Source: Lineus longissimus
Lineage: Eukaryota; Nemertea; Pilidiophora; Heteronemertea; Lineidae
Length of the DNA: 64,000 nucleotides
Direction: 5' to 3'
Assembly (NCBI RefSeq): GCF_910592395.1
Contig: NC_088317.1
Coordinates: forward strand, 14,262,001-14,326,000
Shown: in pieces, positions 1-64,000 of the stretch
How positions within the stretch are numbered: position 1 is the stretch's first letter
Layout: the number at the start of each line of letters is the position of its first letter
The notes under the pieces: model-generated
What the model saw: only the letters and a program-made list of their open reading frames with translations
Database searches by the model: none
Told to the model about the DNA's origin: nothing
Program-made: the position numbers and the translations under genes

Positions 1-1865
1 CGATTGTTACGTACACTTTACCATAAGACTCCAGGTTTTCCGCCCTTCTGGACATTCTTGTCCTGTTGTAGCGAATTGGGTGTAGGTCAACCCCTGATAG
101 CGCCAAATTCGGTAGGTATTCTATAAATTTCTGTAATTTTGCCGGCCGTTTATTTCATATTTGTCCGCGTTTGTTCTGTGTTGTATTTTTTTGCTTGAAA
201 ATCTATCGATGTTATTACCTGATTTTCTTTTATATTCTCAGTTCTTTACCTGTGTGTAAACTATATGCGTATCTTCCTGAATAAAGACGGAAACGAGTAT
301 CCAAGTTGAGTGTTGTCTGTGACCGAACGCAACCAGGCGGTAAATACATGTATTTTTGTTTAGACGATTGTTACGGACTGAAAATTGTATGTATCTATTT
401 TATAGTTGTTTTCATATATTTATCAGAGTCTTGTATAATTGTGTAATTGTTCGTGTTATCACAGATTTCCCCATCGTGTTCCATAATACATTTAAAGATA
501 ACCTCTCTATCGAGGACACCCGTGGAATGATCCTTGATCAAGAGGCGTCCTGATAAGGGAAGTCAAATTGAAAGGAAAATTCAATTGGGACCAGAACTTG
601 GGACCAGAACTTGTGTCGGCTAAGGGAGCCTCCGCTGTGTATATATACATGCATCTCGTGGAAATGCACCTGCGATTCCGACAAGCCTGTAATTGTTAAA
701 GCATGGAGGGAATGTGAATTGGATATTACGTGAACGTGTCGCTACACCCTAAATACCCAATGACTGATCTAATTATCGGAAATCTATCGGTGACAAAACC
801 AAAAAGGTTTGCGCAGCTGTTAAATGTCAAGGAGACTGCGCCCGTATGTAGCCATTGATTTTTCAGGAATGGTAAAATATCTGAAATTTGGGTGCCTACT
901 GTTGGATAGCTATCAACAAAAGTGTATGCATACGCGTACTTGGTATAGTTTTAGGATAACGATTGAACTCCGAGTCATAACTGCTATAATACGGGTAAAC
1001 ATTATTATGAAGCTGGGTGAAAGTCACAAATCGAGGAAATTGTAACTACAGGTCTCCGGACTGCATGAGTCTTAGTTGGATTTAAAACAGATCTGTCCGC
1101 TATAATTATGAAGATATACCTCAGTTAGATAATGTGGTAAACAATATTGGCAGAAGCTCGGCCTTTCCTGACCATTGCAAAAGAAAGAAAACCCTTGGAT
1201 ATGTGAGACATCGTCCATGAATATCACTTTGTATCGAAATTGGTTTCGATTCCCGACTACCACATTTCTGTTACATCCATTTAAAAAAAATATTTATATT
1301 ACCGCTCGTCCCAATTTCGGTAGTGTTCAGAACTTTACACATTCCTGCCTAATCATATGGAATGTGTCAGATTGCGATATATACGTATCAGATTTCTGGG
1401 TGTCAGTTACGCTGTCCTATAAACAATGAACTACAAAGTTCGTAATGTGTGGTCTTAAGAGAACTTACCATGCCATCATTATCAACCGCAATGTTACACC
1501 CAAAGGGATGCATCCATCTGCCCCCCCCCCCCACCCATGAGCTTGAGCGAATGTTATAATCATCTGTCATAGCTATTTCCTACCATTGTTCTAATTAGAC
1601 CATATCAACCAGGCCTCACACGGATTGACATGCAGTTATACTATTTTGTTAACTCCTATGGAACGCTATAATACAAGTTATGGTGAAATTAGAGAAGTTA
1701 TGACTGATTACAATGTAGTGTTTGAATGAAGTAACACAATATGTATGGCGGTAAGAACGACTGAATTGGTGACATTTAAAACAACTTGATTACTTTTATA
1801 TTGATTTTGATACAACTGTTGCTTTCTGGACGATATAACCGACTTGTTGGACATATCACGGCAGA
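1..1865. other. Spacer without a supported gene
   Basis: No convincing exon was found on either strand. Short open frames here have no recognisable domain. A polyadenylation-like AATAAA sits near 279-285 in a stretch that could be the end of an old LTR, but no partner copy is visible. A C-tract lies near 1521-1532. A MITE fragment is annotated separately. Confidence 0.5.
496..640. repeat. Partial copy of a short inverted-repeat element (MITE family 1)
   Basis: The words 'acctctctatcgaggacacc' and 'gataagggaag' match the ends of the better preserved copies at 6951-7119 and 25767-25952. The central part, with 'gggaccagaactt' repeated twice in a row, also matches those copies in character. The outer ends are degraded. 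Confidence 0.45.
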
Positions 1866-2388
1866 ACATATCTTTAACAGTTCGCTTGTTCAAATGTCAG
1901 TACAACGGCGGTGTGCTATAACATATCTTTAGTTCGATCGTTCAAATGTCAGTACAACGGCGGTGTGCTATAACATATCTTTAGTTCGCTCGTTCAAATG
2001 TCAGTACAACGGCGGTGTGTTAGAACATATCTTTAGTTCGCTCGTTCAAATGTCAGTACAACGGCGGTGTGTTAGAACATATCTTTAGTTCGATCGTTCA
2101 AATGTCAGTACAACGGCGGTGTGTTAGAACATATCTTTAGTTCGATCGTTCAAATGTCAGTACAACGGCGGTGTGTTAGAACATATCTTTAGTTCGATCG
2201 TTCAAATGTCAGTACAACGGCGGTGTGTTAGAACATATCTTTAGTTCGATCGTTCAAATGTCAGTACAACGGCGGTGTGTTAGAACATATCTTTAGTTCG
2301 ATCGTTCAAATGTCAGTACAACGGCGGTGTGTTAGAACATATCTTTAGTTCGATCGTTCAAATGTCAGTACAACGGCGGTGTGTTAGA
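1866..2388. repeat. Minisatellite, about ten copies of a 52-bp unit
   Basis: The unit begins 'acatatctttagttcgatcg' and ends in 'ggcggtgtgttag'. Starts are at 1866, 1921, 1973, 2025, 2077, 2129, 2181, 2233, 2285 and 2337. The first unit has a 3-bp insertion; the rest keep exactly 52 bp. Variation is limited to a few positions (ctata versus ttaga; gctcg versus gatcg), which points to recent homogenisation. The unit is unbroken, with no unique spacers, so this is not a CRISPR-like array. Confidence 0.95.
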
Positions 2389-2982
2389 ACTCCCAACTGG
2401 TAGACACTTTGACACACCAAACTCTAACCACAGTCTGCGATTAGAGGTTGTGGAGGTGCATGTCCATGTCGAAAATGCTCCGTTAAAATCTTATTCAGTT
2501 TCTTTCATCTTTACGATAGTCGGGTAAGATACTGTAGTCTTGTAAGATACAATAGTCTTGTAAGATTCTTGACGCTAAGAAATCTTACAAGAATTATAGG
2601 TTCTGCATGCCAATATATAAAATCTTAAATAGAAATATCTTATTTGAACTAAGAATATTATATTTTTGAATCGTATCAGAATTTTCGGCCCAGGTGGGGT
2701 GTGGGGTGGGTACGTCAACTTTCTGTTAGTAAACCATTAGAGTGGAAATGAAGGTATTACCATGCTTGGATTAATGAATTAACGGGGATTAGATTCGTGT
2801 TCTTACTATCATACATGTTGTTGCTATGTGTTACAATGGTTAGTTCATAATGTCTTAAGAAATAAATACCAGTATTTCAGATAGATTCCAGCTCTGCACG
2901 AACGATAAAAAATGAAACGTGTTTGATATTTGGATATGGTTGAACTTACAAATTATGGACAAATTAACATTTTAACACTGAT

Positions 2983-3520
2983 TGTAAAACGCCAAATTTT
3001 CGCGCCTCCATAATATTACGATCACGAAAATGATATAAAAAACTGTTCATGAAGATAAGAAAATTTCTGTAAGATTGTCTTATCAAACGGTACTTTCGAC
3101 TTTTCTATCCACGAAAAGAAAAAACTCGTGATTACTTGGCAGTTTACAGTGTATCCTAGTATGTAAAACGCCAAATTTTCGCGCCTCCATATTATTACGA
3201 TCACGAAAATATCTAAAAAACTATTCATGATGATAAGAGAATTTCTGTAAGATTGTCTTATCAAACGGTACTTTCGACTTTTCTATCCACGAAAACAAAA
3301 AGACTCGTGATTACTTGGCAGTTTACAGTGTATCCTAGTATGTAAAACGCCAAATTTTCGTGCCTCCATATTATTACGATCACGAAAATATATAAAAAAA
3401 CTAATCATGAAGATAAGAGAATTACTGTAAGATTGTCTTATCAAACGGTACTTTCAACTTTTCTTTCCACGAAAAGAAAAAAACTCGTGATTACTTGGCA
3501 GTTTACAGTGTATTCTAGTA
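2983..3520. repeat. Tandem repeat, three copies of a 179-bp unit
   Basis: 'tgtaaaacgccaaattttcg' recurs at 2983, 3162 and 3341, exactly 179 bp apart, followed each time by 'cctccata', 'ttacgatcacgaaaat' and 'cttatcaaacggtactttc'. Copies differ by scattered substitutions and one-base indels. The array stops at about 3520. Open frames inside it are by-products. Confidence 0.93.
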
Positions 3521-6342
3521 TCAGAACATTCCCTCTTCAGTTTTGAGGTGTGTGTAGGGCCATCAGCGCGAATTGAGGTGAGGTGTTCTTTGACATACAC
3601 TTCAGATTTCCTCTCTAATCTTGAAACCCAGTAGATGTATAGGTGAGAAGGGCCCTCAGATGAGTACCCAAATAACTCAAAAACTTGGAAAGGCCTACCC
3701 AGTATCAGCTGCTAATTCTTAAGGTCACACTGTTATTTACTTGTGAATAAAAAATACCCCCGATTTGAAGTATCGGCACTTCGAGTGCCTGTGTGGGTTT
3801 TGCATCTCCTGGAGAAGTCTAAGGACACTTACGTATAGAGTTTCTTACACTCAGAGATTCTCACCTCGATGAGGGGCTTGGGAAAAGGGGGTTCAAGAAC
3901 CTAAACTAACAATGAAGCCGAATCGAATTATAGGGAGATGTTAAAGGGGAATTCGTCTTTTCTACGATCTTTCATTACAATTCTCGTCTGGATACACAGA
4001 AAGTATTTGTTCCTCCTGTAGATTTATGGAATAATACTGCCATACCGGGTATATATGGAGCCGTTGTCTACTGCCAGTGTTCATGAAGCAGCGGGCAACC
4101 TAGCTGATATTCTACCCTCTAATAGATTCTAAATCATAAAAACAATAGGGAAATTTCTCAACGGACTAGCCAGTTCGGGAATGATTATGAGCCTATGAAA
4201 GAGGATTGATTAAATTGACAAATATTGATTCAAGATTGTGACAAGCATCAGGTGCCCCGAGCCTATTGTTTTTCCAAGAGATCGAGGTGTAGTAACACAA
4301 AATAGTTGCAAGGACAAGGTCATTGATGTATGGTGAGAAGAAAAGTGTCCATGAAACGATATTACGACAGTGGTCGTTGCGACTTTTGAATAAATCATGT
4401 GCGCAAAAGGTGTCGTAGATAAGCCCCCTGGACCATTTACAGTGACCAGGGAGTTGTAACAACAATTTTTAAATGTCGAGAGCTTAACGATATAATGGAG
4501 TTGCGTGCAATATTGACACAGTCATCAAAAGCTGTGTGTATCAATTAGATTAAAAAAGTGGGGGTTTTCTCGTAAAAAGCCAATTGGACACGGTACAAAT
4601 AAAAATTATCAATTTCGCTGAAAACATTACAATCCACATGTAGCATCAGTTGACGTGCTCGCGTTCTTTCCCCTTTTTGGCTGGAAGAATACCCTTTGAA
4701 ATAATACGAAAAGAAAGACACATTCATGACGTCTTGATGTAAAACCATCCGTAAGTAGTCATAAAACAATCGAGAAACCTTCGAAATGATAACCTGACTT
4801 GGACATTCCATTCTCGAGACACTGTTTCATTTTAGCTATTGTTTAGAATAATTGATTTTCTTTGTTGTTTAATTCCCAAGGTTGAATATACAATAGCAAG
4901 TACTGATATTTGAAGATTATTCACATCCATTTTAAAGTTACAAGAAATGAATGTGTTTCCATTTCACCAATATATCGTGATTATAGTTTATCAATTATAA
5001 TTGGTCAACATTTAAAAAAAACTATCATTCTGTATTAGGTTGAATTGGTTAAAAATACACTTTCTTTTGCTAGCCACCCATTATACTGCAGGTGTAGAAA
5101 TTTAAAATGTCCTAGGAGAGAATGCCCGGGAAACAAAGGATTCTATTATGCGCTTCAATCTCTGAGCTACCTCCGAAAATATGAATTATCGCACTGGCCT
5201 TGGTCCATCAATCCAAAATTATATTTTTTTACTGTAATTGTCACATGATATTACATTTTGATTTTCATAATCTTTTAGAAATCGATTCGTTAACAAACTG
5301 TGCTGTCCCATCTCAAATCAAGCATGCAGTGGTGCTATTCTCACGACTGAATAATACAACAATGCCCTGTGAGAACTCTTAGCCATATGTTGACATATCC
5401 GTCATTTTCTAAGGGTGTTGTAGTAGGCCTATGACTCAGTTGTCTACGACATGGCTTTGCATTGCACTGTACGCATGTTACACGAAATAGCAGACCATCC
5501 ATGACACATGTATGGTCTTCTCAAAGCAAAATTGGAAAAGCATCGAACACGTTTAGAAAAATAGTTTACTGACTGACCAGAGGAAGAACAAACATACTGT
5601 AATAAAAAGCCACCCATTCCTTTAAGATACATTTATTATTGTATATAGAAAGGCAAAACCACAAAATGAAATTTAAAAATCATTTCATGTTAGAGACCAG
5701 CATCCAACGCGGGGTAGGGAATAGAGTCCCACGCCTTGCGAGGGTGGATGTCAAGCGTGATTTTTCGAAAAAGGGTCAAAATTAACCCTTTTCCACAAAA
5801 GTATTTTTGAAAGGAATTTTGAAAAAAATCACAAAAATGAGGGTAAGATTTCAATAGACCTCGCCTTGGAAGGTTTTTAAAGCATGATAATCTATTTTTC
5901 ATTGAATATATCGGTAACCAACCACAGATCAATAGGGACGTTTAGAAAAGTGTACGTCGTGGGGGTCATAAAGAATATAAATACGGGGCATAGCTAGGGT
6001 AATGGCGGGGGGGGGGGGGCAAATGGCACCCCAGACGTCGCCACAAAATGGGTTTTTTGGCGTGATTTTGGACGAAAAAAATGTGTCTTTTTTGCCCACC
6101 CCCGATCAAAACGCTAGCTACAACCCTAAATACATGTAAATGGAGTCTAGTTGTTGGCATCTCGCTATCTAAAATAATGCAAAACTTACTGTATTCGGTA
6201 TGTTCTGAAATCGCAATAAAACTGAGGGATGACTTTTGCTATACAATGTACTTGCATGTATGTATCGGTCACATTGACACATATATATTATTCTGTGAAC
6301 ATTATAAACAATACTGATGTAATATTTTTCTTCTAAACTTAC
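3521..6342. other. Spacer, possibly 3' intron sequence of the cadherin-like gene
   Basis: No further cadherin exon could be supported here, although the gene to the right must continue in this direction on the minus strand. A G-tract sits near 6006-6019. One dispersed repeat copy (5085-5180) is annotated separately. Confidence 0.45.
5085..5180 (-). repeat. Fragment of dispersed MITE family 2, inverted orientation
   Basis: The segment 'gtagaaatttaaaatgtcct' followed by 'gggaaacaaaggattctatt' is the reverse complement of the right half of the elements at 51451-51621 and 63227-63392. Only about half an element is kept. Confidence 0.6.
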
Positions 6343-9300
6343 CCCCTGGCTGCCAGGTTGAATTGCGTACAATATGTTCAGGTTGTTGAAATCAGCGTCT
6401 GTGGCCCTGATGGTGGTGAGGAGGGTTGTTCCGACAGGCGTAAGCTGTTGAAGTAGGAGAAGAGGCGTTAATATGTAGGTTTTGTCATCTCGTTTTGGGA
6501 ACTAATTCACCGAGAATGATAACGATGTCATCAAGTAGGTTTTCCCGTTCTCACATGCGGATACCGTGAAGAACGTGGAACTCTGTGGTCCAATGCGAAC
6601 AAATACTGGCAAATTTGTGGTTCGGCATTGCATTGTAAATGATAATTACCGTTTAAGGTGATTTTTACAGATTTTTATCTTCCAAGATTGCCTTTTATCT
6701 CCTTTCGATGTTATTTATCAACGGCGCTCGAACCTTCGACCATCCGCTTATGAGGCATACTATCATCCTGATCAAAGATGGCATACATAACGTATTACAA
6801 AAGTTTTAACTGAGAAGAGAAAATGACTTGCCTCTCCTATTTCGAGTTTATAGACGGACTTGTCGAATACTGGAGGATGTTCGTTGACATCTATCAGCGA
6901 TATCAGTGCAGTTAGATCAACCTGAAAGACAAGAGAATGATTAAAAATGCGTACAGTGGGACCTCCCTTATTAAGGACAACCTATCTATAACTGACACTG
7001 GATTTGGGACCAAAGTGGTAGTTTCCATTCAATTTGACCTCTCTAATCAGAAAACTTCTCTTCTAACGAGCGCACTTACTATTCCCGAGGGTGTCCTTAA
7101 TAGAGAAGTTCTATTGTATAATTTAAGGAAGTGCGAATTATCTTTCAGATTTTCACAAAAACATAGTTTCGCAATATAATCTATATTATATTAGTTCGCA
7201 TGTAATCAACAGTCGCGACTTCATCATAAGAGTGACGAAATTCCCAGAAGGGAAATGAAGCCTTCTGAAACAGGCTGCGTCAGACTCACATTTGCACCAA
7301 CAAATTTACCATCTTGACTTAATGAAAAGCCGATTAAACCGAGGAATGCTGTACCTTTTGCCCATTTCCCTTGATAGTACACTGCAACTTGACATTTTTC
7401 GCTGCACCATTCTTATCAGCATCCATTTCTGTTTTCACTTTTAACTCGCGAGTTGCAGAGTCGAGAGTCACAAAATTGTTTGGCCCGTTTAGGGCTAATG
7501 AAACTTGGGAGTTGTCTGCAGTGAGGTTCAACTTTCCAATCGTAGCACCTGATGGAGATTTTAAAAAATTGAAAAATACGATAAATAATTCATTTCTTGA
7601 AAGTATGATTGGAGATCTTTGCAGACTTCCCAGTAACGAGGAGATGTAGGATAGTGTTTTTGAAATCGGTTCAACTTTCCAATCGTAGCACCTGATAGAG
7701 ATTTAAAAAATTGAAAAATACGATAAATAATTCATTTCTTGAAAGTGTGATTGGAGATCTTTGCAGACTTCCCAGTGACGAGGAGATGTAGCATAGTGCT
7801 TTTGAAATCGGATATAAGATGATGACGCTGAGACAAGACCACCTTTGATTTTTTAAGCCTTTTAGCAGTTAAATTGTCAATGTTTGACCGCGTCGCATCA
7901 AATACTGCGTGGAGTTGTGAATCTAAAATGTTGATATGATGTTTCGGACAGTCGGGCAAGTAAATGGTGAAAAGTAAACTTGTAGTTGACAACGGAAATT
8001 TGTTAATAATCGACAAATTGAACAGACGTTGATATTCCACTCTTTTCAGCCAACTGCCAGAATAATCTCAAAACACGCCCCCTATTGCCAAATTATCAAA
8101 ATTCAAAATTAATTTTTTCATCAAATAATTTCGTTATATCTGTAGACTTGCCACACCAAATATCTTTTCAATACCTCTCCAAATATGCACTTGACAGTTA
8201 AAAACATACTCGCGTCTAATTGATAGGTCTGGAACCTCCAACCTATGAATATTCAATGGTGGTCTTGTCTCCGCTTGGATGCGTGTATGGCAAACAACTA
8301 ATAGTAACTGTTAGCCAGATGCAACAGTGTATTTACATTGGTGAAAAACTTACGGCATACATCATAGCCACGCTTTTGGTGCGACAAGAAATGTTTTTCA
8401 TCACGGCCGTCAATTACAAATCAAGCTGCGGATTTATTAAAACAACTAAAAGAGGCTCTTGCTCTGAAAAGTTTCTTCACCTTGGGCCTGCGGGTCCCCG
8501 TAAATTAAAGTAGTTACCGCATCCCAAACTGAAGTTGGGATAATAGAAATCGCCAATGAAACTCTAATTGGAACCTTAAAATCTTGTATCAGTAGGTGAG
8601 ATGGAAACTGAAATTTTTGTGAATTTTTTCCGTACCTTTCTACGCAATAAAAAGTGTTACAAACTTTGCACAATGCGCCAGTTATAACGAACGTGTCATT
8701 TCTGAACAAGGTTGATCTGAGCCAAAGAGTCTTGACATGGCAAGAGCGGGAAACAGTCAGTTTATCTTATGCTGATTTCGGACATTTGGGTAAAATTATA
8801 CCGTATGTAATTCTCAAGGAAATACAGTAAAATTGCAACCTCTAAATGCTCATTTGTTGTATGATTACCAGCGTGATGATATGGGTAAATAATGGCATTT
8901 TTTAAAAATGTCACCTCTCTGTCACCGTCTTACTGTTTAATGTCTACAGGAAATATGAAAAAATCATTTGCCAACAAACTTCCCATATCCAATCATGTAT
9001 ACCGAAATGATTGGATTTCAAGGTCCACTTCGAGCTTTACTCGCGCTTTTCATTATCCAAGCAGTTTTGATTTTCGAATAGTACGAGTGGATAATTAAAA
9101 TGTATAGTATTTAGAGACGGGTATTTTTATAATCTATAAACAGTTCAACTTACCGACTTTCAGATCCTCCCTCACCCTGAGCACCACTGCATATTTATCA
9201 CCAGTAAACGAACATAGTGCATCCGCCCCGTAGCACCCTGAAAGTAGAAGATTCATGCCAATGTAGTTTAAAAAATGTCCCGGTGGAAAAAGTCCTCCAC

Positions 9301-9899
9301 TATTGTATTATTACGAATTATGATCAATGGTTCTATAGAGAATTTCACTATCGTTGCATCAGAGATTTGAGGCGCATGTCAGAATCATTTGTTCCTCGGA
9401 CATTTTATCATCGGACAATTCAAATCTTTACACCAGTAAATCACTTTGAAATGTAAAGGTAAGTCGTTACATGTACCATATGTGGGCTATACATTTTATA
9501 CGTGCTGTCAACTGTTCTACACTGCAGGGGCAATAATTCATGGCTTGCCTCATGTTTAGCCATGAGAAATTCACACCAAGCCCTCTTCATTGAAAAAGCT
9601 GACAAAATGGTTTCAGATTTTTACACCAAGGTAGCCGTTTCGTTAACTGCCGGTTGAACCCATAAATTGCGTAGTTTTTGAGCCCACTTTGACATAAGCT
9701 TACAAAGCTTATAAAAAGATCTTGAACAATTTGAAGATTTTACTGAACCCTTCGTGAATGATCCATTACAAACACGTTTAAGAAAAATAAAGTGACATTT
9801 ACAGGTCTCAAACTTAAACTTACCCGAGCAACATAGCACCAATAAGAGCGAAACAATCAACCACGAATTGCCCGGATGTTGAGAAATACTGAACGCCAT
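6343..9899 (-). CDS. Cadherin-superfamily protein, 5' part (five coding exons, 3' end missing)
   Basis: Exons on the minus strand: 9824-9899 (ATG at 9899-9897; exon may start at 9970 after a pyrimidine-rich AG), 9154-9237, 7355-7548, 6832-6921 and 6343-6444. Phases join cleanly (1, 1, 0, 0) to give 182 codons. Exon 1 encodes a hydrophobic leader (NSWLIVSLLLVLCCSG), a good signal peptide. The rest reads as cadherin repeats: 'VREDLKVG' at the start of EC1, 'EMDADKNGA', the calcium linker 'DVNEHPPVF', then EC2 with 'ELTPVGTT' and 'RATDADFNN'. These are classic Ca2+-binding cadherin motifs, so the product should be a secreted or membrane adhesion protein. EC1 keeps a cysteine (VKLQC), and the 'ELTPVGTT' linker recalls protocadherin-15-like proteins; that closer match is only an impression. 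The fourth exon uses a GC donor (GAG|GCAAGT). No EC2 end, later repeats or transmembrane exon were found to the left; they probably lie beyond the window. Confidence 0.75.
6951..7119. repeat. MITE family 1 copy inside a cadherin intron
   Basis: It starts 'gtacagtgggacctccctta' and ends in 'aatagagaagttctattgta', so its ends are imperfect inverted repeats of the form GTACAGTAGAACCTCTCTAT. It is 169 bp with no coding capacity. It lies between the third and fourth cadherin exons. Confidence 0.75.
7525..7811. repeat. 143-bp tandem duplication spanning a cadherin splice acceptor
   Basis: Copy one (7525-7667) and copy two (7668-7811) both begin 'ggttcaactttccaatcgta' and end 'tttgaaatcgg'. On the minus strand each contains the same AG acceptor and the first 24 or so bases of the third cadherin exon. 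Only copy one continues into the full exon. Confidence 0.9.
7830..8271. repeat. MITE family 3, 442 bp, terminal inverted repeats GAGACAAGACCACC
   Basis: The left end 'gagacaagaccacc' is the exact reverse complement of the right end 'ggtggtcttgtctc'. A second copy lies at 16431-16859, similar along its whole length. No open frame of note. It sits in the cadherin intron between exons two and three. Confidence 0.88.
9265..9420 (+). repeat. Diverged copy of MITE family 2
   Basis: 'aaaatgtcccggtggaaaaa' followed by 'ctattgtatta' and 'ggttctatagag' parallels the left and central part of the element at 51451-51621. It lies between the first two cadherin exons and is degraded at the right. Confidence 0.5.
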
Positions 9900-9970
9900 T
9901 TTACGACAGGAAGCGGACGGACAACAGTAACAGGATGATGACATCACTTCTGAACACAGTCGTTGTGAAT

Positions 9971-11266
9971 CTGAAAGAGGAAAGGGGCTCACTTTAAACA
10001 TCATTTGATGAAGGATTTTTTTATGGAATAGAGTAATGTTGTGATTCAGTATATTGCGAGCTGGCTTTACTCTTAGAGTAACCAGACTGGTTAATCTAAG
10101 CTGCACCAGTCAAAATCGACTGCAAATTGATCGGTAGACAGCAAAATAAACCATTTAAGTTTTTGCATCGCTGTTTCTTTATCAAGCTGAAATAATAAAA
10201 TAATCATGGACTTATCTGAACGAGTTGATCACATTTTAAGTACATTATAAATTAGGGAACGTATTGCTAATGACATTCGTGTAAAGCTTAGATAATCCAA
10301 TATAATCCATACCTAGTTCAATCCAATTAGATACTTTCAAAAGAGCACACATTGATTTACTATGCCTAATGTAGGCCTATCTCTTCATCTGGTGCTTAAG
10401 TCTATTCAGATACTTTCCTAAGCGAACACATCCGTAAACAAATGCAGACATATGTATTCATCTGATGCTTAGTCAGGACACCTCACTACTTAGGAGGGCG
10501 TCCTTAATAGCGAGGTTCTATTGACTGTGTAGATTAAATAATCTAATCTAATCCATACTAAATTCAATCTAATCAGATATATTTCTACAGGTGAACACAT
10601 TGGTATACTATTCCTAATGAAGGCCTACCTATCTATTCCTCGCTGTACCAAATTTGTGGGCATTCGTGATGGAACGTTATATGGTCAAAATGAATATCAC
10701 GACGTAATACACACACAAATCCGTAAACCAGAAGCAATCGGAGAAAAACTGTCGCACAGCCTGCAGTTCACGAAAATCTGTAATATTCCTAAATGAATGT
10801 TCATCCATCGATGCTTATTGGAAGACTGAAACTGTAACAAATCCCTACATCATATATAGCACTGTATAAATTAAACAAAAGTATAAACAAAGTAGCTTTC
10901 AGTGTGTAACTTTGATCGTGGTTATCATTTATGGATGTATTGTTACATTGCCTAACGCACTACTATATAATGACTATACGCTTCTGTGTTGATGTGCATT
11001 GTATTTATTGATCTCGGAGTGCACTGGTGAGCTTTAAATTTTAATTACACTAGACTTTCCCAATGCGCTGCAAGAGGATTTATTGCCACTTTAACATATA
11101 AACTACATGTAGGTAAACATGAGGCATTTTATACAGAGGTTGTGGTTTTAAAAACTGCTTCTGAAAGTGTACAGACTGAGGCAGTCTTCGTTCGGTTTAA
11201 ACTTCGAAATATAATAATAACATGTCAAACATCCAAATGTTAATCTGTATTTACATGTACCGTTAA
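9971..11266. other. Presumed upstream region or 5' UTR intron of the cadherin-like gene
   Basis: No supported exon. A possible 3' splice site (pyrimidine tract plus AG) at about 9971 suggests at least one untranslated exon lies further right. A short MITE family 1 remnant sits near 10488-10533. Confidence 0.4.
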
Positions 11267-11639
11267 TGCAAGTATCAATTCGTTTCTTGTACCCCCCCCC
11301 CCCTCCTCAAGGGTAGTTAAGCTATCACCACTAATCTTTGCCGATGCTTGAGTAGTATTTATTTTTCCTTTAGTGAAAATTTGGCGAAGCTGGAAAGAAT
11401 AAGGATGCTAATGTGTCGATGTCTTGTCGAACATACAGCCTTACCCAGTAAAATTAGTTCGGTTACTTTATATGACGGTGATAACTGATATATTGTTGAT
11501 GGTGATGTCTTGACGAAAGAAAAAGTAGCATTGGTGAAAAAAGGGTGATGCTTGAGCCTTAAGATGTCGTTATAGGGTGATAAGGTGTCGTACCCTTGAG
11601 GAGGGGGGGGGGGTACAAGACACGAATTGATACTTGCAT
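11267..11639. repeat. Inverted repeat with C/G-tract arms
   Basis: The left arm starts 'tgcaagtatcaattcg' at about 11268 and runs through a C-tract to 'cctcctcaagggta'. The right arm (about 11590-11638) is its reverse complement, ending 'cgaattgatacttgca'. Arms are about 65-85 bases around a roughly 220-base centre, so the segment could fold into a hairpin. It resembles a foldback element. Confidence 0.85.
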
Positions 11640-12068
11640 AAGGGGTACGCTGTTCGTATTTAATCATGGGTCTGGAAGGGAAATGCAGTCAAACACAATG
11701 GCCCGTATTCTAGAAGACTCCTGAAATATAGGGTTAGGTGAACCTTTCCAAAGGGCCACTTTGCTGAGGTTAACCTATCGTAAGGTGAACTTTTCTTGTG
11801 GCCTATTCTGAAAGTTTCCTAATCCTTTTCCTTTCGTAAGGTGAACCTAAAGGAACGACTTCGCCTGAGGAGTTCCTTTAGGAAAGTACACTTTCCTTCA
11901 GGTGGACCTGAAGGTGTTCCTAACCATGTTGCCGGGCGTTGAACAATAGCCTGCCACGCACTGCGAGCAGAGTTCAGGCAGGACACGTTGACTGATAATA
12001 GGCCTGAGTGGCAGTTTAACAGTGTGAATTCGTGGTTGTTCCAGAGGTACAGTACATTGCTGCACTCC

Positions 12069-13484
12069 ATGATGGATGAACTTAAAAAAGAAGGGAAGAA
12101 ACGAAGAAATTCGACCGATGTCGAGAGGCAACTTCTGTTGCAGTTGGTTGAAAGCGAGAAGGGAATCATTGAACAGAGGGAAAACAGTTCTAAAGTGTGG
12201 AGACAGAAGGAAACTGCATGGGAGACAATTTTTAAACGGTACAACAGCCAGAAAAATGTTTCCAAATTGGACATGAAGGCCATAAAAAAAATGTGGGACA
12301 ATATGAAGGCTAAGGCCAAAAAAGACGTTTCCAAGGAAAAGAAAGCCAGGCATCGCACAGGTGGTGGAGTGATGGAAGAAGAGGACAAAGCCGATGATTC
12401 AGCCCACACAGTAGCATCGATATGTAGCGACGTCATAGAGCCTTTAGACAATGATGTTGACGATGATGCAGGGTATCATGTCCCAGGTTGGTAGTGCTAC
12501 ATGCACCATCAATGCACACCGCATCCTCCCCTCGCATATTTTATGAACAGCCTAGCCCTGGGCTTATGTTACATGCACGAGTGAAGGTTCGGCTATCCTC
12601 AGAGAATTAAATGAAGCCAAATATATCCTAATTATTTTATTTAATGGAGCTGCTTTCACATCAACAAATTACCATACGCCGATGTAAAGAAATAAATGTC
12701 CAGGGAATACAAGTCCGGCTTCTTGATGTCCAATTGAATTTCTATTTTAGGATTGTGGCCACGTCACTCAATCCAACCCAAACTTTCCACAATGCCTGGT
12801 TATTGTAAAGACGACTTACAATCCAGGGGATTTTCATTCCTTTCAGTCTTGTTGTTAACTGGTTTACATTGAAACCAGTGCAAATGTATAAAAACAAATT
12901 TGGTTGGCCTGAAGTATATTCAGAAATATGAGGGTTGATATCAGTAACATTTCCATGCTTTCAGTATAATATTGGCCTTGACATTTTTTCCAGTGAATCG
13001 CCATGGAGTGAAACCAACTGCAGCTGTTGGCTCATCGCAATCCCCCAGCGACGCTTCGTTTTTCGATGAAGCTCATAGGCCGTCAACCTCCGCGGAACTG
13101 CCGAACTCCCAGTATCTTGAAACTTCAAGTGATCCTGCTACTCCTTCGATCCAACCAATCCTAATTCGTGAGTCAGATTCTGCAGCCAAAGTAACCAAGC
13201 GTAAATCTACCCCTGATGAGCCACCGTGCAGTGCATCTGCCTATCAGTCAGTGATGAACATGCAGCAGATAGAGCATGAGCTACAGGTCAAACGTTACAA
13301 GCAGCAAATATTCATGCAAGAAACTGAAGAGGAACGCCGCATTGCCGAACACGAACAGCGCATGAAGGTTTGGAAACTGCAGGAAACGTTGCTGACAGAT
13401 CTCATCAAACGGCAAAGAAACTCACGTGATGGAGATGACTCAAGTACGATTTCGATTTCCCGTGTACTTGCACAGTTGGAGTAA
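12069..13484 (+). CDS. Harbinger Myb/SANT-like DNA-binding accessory protein
   Basis: I read two exons, 12069-12486 and 12994-13484, giving about 302 residues. The start is the first ATG of an ATG-ATG pair; the open frame extends further upstream but without an ATG. Exon 1 encodes a basic tri-helical Myb/SANT-like domain: 'KKRRNSTDVERQLLLQLVE', then 'KETAWETIFKRYN' and 'AIKKMWDNMKAKAKKD', typical of the Myb_DNA-bind_5 type. An acidic stretch follows. Exon 2 is Ser/Thr/Pro rich and ends in a Glu/Arg/Gln-rich coiled-coil-like helix ('EEERRIAEHEQRMKVWKLQE'). In known Harbinger elements this partner brings the transposase to the nucleus and to the terminal repeats. The splice (CCAG|GTTGGT to TTTTTTCCAG|TG) keeps the frame; its donor is weak. 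The exact start is uncertain. Confidence 0.8.
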
Positions 13485-13950
13485 ATTGTCAAGAGATGCA
13501 CCCAAATCGAAACGGGCATAAAATCAAGTCTCGTGTTCGTTATTTCAATAAAGCTAACCAGTCCCTTGGTCGATTCCTAGGACAACCCCCCCCCCCCCCC
13601 CCCCCCCCCACCCCACCCCCCAGGATAACCCCGAGGTCAATTCCACTATTTATATGTTCCCAACCTCAAAAATATAAGTCAAGGGTATTATACAGTACGC
13701 CTGTGCTGACGCCACCGCCTGATGCCCCTGACCTCTAATTTGGAGGTCGGAAACATAAGTGGAATTGTCCTCGAGGGGGAATTGTCTGGAGGCAATTGTC
13801 TGGGGGATCATCACGAAAGGGATGCTACTATATTGATCCAGGTTACCAGGGTGACAGAGGAACCTGTGCAAAGCCTATCACCATGTTCGAGAAATACGAA
13901 CAGGGGACTGATTAGCTTTCACATGTTTCGTAGTATTTGCCACCTTAGTA

Positions 13951-15012
13951 TTATTGAAAATACTGCTGGACGATTGCTTGCCTCACAGCATTTCCCAGCA
14001 AATCATTCCCTTCAATAGCGAGTTCTTCATCAATTGGCTCCGGAGCATCTCTGTCGAAGTCGGGTTCGGCGAGGTTGACTGCAATGTTGTGCAACACGGC
14101 TGTTGCAGTGATGATCAACATAGCTGTGTCCAGTTTAACACGAACGCCTGTTCGTAGGCATGGAAAGCGGCGTTTCCAAACTCCAAACATGCGTTCCACA
14201 ACACTACGGGTGCGTTTCTGTGCAGTGTTGTAACTGGTTTCTGCGTGACCATGTGGATTTCGGAAAGGAGTCATGAGAAATGACCTGCAAGGGTATCCGG
14301 AATCTCCAAGTAACAGACCGTTAAATTCATCATTTTCAAAACGGGCACAAACCATACTGTTATCCAAAATACGCGAATCGTGCGTGGAGCCAGGCCACCT
14401 TGCTACAATGTTAATGAACTTCATTTCTGCATCGGCTATTCCCTGCACGTTCAGAGACATGAAACCTTTACGGCATCTGTAGATTTCTCTGTTCGCCACA
14501 CTTGGAGCCTGGATGGGTACATGTGTTCCATCAATGCACCCCAAGACACGTGGAAAGCTGTTTTTTTCGAAGAACTTGTGATGCATCATTATGGCATCAT
14601 TGTCATTCGGGATTCGGATGTAATTCCTCGCTTTTCTAGCAATGGCTAGGGATACTTTGGCAACTATCCGACTCGCTGCTGGTTGCGAAACATTGTTAAG
14701 GTCACCACAAACGATCTGAAATGTTCCCGTGGCGTAGAAACGTAGGGCCACTTGTAGCTGAATAACCGGCGGAATCGGGTGTCCTCGATTATTCTGAGCA
14801 GGGGGGATTTCATCGGCGATGATGTTCAGCACATAATTGAATCCTGCTTTAGTGAACCGGTACCGTTTTCGGAAATTTTCGTTATTTAGTTCATGAATAT
14901 CGTCCCGGTACTGTCCACGCGGTTGCCTCACCACCACTCTTTGGTCTATCCTGGGTTGATAAACAGCCCGCACACGATTTAACGCAGCAATTCTTTGAAG
15001 AAAGTCACCCAT
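13951..15012 (-). CDS. HARBI1-type DDE transposase
   Basis: Uninterrupted frame of 353 residues from ATG at 15012; the frame is open further upstream to 15078. A pyrimidine-rich AG just above suggests the upstream part may be intronic. The fold is that of DDE_Tnp_4: first catalytic Asp in 'VLGCIDGTHVPI', second in 'WPGSTHDSRILDNS', and Glu in 'RSVVERMFGVWKRRFPCL', with 'LLLGDSGYPC' between them. The N-terminal region ('FRKRYRFTKAGFNYVLNII') matches the helical, DNA-binding part of the family, and the length is close to that of vertebrate HARBI1 (about 350). All three acidic residues are present and no stop or frameshift is seen, so the gene may be active or recently active. It would cut and reinsert the surrounding element. 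Confidence 0.93.
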   Translation of the reverse strand: MGDFLQRIAALNRVRAVYQPRIDQRVVVRQPRGQYRDDIHELNNENFRKRYRFTKAGFNYVLNIIADEIPPAQNNRGHPIPPVIQLQVALRFYATGTFQIVCGDLNNVSQPAASRIVAKVSLAIARKARNYIRIPNDNDAIMMHHKFFEKNSFPRVLGCIDGTHVPIQAPSVANREIYRCRKGFMSLNVQGIADAEMKFINIVARWPGSTHDSRILDNSMVCARFENDEFNGLLLGDSGYPCRSFLMTPFRNPHGHAETSYNTAQKRTRSVVERMFGVWKRRFPCLRTGVRVKLDTAMLIITATAVLHNIAVNLAEPDFDRDAPEPIDEELAIEGNDLLGNAVRQAIVQQYFQ

Positions 15013-15300
15013 CTTCTCGGCTGTCTGTGCACAAGTGACAGAAATCAGCCTGTAAGGAACACTTTTAGGATACCCCAAGGGTATCCTAACGATTTAAGGT
15101 GGAGATGAGCCCAAAGTTAGGAATTCCTTATCCTAAAAAACCTTCTAGAAATGGGTCAACCTTTGCATTAGGAGAGGATTTTCAGGTATACCTTTGGCGG
15201 TATTTTAGGATGCTTCTAGAATAGAAAATGGTGAAGGTGTCACTAAAAGGGCCGTTTTAGGGCCACCTTATGCTTTCAGGATTCTTCTAGAATACGGGCC

Positions 15301-16430
15301 CATGTCTTAGTGCAGTTATCATTCATGAAACTGTGCTGAAACTTGGTAATAGTTGCACATAATTATACACATATCTATCTACGCATGCAATGTTGAAATT
15401 TGTATTCAGAACGTATATTTACACGATTGGATATTTTCAAATTCGATTACAAGTTTTAACGAACGGCCCAGGCAAAAAGGGGAATGTTCAACTGGACGAT
15501 TTGCATTGCATATACGCTTGACCCCAGTACTGTAGTGAAAACAACAAAGACGTAAGTAAATAATCACGATATTGATGTAGTAATTTCCCAGACCACAACT
15601 CATTGAGACAGGCCTGATCATGTCAATCGAAACGTAACATTACTCATGTCTTTAGAAAACGCATGCAGATAATGGGGGATGTCTCAAATTGCCATAGATT
15701 ATCAAAGTCCAAATAACATAATGATCTTAGCTTTAATCGCATGTAATCTATTGTCAGCTGGTTTGCACTCTCCCAAGCAGTTGCAAGAACTTAATATATT
15801 GTTAACTACCGATCGGGTGGTGCCCGTTGTACACTTCCTGGGCCGCTGAGTTTTCCTTTCGCCTGGCAGTAATATACACTGTACATGTATTTTTAAAAAG
15901 GGTCATGTTCTTACTATTACTTATTGACAGCCGTAATCAACAAAATTGCACAATACATCAGTCATTTTAAAACGCTCTTCCTCATTGTCAAAGTTCTCAT
16001 TTGCCTGTTTCCAAAATTTTTGCCGTCTCATACAACAAAAGAAAAACTAAGAACGAAAAATGTGTCAGCGCATCCTCACAAAAGTAGAATCGGCGGCATG
16101 GTCACTTATATGTGCCCAGGACTTGCCAAAGGCCTTGGTAAATACCTGCGACTCATATTTGATCGCTATAATGGCATTTTGATGCCTAAGATGTTTTTAG
16201 ATCGGATTATATCAATTCCACATCAAAGAATGATATCTTGATTTACTTGTCCTGGCCCATGTTAGTCTAGGACAATTATCCAGGCATAATTTACCTACAG
16301 GGTACTAACATTGTACACGTACGTTGTTTTTATTACGTTTACGGCATTGGCATGCGATTGAGAAAATAGCTCTGGATACATGGATGAGTTATCAAGTCAC
16401 ACTGTCATGGCTGTAGATGAAATTACGTGT
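15301..16430. other. Spacer without a supported gene
   Basis: An open frame of 105 codons near 15924-16241 on the plus strand has no recognisable domain, and its composition does not stand out from its surroundings. Nothing else was found. Confidence 0.4.
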
Positions 16431-16859
16431 GAGGCAAGACCACAATTGATTTTTTAAGCCTTTTAGCAGTTAAATTGTCAATGTTTGACCGCGACGCATC
16501 AAATAATGCGTGGGGTTGTGAATCTGAAATTTAGATTATGTTATTCCGGACAGTCGGGCAAGTAAATGGTGAAAAATAAACTGGTGATTGACCACGGAAA
16601 TTTTTTGATAATCGACAAATTAGACAGACTTTGATATTTCCACTCTTTTCAGCCAACTGGCAGAAAAAACTCAAAACACGCCCCCTATTACCCAATAAGC
16701 AAAATTCGAAATTAATTTTTTCATCAAATAATTTCTTTATATCTGTAGACTTGCCACAACAAATATTTTTTCAATACCTCTCCAAATATGTACTTGAGAG
16801 TTAAAAACATGCACTCGTCTAATTGATAGGCCTCGACCCTCCATTAGTGGTCTTGTCTC
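16431..16859. repeat. MITE family 3, second copy
   Basis: It begins 'gaggcaagaccac' and ends 'gtggtcttgtctc', with an interior like that of 7830-8271 ('ttttttaagccttttagcag', 'acgccccctatt'). It is about 429 bp and non-coding. Confidence 0.88.
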
Positions 16860-19800
16860 GTGTTCATGAGAATGTGAAAAAAGCCAGTTTTATCTAAGAG
16901 TACACGCATAATCAAGGCCAAAGTGAAATGCGCTGGAGCTGGTAAATCTGAAATAGTCATCACGCACACCGTCGTGTTTTCCCATCTCTTCGCTCGAAGG
17001 AGCGAATCAAGCTTTTTACGAAATAAATTTGTATTGTTTTGAGCTTGTTATTTTCGTTTTTTTGAATGCGATGTTGTCCGATCGTCAATTCGCGGACTCA
17101 TAAGTTCAGCTTGACGTTTATAAATCCGGGCATTTAGAGAAATTCAATATAGGCCGAGAAAGTTTACCTATCATAAATATTGAAAGACAGCCAACCATGA
17201 CCAATGCTTGTCATGAAATTGTAGATAAAGGTTGGGGTTAATGAATGCGAAACTGCGGATAGAGATTTCATTTGAAAAATGTTATTTTATTACTTTTGCC
17301 TTTATGTCATAGTGTACGTCTAAGGGACTGGGGCTAAATGCACTTGAATAACTCTCCCAAACACGACATTCTACTAAATCGAGGTTTTTTAACAACATTG
17401 CGCACCATGGACCAATAAAATAGTCTGAGTTTGAAATCTGATTGTGAGTCATAATTAGCTCTTCCAGAGTTCAAATTGTTTATATTTTTGATATGATACT
17501 GTTTTCAAATATAACCTTTCTTATGAAAAGCGACGATTCCTTTCGAATAATAAATATTAAATGGTGGATACATTGTCCATAAACTGCGAACCTTGAACAT
17601 ATTCTCTCTGTGGTAAAGTACGTACCAGTACACGTACACTTGATAAAGCGAGTTGTTCGAGTCGTTGTTAGAAAATGATGCCTTGATTCGTTTACAGGTA
17701 TTTCTTCAGCATTTTTCTACTTTGGTAGTGGCGCGGCACCTGATTTGATCTCCAGGGAGCACTGCTCCTCTGATGCTGGAGGAGCGTTTTGGTGTGCCAC
17801 TATGGTTAGCTGTCGATTGGGTTAATATTGGGCCAAAGACTACGTCTACTGCGGCCAGAGGTACAGTCAATCGAAGCTACTCATTTGTCTCACAGTGCAC
17901 GGCATGCTTCGTGTGGAACATTATGCCTGCCCTGACAAAACTCTCATCAAGGAGCCTCGATATTGCATCTTATTTGAAGGACGACATAATTTACGATCGA
18001 TCATGAGTACGACTATACGGTTGATCAAGGACACAAATTCGAAACGGTACTGATCGTTATATAAGAGTCGAATTAATCTCCTGATTAAGAGCCGACTATA
18101 ATTAGTATGCCACGGGTCTCCGTGTTTATATTGTCGATGTATAAAGGCATGATAAAAAAACTTCGTCTGCTAACTCAATACATTATAACATGACTAACAA
18201 CGAGGGAACTGCGGGCGGAATTTTTTTGTCAAAGTCACCTTAAGACATTTGCGCCGTTATGAAACTCACCATTGCTTTATCCTGACAAAATAAGATCCGA
18301 ATAAGACATCTAAACATTTCACAATAACACCATCACACCTTCTTCTTCACCTGTTTTGATACCTGTCCTAAATAGAAATTTCAGAATAAACTAACCCAAC
18401 AAGAAGACTATCCATTGTAAAGGAGAAGTATTGGTTTTTTTCCCATCTAACACTCATTTACATATCACTCGTCTGGTCTTCATGTCGAGTGACAATGTAA
18501 GTTGTTTTAGTCATGAGACAACAACAACTCAGCTGAATGCGCACTGCCTTGGCGCTTGGGCTAAGGAGGATACCGAAAATGATTTACGGCCGACTTCATA
18601 CGGCACGTGAAGAGGTCACAATGTACACCATATTAATTTGCCCCTTTCTTTGCATAAAAAAGAATTCAGATTTACATGTAGCCCAATCCACGGTCTATTG
18701 TCTTTAAAAAAAACCATGACGAACCTAGGCCTAATTTCACTTTGTTCTACTGTCTTATCAAAGAACAATCAGGACTAATCTTGATAACATCGACCCTCAC
18801 GAAACAGCTTAGCCCCATCAGTTTAGCCCTGTCGGGTAAGCCCTATCGACCTAAATTGACAAGGACAAATAGACGTAATTTTCATGATCTTGTTCAAAAA
18901 ACAAAATCGCGTCATTTTGACAATTGGGTTTGTGAACTGTGCCTTAGATTTGAATTGTGCCATTTATGCCAGTATGTCAATATATAGCCACTTAAGAAAC
19001 AATTACGCCCCCGTGGGCATAGATCCCGTGCATAGAAGGATTTCGTCGATATCAGCGTGAGCAGTCTGCGCTGGTCAGTTCAACATTGCGCCACACTTTC
19101 GAATTGAAGACTCTGCAAAGACTCTGATTTAGTGAAAACGAGCTGATTGAACAACATAGTTCTTCTAGCAACTAGTAGCGCGAAAACTCACCAAGCATCC
19201 TAAATGCCGACACTGCAATAGGGTTTTTCCGACGTGCGCCCGAAAATCTGGTCGAAAACAAGCAGAATATAACAGTGGTTTTTTTCGATATCTGAACCGA
19301 CCGCCGATCGATATAGACTGGTAGCGATATTACCACAAACCATGTTACAAAGATCTTATCTTGATCTTGACATTCATATGATGACGAAAACATGTTGATT
19401 GGTGAGTATTTGGCACTGAGAACCATGATAATTGGTCTCAGAAGAAACCATTGAGTAGTAGCATAAACGTATTTTCTTGCAGAAGAATCGCATGCCAATT
19501 GACCTTACTTAGTGATTCGCAAGAGGCGGGTATGCACCAGGCGATCCGAGCTCAGGACAAGGTCCCATTCTTGAAACCGACGCCAATTCTTGTATCGTCC
19601 ACAAAACCACAACAAGGGCATGATAAACAACCTTTTCAGGTGATAAATTTATCTCGGAGGCCAACGTGGGCACCCCACGGTGTAAGTGGTTGACGATCTC
19701 GAAAGATGTCTTATCTGATCGGTCATTATGAAAGGTTGGTCCGAGTTTGGCGGAAAGTTGTGGGAATTATTTGATTTTTTATGACCATGAAGAGATGACG

Positions 19801-20407
19801 AAATTATTCGACTTAATAACAATGGTGGACTTGCGAGCTGACTTTGATAAGAAGAGTTTTAAGGGTTCAAAAAGCTCATAAATAATTATTTATTGATAGC
19901 ATGGGCAGTTATTTATTGGTACGCTACTTGTCCACTAGAAGCGTCGCTCTCCACCTTCGTGCCAATTGAATTAAGGGGGATCTATCAGCGTTGTGGCTGA
20001 CTCTCAGCACACACGCGTCATCCTATCGAACGGTCGAGCTTACCCATTGTCCATCTCCTGACTATGAATGGCAGATAACCGATTGACACTTGCTTTAACA
20101 TCCCCCGGCAAAAAAAGTTAAAACTTGAAAAAACACATCTTCCTTGTATTCAGTGCAGATGAACTAAGAAGCAATGATAATGACATCAAAAGGTGTGACA
20201 AGCACGTGCCAGGTCAATGTGTCACCCGTGCAGCCAGAAGATGATATAGTCAGTGATTCGATTTCCCGCGGTGTGCTCTAATTCTCGGCGGATGCCAGTG
20301 AGGTCTCCATGCACAATTGGGGAGGTTTCGGGATAGGACAAAGTGTACAACAACTGAAACGGATAATGCTCACCTTCCCGTTGGCAACACTGGGAGGGCA
20401 TAGAAGA
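16860..20407. other. Spacer without a supported gene
   Basis: Possible short exons were considered (for example 19191-19250 on the minus strand, with a GTGAGT donor) but none could be tied to a domain or to a second exon in phase. Otherwise AT-rich sequence. Confidence 0.4.
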
Positions 20408-23400
20408 TCAGTCCACAAACCAAGGGTCGGACACCCCAGGAGTAATACCGCATTTGACGCTTGATGGAAAGCCATCAAATGTAATGAATTCATACAGGTA
20501 ACGGTGACAATGGGAGGGACGGTCAACCTATAAATTATGGATTCCGTCATTTCCGTACCTGCCTCGTTCGTCGTCCCGCCGCAGGGGTTGACAGGCACGA
20601 GCCAAATTGGGCGGGAACCTTGAGCTAAATTTAGGCAATTTCAGAACAGGAAGCTATTTTCAAGCATGAAATATGCTAGAATGTGAAGAATAATTGGCTT
20701 AAATCATATTGAATATTTTTCGTTTACTCCTAGTGATGACACAGTAGGTGCCCATTCTGGGAACAACGCTGAATTATGAAAAAATAATAAATCATATGCT
20801 TTCTCTAATTGTCAATGTTTTATGCAAAAACAGTTATGCAGTGTTATGTGTTGTTTTGGTAGGGAATCCATTGGAATAACGGCAAGGGCACCGTTGAACC
20901 CGTAGAAAATAAATGCACCCTGGAAAAAGTATCCGGCCATATCCTGACGGATTATGGTATGTATTGTTTTTTTTGTTTTTTTTTCAATTTCAACAACTTT
21001 ATTGAGCACCAACATAAATTACATACATAGTAAAACAACAGTGATGAAAATACAAATAAAACATATGGTGGATATGTATGGAGGCTGCCAATACCTCATA
21101 GATTAAAAGCGCAAATAGAATCCTTTTCCCCGGACTTTCTATCCCAGGACATTTTAAACTTCTACACTTGGATATAAATCCGAAAAACATGGGTTGGACT
21201 ATATGTGTAGATGTTTGAGCGCTCCAGCAGCAGTTCTTAGAGATCCCCTGAAACTTTTCAGGAGATAATGTAAGTTGGCGTTACAACTAACATGAATTCA
21301 CCTCAGATTCAAATTACTCTACGACCAGTTAATTACTTTAAGCCGTGACCGACCCCAGTATAATATGCATTGACGGGTCACGGTCCGTTCTTACTGATTG
21401 CCTCACACCTGTTGGTCTTCGGGTTGTGGTAAGTTGATGGACAGTGGTTCGCATTGGGAATGAACATATCACTTGTCACCTGACCACATTACTGTTAAAG
21501 GTGTGATTGATCAGTTTCCCTGTCAATAATATACTACTTAGGTCCGTTGACAAAGAATCTTCAATAAAATAAATGGCATTGATAATAAAGTAAAGTCTTC
21601 AAGGGCCTACCATCGACTGTGAAATTGATGTTAAGGCAAAAGGCATAACCATTGCATTATAACGGGTGTCGCCCACCCAGTGTCCGTCCCGATTGAACAA
21701 TGTTGACGGGCATCCAACCAAAATGAGCATAACATCTAAGGGGGCTTGGCCTGTATATCCAAAAATGGTGATGGCTCGGCGAGTCTAGAGTATTTGTGAC
21801 TCGTTCCTGCAAAACCAGTCGCATGTCGCTCTGAGCTTTAGCAGGTTGAGACGGACTGTTTGTTCATTTCACTATTGTCTGCCTTTAGTGAAATCTGACG
21901 ACATCAATTTCTTCCATTATCTCCTGGTGTCACCTAGGCTCATCTTATGTGCGACATGTGACGGGTTTTGCTGGAACGGGTCACATTTACATGTCTGTGC
22001 CAGAACCAGAAGCCCCTTCAGCATCTAACTCCGGGTGAAAATCTTTCTTGAAAATCAAGTTATTTCGTGTCATTATTCATTGGGTCTTATTAGTCTACTC
22101 CATGTTATCAAATGTTATAAAGCATTGATAATCAGGGTTGGGTAAAAATCATCACACTTGCTAGTTACAGGTTAAATGCAATTTAAGTCATCATAAAGGC
22201 ATTCATGTATTCTAGTCATCAATTATACCACAAGTAACTTTTAGGCGTATACATTTGACAGTTTCTTTATTCAATTATTCCCATGCATGCCTTTTCATAG
22301 TGACACATATACAAGTGCTTGATATGATCACGTGTTCTACAGTGCTTCGACACACTTGATATTCAAATGCTTTCAAAGGGAGGAAGTACACATGAAAATA
22401 TGATTTAATGATATTCGTTAGTCATTGACTTCGCAGTACCTTGCGGATCTATTCACGCGTATCGCCCTGAGGGGAAACATAAATTGCATTATAATTCTTC
22501 TAACAAGACACAAATGTATGATTGAATAATTAAAGGGCAGTAAATATATTAGTAACGATATCGCGTATGGTGAATACCGAAACATTTTGGCCTAATTTTG
22601 TTTTGTCGACGAGATATCAAGAAGACTACATTTCCCACCGCGGGCCCATACATGAAATGGGCCAAAAACTAAAAAAAAAAACCTTCTGGAGTGGAGACCA
22701 ATATCATTTGGAGTAGAGAAGGCCGGAATAAAAGGTCAATCAGCCGCAAAGATGGCAAACATTTATGTACTTTTAGAGCAAATCCTTGAAATGATCATGA
22801 ATATATCTGTAATAAAGTCATCAAGGATGAAGTCATGCATATTCAATAAATGTATTGCTACATACTCTGTGATGTCTGTGCAAATTTTGGACTGACGTAT
22901 CATATGCATCGGCTGCTGAAATAGAAGGGTACAGACATTTGAATATATACTCTCTGTAGACGCCATTTAGCCGGTTTTAGTGCGTCTGTTTCACATTAGG
23001 GAGTCTAAGCAAATCCCCGAAACGCCAACGCGAACGCCTGTCTCATTGTTTGATCTCCTGACAACGAAGTCCAACAATGGGATAGGCGTTCACGTGAACG
23101 TTTCGGGAGCTCTGCGAAAACTCCCTGCTATACTAGGCCGGTTGCACGTGATAGGCCTACAGGCATTTTGCAGAGGCGCCTTCAATCAGCTGACAACCAA
23201 CAAAATGTCATTGGATATGCAGCCATGTTCCATGGGAACATTGACACCATCGCTGTGATTAAAACACTCCAGACTTTGCGATTTCGAATATACTAAAACT
23301 CTGCACATTAATTCCGTACAATGTTGGAATGAAGTATTTTCAACTAGACTCGTAAACATAATCCCATGGTGTTGGCTTTATTGAATTATCTAAATCAAGT

Positions 23401-24692
23401 CGAATTATTCTAGAACTTTTGCTAACCCCTTTAAGATAAATATACTTATTTTCACTTGGTTTACCTAACACCCTATTCTGACGTTAGCTATTCACGACAC
23501 TTTGTGGATTAATTGGTTTGTTTAGGGAGCTATGCGATTCTATTAGGTATTGGCAGAGCTAAGGGTTATAATCTTATTTGCACGGGAGCTTATCAATTTT
23601 GAAATGCTCTTGAAAAAAGGAATATGGCCTTGTATTCCAAATCTTGCTCCGATTGAAATACTATTGCATAGAATCCAATAGACCTAAAAGTTAATCGTGT
23701 ATTCATAAATTCAGGCCCTTCTTGTACTGCGTCATTTGAATTTGATATTTGTGGTCCAGTTTGCCAGTCAGAGCTATTAGGGCCGTTTAGACGACAGAAA
23801 AAAGGCCCGATGAGATCCGATCGAATCCGAATGCGGTCTAAATTTCCCTGGTGTAAACGCAAACCGATCGGGTCTCATGTGGTCCCATCGGGTCTTCAAG
23901 TGGTCCACCTCTTGGATCTGATTTCTTACACAAACTCACACATGTCATAATAGACACATACGATCGTATACCAGGATCTTACAAGAATAATGTCTAGATC
24001 GAACATGTAGCATTTGACATGAACACCTAAAGGAACGGGAATACAATCGTATCGATATGTTTGTTCTGCGAGAAATAAAAAAGACCCGGGCGATACTTGA
24101 TGCAATTTCATCATCGCAGGCGTTCTAGCTTTCTCCACATGACTGATCCATCCATGGACAGGCCGGGCTGACACATTGAGTATTGAAGAAGTAAACGCTG
24201 CGCAGGCAATACGTACGTTAGGCCTATGTTATGGTTTCATTCACTGGAAATGCTGATCGTTTGGTTTGAATCTATCCCGATCGCTATTTCATTCTAAGCG
24301 ACATTTTAAATTACTCGTTGTATTCCTGAGAGCTTCACAGATGGTCCTTGTTGAATCAAATAGGCATATGTTGGTAATGTGTGGCAACATTGCACTATAA
24401 GTGACCTTCATTGTGCATAACCATCACGATATCTCTCCTTTGTATTACCCAACTAGATTTCTGATCGACGTTTGTCGCGGTATTTCACAACAAACACGAC
24501 ATACGGAACACTCAGTGTTGTATTCTCTCGTCATCATTCTCTCTGTGCGCGAAATGCATAACAAATCGATAAAAATTAATAAACCCTAAATTTCAGTAAA
24601 TTACTGTAGCTCGTAACACGTAAAGTGAAGTAAAGATTGAACGCTAAATTACAACTCTTACCGATCGTTGCAATGACCGTGGATGCAAGCAT
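20408..24692 (-). CDS. Weak candidate: small three-exon secreted or membrane protein
   Basis: I do not recognise this product. Three minus-strand pieces join in phase: 24662-24692 (ATG, ten codons, donor ATCG|GTAAGA), 21611-21735 (acceptor CCCCCTTAG, donor ATG|GTAGGC, phase 1 then 0) and 20408-20527 (acceptor TTATAG, ending in TGA). The middle exon reads 'LVGCPSTLFNRDGHWVGDTR' and the last contains 'SHCHRYLYEFITFDGFPSSV' with two cysteines, faintly like a chitin-binding (CBM14) spacing. The predicted protein is only about 91 residues and the introns are long. The last exon is also open in another frame with a GTGAGC donor at 20374, so the reading chosen may be wrong. Confidence 0.22.
20898..21176 (+). 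repeat. Interrupted copy of MITE family 2
   Basis: The left part ('gcaccctggaaaaagtatcc') and the right part ('ctatcccaggacattttaaa', 'cttctacac') match the two halves of the element at 51451-51621. About 130 bases of T-rich and unrelated sequence separate them. Confidence 0.6.
22998..23126. repeat. Imperfect palindrome of about 129 bp
   Basis: The left arm 'agggagtctaagcaaatccc' followed by 'cgaaacgccaacgcgaacgc' is mirrored by the right arm 'gcgttcacgtgaacgtttcg' and 'ggagctctgcgaaaactccct'. The centre is about 20 bases. It could form a long stem with mismatches and has no coding content. Confidence 0.75.
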
Positions 24693-25766
24693 TTATCGAA
24701 AAGAAAATCCATTATTGCGAAAATAGTCCAAAACGGCTTCAAGATGCCATTTCAAGCTCAGCCGCGGCAAAACGGCCCAAATACGTGGCAAGTGTTGGCC
24801 TATCATCCGGTGGATGGTCGTAGGCTTTCAAAACTATATGGGAAGGTCAAATTTGATATCTTTTTACGCCTCTCACGATAGTTTAGTCTAAATCGCACTT
24901 TGAACCCAGTATTATCAGTACCATGAATAATGCCTCATGGCAATATATTCAAAGAGCAGAATATTTCGAGAACAGCCACATACTGCATTGAAAATATTTT
25001 CGATTTTCAAAATACATATACATGTACACAGAACCGCCACAACCATTCAATAGCAGTTCGTTGAAATATCACTTGAGAACTGTCACAAGTTGTTAATTGA
25101 CGTATCAGTTTCCACTCATAACACATTTAATCACTACGTGAACGACACATTTGGCGCAATGCCGGCCACAGTGGACTGCTTATGTACTCTTATTAGCTGG
25201 GAATGTTCCCACAACATGCACAAAGCTTTTGATACGCTTTTTGGGCGATTACATTTCACGCGCGTAGGTGTACTTGATGCTAAAATTGTTATTACATGTA
25301 GGAGAGGAAAAGCAATATCAAGTAAAGTCTGACTACTGCCGTAATTGTGGTAATGATGTATCATTAATGATATATAATTCTATTGTGATAATGATACAGG
25401 TATGGTTGGGTTTCTAAGGATCCTATGTAAAAAGTGGATGGTTATGTAAAATTAGATTTTTTTTACGTACATAAATCACCAGCGGCGACCAAGCTATATG
25501 GGGATGACGTCTTGATCGAATGCAATAGCTTTTTAGTGTAATTTAACACATTCTTATCTTAAACAAGAAAGTTAATCTTTCACTTGTGTGCTTTTCTTGT
25601 TTTCTTCGGCGAACAATTCGCTTTTAAGAAACTGGTAACCGAGTTTCAAAGAGATGAAAAGGTTTGATATTGCAACGATATGTCTTGTTTTTTTATTCTT
25701 GAGAACTTCCCCAACACACCTACATATCCCCGACTGATTGAGGTGTGTATGATATGCTAATTGCAT
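24693..25766. other. Spacer without a supported gene
   Basis: AT-rich sequence. Open frames on both strands near 25090-25364 overlap each other and show no domain. Confidence 0.4.
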
Positions 25767-25952
25767 GTACAGTATAGAACCCCTCTATCAAGGATACCCT
25801 CGGACTGACAAACGATTACCTTAAGATATAAGTATTCTCATTAGAGAGCTGGTCAAATTGAATGGACACAACTAACTTGTGACCAGAACTAGTGTCCTTG
25901 ATAGAGAGGTTGTCTTAATAGAGAGGTGTCCATAAGGGAAGTTCTACTGTAC
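25767..25952. repeat. MITE family 1, best preserved copy (186 bp)
   Basis: It starts 'gtacagtatagaacccctct' and ends 'aagggaagttctactgtac'; the ends are inverted repeats of about 20 bp. Related copies are at 6951-7119 and 496-640. No coding capacity. Confidence 0.85.
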
Positions 25953-27427
25953 ATTTATGTTACGGCAATGTACACTAGTTTTAAGAAAACTGCATTAGCG
26001 TGTGAATAAACACGTAGCCACATGCTAACCTTATTGACAAACCACAAATGACACATTTTAAATTGACACTTGTGTCCCCTTGTCCTGTTTGGATCAATGC
26101 TGAGATTTAAATTCGCCCTCTCAAATAACTTCATTCCAAGCTGTTTTATTCTGACCTTTTCGATCAGCCACTGTGCTTTCGAGATAACAATAATATACAT
26201 CGTCATTGCACCTTTTTTCCTAAAGGGTTGATGAATAATGAGGCCTTCCAATCTTTTGGCTCTTTAAACCTGTCACATCATTACTTCTGAAATTTCTTTT
26301 AGTGTGCATGTATACCGGTATGAATTATGAAAACTGTACGGGGATCGATTAGGTTCACCTCTTAATGCAATGTTCGCATGGTAACTTTTTGTTGTCGGTC
26401 CGCGCGGAACTTTGCTACACTGTGACTGTACCGGTACCATACATCATACCTCAAGTCAGAATCTATGAGTCCCATCGGCTTCAGGGCGTCACTTGACCAT
26501 GTTTGCTCCCCTCATAAGTTGAGTGGTGTATATTTATGGCAATATCTCCCAAGGTCAGAGGCACTGTCATGACTCTCCCTCCCTCAATGACGGGCGTTAT
26601 TGTTTTTTCATACCGGTAGACAGTCCCCGCAGTCCGTACGAAGGAAGAAGAGTGCCATATATTCCTGAGCTAATTATTTTACATGTGCTTAAACTCGTTT
26701 AATAATAATATTTCAATCTTAGCTGTAGGAGAAATCGGGTAAAACTTCAAAATGAAACAAATCGTCAATAAAATTCAATATATTTGTTTCTTCGTAGCTT
26801 TTCGTAATACTGGTGAAACATGCTCGCTGTTCGATAGAAATATTGCGAGAAGACGTTATCGCCTCACATTAGGCCTGTCTAGCCAAAGCTATGAGCCAGC
26901 GATGAGGAAAAAAATCAAAAAAATTAGTCTTTAAATTTTGTTGTGGAAAATCGATGGGCCTAAAAAGATACTCGATCAAGTGTCCTGATATCACGCAATC
27001 TGCCTTTTTAGATGATCAGCAAGATGGCGGGCTCATCCTCATACTGTGCATGTCTGGTTTGTTTACATGTATTCACCAAACACTATACTTCACATGTTTA
27101 TGACGCATTTCTTCTCGTTGTGTGAAAGGATATGGGAACATAAACAGGAGGGCAATGATATGCTTGATCAGTTCGTCTGGCCTATAATGACATAGGATAT
27201 CTGTATTCAATAGCCATCGTGGCCTAATTGTACTCTTCTATATGGTATTTAGCTTATTGACTCCAACTAGCATACTTTGCTGTTACAAAATACACGTACG
27301 ATCAACTACTGTCAATCATATACATGTAGTTATAAATTTTCCTCTGTTACAAAAAGAAGCGATGGCCCCGATATATTTTTCTATGTAATATACTTTTATT
27401 ACTTTCTCCTCTATGAACATGCGTTAG
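25953..27427. other. Spacer without a supported gene
   Basis: Low-complexity AT-rich sequence with several TACATGTA words; no domain-bearing frame on either strand. Confidence 0.4.
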
Positions 27428-27650
27428 GGGTTGACAAAAGGGGCCGCCATTTTGGCTAGACCTCAAAATCTTAAAGCAATTAAAACTCCAAATGAATTGA
27501 ATGCTCATTTAAAACCCTGGAGGCTGTTCTCTGGAAAACAAAGAACAGACCCCCGCCCTCGAAATGAGTATTCACTACGTTTTGAAAAAGTTTTTATTGC
27601 TTTAGGATTTCAAATTATAGCCAACATGGCGGTACCTAAGGTTTATCCTT
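27428..27650. repeat. Foldback MITE family 4, short form (about 223 bp)
   Basis: The ends 'ggttgacaaaaggggccgcc' and 'ggcggtacctaaggtttatc' pair as imperfect inverted repeats, and the interior is also a palindrome: 'aaagcaattaaaactccaaa' and 'tgaatgctcattt' pair with 'aaatgagtattca' and 'tttttattgcttt'. A longer relative is at 52673-53991. Confidence 0.8.
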
Positions 27651-27897
27651 AAAAATTAATGTGATCACAATCGTAAAGGAGACGTTTGTAACAAGTCAAT
27701 CTCGATCTTCGAAACTCGAAGATGCAATATTTCCAACATTACCGATGATGTTGAACCAAAGCCGGCTAAGGTACATCTGTTACACGTAGGCCTATTAAAT
27801 GGAAGATGGGCTTTTTGTACTGAATCCCCTCAACTGGCTAAATAGCGCAGGCACACAGTATATAACTATAGGTATGTTATAATTATGGAAGTGACTA

Positions 27898-28135
27898 CTT
27901 GGCAAGCCCGGCTTACCAAACAGCGACTTTTTCTTGTCCTGAATGGAGAGCCGAACTCATTAATATTAAAGTAAAGTCTCCAGCTCGCCAAACAGGGTAG
28001 ATTTTTTACCTGTTTGGCAAGCCCGGCTGGCCGAACAGGGTGGCTTTTAAGTGCTGTTTGGCAAGCGGCTATCCAAACAGGACAGAAAAAGATGCCTGTT
28101 CGGCGAGCGGCTTGCCAAATAGACCCGGCCTATAA
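27898..28135. repeat. Cluster of inverted 'TTGGCAAGCCCGGC' motifs
   Basis: The core CTGTTTGGCAAGC, or its complement GC(T/C)TGCCAAACAG, occurs about seven times in alternating orientation, often as head-to-head pairs around CGGC. Spacers contain 'gactttttcttgtcctg' and its near complement. The cluster could form several alternative hairpins. Confidence 0.75.
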
Positions 28136-28949
28136 TTATACCTGTCAGGCACATGATGCCTTAAAGTAAACGATATCAAACCACTCACCACGAATTTCCC
28201 TCATTTTGACTTCCAGCATTGTATCCTAATGAGAAAAGATGATGCTCGTATCCTTAAATGTTTCTGCTTTTCTAATTCGATAATCCTCGCCTTCTTAGAT
28301 TAACAGGCTAGCCAATAGAACATGAAGATAGCTCCAACTCGGCCTCAATTTGAGGAAACCTTTAGGACCAAACCCTCTAACTTCACATCAACTTGAGGAT
28401 ACCTTATGACCAGACCCCCCAACTCCACCCCAGTTTCAGTTAAAATACTATGTTGATTCAAATCCTCTTAATTTGTAACCCTTTCGTCGTTGCGAAATGA
28501 TCCGAAAATGAAATTACGACTTGAACCGAGGATTATGTGTCAAATTAACTCATAACACAAAAAAATGTCACTTGATTCCAAGCGGAGACTTGCTAAACAC
28601 TCCCGTCCACTTGAACACAGCCAGTCGAATGACGTCCACCGTTCAATAACTTCTTTTTCATGCCGAATGCCATTGGAACGAAACAGGCTTGAAGCACTCG
28701 TCCGTGTGTTGTCACAGGGCACAGCTCAATCACTGTGCCATTAAAGCACCCATTTCAATATTAAGGTTATGCTTAACGTATACTGCCTAAAGCCCATGTG
28801 TTTGAAAATTTGGCAGACTGTCCAATCGGCCTATTTAGGTATTTACCTGTATACACAAAAGGCCCTGATTTTTATTCTCTGTTATCGATTAAAATTGGCA
28901 ATTTTACCATGTTACAGAAGGGGGCAGCACAAAGTTGTCCAGAATGTAG
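28136..28949. other. Spacer without a supported gene
   Basis: No recognisable exon. It contains two loosely similar sentence-like stretches ('ctccaactcggcctcaattt' and 'ccaactccaccccagtttca') that look like a weak tandem repeat. Confidence 0.35.
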
Positions 28950-29840
28950 ATAAAAGGTACTGGAAAAAGGTACTGGAAAAAAGGTACAGAAGAAAAGTAT
29001 TAGGTAAAAGAGTACAGGAAAAATGTACTAGGTAAAAAAGGTAAAGGAAAACATTTAGAATTTAAAATAGGAATTTAGTTTGTTTTCTGCATCGTACATC
29101 ATTGTATAATTTATTATTTATTTCTGATCAGAAACAAGCTGGTCTTGTTGTGAATTTTACTAGGGTTTCTCCATGATTGGGAATAATTTCCTCGTACGTT
29201 ATTGGTCTAATTGGTCTGATCAGGTGATGTGGATAGCCATGAATTATAAGCAAATAAGATTGTGATTGGAGTTTTTTTTGAATTTTTTCAGATTCTGTTG
29301 TTTTGCTTAAGGCTTGGGTCTCTCTGAAGACATACTCAGGGGGAGAGCTGGTCAGTTAAATATAGAAACCGGTGAATAGAATAGTTTGCCAGTTTTGACC
29401 CAAGATCCGCTTGAAAAAAAAATGTTTCGCACCCGCTTGGAGAGAGCATATTCCCCTGGAACATCACTACTTATCCGAAAATGAGATAGTGAGAAAAAAA
29501 AATATTGCATTTCCAATTTTCATAGGCCTGTATGTGTCGAAAAGCTCAAATTAGTTCCCTTAGTTCATAATCTTGCTCTGCCCCCCCCTCAAACACAGCT
29601 TATAGTTATTTGTACATTTTTCTGGAGAAACCCCGGCCTAAAAGCCGCAACAAGACCAGCTTGCTTCCTGTTCAAATTAATTTTGCAATGCTGTACAATG
29701 CAGAAATTAAGAGAGAAACCATTTCTCGACCTTTTTTTCCTTTTCCCTTTTCCCTTTTTTCCTGTACCTTTTTTCCAGTACCTTTTTTTCTGTACCTTTT
29801 TTCGTACTTTTTTACCTGTACCTTTTTCCTTTGAAATCTC
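28950..29840. repeat. Large inverted repeat with A-rich/T-rich arms
   Basis: The left arm (about 28950-29175) holds repeats of 'ggtactggaaaaaggtactg' and then 'caagctggtcttgttg' and 'gggtttctcca'. The right arm (about 29615-29835) is the complement in reverse order: 'tggagaaacccc', 'caacaagaccagcttg', then 'ccagtacctttttttctgta'. The roughly 440-base centre is unrelated. The structure is that of a foldback element about 0.9 kb long. Confidence 0.85.
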
Positions 29841-29863
29841 CGTAAAATTATGTCTTGGTCCGT

Positions 29864-30047
29864 CACCATGCTTAAGGATGGATAGTCTTGTACTGTAAGA
29901 CCCATACGCCACCATGCGGCCTGTTACTAATTGTATTTGGCTACTGTGACTGTCGCCAGTCTGTTTTTGGGCAAATACCAATTTTTTTATTGGTAGTCTC
30001 CGGCCTTTAGTTATTCGCTAGTGGCGCTGCCTATTTTCTCCTCGTAT
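29864..30047. repeat. 184-bp direct repeat, left copy
   Basis: It runs from 'caccatgcttaaggatggat' to 'ctattttctcctcgtat' and is nearly identical to 30967-31150. The roughly 920 bases between the two copies carry no recognisable gene. Confidence 0.93.
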
Positions 30048-30966
30048 CCGACTGACGACGTCCAACGAACGTTGATATCACGGTTCACTGTAAATGACTC
30101 TTCTCAGAATATTCACACAAAGAATATTCTATACCCGATGGAGGTACAGTACAATGTTTTCAGTTCTCAAAACCGCATCCAAAGTGCAGCAGCGTCCTTC
30201 TTGTGGACAGCAGCGTGCATTGGCTTCATCTGCACTGATACAACAACTAACATAGGCCGAATGCACAGGCCAACTGTACACAAAATGTACAGGAATAGTA
30301 CATGGTCACAGAATAGCATTCCGCGAAGTTACTATTTATAGCTCACAAGGTCATTTGCATAAGATATTGATGGACGTTTTAGTCACGTGACAGTCGGACA
30401 TCGACTCTTATTTCTACGCATTTGAGCTTATTTCAAAGTCCATTATCTTTGACCCTGCATTGTTTTTAGCATGAATGATACCATAGAGTCAGAGAGAGAA
30501 ATATTCAGGACAATTATGTAGTATTTCCAACAATCGGACATGTGCCAGATTGAATCTAACTGCCCTGGTTAGAAAGCCTGAATCCATTACGAAACCGCAT
30601 GTTTGTCCGACATTGCCTGTAATTCAGCGATGGGGAAATAGAGGGCAGCAGCTGCAGCGACGTCATCTTCGCGGAATGCTATTCACACAGTTCTCACAAG
30701 TTGAAGAAAGTCACTTTTACTGCTTCTCAATCCGGTCGGAGAGACCTAATGTATTGTTGGGACTGTATAAATAATCAACTCGAAGTCTTGATGTAAATCA
30801 ACAACCTTTTCTCATCATCAAATTAAACTCATCTTGAACCATGTGTTCTTTCCTCCATCTTGCAAGTCCAGACTCACCCCAACCAGTGCTGCCACCTATG
30901 CTAATTATATTGGACTACAGGGTGTCAAAAAACATAAACTAAACTATATAGGGTGTCACAACACGA
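30048..30966. other. Non-coding sequence bounded by the 184-bp direct repeats
   Basis: No domain-bearing frame. The bracketing by equal direct repeats is the main feature. Confidence 0.5.
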
Positions 30967-31150
30967 CACCATGCTCAAGGGTAGATAGTCTTGTACTGTA
31001 AGACCCATACGCCACCATGCGGCCTGTTACTAATAGTATTTGGCTACTGTGACTGTCGCCAGTCTGTTTTTGGGCAAATACCAATTTTTTTATTGGTAGT
31101 CTCCGGCCTTTAGGTATTCGCTAGTGGCGATGCCTATTTTCTCCTCGTAT
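30967..31150. repeat. 184-bp direct repeat, right copy
   Basis: Same length as the left copy, with only a few substitutions (for example cttaaggatgg versus ctcaagggtag). The pair could be terminal repeats of a small non-autonomous element, but the ends are not TG...CA. Confidence 0.93.
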
Positions 31151-31539
31151 GGTCGCTTTTTACGCCATTGCTAATAATCATATATTTGACAAGACCATAG
31201 GACACCTTTATAGCTTGTTTTCTAGATGAAGTTGAGATTTGATTTTCCCGGTGACATTTATTTTGTCACACCTCTTCGGGCATCTTCGGATCCTGCCTGG
31301 TATTGCATTATTGCATCATGATACTTTAAATCTATTATCCTTTCTGAGGTAGCTCGGCAGTTTGAGCTCTTCATTTGCATAATTATGTGTAGTAAATTAT
31401 CTAGATTCGGGGCAATACATGTGGACTTTTAGTAGCACAATCCCTGCCAAGTTCATGAAGATTTCAGTTTGATTCTCTAGCGGGAGATGTCTCCACTTCA
31501 ACGCGGACAGTGCGACAGGTTTTCTTGTCCATCCATGGC

Positions 31540-31620
31540 TGATATGAATAAAGTATAGCAAATGCTTTTACGCACATGAAATTTAAGATAAAAAGCATTT
31601 GCTAGTCTTTATTCATATCA
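31540..31620. repeat. 81-bp hairpin
   Basis: 'tgatatgaataaagtatagc' plus 'aaatgctttt' pairs with 'aaaagcattt' plus 'gctagtctttattcatatca', leaving a centre of about 21 bases. There are only one or two mismatches in about 30 paired positions. Confidence 0.85.
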
Positions 31621-31691
31621 CCCTTTATGACGGATCTGAATGTGCGATTGTCTTCACAAGTCCTTAAGGTTGGATGCGCTGTTGTTTATTT

Positions 31692-32059
31692 ATTCACATT
31701 CATGAACATGAACATGAAACATACATGTATATTTACCAAAATACAACATGGCACAGTAGGGATAGTAAATAGGCTAATGTCATTAATTGACTGCCCTTAA
31801 AAGACAACAATAGCGTTGATATCACCCTTTTATTGTTATAATGTATCTTTATTCGTGTAATAATCGCATTCACATTATTCACATTCATGAACATGAACAT
31901 GAAACATACATGTATACATGTATTTACCAAAATACAACATGGCACAGTAGGGATAGTAAATAGGCTAATGTCATTAATTGACTGCCCTTAAAAGACAACA
32001 ATAGTGTTGATATCACCCTTTTATTGTTATAATGTATCTTTATTCGTGTAATAATCGAT
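31692..32059. repeat. Two tandem copies of an approximately 184-bp repeat
   Basis: 'cattcatgaacatgaacatg' recurs about 184 bases apart, each followed by 'atttaccaaaatacaacatg', 'gcacagtagggatagtaaat' and 'gacaacaatag'. It is related to the approximately 153-bp units at 32912-33370 and 55705-56055. Confidence 0.88.
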
Positions 32060-32295
32060 TACATTATGGTGTGGGTATAACAAAAGAACGAAAGGTAACA
32101 AAAAGATTCACAAATACCGTACATAACATAATTTGTATGTTTACAATAGTGTACATCAAGCCTAAAAAAATCCGGCGGAGGACGGCCACAGAAATCAGAG
32201 CCAGCTCCCAGTCACCATAAGATAGTGCTTTTGTGTGCACAGGAAGTCTAGAATGGCATTTATCATTGCTTTATCATCAGTGTCCATACTGTCCC

Positions 32296-32884
32296 TTAGT
32301 CCAAGAAGTCCCTGATCGCTGTGGCTCTCCTCAAAATTTCATCTCGTGGTTTGACAGGCTCTGGTTTAATACCTCTAGCCAGAAAATCCTGCCTGGGGAT
32401 GTTGTATGATTGTGCCATTAGACTGAGAGATTTGGAAACATCCGAGTTACTCCCGCCCTTAATCAATTTGTAAGATGATTTTACATAGATGTTTTCTGAG
32501 AGTGAAGCTCGCATTAGGAAATTATACAGCCTGATATGGAGCATAAAATCAATCGGATCGGAGTTGATTAAGGTGGGGACAAGAGTACAGTGTGTTCTGG
32601 GGTTAAGACCAATCAGCCTCCTAATTGCCTTCCTCCAAGCAGTGTAAACCTTCTCTATGGACTTCTCTGATAGATTCCACAGCGTGCACCCATAGAATGA
32701 CACACAAAATGTGGTGAATAGTTTAACCTTTGTATCGACCTTACAGAAGTGGAATTTAGAAAGTAACAAATTCACCCTTCTGTTAAAATCTGACACGGTG
32801 TTAATAATATTTGAGTCTCGTTTCTCCGGGCCTATAACAATACCCAAGTGAACCGCCGTGCTGTCGGCCTGAACACGGACCCCC
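32296..32884 (-). pseudogene. Truncated non-LTR retrotransposon, C-terminal part of the reverse transcriptase ORF
   Basis: About 196 residues in one open frame on the minus strand, with no ATG at the truncated end. It reads 'STAVHLGIVIG', 'SDFNRRVNLLLSKFHFCK', 'KVKLFTTFCVSFYGCTLWNL' and 'YTAWRKAIRRLIGLNPRTH', the region that follows the FADD motif in CR1/L2/Jockey-type LINEs ('HLG...' then the thumb). Endonuclease and catalytic RT motifs are absent. A pyrimidine-AG sequence directly precedes it, so splicing to host exons cannot be excluded, but a 5'-truncated LINE is simpler. Minisatellite units flank it on both sides. Confidence 0.8.
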
Positions 32885-32911
32885 TGAAAGAGAACAAAAA
32901 TATTCCGGTAG

Positions 32912-33370
32912 TATACATTCACGATGCTATACAAAATATGAACATTAACATGAAACATACATGTATATTTACAAAAAATACAACATGGCACAGTGGGGAC
33001 AGTAAATAGGCTACAGCCTTTAAGTGACTGCCCTTAAAATACAACAATAGCGTTGATATCACCCTTTATACATTCACTATGCTATACACAATATGAACAT
33101 GAACATGAAACATACATGTATATTTACAAAAATACAACATGGCAAGGTAGGGATAGTAAATAGCCTAAATCCTTTAAGTGACTGCCCTTAAAATACAACA
33201 ATAGCGTTGATATCACCCTTTATACATTCACTATGCCAGACAAAATATGAACATGAACATGAAACATACATGTATATTTACAAAAAATCAACATGGCACA
33301 GTGGGGAGAGTAAATAGGCTATGGCCTTTAAGTGACTGCCCTTAATAGACAACAATAGCGTTGATAAAAC
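32912..33370. repeat. Minisatellite, three copies of an approximately 153-bp unit
   Basis: 'atacattcac(t/g)atgc' starts units at about 32914, 33069 and 33223. Each contains 'gaacatgaaacatacatgta', 'acaacatggcacagtgggga' or variants, and 'caacaatagcgttgatatca'. The same unit occurs in block B at 55705-56055. Confidence 0.9.
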
Positions 33371-34780
33371 ACAATAAGTTATTAAAGTTGGACCACACAG
33401 AGCACAGCGACACAAGCTTGTCCAACTGCATCTGTTCTGTACATAGACGAAACTTGCTTCGATTTGTAAAAGTCTATGACCATGTGTTCAATACATTCAT
33501 GGTTGAAACTACTTCTAGAATAAATGCCAACTGCTTCTAGAGCTAATGTGGTGAATGGTTGAAAAATGAATCAAGCTTGTTGGTGTTGTCTTTCTACAGC
33601 TTATTGAGAAACGAAAAAGGCAAGTGTGGATAAAATCACCGACGGCGTGATACAAATAGATTGGGATCGTCTTCATAGGACGATATCTCTATATGGATAG
33701 ATACCATTGCCGCTAAAGCCACATAATGAGCCACTCTTTCCATGAGGTTTTGAATTATTACACAAGTCCGTGTTACACTCGACAACATAGTTCAGAAATT
33801 TGTATCAGAAATAAGTAGAAGCTTACAGATAAATTCAAACTGTGAACTCAAAATTCGAGTCCACGAGTGAACTCAAAATTCCATGAAGAGCTATACTGTT
33901 GTAAAATCGGGCGTATAGGAATACTAGCCACTTGGCGCGGCGCTGCTTAGCTGGTAATCCGACAGGTGGCGCTGCGTCAGGTGATGACGCCGATGGCGGA
34001 AGTTAGTTCGTTTACAGCGATGTAGCTGGTCTCTTCAGGCAAATCGGTTGTTCTCTCGACAGGTATATTTTTGGTCCTTCTCCTTTCGTGTCTCGTGGCA
34101 TAAGCAACCCTCAGTCTCAGCCCCTCCCCAACCCCTGACACCCTGATGCAATAGCCCATGTTCAAGGGTGACTAAACGGCCCCTACTCACCCAGACAATA
34201 CCTAAATTACATATATACATAACTTCATCCTAAATGCCCAGTCAAACTATGTACACTACACCGTGTACCAAACATGTATTACATACAAAGTGAATGGCTT
34301 ATAATCCCCAAATAATCCCATAATAGCAGAAATATACGTTCCCTCACCAAACTACATGTATTTAGCTGTGGATCATCCCAGAATGAGTATAATAAAATCA
34401 ACCCAAGGAAACACTGCATATTGCACTGAATATGCATATATTTCCACATTTCCACATTTTTTCCACACTGACTAAAACATTCGAATATTTCTCAATCAGT
34501 ACTGTTGTATAAATACTGTGATGTCGCATGAATGTCTCACATCCAAGGGTATTATCATCACCCATGTCTGACCCTCTGATCTAAGTTCTGTGCAAGTAAT
34601 TCTTTATTTTTCATAGTTACATGCTGATAAATCTTACTGAAATCAAACCTCCCACTCGCCATGCATGTATAAGGCATGATTAATCCAGGTACATTTCAGC
34701 CTGTAAATAGCTCTGTGGCAAATATCAGCCGACCCGTACAGAAGACCTAGTCATACACCTTTGTACTTCACATGCATAAT
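33371..34780. other. Spacer; 33786-33880 is an outlying piece of the segmental duplication
   Basis: No supported gene. 'cagaaataagtagaagctta' and 'aaattcgagtccacgagtga' recur at 56055-56125, directly before the sequence that matches 39660 onward. Block A was therefore interrupted here. Confidence 0.55.
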
Positions 34781-35100
34781 GTGGCCCTCCTTTGGCCAAA
34801 TCATGAATGTGACGCCATACCAATATCTCTCATCATCGCAGTCAGAAATTGATTACACTTGTATCTGTGGCCTTCCCCAGGCTAAATCATGAATGTGACC
34901 CCACACCAATATATCTCATTATCGCAGACAGTATTGTTAACACTAGTATCTGTGGCCTGCCCTTGGCTTAATTTATGAATGTGGCGCCACACCAAGCATC
35001 TATCATTATAGCAGTCAAAACTGTAACACTTGTATCTATGGCCTTTCTTGGGGGCTAAATCACGTATGTGACGCCATATCAATATCTCTCTTTATCGTAG
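34781..35100. repeat. Tandem repeat, nearly four copies of an approximately 86-bp unit
   Basis: The core 'tggcctnccttggctaaatc' followed by 'atgaatgtgacgccacacca' recurs at about 34781, 34867, 34952 and 35038. Copies are 75-85 percent alike by eye. It lies just upstream of the LINE and might be part of its 5' region. Confidence 0.85.
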
Positions 35101-35682
35101 CCAACAATGTAGCAATCGTAACGTTTCTCCGACCTGCCCCTTTAACTTTTGAAACTTTTTTTTCCTTCTAGCGACCCAACTAAACTCTTCTCATCGGCTA
35201 TTAAAAACTTCAAACCAACTCATAAGATCTTTGGCCTTCTTGGCCCATCCTCAGCACGATTCCTTTTTGACTCTCATTAGCCAAAACTGCTACCAGTACC
35301 ATCAGCCAACACCTATTCAGCACCCCCAGTTGTCACCCTGATAGAAACTATCTCGAACCCAGCAGCCACTAATTCCACACAATTCTATATCATTATAGAT
35401 ATCGTCTCCTATTCACTATACATTACCACAGGACCTCACCATTCATTCATTTTATCCTCCAAAAATAAGCACATCCTACCTCAACCACAATTACATGTAC
35501 CAATTCCATGTTTACCAAAAACATGCTCTATCATCATTGTTCAACTTATCCGTCATCACAATCAATTTCATCCCACCACAACATTAAAATCGTTATCCAT
35601 TTAATCCACCCGACAAGGCCTACCGGCCCACTCACCACGATCACTTTCGCCACTCATAAACTGTCTCGCCCTATACAGGGCT

Positions 35683-38600
35683 ATGCTTAGACGCTCTGCT
35701 TTCTACTTCTTCGTTTTTTTTGTCATTCATGCACCAATGCACCACACTTCATCCAGGCACGCGCCTGAAGCTAACCGTTTTAACCCCTTCTCAATCCAGT
35801 CCTACATCACCCTCCAACAAATATCGTTTTCGTTCATCTCTTCGAAACGCAACATCAAGGCACTATCCTTAAAACTAAATGGAAAATTGAGCACAAACAG
35901 GTGTAACACATCCCCTGACACCATGCCCTCGTACATTCTGTATATATTACTCCTAGCTTCGCTAGCTTTCTCCGTACATTGCATTCTACTCGCCATCACT
36001 TCTCCATCGGAACATGCTGGGACTAGCGTCACGACAATCCCAACCACACACTTCAACTTTTCAAATCTAATCCTCTTATCAGGAGACGTGGAATTAAATC
36101 CCGGGCCCAAACTTTTCTCTATCAACATCAACAGCCTACGCAACAAAATTGACAACCTCTACGCGGAACTTCCACCTGACATCGACATATTATGCATATC
36201 CGAAACCAGACTAGACAACTCCATCACAGACCAGGATATCCTAGTACCAAGCTTCCATGACGTATTCCGAAAGGATCTGACCATTGCAAGTGGTGGAGTC
36301 TGCCTCCAGCTTTCCGACACCCTCATCGGCGAACGCCTAGATCACCTCGAAGAACCAGAACTGGAACTGCTATGGGTCAAGGTGACCCACCAAACGGGCC
36401 ACCTGATCATCGGTGTGGGCTACAGAAATCCGGCACTCCCCGTCGCCTACTGGGACAAACTTTATGCTAACGTTTCAAACGTCGTCGGCTTGTTTGGTCA
36501 GCAAAAGGTTATGCTCGTTGGAGACTTCAACCAAAACCTACTGAAAGACAACCCAGGTCACCTATCACTCCTCATAGACTCCCTCAACATGTTCCAACTC
36601 GTCAATGCTCCGACCCACTTCACTTCTCACAACCAATCCCTCATTGATCCAATAATTGTAGGTCAGCCCGACTTCTTCTCCGATGTAAACGTCCTCCCTC
36701 AGGGCATCAGCGACCATTGTCCCGTGGTAGTCGACATACCCCAAACCAACCCCAAAGCAGCATTCAAGCGCCCGATCTGGCAGTTCAGCAAGGCAAACTG
36801 GAATGACCTCAAACAAGAAATGTCAAGCGTGGATTGGGACAACCTTCTACACACGGCCAACCTCAATGTAGCGGTAGAAGTCTTCACCACCACCCTACTT
36901 GAGACAAGTAAAAGATTCATCCCCTTCCAGCGGATCAAATTCTCTTCAAACGATAAGAACTGGATAACCGCCGAGATCAAAATAGAAATCAACAAAAGAA
37001 ACAAGCTCTTTGGAAAAGCAAAGAAATCCGGTTCTAACATCGATTATGATATTTTCAAAAAACAACGAAACCACGTTATCTCACTGATCAAGAAGGCAAA
37101 GGATTCCCACCTTTCGTCGATAACGGACAAATTGAAAAATGGAAGAAAGGATAAAGACTGGTGGAAACTCGCCAAAAGCATCTGCGGTCAAAGCAAAAAC
37201 AACACAACTCCTTCACTAAATGTCAATGGTTTATCCGTAGACGACCCTACAACCAAGGCCAACATCCTCAACGCTCACTTTGCCAAAATCTGCAACGTAG
37301 ATGAGACAAACATACCCGCCCAAGGAGAACTCCCAAACCTCACCAACAACGAGCTCAACGACATCATAATCACAGAGCAGGATATCGCCGATCAAATCGC
37401 CATCATGGACACTAACAAGGCCATCGGCCCAGACGGCATCAGCCCTCGCATAGTTCATTCATTGACGCTCCAATTGACCAAACCGCTCCACATCCTCTTC
37501 AACAGATCCCTGAATGAAAACATATTCCCAGAAACATGGAAAAAAGCAAACATTACCCCCATATTCAAGAAAGGTGACAGGCATGATAAATCCAACTACA
37601 GACCCATTTCCCTCCTCAGTGTCATAGGAAAACTTTTCGAAAAAATTGTCCACAGAAATGTCTACAACCATCTCCGTTTGCTCATCTCGAAGAACCAATC
37701 TGGATTCCTGGCTAACCACTCTGCAGTTACCCAACTCCTTGAAATAAACCATCAATTACTAATGGACCTCGACGAACAGAAGGAAGTTTTCTCACTATTC
37801 TGTGACATTTCCAAAGCTTTTGACAAGACTTCTCATAAAGGCATCGCATCGAAACTTTACCAGTTTGGCATCAGAGGAAACCTGCTATCATGGTTCAAGA
37901 GCTACCTCCAAGACAGGAAACAACGGGTTGTAATCAACGGAAAATCCTCAGAGTGGCTTCGAGTCAACGCTGGCGTCCCCCAAGGATCTATCCTAGGCCC
38001 ACTGATGTTCCTGGTCTACATAAACGACGTCACGGAGGAAACCAACGGCAGAACGAGACTGTTTGCCGACGACACTTCAAACGCATTCGCATCACGAAAC
38101 CTCTTAGCATGCACGCCCGAAATCCAGCAGGATATAAACAAACTTTACGCATGGGCAATGAAATGGGCCATCACCTACAACGCAACAAAAACGCTGTATC
38201 TGATTATGAGCAGGCGGAGACAACCCTCTGTTATCCACTGTCATCTCAACAACGTCGCAATTGATCAAGCCAAGTCACACAAGCACCTCGGATTAACTTT
38301 CAACGACAAAGGAACCTGGGAAGACCATATCCAGTCAATCGTTACGACTGCAAACCGCAGACTTGGCATACTACAAAACATCAAATACAAACGGATAAAC
38401 AAACTTTACTAACGCTCTACAAGACATTTGTCAGAAGCAAGCTCGAATACGCAGACGTAGTATGGGACGGACTCCCCCAGAACTTAGCAGCAAAACTGGA
38501 AAAAACTCAAATCAATGCAATGCGATGTATAACAGGATTAACAATCAGCTCTCACCACCGCGACCTTTACAGAGAATCTGGCCTTCTACCACTCGAAAAG

Positions 38601-39257
38601 CGCAGGAAATTCCATCGCCTCGTAATGTTCTACAAAATTTTAAACGGACTTGCACCAACCTACCTCAAAGACCTCATCCCAGAACTAACCGTCGATAGTC
38701 ACTACCATAACACACGTTTAGCTACAAACAACAATATAACACCTTTCCTTTGCCGCACAAATAGCCTCTACTCAAGCTTCTTCCCTTCTACAATCCGTGA
38801 CTGGAATGCTCTCGACCTTTCTGTACGTGCGAAACCAACTCTAAACTCTTACAAATACTCCCTAACCAAACTGCCAGAATTCTCTATCAAACCAATCCCC
38901 TCCTGGCTAGACATCGGCCCTCGCCCACTTAACATCATTCTCACACGTATGCGAAACAACTGCAGCGGACTAACATCTGACCTATACCTAAACCACGTTT
39001 CGGAAACCCCCACTTGCCTCATGTGCCCAATGCATGTTCCAGAAACCTCTTCACACTTTCTTCTCGACTGTCCTAAGTACGAAAACCAACGCAACTCCCT
39101 AATCGCCAATACCCTCCAAATAACACACATCCATAATGCAACTCTAAACTCAAACATCCTTCTCAACGGCCATCCATCTTTCTCCAACCTCGAAAATGCT
39201 CTCCTTATCAAATCAACCCTAAAATTCATTTCATCCACAAATCGTTTTCCAATCTAA
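35683..39257 (+). pseudogene. LINE ORF: N-terminal leader, 2A-like motif, APE endonuclease, reverse transcriptase, zinc knuckle; one frameshift
   Basis: The first frame (35683-38412) encodes 909 residues; it breaks at about 38403-38412 and coding continues in another frame to the stop at 39257. Domains: a hydrophobic leader if translation starts at Met81 (35923, A at -3; 'MPSYILYILLLASLAFSVHC'); a 2A-like 'GDVELNPGP' at residues 134-142; an APE-type endonuclease ('CISETRL' Glu174, 'GDFN' Asp281, 'SDHCP' Asp344/His345); a reverse transcriptase ('PIFKKGDRHDKSNYRPISLL', 'DISKAFDK' Asp708, 'AGVPQGSILGP', 'FADD' Asp796/Asp797). After the frameshift come 'LYKTFVRSKLEYAD' and a Cys-x2-Cys-x9-His-x4-Cys knuckle (CLMC...HFLLDC). 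All catalytic residues are present, so only the frameshift separates this copy from an intact gene; a sequencing error is possible. The family copies its RNA into nicked chromosomal DNA. Confidence 0.9.
36082..36108 (+). other. 2A-like ribosome-skipping motif in the LINE ORF
   Basis: The nine codons read GDVELNPGP, fitting the D-(V/I)-E-x-N-P-G-P consensus in full. In known 2A peptides the ribosome fails to join the final Gly and Pro, so the upstream leader would be released from the endonuclease-RT polyprotein. 2A-like motifs in the N-terminal part of APE-type LINE ORFs are known from sea urchin, lancelet and other invertebrates. Confidence 0.85.
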
Positions 39258-40100
39258 CTCAAAGAAAAATATCTGACCCCCCCCCCCCCCTCTTTTCCGT
39301 TTCCGCCAACCCCAAACTCGTATGATCATTCCTAACTCTTGCACCCCCGCCCCCCTGCACTTTCCAAACTATCTATCCTTTTTTTTTTCTCTTGTTTGCG
39401 AAATTCACTACATATCAACTTCACATGTTTCTCAATTATATATTCTGTATATCTCTTCAAATTATCTTTAAAAAACTTATGTCACTATTCGTATCTTCAT
39501 AAACTTATGTAACTATTTGCATATATTTTTATTTTGCAGTAGTTTAAGCCTTCGGCTTTTAACTGTAAAATACATGTACAATATAAACCGAATAAACTCT
39601 TTGTAAAAAAAATAAAAATATGCAGATATATTTTAGTTAATACTTTTAACCCCACAACAATACAAAGGAAATACCGTGTATACATTGGTAGAAAACCGTT
39701 AAAAACAAGTAATATTCAACAATAATGCTGTATGAAGTGAATATATATGCTGCCTAAAGAGAAATAAAACAATAGGGATGTATGAAGTGAATAGATCCGA
39801 AGACCCAGGTGTAAAAAACCTCGATGTGACCTCAACCTTGACCCCATGGCGAGATTTCAAAATAAGTTACATAATATGGTTCTGAATAAACACATTGCCG
39901 TTAGTCCCGCAACTAACATCGATCCAAAAAGATCGGACATAACATTTATGAATGGACTATAGTATCAATTTCAACCCAAACCTCGGTTTTTCCCTACAAA
40001 CTCGTGGTGTTTGCATGGTGAGACATCCAATATGTCTAATTCGGTATCAGTATTTCTTTAATCACAAATAAAATTGTTTTGCGCTAACATGATTACTTAC

Positions 40101-40201
40101 CTTTGCATAAAGCACAATTCAATGGCTTTGTCTGGATATGCAGTGTATATTTAGAATATTGCAAATCACACGTAGTTTGTTTTATGTAGTTTAAAACATT
40201 T
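40101..40201 (-). other. Possible Cys-containing exon
   Basis: A 101-base segment lies between CTTTTTTAG and a strong donor (CAAAG|GTAAGT). It reads in one frame through 'CDLQYSKYTLHIQTKPLNCA' to 'LCKG'. Spacing of the cysteines recalls the Cys-rich exon at 41147-41248, but the phases of the two do not match. This segment is missing from block B. Confidence 0.25.
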
Positions 40202-41146
40202 CTAAAAAAGACCCATTGTAGATGCAGCATTCTGCAGTTATTGTACGGTGGCAATTGGGTGCCCGAACCGATTTTTGCCACGAAATGAAAATGAAATTAA
40301 ATAGCACGGTCGAAAAATATTTTAAAACAAATATTCGCTGTAACGAATCACCAACTTTCTTCTGAAAAATTGTTCCACTTGGTCCTTCTATCAGAAAGGG
40401 TACACACATGTACAAACTAGGAACATAAAAAATTCGAAAATTGGAAAACTAAACATTAAGTTTAGTGTTTGACAGTCCCTTTCGACGTTTGTACAAAATG
40501 GCTGTAGGCACTATCATGAGGCTGTCAGTTTGCCCTCGCATGCGTCCTTAAGAATTGCCATACTGTCCAAACTGAATTTTCTCGTCGCTTGAACTTGGAA
40601 ATCTCTCAAGGTCTGAAATCCCAAAATATACACATGCATGAGGTACATACGAGGTGTAAGTTAATGCATTGTGTTAACTATGTCGTCAATGTGTACCGTC
40701 GGCTAATTTTCTAGAAACGTGTAACATTTTCAATACTTTCACTAAATTATATATTTTGCGTTATGGTATTTTATTGTAGGTACGTGTACCAGGCCTTCGA
40801 TGACCGGCTCTCATTTGAAAAAAGGTCTCTCAAAATACAGTCCCAATGCAAGCAACCGCGCCTCTGATTATTCCATGGAACTGAACCGAAACAAATAACA
40901 ATTTATAGATTTGTAGAAGTTATCAAGTGTAAAAAGTTATTCTATAGATGATGAGGATGATTGCCTCTGCCCTCGTTGGTTGGCCACAAATATGTATTTG
41001 TCATGTAGAAATAGTAGTGACACCTAGCGGCCAAAAGGACGGGTCATAGTTTACATGCCCTCGTAACTTGTAACTGTCCTAATGATAATAAATTAAAAAC
41101 AATGACTGAAAGATGTTTTGGCAGTGTCTTATAAAAAAAAAATTAC

Positions 41147-41248
41147 CTTGGACAATGCAGCATTGACATTCCTGGGTCGTTGGTAGGTATTTATCTGATG
41201 GCCATTTTACCGTTTTCGAAGTTTTGGGATTTGAATGCCAACAACACC
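41147..41248 (-). CDS. Cysteine-rich exon of an unidentified gene (block A copy)
   Basis: The exon is 102 bases, phase 1 at both ends, between TATTTTTCAG and CAAG|GTAATT. It encodes 33 residues from 'CCWHSNPKTSKTVKWPSDKY' to 'LPTTQECQCCIVQ', with five cysteines. Block B carries the same exon at 57209-57310, open and with the same splice sites. A symmetrical phase 1-1 exon with this cysteine density is typical of extracellular modules. I could not connect it to other exons. It might be an alternative module of the receptor-like gene upstream on the same strand, or belong to a separate gene. Confidence 0.4.
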
Positions 41249-41395
41249 CTGAAAAATATTCATTACATTTGATGCAGTAAATACACCTGGAAGCTTGAAG
41301 TGTGTTTGTCGCCGTAAGTTCATGATTGAGTCGTAAAGCCTTTATCTTTAGACAAGGACCAGAACAGATGGATCGAGGCCACGAACCCATGTCGG

Positions 41396-41813
41396 TGTGG
41401 GAGAATGGGTTAATGTCTTTAATAGTTGTGCTGCCCATTCCAGATGACAGCACAAGCTGGTCTTGCCTTTTTCAATACACTAGTTTTAATGCTCTTTAAT
41501 ACCTTTAATCATTACATAATATATATACTTATACCTATTTAAGTGAATGTTTGGTGTGGCCCAGTGCCATTCCTTGAGTTTATCACTCTACTATAACATT
41601 ATTCCTTGCTTATCCTTAATTCTATGTGCTTGCAGGTATGTACATATTCGTGTTCTGTAAATTGTAAATATATTCCGTCATTCCGTCATTAAAAGCCATT
41701 CCTTGAGTTTATCACTCTACTATAACATTATTCCTTGCTTATCCTTAATTCTATGTGCTTGCAGGTGCCTGTATGCCTGCTAATTTGGCCACTGGCCGGA
41801 AATATCGGCCACA
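41396..41813. repeat. Left LTR, 418 bp
   Basis: It begins TGTGGGAGAATGGG and ends GGCCACA, with TG...CA termini. It contains 'taatatatatact' (TATA-like) and an internal direct repeat of about 75 bp starting 'gccattccttgagtttatca'. It is the same length as the right LTR and differs from it at about half a dozen positions. Confidence 0.93.
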
Positions 41814-41846
41814 TTTGTGTGATTTTGTATTGCAATGGTTGAGCGT

Positions 41847-44085
41847 ATATACAGTGAGTACTTAGTTAACTGGTGCTGGTCTAAAATTTTCTAAGTCCAT
41901 AATAGGTCATTATAATATGCATTTTAGGCCCAGATGGGTTGTGCAGGGCCTACATTCCTTTTGAGAAGCATGAATGGGCTAATAATGACAACTTGAGCCT
42001 ACTGCACATGTCGGCATTGATACCTATTGACTATGATCACTTTCATCAAGTACTCAGAAAGTTTTAATAGCTTGAAATCCGACATGCAGAAAGTCCATCC
42101 AAGACTACGATCACTGGCCAGTGCTTTTCATGGAAAATGAATGTCGTTACAAGCTTTTTACAGGGTAAACCCTAAAAAAAGTGGCATTTGAATCAGGGAG
42201 GGGATGTGAGATTTTTGCCCAAAAGTTTAACTTGGGGGGTAAAGTAACTAACACTTACATAACCGATGCCATTAACAACATTTACTTATTCACTACTTTG
42301 CACTACAACTGTTTTACAATTCCAAGTTGTCGTCAAAATTTAAGTTATCATCATCATTATCGGAGTCTGACAATTCGTTTTCACCAAGCAACAAATCATC
42401 TGCAACATCATCACGATAATGACCATCTGGTTGAGGTGTTAAGCCAGCCACTTGAAATGACTTAGCCGCAGACTCAGGAGCTACATCATTCCATGCTCTA
42501 CTTATAATGCCGAGTACATCCTGTAATGTAATTTTGCGGCAATTTCCGTCAGCCTCAGTTGCATCACATTTCCATAACTTCCAATACTTTCGCATTATAG
42601 CTTTAAATCCCCTCATAATAGTGAGATCTAACGGCTGAGCCAGCGATGTACACCTAGCAGGAATATTGTCTAACAGTATGCCTGCTTCAACCATTGGGTA
42701 ACAGAAATCCTCTGCTTGATGCGGTCGGAATCTGTCCAAAAGCAGAAGGATGTCATTAAAGTCAAAATCGCCAATGTAAGGGAAAAGAACATTGTCCAAC
42801 CAATGTTGCAGTGTCTCTCCATTCTCCCAACCAGACCTCGAGGATGTGACCCGTACGTTATCTGGAATGTTGTTCAAATCTCTAATCTGACGCACGAAGC
42901 CCGGCTGCCTGAAAACAACATGAGCAGGCGTTTTTTCTCCGTTGGAGCCAACTGTCAATCCAACGGTGCACCCGAGTTTGGCATTTCCTCGCGATGTTTT
43001 CACATTTACATCTACTGTACCTCTGGTCTCAGCTGTATACATCGGAGGGAAGTCCAACTGAGCAAACGTTTCGTTAAAGTTCAAGAGCGTGTGGACATGG
43101 TTGTCAGCTACAGTTTGCCTAACGCCAGTCTGAAATTCTCTCACTCTCTGTGGTGCATCAGCCGGTACAGTGGTGGAATCTTTCGTTTTACGGCGGAAAA
43201 CAATCTTTTTCCGTTTCACAAAATTTGTAACCCAACCCACTGATGCAGAAAACTGGGACCTTTCGGGGCGACGTGCTGCAATGTCCTCAAGTTCATTGTG
43301 TGGGAGTTGGCCCCACCAGTTCTGAAATTCAATCGTTGCATCATTAACAATGTCCGACCGAGAAACGGGCAGGGCAATATTCCTCCGTTCTTGAAAATGC
43401 TGGTGCACGATATTCTCAACTTCCGGCCAACAACCATCATGGTCGGTTCTGACTCGCCGGCGTTCTGCATTTTCCTCCACTTGATCCGTCATTTCATCGA
43501 TGTTCTGTATCCATCTCCTGAGCGTTGTTGGGGATAGTCGATAGCGCCTAGCATACTCATTGACATTTAGAATGCGGCCATGTTCAATTGCTGTTTGGCA
43601 ATCCAAGGCATGTCGCAGCCTGGCTTCAACAGTGTAACTGTTACATCGTCGAGGGAGACCAACTGCTGCAGCACCATTCTGCTGATCGGCATCATCATCA
43701 TCATCATCGTCATCATTGCCAGCATCCATCATAGACTGACACATGACAAAGAGCGAAAGCATCTGCAGTAACAACAACGTTGTGTTCCTCATGATTTGAA
43801 CTTTCTACAGGAATGACCAATATGATTGTTAGGGTAAAGGGCCTAGGAAATTACACAACTGCAATTGCCTTTCATACCAACCATTGATTGATAAAATTGG
43901 CCACAGAAGACCAGATCAAGAAATGAACATGTAATCAAAACTCTGTCATTTTCTTCATTGAAATGTGATTAGTATAGGCCCTACATGGTCGTAAATCGAC
44001 AATATCCCATTCTGGGCCTCTATTAGTGACTTAGAAAATTTTAGACCAAGCACCAGTTAACTAAGTAGTCACTGTATGTATATAC
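41847..44085. repeat. Inverted repeats flanking pogo-like gene 1
   Basis: The left arm (41847-41938: 'acagtgagtacttagttaac', 'tggtctaaaattttctaagt') and the right arm (44005-44085) are reverse complements with few differences. The left arm starts 33 bases inside the left LTR. Confidence 0.85.
42314..43792 (-). CDS. Pogo/Tigger-like DDE transposase-related protein 1
   Basis: Intronless frame of 492 residues. It begins with a hydrophobic leader (MRNTTLLLLQMLSLFVMCQS) and an Asp-run; a start at the later Met-Met pair (before DAGNDDD) is an alternative. A helix-turn-helix of CENP-B/psq type follows ('VNEYARRYRLSPTTLRRWIQ'), then a second DNA-binding-like segment ('SASVGWVTNFVKRKKIVFRR') and a DDE_1-type core: 'LLNFNETFAQ', 'LLLLDRFRPHQ' and 'TSLAQPLDLTIMRGFKAIMR'. 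In this family the first motif is normally NxDE; here the catalytic Asp is Asn (NFNET). The other two acidic residues are kept. The C terminus is acidic (SDSDNDDD). The protein may bind DNA without cutting it. It is a diverged paralog of the gene at 44279-45874. Confidence 0.88.
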   Translation of the reverse strand: MRNTTLLLLQMLSLFVMCQSMMDAGNDDDDDDDDADQQNGAAAVGLPRRCNSYTVEARLRHALDCQTAIEHGRILNVNEYARRYRLSPTTLRRWIQNIDEMTDQVEENAERRRVRTDHDGCWPEVENIVHQHFQERRNIALPVSRSDIVNDATIEFQNWWGQLPHNELEDIAARRPERSQFSASVGWVTNFVKRKKIVFRRKTKDSTTVPADAPQRVREFQTGVRQTVADNHVHTLLNFNETFAQLDFPPMYTAETRGTVDVNVKTSRGNAKLGCTVGLTVGSNGEKTPAHVVFRQPGFVRQIRDLNNIPDNVRVTSSRSGWENGETLQHWLDNVLFPYIGDFDFNDILLLLDRFRPHQAEDFCYPMVEAGILLDNIPARCTSLAQPLDLTIMRGFKAIMRKYWKLWKCDATEADGNCRKITLQDVLGIISRAWNDVAPESAAKSFQVAGLTPQPDGHYRDDVADDLLLGENELSDSDNDDDNLNFDDNLEL

Positions 44086-46150
44086 TGTATACGTTGCATT
44101 TGCTGGCCACCACAAGAAGACCAGAATAGGCCTATATTACCCCTTATACATGTTTTAGGCCTTCATAGATCAACTGCATTGTTCAGGGAATTAGGCCTAG
44201 GCCTGTGGGAAAAACTGACATAATAACACATTGATTTGAACACACGGGGCTTTATTGGAGAGCATTACCCTATCAATCTCACTCATCTAAATCTTCAAGA
44301 AAATGAAGATCATATTTGGGATTATCAGCATCAACTTCAAAGTGTTCCTCATCATTTTGATGAGGCGGATTTTCTTGATTGCCTTCAAGCCCACTCACTC
44401 ACCATGCTGTATTGACTGCTGCTTCTGGGGCAATTCTCTCCCAGGCAGTTGATACCATCTGAATTACAGCATCCCTGGTGATTTGTGGGGAACGACCATG
44501 AATGTCATTGTTCTCAATTTTCCACTCCTTCCATAGGCGTCTCATTGTACATTTGAAGCTGCGGATGATGGTCAGATCCAAAGGTTGTACCAGTGAGGTA
44601 CATCTCCCTGGTATCAGCCCTATGAACCCGGGAGCGTCCTCTACATGGTCACGCACTTGTTGATGCCGGTGCGCTGGGAACATGTCCCAAATTAAGAGGA
44701 ATGGAAAGTTGTCTCCCACAAACGGTATGAGGCAATCATTTACCCAAGCAATCAGTGTCTGCCAACTTGCCCAGCCTGTTTGCGAGCCCGTTACCCGCAC
44801 ACCATTGGGGGCAGTTGCCCGAAGTCGAGCGATTTCTGGACCATCATCGCGCAGACCCTTGAAAATTATACTTGCAGGGAGTTTTCTCCCACACGCAGTC
44901 ATCGCTAAAGTCACCGTACACCCTAATTTTGCATTTCCTCGCGAAGTTCGTATGTCCACTTGTTTCAAACCTTGCAAAGAGTACGTGTACGTGGGTGCGA
45001 TGTCCCAAAGAACAAAAGTTTCATCCATGTTGACGATAATCTGTATTCCATTATCATTGATAATGTTTCGGACCTCATTTTGAAATGCCGTTACCAACTC
45101 TGCGGCATTGAGCGGTATTGATGTAGAGTCTTTGCAAGTCTTCCTGTAGCTAATACCATGACGAGTCAAGAAACCTTGTAACCATCCACTTGATGCTGAA
45201 AATGGTATGAGATGAGGGCGCAGTTCCATCCAATGTTTTCTCTGTTCCTCAGGAAGATCGTGCCACCAAATGTTGAAGAACCGTTCACCCTGGAACATCA
45301 GGTCACTCCCAGCTATTGGAAGACCATGTTCTCGACGCTGTAGGAACCAATCATTTAAGAGTCTCTCTGCCTCTGGCCATCTACCTGAAATGAGAGAGGA
45401 AAATCGTAAGGGCCACATCACCTGCGGGCCTACCAGCCCCCACCTACATTTCACCTCATTCACCTGATTCATTTCCCCGATGCACCAAGGTCACCAGGAT
45501 AACTAACCTGTGCCATCAATTCCATGTTGCCTTAGCCTTTGCATCTGTCGCAATATGTATGTGGATTCTCGGTGTCTCTCGCGCAATTCATCCTCCTGTA
45601 TCCATCGCGCAATGGTCCTTCGGGGAATGCCATGTAGCTGTCCATATTTTGAAGGAGTAATCCCATTTGACCTTGCAATGTTCAGCTCATGGTTCTCATC
45701 AAGTCGCCTGATACGAATATCTAATGAGTAGGCGTTCAGTCTGCGAGGAATTACGACGTTTTCATTATCACCAACAGCATCATTTTCATTACGGTCCTCC
45801 TCAGCTCCATTCCCATTGTCCATGCACCAAAGACGGTGCAAAATCAGGAGAAAAAGAATTGTCCTTACAAGCATGCTGACAACATCAACTGCCTTGGCCT
45901 CAACATCTTGCTAATCAATATTGCATAAGATTGTTTTCAAAGGCCTAACTTTCATTGACAGTTAATGTCAGTGTGCCAGCAGACTGCTGACAGGGCAATC
46001 CGTAGCTTCCAAAATTATTATACAACATTTCAGTGAATGGTGACAAATGGAACTCTCCTCGTGGCCTTAAACATGTATAAGGAGTAATATAGGCCTATTC
46101 TGGTCTTCTTGTGGTGGCCAGCAAATGCAACGTATACAGTATATATATAT
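44065..46150. repeat. Inverted repeats flanking pogo-like gene 2
   Basis: Segments 44078-44165 and 46058-46150 are reverse complements: 'gttgcatttgctggccacca', 'caagaagaccagaataggcc' and 'acatgttttaggcc' on the left. The left arm abuts the right arm of the inverted repeat around gene 1, so the two units share a junction near 44080. Confidence 0.85.
44279..45874 (-). pseudogene. Pogo/Tigger-like DDE transposase-related gene 2, with an in-frame stop near the 3' end
   Basis: Two exons, 45508-45874 and 44399-45384, join in phase (ACAG|GTTAGT to CTCATTTCAG|GT) and give 450 residues aligning along their length with gene 1. A TGA at 44401-44399 is followed in the same frame by 40 more sense codons ending in an acidic tail at 44279, matching the acidic tail of gene 1; the TGA therefore looks like a late mutation. 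The leader is again hydrophobic (MLVRTILFLLILHRLWC) before an acidic segment. The HTH reads 'PSKYGQLHGIPRRTIARWIQ'. The DDE motifs are complete: 'IVNMDETFVL', 'LLIWDMFPAH' and 'TSLVQPLDLTIIRSFK'. An active-site-competent protein is possible if the last 40 residues are dispensable. A strong GTGAGT donor overlaps the stop, so splicing may bypass it. Confidence 0.85.
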
Positions 46151-46158
46151 AATGTGAG

Positions 46159-46242
46159 TCGAATTTTGTTTATGACTTCTTCGCCCCAAAGATGAAGAAA
46201 CTTGGCTACCAAGGCGTATACAAGAAGCGGACACATGAGAAG
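46159..46242 (+). pseudogene. Orphan exon of a CCR4/Angel/nocturnin-type nuclease
   Basis: Twenty-eight codons read 'YDFFAPKMKKLGYQGVYKKR' with 'THEK', followed by GTAAAT. The pattern 'F..P.l..LGY.G.Y..RT' is characteristic of the EEP nuclease domain of CCR4-like deadenylases and Angel proteins, just after the Glu-containing motif. No other part of such a gene is nearby, and the piece lies inside the LTR element. It looks like a captured host exon. The acceptor (AATGTGAG) is poor. Confidence 0.42.
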
Positions 46243-46528
46243 GTAAATGGCCAAACAGTAATTTGTTTGAGGCCCACGAGCATTTCTGCGGTTAATGCTA
46301 TGTAAAAGTGTGTTCTCTTTTCCATTAATATATATCACTTATCATAGCCGCCATCATCATTAATCACCTCGTCACTCACTCGTCATTATTGCCATATTAT
46401 CATATTGTTGCACTACCTGCAATCTTATTCACTGACCTGACTCACGCCAACCTTTATTAAACTAAATTTCGGAACCTTTATTAAACTAAATTTCGGGAGA
46501 AATTTCTATAAGTAGGGGAGGGGGTGTA

Positions 46529-46946
46529 TGTAGGAGAATGGGTTAATGTCTTTAATAGTTGTGCTGCCCATTCCAGATGGCAGCACAAGCTGGTCTTGCC
46601 TTTTTCAATACACTAGTTTTAATGCTCTTTAATACCTTTAATCATTACATAATATATATACTTATACCTATTTAAGTGAATGCTTGGTGTGGCCCAGAGC
46701 CATTCCTTGAGTTTATCACGCTACTATAACATTATTCCTTGCTTATCTTTAATTCTATGTGCTTGCAGGTATGTACATATTCGTGTTCTGTAAATTGTAA
46801 ATATATTCCGTCATTCCGTCATTAAAAGCCATTCCTTGAGTTTATCACTCTACTATAACATTATTCCTTGCTTATCCTTAATTCTATGTGCTTGCAGGTG
46901 CCTGTATGCCTGCTAATTTGGCCACTGGCCGGAAATATCGGCCACA
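46529..46946. repeat. Right LTR, 418 bp
   Basis: Begins TGTAGGAGAATGGG and ends GGCCACA, followed by TCGG. It has the same internal direct repeat as the left LTR. The few differences between LTRs suggest a fairly recent insertion. Confidence 0.93.
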
Positions 46947-47604
46947 TCGGTATCAAGTCGATTGTTGTTACTCACTCGTTGTGGGGCCCGGGATCGTATC
47001 GTAGCAGTAAGTTATGCCAGTTTCGTAAGTTACCGCCTGTGCCGCGCCCATACGCGCATAACAAAGATAACAGTATTTGTTTGGTTGCTTGTGATCATCA
47101 GCAGGCTACGGGAACCTAATGAATGGACTCTCCAACTAACTTTTACAGTAAAAGCTCAGTTTATATGTCTCTGGTTATTGCATTATAGCTGATTATTGTC
47201 TTTTGCCATGGTTCGAAGGATTCAATGCATTGTCAATGGAACCTGACATAAATACATGAATAAATGACTATTGATGACGTTGGACTGTACATGTTTTAGA
47301 CCATCTTTTCAATGGCAAAAAATATCGTAATGGGCTCAATCATCCATATGGGAGAGAGTCTTTCCACATCGGCGTATCCGGATGGACGTGGCACAGCTAG
47401 AGACGCCTGATCAGGCTAAAACAAAAGACATGGCGAATTGTGAAATCACCATGGGATTGAAATCAACAAGGACATGGTCGAGCAGCTGTGCGCTTTTTAT
47501 GCGAACAACCTTTTTCACGGATTATGTTTCGTTGTCGAGTTGTCGCCCGAATTGGCGAGACCACTCGTAAAGCAGGAATCTTTACCAAACTGGTGAAGGG
47601 CGAA

Positions 47605-49412
47605 TTAGCTCAATCGGGTTACCACCAACCCCTGTCTTACTGTCTGGGGTGCATATTTATGTATCGCTGTCAGTGATTCGGTTAAACGAACAAATTAAAT
47701 ACTCGAAAAATCAGATGTTAAAGTTTTTGATAATTATTGCTGAAGAAGAGTACAGTGACGTCAACAAATGCACGTTTCTTCAGCGAATCTTATATCAAAA
47801 GTGGTACAAACCTTTTCTCCTGAAGAAACAAACAGTCACGGTGACAGTTAAAACGCTAAACACCACAATGGTAGTAAGTGCCACTGGTAACAAGATAGAT
47901 GCTGCAGTGTCTGCCTCTTCGTCCATGATGCCATTGCTGCTACTGTAATTCACGGTTGCCAGGGACAATGTTGTCGTCGTTGACGGGTTTTGTTTATAAC
48001 CTAAACATGTGAAACCGGATAATGCGTTGAACTTTAGTGCCGAAGGGAGATTTTGGAATTGAAGTGTTTGATCTCCATAATTGAATGAAGAGAATAAGTT
48101 CAGCTGCAGTCCTTCCAGAAAGTCAATGTCCACAGGTTTTTAAAAATATCACAGAGATAGAATAAGCTAATGGAATTGGTTTTCGGCAGGGAATGGTATA
48201 TCTAATTGGCCATGTATCTGTTGGATTAGGGTTTAGCTAATCCTGCCTCTTTATTATGTAACAGGCAATTTAAAAATGTCCGAAAAGTCACTTTTTTATT
48301 TTATCACATTTTCGTTCTTTTTCACAATGTATGGGTGAACTATGATGCAACAAAGGTTTTTTTTGCTTTCATTACTAGAACATTCCTGCAAAATTCTTTC
48401 ATTTTCAAGATTGTAGGTCGCTGCGGGTGATTGTTTTTTTCAGACAGCTGGTGACCTTTGAGAACACCCCCTCATAGTCAGCAATGCAGTCAGTCAGAGA
48501 GACTAGGCATGATGCCAGTCTCTCTTAAAGCACAGTCAATAAAAAATGTAGTTTCAGTATTAGGTCTTTCATTGCAGCAATGCGAAAATGTAAGCAATTT
48601 TGGTTAGGTCCGTCATAACATGGAGTCACTCAACCACTCTATTGATTACAGCGGCCGCCTCAGCGCCACCACGCGGGGCCTAAAGGTATTGACTGACACT
48701 GATTGACAGATGCCAAGGTGATAGTGAAGGTCACATTGCGCTGCACTAACATTGAATTGTTGACATGCTGTTTTGAATTTGACAATTCTCGCATTAATTG
48801 CGGCCGATCTCTTAGTTTTTTTGCAGAGTTGTTGATGCAATACCATAAGGTTACTCTTGAAAATGAAATCGGTTAATCTATCGCTGATAAAATACTTGTC
48901 GAAGAGTGGTTCACCTTTTGGGACACCCGATATATGAACTGAAACATCATCGAGTCCTACGTTAAAACCGCCGCTGACTATACATTGAATACACGCGGCT
49001 CAAGATAAAAATTAACAGCTAAGGTAGCAAACATCAATATAATAATTGGTGAGAAATAGCTAATGTTAATGCCCAAATCTTCCAGACAATATTCCTTTTA
49101 GCAGCGTCCCTCAAAATCACACTTGTTGCGTTATCAAGATTATTTGAGTTCCGAATTGTTTAAAAATTCTTTGGGGCAAACGTTTGGATATTGTGAAGGA
49201 AACCTCTAAATACCAAAGCAATCCAATAAAAATCCAACAAGTAAAAAAATGCAATTAAAAACAAAACGGTATCTGCCTCATTTCAACCTACCAAATTTAT
49301 CCAGTTGACAGCCCATTACTTTGCAAACAGCTTCACTGAGACTGCACGGTATCTTGCACGATCTACAGCTCTCTATGGCTGCTTCGTAATACTGACCTTC
49401 CTTGCACGGCAT
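47605..49412 (-). CDS. BCMA/TACI-like TNF-receptor-type single-pass membrane protein, copy A
   Basis: Exons 49292-49412 (ATG at 49412-49410), 47812-48000 and 47605-47666 join in phase 1 throughout and give about 123 residues. The first exon is one cysteine module, 'MPCKEGQYYEAAIESCRSCK' then 'IPC...VCKVMGCQ', closely following the C-x-(E/N)-x-Y-(Y/F)...C-x2-C-x3-C...C...C layout of BCMA, TACI and related TNF receptors. As in BCMA there is no signal peptide before the module (a type III topology). The second exon encodes a Thr/Ser-rich stalk, an acidic patch (IMDEEAD), a hydrophobic transmembrane helix (ILLPVALTTIVVFSVLTVTV) and a basic stop-transfer (CFFRRK). The last exon is a 19-residue tail ending at TAA; it is the least certain part (pyrimidine-poor acceptor). 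A pyrimidine-AG just before the ATG suggests a spliced 5' UTR. A paralog with identical exon lengths lies at 58113-60512. Confidence 0.7.
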
Positions 49413-50400
49413 TGTACTTTATTAAAATAGCTGAAAATGACAAAACCGAGGTTAAGCACATTTGTCTACTTCTTCTTCTTCACGTTAACCTCAATCACAC
49501 GGTCAGTCTTGTTCGTCGCATGTACTCAGTCGTCCTCCGCAATCACGCCCATACAGTTGATCCTGTATGTTAGCACCATTTGGCCAGATTTATTGTCTGC
49601 TGTTGGTTTTCTTTGTGCAGAGGGCAGTCTGGTGGTCGTTGTCATCGGTCAAGTATTGCAAGAGCATTGGTTGGTGTCTCCTACTCTGTACTTGTGGAAT
49701 AGGTGGTACCGCATCCTATTATGCCCGCTTCTTATGTTGCGTTTACATTGTCAAAGATTTTTCAGTTCAATTTAAGTGAACCGTGCTCGAACCGGACCGT
49801 CTGAAAATGGTAAGCACATTTGCAAAAAGGCTTAAATGATAGCTAGGCCGTACATCTATTACCTTTTTTGCCGTTACTGGCTTAGGCCGACCAACCCCCC
49901 CCCCCCCCCCCCCCCCATGAAACATATTTCACGAGGTTCGGTATCATCAAGCTTTGCCCCTTTGACCCACAAACGCGTATCAAGTTTGTGAATTGTCCAT
50001 AATGCGACTCCTTTACAACCTCATAAATGGTTTTGAAGGATTCTTTCACACTTAAATCCTATGTCAGGCCACCAAAATTGTCAGTCGATAGTAAAATGGA
50101 CAGACTTATGGCCAATAAAATAGTTGGGGGAGGGGGACAGGGGACTCAGTGGTGGCTATCTTCGATTTCCCCTGATTTAATTCCCCAACCACCTCATAAT
50201 TAGTGTTGCAGAACCGATAGCTGGACACTAACATATATTTATCATAATGTCAAAAATAAACCGCGATATAGCCAAAAAATATGATGAGGCGGCCATCTCG
50301 TTTTTGACGTCTCATTTTGACCGTTTCCGGGGCCTAAATGTTCCTAAACGTTTGATATGTTGTTCACAAGACCCAATACTACCACGACTACACAGAAGCA
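49413..50400. other. Duplicated non-coding or unassigned sequence upstream of receptor copy A
   Basis: Open frames here (plus 49437-49775; minus around 49800-50060) also exist in block B at 60537-60875 and 60867-61133, but their differences are not concentrated at silent sites. A long C-tract (about 49887-49915) is reduced to six C in block B. Confidence 0.4.
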
Positions 50401-50529
50401 CCATAAAACGTTTTGTATAAATGTTTTCAGGGTTATGTGCCCTTTTGACCCTAAAATATCTTCTTTCTGCCCGCCCATGCCAAATTGCAACATTCTGCTG
50501 CGATGCTCATTTGGGAACTATACTGGTAT

Positions 50530-50773
50530 GTAAAAGTAAAGTTTGTTTATTACAGTGTCAACCCTAATGAAAGGGCCAGCCAGCTTTTTGGCTTATGAGA
50601 CACTCTTTACTTCCAAACTCTTATCTCTAATGCCAGGCGCCTGGCGAGAAGGCAGTTTGTTTAACTAGCTGGCGGCTAACCAACCGGCCGCATCGGAAAG
50701 AGGTTTCCAGCGGGCCTCGAACCTTCGACCTTACCATTCACGAGGCGGACACCTTAACCACTAGGCCATCGAG
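50530..50773 (-). repeat. tRNA-derived SINE
   Basis: On the minus strand the head reads 'gatggcctagtggttaaggt' (A-box-like) and 'ggttcgaggcc' (B box), as in a tRNA gene, then an unrelated body and a tail 'aataaacaaactttactttt'. A clover-leaf cannot be closed beyond the B box, so this is a SINE and not a working tRNA gene. It is absent from block B. A head fragment of the same type may lie near 6720-6760. Confidence 0.8.
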
Positions 50774-51450
50774 ATCGGTTGATGTGTATCGAAAAGCTTT
50801 TTTTCAATTCAAATTGCCGAGAAGTGATGATGTTCAACAATTGTGTAAGGTAAACTAGGTACACGTTGTGAAAGAGTTGGCAAATTAAATAAGCTGGGAT
50901 ATCTTGTCTTCGTTTCTACCATTATGTTTTCTTTAATCGTAATATGAAAAGTTCCGCTGTAGAACCATGACTATTCGTGACTATTACACCCCTGGCTGCG
51001 AAAGGCCTACGATTGTGTGCGGCTGTTTATACGCTACCCATCGTGGCGGAGGTACAAATCGGGTATTGAAGGGCTTAGAATCTTATTGGTGAGTGGATCC
51101 AGTAATATTGTTCTGTGTTTTTATTAGCACTATTTTTGTGGCGAGTGGAAAGTGGCACTGTGATTTGCCTTGTTCGTGCGGAGCAATAGATATTCCCAAT
51201 CGAGTGCATTGATCTCCCATTGTATAAGGTGTAGCCGATGATGTCTTACTTATAGGTTGTGTGTGGGGGGGGGGGGGGGGGGGGAGGGATCAACAGAAGA
51301 ACGTCGTTGACCCGTCACATATTTCTGCTATTGCGACAGATAAACAACTTTTACTGCGACGTCTGTGCTGACAACATAATGCAATCTATTTTTAATATAA
51401 AGGTATAGACACTCATTTAAAAAATGTCCTAGTGACCTGCTTTCTTTGTC

Positions 51451-51621
51451 CCGGTGTAAAAGAAGAAAATGTCCCCCTGGAAAAAGTGTCCGGCCCTATT
51501 GTATTCCGCTATCTGGTTCTATAGAGGCCATGACCGCCAATAGCTCAGAGATTAAAGCGCATAATATAATCCATTGTTTCCCGGACATTCTATCCCAGGA
51601 CATTTTAAACTTCTACACCGG
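51451..51621. repeat. MITE family 2, block A copy (171 bp)
   Basis: The left end 'ccggtgtaaaagaagaaaat' and the right end 'ttttaaacttctacaccgg' are inverted repeats, extending inward through 'gtccccctggaaaaagtgtc' and 'ggacattctatcccaggaca'. Relatives are at 5085, 9265, 20898 and 63227. Confidence 0.85.
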
Positions 51622-52672
51622 GTGTGACTATGCACAAATAAGGTGTCAAGGAACCGTCCGATCTTTTCACCACTTTCTGCAAACTTTGAACAGATTTTTG
51701 CCGGAAATTTCAATGACTAACAGATGAAGACGTCGCTTCGTATGGACATGTTCATTGAGAAAAAAATGGTTAAGAAGACACAAGTCGATGTATCTGAGTC
51801 TTTTACCTCCCTCTTAACGGTTATTCTAACTTTTTCCTAATTCATCCGAAAAGAGTTCCACACTGTCCGACCTATCCCTATTATTTTCTTTACTGTTTTT
51901 GTCATTTTTCTCATTCTATGTAATTAATCGAGCTTAAGATACATTTTTTTACGCTTTGTGTAATACTGTACATACAGCTTTAAAGAAATGTCACGGTAAA
52001 GGGACAAGGAAGTACGGTAAGGCTACTTCAGACGACGTATATCATTATTTTTCAAAGCGAGGTTTCACTGAAATGTAGTGCGCTATAAAAGTACTTTTTT
52101 ATCATCATTTTTTAAATTATCATTTTTAGAAACTAGGTCAACATGTTCTAACGAGAGGTCCTCTTTCTTGTTGAGAATTTAAGAGGTCGCTCTTTCGATA
52201 AGCTTATAGAGCACATTGCTGTGCATCACTGATTTTCTTTGGACTGAGTGGCCAATGTTTATTTTACTAATGGTTCCATTGCTGCGAAATGTATTGAAAT
52301 AGTTGCGAAATAGTAGCCCCTGTTACCCTGTTATATAGACATATTGCGTTTTAAATTTGCGGTAACCACAATGTGTCTTTATTAGCGTGTCTGTGATGTT
52401 ATGTACACTTCTGTCCTGAATAATCACAGGTCCATTATGGTTTATCAAGAGTTGGCGACGTTTACTTTCATATCACGTCTGTTTATCTGTTCACCAGTAA
52501 ACTTTTCTTTTCTTAAAGTGCTTGAATATGTTTTAAGTTTCGACCTATTTTTACCACAAGACCTGTGTTTTGTATCATATATCGCAGTTTGTTCTTTCGT
52601 AAAAGATTCCCTACAGCTTCTTACCCAAGACGAGTCCCAAAAATCATCATGGGTGTTGGTAATCAGCTTAAG

Positions 52673-53991
52673 GGTTGACCATAGGTATCGCAAATTTGGC
52701 TGACATCAAAATCCTAAAGCAATTAAAACTCTTTTCAAGTGAATTGAATGCTCATTTAAAACCCAAGAGTCAGTCCTATGGAAAACAAATGAAATGGCCA
52801 GGGCCATTGTGCTCACCTCATGTGGAGGAAAGATGGATAAAGAGCATGGTATTGTGTCATGTAGTGTTAGGTTTGATGTAGGTCCAAGCAATTACAATTT
52901 CCCCAAAATGGCCAATTTACAGTTCATTCGACCTCTGTGACCTTGAAAAGTAGGTCAAATCAAAGAAGACCCGGGTGACACATTGAATGGTTGTTAGAAT
53001 TAGATGTACCTATGATATAAAATTGGTGCCAATCGGGCAAGTCATTACTGGGAATAATGGCATTTTGAAGAATTTAGGATTTGGCCCCCTCCCTGGAGGC
53101 CAAACGGCAAATCAGATCGCACCAAACTTCGGTACCTGAGATCACCTGACCAAGGGGTACATGTGTACTTAATTTGTGATCAATAGTCATTGCAGTTAAG
53201 AAACGTGCCATAGTTACGGCCTGACAGCGAATTTACGCCATTTGACCTTTGTGACCTTGACAAGAAGGTCAAATTAAAAACATGTGTGACATATACTGTA
53301 TGGTGGTCAGATGTACCCATGATATCAAATTGGTGGCAATCGGGCAAGAAGTTAAGGAATAATCACATTTTTAAGGTTTTTGGATTTTGCCCCCTGGTGG
53401 TCAAGTGGTGAATCATATTGGACCAAACTTCGGTCCCTGAGATCACCTGACTAAGGGGTAAATGTGTACCAAATTTGGTATCAATAGTCATTGCAGTTTA
53501 GAAACGTGCCATCGTTACATCCTAACGGCCAATTTACACCATTTGACCTCTGTGACCTTGAAAAGGAGGTCAAATCAAAAACCCTTAGGATATATGATGC
53601 ACCTTTGCTAGAAGTACCTACCATATTTTTTTCAAAATTTCCCGACTACAATTAAGGGAGATATTGCATATTTTCACTTTTAACGTTTGGCCCCCTGGTG
53701 GCCAAACCATGAAACAAATCGGATTGAAACTTAGTCTCCAAGGTGTCATTACATAAGGGTACATGTGTACAAAGTTTCAACTCAATAGCTCTAACAGTTA
53801 CGAAACGTGCCCTGCTAACGGACGACGGACGACGACGGACGACGACGACGACGACGAAGACGACGACGGACGACGGACGCCACGGTATTGGATAAGCTCA
53901 CCTCTGCTAAGAGGTGAGCTAAAAACAGCCTTCCGCCTTTGAAATGAGTATTCACTCTGTTTTGAAAAAATGGCGGTTCCTAAGGTCAACC
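52673..53991. mobile_element. Long form of foldback family 4 with an inserted repeat array
   Basis: The ends are GGTTGACC and GGTCAACC, and the subterminal parts ('aaagcaattaaaactctttt', 'gaatgctcatttaaaaccca' on the left; 'gaaatgagtattcactctgt' and 'aatggcggttcc' on the right) match the short element at 27428-27650. The roughly 1.1-kb centre is a separate element. Confidence 0.7.
52880..53920. repeat. Three to four diverged approximately 300-bp tandem units and a GAC-rich microsatellite
   Basis: 'tttgacctctgtgaccttga' or close variants, 'aaaggaggtcaaatcaaaa', 'ccaaacttcggt(a/c)cctgagatca' and 'tcattgcagtt(a/t)agaaacg' recur at roughly 300-base steps. The array ends in a GACGACG run (about 53818-53880) and the short palindrome 'agctcacctctgctaagagg' plus 'tgagct'. 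Such an ending is common in DNA-transposon-derived repeats of marine invertebrates; I could not name the family. Confidence 0.75.
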
Positions 53992-54270
53992 GTTAACAGG
54001 ACAGTCATAATGCTATATGTTAACTCAACTCAGGTTAAAACGAGCATCTCTGGTAGCCCAATAGGCTGTTCAGCGATATTTGGTGCAGAGGGGTTTTAGT
54101 TGTCAATGCATCTCGACAATGTTTTACGAACATGTTGCTCTCTACTACCTCAAGAGCCTTTTAGGCCTCAACTATACCCAGGAATTTCTAGTTTCTCGTT
54201 TTCCAAACGAGATCATCCGCAATCTCCCAAGGTTCTAATCGGAGTCAATTCGTACCATCTCCCAGATCTC

Positions 54271-55323
54271 CATTATTCGTGAACCTGACACTCTAACCCT
54301 CGAACATATTATCTCCGAACCAGTCTTCTTTAACCCGGATATTCTCACTAACTTCTCTCCAGTAAACTCGCTCTTAGCCAAGGCTGGTGTAACTCTACTT
54401 AGGCATCTTCTCCAGTCGGATCTGTCCTTCAGGAATATTGATGAAATTCATCGAACTGTACCTGGCAACTCCAAACGACTCCTTTCAAAGGAACTAAAGG
54501 CCCTAGTTGAGTCCCTTCCTAGGAAATGGGTAGATTTCCCCCCCCCTCCAACTTCAAATGTGAGCTCCTTTGATAAGCCTCAGCTGAGGGATGTTCTAGT
54601 TACAGTTCCAAGGATTCACGAGAAGGGTGATGATGTCTCCCTTAACGGGGACAACCTCCCCTTCGCCTCCATAACGGTCAAAGGCATATAAGGTCCGCTG
54701 TCTGACTGCCTATCAGGAGAAGTATTTCAGAAGGCCTGGCCACAGGTGGGATGATGTTTTTGGCCGAGTCTGATGTTGCTCCCATCTTCACCTCTACGTT
54801 TTCAAAGCCTACCAAGGACGACCACGCGTTCATTCATTTTAGACTTCTACATGGTGCAATGCCCACTGGTTTGTTCAGATTTAACGCAGGTTTTGTAAAC
54901 AACCCCCATTGTCTGTTTTTTGGGAGTCACGACGACCTACTACATTCCTTTGTACAATGTCATCATCTTACCCCTCTAGCTCAATGCGGAGCAAGCTTAG
55001 TGCTGAAAGTCAACAACGAATACTCTTTCTCGATAAAGGACTATATATCTTTATTACCCCTCACCTCTCTCGCAAACAGGTACATCAATTACATTTTTGT
55101 CACCGCCCAAGCAGCAGCCTACTAGGCCCTTGTGCATAAAATCTTTGGTGAAGGAGCCACCGATCCGCTAGAGATCTTTAGATCATTTCTAAAATACCGT
55201 ATCAACATAGACTACCTCTATTACAAACTAGAAGATGAAATCATGGTATTTGACAATATGTGGTGCAGGAATGGCGCATTCTGCACCATCAATGATGCAG
55301 AAGAATTGATCTGGAACTTCTGA
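54271..55323 (+). pseudogene. Degenerate L1/Tx1-like LINE, C-terminal region
   Basis: Three open pieces in succession (about 54271-54690, 54751-55125, 55132-55323) interrupted by stops or shifts. The first reads 'SEPVFFNPDILTNFSPVNSL' and 'LLRHLLQSDLSFRNIDEIHR', the hinge that follows the RT in L1-type elements. The second has 'HAFIHFRLLHGAMPTGLFRF' and a decayed zinc knuckle ('CLFFGSHDDLLHSFVQC', one Cys replaced by Phe). The third shows no known domain. RT and endonuclease are missing. No intact gene can be read here. Confidence 0.7.
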
Positions 55324-55704
55324 TTTTCACATCTGCGTTTTACAATCTACCATTTTAGATGTTATCACTTTCGTTTCAGAAAATTCCCTCTAACACTTAA
55401 TTAGGTAACGTCTTTTTTTTAGCAGACAATGTCTTTTTCTAACCGCTTTTAATGGACTTTTCAATATCTAGACCTCAAAATCAATATCAACAAAGGCCAA
55501 CCAATTGTTATTCACTCCATGCAACACCACTCCCTGGAGAGGTGCCGCAGCCTAAATGTACGTACCTTGCATTATATTAGTTCAGGAGTGCTTGGATAGG
55601 ACTGTATTTATCAGTAGAGGTCATGAAGTCATTATCTAATTGTCTAATTATGTATATGAAATGTACCAACTTCTCGTTTGGTTAACAACATCTTAACTTT
55701 GCTT

Positions 55705-56055
55705 TATACATTCACTATGCTAAACAAAATATGAACATGAACATCAGACATAAATTTATATTCACAAAATACAACATGGCACAGTAGGGATAGTAAATAG
55801 GCTAAAGCCTTTAAACAAATGCCCTTAAAAGACAACAATAGCGTTAATATCACCCTTTATACATTCACTATGCTAAACAAAATATGAACATGAACATCAG
55901 ACATACATTTATATTCACAAAATACAACATGGCACAGTAGGGATAGTAAATAGGCTAAAGCCTTTAAATAAATGCCCTTAAAAGACAACAATAGCGTTAA
56001 TATCACCCGTTATACATTCACCATGCTAAACAAAATATGAACATGAACATGAAAC
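55705..56055. repeat. Minisatellite, just over two copies of the approximately 153-bp unit (block B)
   Basis: 'atacattcac(t/c)atgctaaac' recurs at about 55707, 55859 and 56011 (152-bp steps). The sequence corresponds to the array at 32912-33370. Confidence 0.9.
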
Positions 56056-56327
56056 AAGAAATCAGAAATAAGTAGAAACTTACAGATAAATTCAAACTGT
56101 GAATGGAAATTCGAGTCCACGAGTAAACTTACCGTGTATACAAAACCGTTAAAAACAAATAATGTTCATACAAATAAGTTACATAATATGGTTCTGAATA
56201 AACACATTGCCGGTAGTCCCGCAACTGACATAGATCCAAAAAGATCGGACATAACATTTATGAATAGACTACAGTATCAATTTCCTCGTCGCTTGCACTT
56301 GGGCTCATAAGCCAAAAGCTGTCTATG

Positions 56328-56555
56328 AGGCACCTATTCCATAGAGCTATACCCTATACTATACTATACGCGAACAATAGTTTCATGGTCATGCACCCTT
56401 TGTGAAGCCATTGTTCGCGTATAGTGTAGTATACCGTATACCTCTATGGGGAAGGTGCCTATACGCGAACAATGGCTTCACAAAGGGTGCATGACCATGA
56501 AACTATTGTTCGCGTATAGTATAGTATAGGGTATAGCTCTATGGAATAGGTGCCT
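56328..56555. repeat. Perfect 97-bp inverted repeat with a 34-base spacer
   Basis: Arms 56328-56424 and 56459-56555 are exact reverse complements over all 97 positions, from 'aggcacctattccatagagc' inward to 'ttgttcgcgtatag'. The spacer is itself a diverged copy of the outer part of the arm. On both sides are pieces of the SINE tail ('ctcataagccaaaagct' on the left, 'taataaacaaactttacttt' on the right). Non-coding. Confidence 0.97.
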
Positions 56556-57208
56556 AATAAACAAACTTTACTTTACAAAACGACTGTAGGCAATATCATT
56601 AGGCTATCAGTTTGTACGGAGTCTATACGGTCCATACTGAAGTTCCTCGTCGCTTGAACTTGGGCTCTCAAGGTCTGAAATCCCAAAATATATGAGGTAC
56701 ATACGAGGTGTAAGTTAATGCATTATGTTATGTACTGTCGTCTACGTGTACCGTCGGCTAATTTTCTAGAAACGTGTAACATTTTCAACACTTTCACTAA
56801 ATTTTATATCTAGCGTTATGGTATTTTATTGTAGGAACGTGTACCAGGCCTTCGATGACCGGCTCTCATTTGAAAAAAGGTCTCTCAAAATACAGTCCTA
56901 ATGCAAGCAACCGCACCTCTGATCAATCCATGGAACTGGACCGAAACAAATAACAATTTATAGATTTGTAGAAGTTATCAAGTGTAAAAAGTTATTCTAT
57001 TTGTGATGAGGATGATTGCCTCTGCCCTCGTTGGTTGGCCACAAAAATGTATTTGTCATGTAGAAATAGTAGTGACACCTAGCGGCCAAAAGGACGGGTC
57101 ATAGTTTACATGCCCTCGTAACTTGTAACTGTCCTCTATTGCTAATGATAATAAATTTAAAAGAATGACTGAAAGAGGTTCTGGCAGTGTCTTATAAAAA
57201 AAAATTAC

Positions 57209-57310
57209 CTTGGACAATGCAGCATTGACATTCCTGGGTTGTTGGTAGGTATTTATCTGATGGCCATTTTACCGTTTTCGAAGTTTTGGGATTTGAATGC
57301 CAACAACACC
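57209..57310 (-). CDS. Cysteine-rich exon of an unidentified gene (block B copy)
   Basis: Counterpart of 41147-41248 with the same 102-base length, phases and splice sites, and the same predicted residues ('WPSDKYLPTTQECQCCIVQ'). Conservation between blocks is high, but neighbouring intron sequence is also similar, so this is not by itself proof of selection. Confidence 0.4.
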
Positions 57311-58112
57311 CTGAAAAATATTCATTACATTTGATACAGTAAATACACCTGTAAGCTTGAAGTGTTTTCGTTGCCGTAAGTTCATGATTGAATCGTAAAG
57401 CCTTTATCTTTAGACAAGGACCAGAACAGATGGATCGAAGCCACGAACCCATGTCGGTATCAAGTCGATTGTTTTTACTCACTCGTTGTGAGGCCCGGGA
57501 TCGAATCGTAGCAGTAAGTTATGCCAGTTTCGTAAGTTGCCGCCTGTGCCACGCCCATACGCGCATAACAAAGATAACAGTATTTGTTTGGTTGCTTGTG
57601 ATCATCAGCAGGCTACAGAAAACTAATGAATGGACTCTCCAACTAACTTTTACAGTAAAAGCTCAGTTTATGTGTCTCGGGTTTCTGCATTATAGCTGAT
57701 TATTGTCTTTTTGCCATGGTTCGATGGATCCAATGCATTGTCAATGGAATCTGACATAAATACATGAATAAATGACTATTAATGACGTTGGACTGTACAT
57801 GTTTTAGATCATCTTTTCAATGGCAAAAAATATCGTAATGGGCTCAATCATCCATGTGGGAGAGAGTCTTTCCACATCGGCGTATCCGGATGGACGTGGC
57901 ACAGCTAGAGACGCCTAATCAGGCTAAAACAAAAGACATGGCGAATTGGGAAATCACCATGGGATTGAAATCAACAAGGACATGGTCGAGCAGCTGTGCG
58001 CTTTTTATGCGAACAACCTTTTTCACGGATTATGTTTCGTTGTCGAGTTGTCGCCCGAATTGGCGAGACGACTCGTAAAGCAGGAATCTTTACCAAACTG
58101 GTGAAGGGCGAA

Positions 58113-60512
58113 TTAGCTCAATCGGGCTACCATCAACCTCTGTCTTACTGTCTGAGGTGCATAATTATGTATCGCTGTCAGTAATTCGGTTAAACGAACA
58201 AATTAAATACTCGAAAAATCAGATGTAAAAGTGTTTGATAATTATTGCTGAAGAAGAGTACAAAGACGTCAACAAATGCACGTTTCTTCAGCGAGTCTTA
58301 TATCAAAGTGGTACAAACCTTTTTTCTTGAAGAAACAAACAATCGCGGTGACAATGAAAAGGCTTAGCATCACAACGATAGCAGCTGTCAATGGTATCAA
58401 GATGGATGCTGAAGTGTCTGCCTCTTCGTCCATAATGCCATTGCCGCTACTGCTATTCAGGGTTACCAGGGACGATGTTGTCGTCGCTGACGGGTTTGTT
58501 TGGTAACCTAAACATGTGAAACCGGATAATGCGTTGTACTTTAGTGCCGAAGGAAGATTTTGGAATGGAAGTGTTTGATCGCCATAATAGAATGAAGAGA
58601 ATCAGTTCAGGTACAGTCCTTCCAGAAAGTCAATTTCCACAGGTTTTTTTTAAAATATCACAGAGATAGAATAAGATAATTCAATTGAATTGGTTTTCGG
58701 CAGAGAATGGTATATCTAGTTGGCCATGTATCTGTTGTATTAAGGCTTAGCTAATCCTGCCTCTTCATTATGTAACAGGCAATTTAAAAATGTCCAAAAA
58801 GTCACTTTTTTATTTTATTACATTTTCGTTCTTTTTCACAATGTATGGGTGAACTATGATGCAACAAAGGTTTTTTGCTTTCATTACTAGAAAATTCCTG
58901 CTAAATTCTTTCATTTTGAGGATTGGTTTTAGGTCGCTGCAGGTGATTGTTTTTTTCAGACAGCTGGTGACCTTTGAGAACACCCCCTCATAAACAGCAA
59001 TGTAGTCAGTCAGGGTCTTTATCGCCAGCTCGGCTCATACATGAAGGATTGGGGGTCTTTATCAAAGGTTATGGAAGAGATTTTAAAAAATAACATAAAA
59101 ATCCTAAGCAAAAGTGTGCATTTGTCATGACAAACGAACACACTGTATGGAACTGCAAGTGCCAAAAAATGATGATCATAAAGCACAGTTCATTGGCTCA
59201 TTTGAATTTTTGAAAAGGCACATGAAAAAAAGGTGATTTTTGGACCTTTTTTTAAATGTTTGTTACATAATGAAGGGATGGAATTAGGTGCATCCAAATA
59301 TAACAGATAGTTGCACCCGAAAGTAAAATATTGTTTGACTGTTCCATGAGTTGCTCCGTTGACATGGTGTCACTTGACTGCAGGAACAACAAGACAGGTT
59401 TAAAAGGGGCGTTCTCGTGAAAAGCAATATTCTCTACATTCCTGACACCCAGAATTATAAGGTAGCAGGAAGGGGTGGGCGTTTGTGGTTTGAGGGGGTT
59501 AGTGGTGTCTGTTGACTGTGCTTTAAGAGAGACTAGGCATGATGCCAGTCACTCTTAAAACACAGGAATGTAAAATGCAAAATGCGAAAAATGTGAAATG
59601 CGAAAATGTAAGCAAAATGCAAAAATGATGTGTAAACGTGATAATGACGTGAAAATGATGTGTAAACGATGTGTAAATGCGAAAATGTAAGCAATTGTGG
59701 TTAGGTCCGTCATAACATAAAGTGACACAACCACTCTCTTGATTACAGCGGCCGCCTCAGCGCCACCACACGGGGCCTTATGGTATTGACTGGCACTGAT
59801 TGACAGATGCCAAGGTGATAATGAAGGTCACATTGCGCTGCACCGACATTGAATTGTTGACATGCTGTTTTGAATTTGAGAATTCTCGCATAAATTGCGA
59901 TCGATCTTTTAGATAGTTTGCAGAGTTGTTGATGGAATACCATAAGGTTACTCTTGAAAATGAGATCGGTTAATCTATCGTTGATAAAATACTTGTCGAA
60001 AAGTGGTTCACTTTTTGGGACACCCGATATATGAACTGAAACATCATCGAGTCCTACATTGAATCCCCCTGACTATACATTGAATACACGCGGCTCAGGA
60101 TAAAAATTAACAGCTGATGTAGCAAACATCAATATAATAATTGGTGCGAAACAGCTAATTTTAATGCCCAATCTTTTAGACAATATTCCTTTTAACAGCG
60201 TCCCTCAAAATCACTCTTGTTGACGTGCGTTATCAAGATTATTTGAATTCCGAATTGTTTGAAAATTCTTTGGGGCAAATTTTGGGATATTGTGAAGGAA
60301 ACCTTTAAATACCAAAGCAATCCAATAAAAATTCAACTAGTACAAAAATGCATTTAAAAACAAAAACGGTATCTGCCTTATTTCAACTTACCAAATTCAC
60401 GTGGTAGGCAGCCTACCGCTTTGCAAACAGCTTCACTTAAACTGCATGGTATCGTGCACGATCTACAGCTTTTTATGGCTGCTTCGTAATACTGACCTTC
60501 CTTGCACGGCAT
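58113..60512 (-). CDS. BCMA/TACI-like TNF-receptor-type single-pass membrane protein, copy B
   Basis: Exons 60392-60512 (ATG at 60512-60510), 58319-58507 and 58113-58174 have exactly the lengths and phases of copy A (121, 189 and 62 bases) and predict about 123 residues. The cysteine module reads 'MPCKEGQYYEAAIKSCRSCT' then 'IPC...VCKAVGC'; all seven cysteines are kept. The donor of the first exon (TTTG|GTAAGT) is better than in copy A. The transmembrane helix (ILIPLTAAIVVMLSLFIVTA) differs from copy A at many positions yet stays hydrophobic, and the basic anchor is FFKKK. That pattern suggests selection on the protein. The tail exon is again the least certain. Ligand and signalling partners cannot be told; no TRAF-binding motif was recognised. 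Confidence 0.7.
59017..59530. repeat. Insertion of about 0.5 kb specific to block B
   Basis: Block A reads straight from 'cagtcagtcag' to 'agagactaggcatgatgcca' at 48490-48520, while block B has about 510 extra bases between them. The right end 'ttgactgtgctttaagagag' is the inverted complement of 'ctctcttaaagcacagtcaa' just beyond, so the site is palindromic. No gene inside. Confidence 0.65.
59560..59700. repeat. Short-unit tandem expansion specific to block B
   Basis: Repeats built from 'aaaatgcg', 'gaaaatgtaagca' and 'aatgatgtgtaaacg' occupy about 140 bases where block A has a single 'gcgaaaatgtaagcaa'. It looks like replication slippage from that seed. Confidence 0.75.
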
Positions 60513-61330
60513 TGAACTTTATCAAAAGAGCTGAAAATGACAAAACCGAGATTAAGCACATTTGTCTACTTCTTCTTCATCACGTTATCCTCAATCACAC
60601 AGTCAATCTTGTTCGTCGCATGTACTCAGTCATCCTCCGCAATCACGCCCGTACAGTTGATCCTATATGTTAGCACCATTTGGCCAGATTTATTGTCTGC
60701 TTTTAGTTTTCTTTGTGCAGAGGGCAGTCCAGTGGTCGTTGTCATCGGTCTCGTATTGCAAGAGCATTGGTTGGTGTCTCCTACTCTGTACTTGTGGAAT
60801 AGGTGGTACCGCATCCTGCTATGCCCGCTTCTTAAGCTGCGTTTACATTGTCAAAGATTTTTCAGTTCAATTTAAGTGAACCGTGCTCGGACCGGACCGT
60901 CTGAAAAGGGTAAGCATCTTTGCAAAAAGGCTTAAATGATAGTTAAGCCGTACATCTATTACCTTTTTTGCCGTTACTGGCTTAGGCCGACCGACCCCCC
61001 ATGAAACATATTTCACGAGGTTCGGTATCATCAAGCTTTGCCCCTTTGACCCACAAACGCGTATCAAGTTTGTGAATTGTCCATAATGCGACTCCTTTAC
61101 AACCTCATAAATGGTTTTGAAGGATTCCTTCACACTTAAATCCTATGTCAGGCCACCAAAATTGTCAGTCGATAGTAATATGGACAGACTTATGGCCAAT
61201 AAAATAGTTGGGGGAGGGGGACAGGGGACTCAGTGGTGGCTATCTTCGATTTCCCCTGATTTAATTCCCCAAACATCTCATAATTAGTGTTGTAGAACCA
61301 CTAGCTGGACACCAACATATTTATCATAAT

Positions 61331-62053
61331 AGAGAGGTTGCGGACCGTCCCCACTCCCACTCCCACTCCGAGGTGATTCCGTTTTGGCGTATTACGTCAT
61401 CACTTCACGAGGGATTTCCCTGTCTTGCTCCATGAACTCGGACGATTTTACGAGTTGGAGGCCGCGAACTCGTAAGTGTTCTCCCACTTGCATTATCTTA
61501 GCTTTTAGACATCTAAATCAAGTGACAATGAAGAAGCAATATCTCTTACACACTGTTCTAGCACGTCACCTAAGTTGTAACAAGATTTTTTTGTGTAAAA
61601 GACGTTGAAAACTTGTTGTTTTTGAAGTGTTCAAAATTGTGTAGAACGGCCGTGTACTGACTGTGCGTGTACATGTACACATGTACATTACGTGTTGGTT
61701 TGTTTGAAACTCTGTTCCCGTCTGTACTTTTTGGATCTAGTTATCTTAGGACTGAAGTAATTCGTAGTTTTACAATAGAAATACGCACATGTTACAGAGG
61801 AAACGGCTTTTTACTAGCTGTAAATCACCAAAATTGTAGAATATTTCGTCTGCTTTTTTTACTTTTTTTCTCGTACGTCGTTAATTTGGTTGATTTCCAG
61901 TTTGGCCGTATGACTCGCAGGCTGGCTGAATGACGTCTCTCAACTCGGTTCCCGTTGGTGCGCGTAACCTACTTTTCGACGTCACGAGTTCCGAGAACGA
62001 CTCGAGTAGAACTCGGAGTGGGAGTGGGAGTCGGGACGGTTCGCAACCTCTCT
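61331..62053. mobile_element. 723-bp foldback DNA element, insertion specific to block B
   Basis: The ends 'agagaggttgcggaccgtcc' and its complement pair over about 43 bases including (CCCACT)3-like repeats. AAT flanks both ends, and block A at about 50250 has the uninterrupted site with a single AAT, confirming insertion with a 3-bp target duplication. Open frames inside (for example 61667-61933, plus) have no recognisable domain, so it is probably non-autonomous. Confidence 0.9.
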
Positions 62054-63226
62054 AATGTCAAAAATAAACCGCGATATAGCCAAAAATATGATGAGGCGGC
62101 CATCTCGTTTTTGACGTCTCATTTTGACCGTTTCCGGGGCCTAAATGTTCCTAAACGTTTGATATGTTGTTCACAATACTACCATGACTACACAGAAACA
62201 CGAGATCGGTTGATATGTATCGAAAAGTTTTTTTTCAATTCAAATTGACGGAGAAGTGATGATGTTCAACAGTTGTTTAAGGTAATCTAGGTACGCGTTG
62301 TAAAAGAGCGGTGCGGGCAATCAAACTTGGGCGCAGTGATAGTAGCGGCCCTACATTGACTGCTTGAATTGGCCTTTGTTGAAATTTCAATGTGCTATGG
62401 CTAGGATCGTTCGATCGCTCATCCACGTAACAAACAGGCTTTCTGTGCCTTTATTTTATTTTAGAATGTCGAAAAAGGCTGTTGAAGTCTACTCCAAGTC
62501 TTTGTCCGATACATATCATATATAACACATGTATAATCCACTCACCAATAAGATCCCAAGCCCGACAAAACCCGATTTCTACTACCGCCTCGATTGGTAC
62601 TAGAGTCTAAACAACCGGGCATAATAGTCGGCAAATTAAATAAGCTGGGATATCTTGTCTTTGTTTCTACCATTATTCTTTAATTGTAATATTATGAAAA
62701 GTTCCGCTGTAGAACCATGACTATTCATGACGATTACGTTGTTAACTCTTAAATAGATATCCCACCCCTTTTATGGCTGCGAAAGGCCTACTGTTGTCTT
62801 CGGCTGTTTATACGCTACCCATCGTGGCGGAGGTACAAATCGGGTATTGAAGGGCTTAGAATCTTATTGGTGAGTGGATCCAGTAATATTGTTCTGTGTT
62901 TTTATTAGCACTATTTTTGTGGCGAGTGGAAAGTGGCACTGTGATTTGCCTTGTTCGTGCGGAGCAATAGATATTCCCAATCGAGTGCATTGATCTCCCA
63001 TTGTATAACGTGTAGACGATGATGTCTTACTTATAAGTTATGTGTGCGTGTGTGTGGGGGGGGGGGGGGGTCAGCAGAAGAACTTCGTTGACCAGTCACA
63101 TATTTCTGCTATTGCGACAGATAAACAACTTTTACTGCGACGTCTGTGCTGACAACATAATGCAATCTATTTTTAATATAAAGGTATAGACACTCATTTA
63201 AAAAATGTCCTAGTGACCTGCTTTCT

Positions 63227-63392
63227 GTAAAAGAAGAAAATGTCCCCCTGGAAAAAGTGTCCGGCCCTATTGTATTCCGCTATCTGGTTCTATAGAGGCC
63301 ATGACCGCCAATAGCTCAGAGATTAAAGCGCATAATATAATCCATTGTTTCCCGGACATTCTATCCCAGGACATTTTAAACTTCTACACCGG
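63227..63392. repeat. MITE family 2, block B copy
   Basis: Same element and position as 51451-51621, with the first bases of the left terminal repeat lost ('ctttctgtaaaagaag' in place of 'ccggtgtaaaagaag'). A G-tract lies upstream near 63057-63070. Confidence 0.85.
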
Positions 63393-64000
63393 GTGTGACT
63401 ATGCACAAATAAGGTGTCAAGGAACCGTCCGATCTTTTCACCACTTTCTGCAAACTTTGAACAGATTTTGCCGGAAATTTCCAGGACTAACAGATGAAGA
63501 CGTCGCTTCGTATGGACATGTTCATTGAGAAAAAAAAGGTTAAGAAGACACAAGTTGATGTATCTGAGACTTTTACCTCCCTCTTAACGGTTATTCTAAC
63601 TTTTTCCTAATTCATCCGAAAAAAGTCCCACACTCAGTCCAACCTATCCCTGTTTTTTTATACTGTTTTTGTCATTTTTCTCATTCAATCTTATCAATCA
63701 AGCCAAAGGTACATTTTTTACGCTTTGTGTAATATATACAGCTTGTCACGGTATAGGTTCAAGGAAGTTCATTATATTTAGAACAGTCAACATGTTCAAA
63801 GGAGATGTCCTTTATTCTTGTTGAGAATTCAAGCGGTTGCTCTAGATGAGTTTATAGAGTAGATGTTTACAATTTAAGTTTCACATTGCAGTGCAGCATT
63901 GATATTCTTTTGACCGAGTTGCCAATGGTTATATTGCTTATCGTTCTGTATTGTTGCGAAAGGTTTTTCTGATTAGCGGCCTCTAATATCGACATAATAC

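Follow-up and report, generated by a model that had tools for sequence, protein, structure and literature searches.

The insertion of 5.55 kb occupying positions 41396-46946 of the window (the whole stretch of Lineus longissimus DNA that was analysed, 64,000 nucleotides or 64 kb, which by its transposons has an animal appearance) is very probably a product of nested insertion, in which a short LTR element without visible gag-pol received two insertions of pogo-type DNA transposons. The preliminary description of this locus had presented two DDE transposase genes as the only genes of an LTR-bounded unit, proposing either that an LTR element swallowed and duplicated a DNA transposon or that DDE proteins and LTR-like ends make up a compound family. 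Since each transposon possesses its own ends and flanking TAs, the DDE genes appear to be passengers rather than components of some novel type of mobile element. The outer limits of the unit and its integration site are defined by the following features (coordinates refer to the window).

41396-41813, + strand: 5′ LTR, 418 bp, TG...CA ends
46529-46946, + strand: 3′ LTR, 418 bp, identical to the 5′ LTR at 412 of 418 positions
41392-41395: left target-site duplication, TCGG, placed on the basis of the empty site at 57454-57457
46947-46950: right target-site duplication, TCGG
57454-57457: unoccupied TCGG site in the second copy of a duplicated block

Terminal direct repeats that are nearly identical and bounded by TG...CA, as well as a target-site duplication falling in the range of 4-6 bp and accompanied by an empty site (TCGG), are properties of LTR elements, and all of them were found here. 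The two LTRs differ by 6 mismatches (98.6% identity, K2P 0.0145), and because of this degree of identity the LTR insertion is fairly young; a 72-bp segment occurs twice within the 5′ LTR (41566-41637 and 41695-41766). Self-comparison of the window revealed a duplicated block, 40560-51972 versus 56625-63740, aligned in five matched pieces with 91.6-93.6% identity, the copies of which may be paralogues proper or else a pair of haplotypes set in tandem. The second copy is devoid of the whole 5.55-kb insertion. The 120-bp flanks of the insertion match positions 57338-57457 (left, 95.0%) and 57454-57573 (right, 95.8%), and the matched stretches have exactly 4 bp, TCGG, in common; thus positions 57454-57457 represent a still-unoccupied target, the 4 bp of which are duplicated around the insertion, and not a chance coincidence. 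The 418-bp repeats, their TG...CA ends, the TCGG duplication and the empty site, all asserted in the preliminary description, thereby withstand closer inspection.

The portion of the insertion attributable to the LTR element itself is small and is distributed over two pieces on either side of the transposons.

41814-41851, + strand: first piece of the LTR-element interior, 38 bp, without a canonical tRNA primer-binding site
46140-46528, + strand: second piece of the interior, 389 bp, opening with a 12-bp TA run
46514-46524, + strand: polypurine tract AGGGGAGGGGG, 4 bp ahead of the 3′ LTR

Subtraction of both transposons leaves 38 + 10 + 389 bp, that is 437 bp of interior (433 bp allowing for two duplicated TAs), and by the same arithmetic an element of about 1.27 kb. 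A G-rich polypurine tract adjoins the 3′ LTR at 46514-46524, as is usual for LTR elements; purine runs of 11 nt or longer that include 6 or more G, a definition set after the tract had been seen, number 14 on the + strand of the 64 kb, giving less than 1% chance per given 20-bp stretch. From the position of this tract we infer that the LTR element is directed along the + strand, opposite to the transposase genes. Beside the 5′ LTR, the initial 38 bp, which precede the first transposon, contain no primer-binding site recognisable by a test covering canonical tRNA primer sites and exact self-priming: the first TGG begins 22 bp into the interior, and exact self-complementarity amounts to a match of 7 nt at most. 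This lack of a recognisable primer site speaks against the nested arrangement. For gag, protease, reverse transcriptase and integrase, the Pfam search (E up to 1) returned nothing for any of nine stop-to-stop frames of at least 45 aa taken from 41396-42330, 43780-44420 and 45860-46946, and neither of two antisense ORFs lying over the transposases had a Pfam match (E up to 0.01), so that the lack of retroviral genes noticed earlier was borne out. The polypurine tract, like the nuclease-like stretch of the interior considered below, was missing from the preliminary description.

The remaining length of the insertion is taken up by the two transposons, designated TE1 and TE2, and the short spacer separating them.

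41852-44074, − strand: TE1, pogo-type transposon, 2223 bp, TA on both sides, outer bases CAGTG
42314-43792, − strand: TE1 transposase, 492 aa, with HTH_Tnp_Tc5 and DDE_1 (DDE_1 E=1.3e-19)
44075-44084, + strand: spacer TATGTATATA, 10 bp, including one flanking TA of each transposon
44085-46139, − strand: TE2, second pogo-type transposon, 2055 bp, TA on both sides, outer bases CTGTATACG
44399-45874, − strand: TE2 transposase, predicted 450 aa, DDE_1 E=6.7e-15, DDD present

It was correctly stated before that two DDE genes of the same orientation (both −) are enclosed within inverted repeats meeting near 44080. The inverted repeats of TE1 extend over approximately 54 bp (51 of 54 aligned positions identical, with 1 gap) and those of TE2 over 77 bp (75 of 77 identical), the exact ends of TE2 being ambiguous by 2-bp steps because TA repeats adjoin them. 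Both transposons are found 10 bp apart within a TATATA stretch, a target of the kind that pogo elements choose. Alternating TA runs of at least 8 bp occur seven times in the window, and the longest of them (12 bp) lies directly beside TE2, which may have extended it through duplication of its TA. The location of independent transposons at a distance of 10 bp and in one orientation is unusual, and counts against nesting, even if a TA target lowers the surprise.

Judged from their sequences, TE1 and TE2 are two different adjacent pogo-type transposons and not a duplicate, because their terminal repeats are dissimilar (self-comparison of the window gave no match between them), each has its own TAs, the transposases share 35.7% identity over 460 aligned positions, and an intron is predicted in TE2 only. 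On the same grounds of dissimilar repeats and protein identity, duplication of a single transposon was rejected; the earlier idea of a DNA transposon swallowed by an LTR element and then duplicated thus retains its first half and loses the second. Taken alone, the second ORF of TE2 is 39% identical to the TE1 transposase. The predicted exons of TE2 correspond to 45874-45508 and 45384-44402, with a predicted 123-bp GT...AG intron at 45385-45507. Its frame is closed by TGA at 44399-44401, downstream of the catalytic residues, beyond which the reading frame stays open over an acidic stretch of the same kind as the tail of TE1; the predicted TE2 transposase is shortened in this copy. In TE1 the motif NFNETF stands in place of NMDETF of TE2, and from the pogo motif D-E-T, together with the TE1/TE2 alignment, this position is taken to be that of the first D of the triad, replaced by N in the TE1 copy. 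The TE1 transposase is probably inactive because this first catalytic Asp is missing. An AlphaFold2 model of the TE1 transposase, with the second ORF of TE2 as a second row, reached a mean pLDDT of 42.1, and the search of the PDB with the same protein yielded one unrelated match (E=0.086). Both transposases begin with a hydrophobic stretch (hydrophobicity 2.0 for TE1 and 1.67 for TE2); of 238 ORFs of the window, 5% show values of at least 2.0, the level of TE1, behind their initial Met. A leader peptide common to both proteins was considered and discarded, the N-terminal alignment being no better than that of shuffled sequences (52% of 5000 reach it). Scans of viral contigs with the two transposases gave 3 and 2 stretches matching a pattern, none of them confirmed.

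Assignment to the pogo group is favored by DDE_1 and HTH_Tnp_Tc5 above Pfam cut-offs in both proteins and by TA duplications with terminal inverted repeats in both transposons; duplication of TA (or TAA/TAAA) is ascribed to pogo transposons in PMC7386202. Within this group, TE1 and TE2 resemble the Passer family as outlined in PMC7386202 and PMC9976928 by the D2-D3 spacing of 35 residues in both proteins (DD35D, with N as the first D in TE1), by HTH_Tnp_Tc5, by the TA duplication, by a length of about 2.0-2.2 kb and by a single transposase of 450-492 aa, Passer being characterized by TA duplications, 1.6-4.0 kb, 400-500 aa and inverted repeats mostly shorter than 30 bp (PMC9976928). They differ from it by their inverted repeats, which at 54 and 77 bp are longer than the short (<30 bp) repeats of most Passer elements (PMC9976928), by the predicted intron of TE2 and by no match to BrkDBD among those listed for their proteins. 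We therefore class them as pogo transposons of the DD35D type that share most of their features with Passer; they may belong to another pogo family, since a spacing of 35 is not unique to Passer, being given in PMC7386202 also for Fot/Fot-like elements and falling within the ranges of Tigger, pogoR and Lemi.

Among other explanations the one that survives best, although improbable, is that a master copy of the LTR element had already received both transposons before the complete 5.55-kb unit was retrotransposed here, so that some further copies carrying both DDE genes may exist. Such a unit has a size within the range of ordinary LTR elements, which includes 5.55 kb, and TE1 has already lost its first catalytic Asp in spite of the fairly young age implied by the 98.6% identity of the LTRs; nevertheless, the window provides no relative dating of the transposon and LTR insertions. 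Less credible still is the origin of the insertion from another class of elements with long direct repeats that are not LTRs of the retroviral type: the failure to recognise a canonical primer-binding site and the 7-nt limit of exact self-complementarity agree with it, but repeats that are nearly identical and end in TG...CA, combined with a 4-bp duplication and a polypurine tract, are the pattern of an LTR element, and an animal TRIM described in PMC6934838 likewise has no recognisable primer-binding site. Both of these explanations are compatible with nesting, and the likelihoods attached to them do not partition a whole. A compound family that moves by cooperation of LTR-like ends with DDE proteins serving as their integrase deserves hardly any credence and has no support within the window: the LTR unit did move with no integrase visible, and both DDE genes do lie inside it in one orientation, but each gene is placed between its own TA-flanked inverted repeats and so has its own substrate, the duplication is TCGG and not the TA (or TAA/TAAA) of pogo (PMC7386202), the first catalytic Asp is missing in TE1, and the genes are antisense to the inferred LTR direction, for which reasons we rejected the idea that the LTR ends are integrated by a DDE protein.

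Besides the polypurine tract, the second piece of the interior contains one more feature.

46153-46302, + strand: open frame of 50 codons, about 40 of which resemble ANGEL/CCR4-type (EEP) nucleases

This frame reads CESNFVYDFFAPKMKKLGYQGVYKKRTHEKVNGQTVICLRP..., and its likeness to the EEP nucleases ANGEL/CCR4 was noticed before any test. Local alignment gave scores of 58 for ANGEL2 (6rvz), 51 for CNOT6L (3ngn), 49 for CNOT6 (7ax1) and 47 for yeast Ccr4 (4b8c), compared to shuffle means of 20-21, and these scores were reached by 0, 0, 2 and 0 of 5000 shuffles, respectively. Of the 1114 peptides obtained by translating the window in six frames, this one ranked first for three of the four segments and second for CNOT6, where an unrelated peptide scored 54 versus its 49. 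All four alignments begin in the same register; with CNOT6L and CNOT6 being close paralogues, the references amount to about three independent ones. Searches of Pfam and PDB returned no EEP match for the fragment itself. Resemblance of 46153-46302 to ANGEL/CCR4-type nucleases is accordingly judged likely and not proven, the match being short, at about 40 codons. GT follows KKRTHEK in this frame and the alignment with ANGEL2 runs on beyond it, therefore the fragment could be one exon or spliced. It is probably a captured fragment of a host gene. As another source, the non-LTR element located at 35683-38412, itself with a weak match to an endonuclease, was tried and rejected, since tblastn of the fragment matched nothing in its endonuclease part; the single match in the window was 14 residues long (E=6.2, 38014-38055) and belonged to the reverse transcriptase part of that element. 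Text search for the peptide motif in several spellings retrieved no paper.

According to the nested-insertion reading, a short LTR retroelement was inserted into TCGG in one of the two block copies, as the LTRs, the duplication and the empty site show. It would have been copied via RNA with reverse transcriptase and integrase of an autonomous relative, these proteins being needed in trans because of the absence of visible gag-pol; the same has been proposed for TRIMs. The ANGEL/CCR4-like stretch in its interior of about 0.43 kb would have been captured from the host, and two DD35D pogo transposons, the ends and flanking TAs of which are seen in the sequence, would have been cut and pasted into TA of the interior TATATA stretch, 10 bp apart. 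TE1 and TE2 may have come in either order, and either before or after the LTR element arrived at this site.

Thus the element is best read as TRIM-like and non-autonomous, possibly with a captured gene fragment, and it would work like a gene-carrying TRIM; membership is not claimed, since a recognisable primer-binding site is missing and the length lies above the usual TRIM limit. As in TRIMs, retroviral proteins are absent (none of the nine frames of at least 45 aa matched Pfam). The dimensions given in PMC6934838 (less than 1000 bp, repeats of 100-250 bp) are exceeded by its 418-bp repeats and total of about 1.27 kb, and elements of greater length are also called TRIMs, reaching 1,449 bp in PMC4717578 and 1,263 bp in PMC10886601. 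The closest parallel is provided by gene-carrying TRIMs of soybean and Medicago, for which PMC4717578 reports 30 plant elements of seven subfamilies with gene fragments: these also have two LTRs, no retroviral genes and a gene fragment inside, and their lengths of 1,172-1,449 bp are comparable to the inferred 1.27 kb, whereas they are plant elements with 5-bp duplications, instead of 4 bp here, and are mostly present in two or more copies (PMC4717578). The bivalve biv-TRIM is likewise an animal non-autonomous LTR element without a clear primer-binding site, but with its 202-218-bp repeats and 77-80-bp interior it is far smaller (PMC6934838). Helenus shares the non-autonomous LTR organization and, in animals, 4-bp duplications, at lengths of 311-1263 bp (PMC10886601), and differs by tRNA-like sequence held in its LTRs (PMC10886601); here ARAGORN and Rfam (gathering cut-offs) gave no match in the window.

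The new architecture claimed for this locus is thereby removed, nesting being sufficient to explain LTR ends together with DDE genes, and what may merit further attention is the small stretch of gene-like sequence that the LTRs enclose. In plants, capture of genes by short LTR elements has been described (PMC4717578); the literature search, at the level of titles and the openings of abstracts, brought up no animal case among the papers listed, which is weak evidence of absence. As a tentative and rather doubtful proposal, the element may represent an animal TRIM-like family that captured and spread an ANGEL/CCR4-type fragment, a counterpart of the gene-carrying TRIMs of plants that would also have offered a landing pad for TA-targeting transposons.

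Both transposases encoded by TE1 and TE2, the two pogo-type transposons nested between the LTRs of the short LTR element, carry a hydrophobic stretch at their N-termini, after which come MD and an acidic region (43733–43792 and 45824–45874, respectively, both on the minus strand), and such a start is unusual in nuclear proteins. Alignment of the TE1 leader with that of TE2 did not score above shuffles. Within each LTR, one of the two 418-bp direct repeats bounding the element, a 72-bp segment occurs twice with a spacing of 129 bp (41566–41766; 46699–46899), its terminal TTGCAG|GT being splice-acceptor-like.

Two further mobile-element features of the window are as follows:
35683–39257, plus strand, non-LTR retrotransposon upstream of the LTR element, with a 909-aa ORF and then a 245-aa ORF
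13951–15078, minus strand, transposase ORF of 375 aa (DDE_Tnp_4, E=4.2e-35)

In the 909-aa ORF of the retrotransposon, a reverse transcriptase domain is matched by RVT_1 at E=1.5e-28, and an endonuclease match (E=0.0093) stays below threshold. SGDVELNPGP, located at approximately residue 139 of the retrotransposon ORF, is a 2A-type recoding motif. The 375-aa transposase is Harbinger-like, and a 168-aa ORF at 11988–12494 could be its partner.

Self-comparison of the window revealed that 40560–51972, holding the LTR element, is duplicated at 56625–63740 with identity of 91.6–93.6% over five pieces, the second copy carrying additional stretches of ~0.6–0.7 kb near 59013–59676 and 61330–62053. By the same comparison, tandem copies of a ~150-bp repeat, mostly 80–98% alike, are found at 31690–33366 and 55702–56056, the latter array being situated just to the left of the second block copy; other tandem arrays, at 1863–2390 and 2983–3521, have periods of ~52 and ~180 bp and self-match identity of 93–98%. 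The block copies could represent either paralogues or tandem-placed haplotypes.
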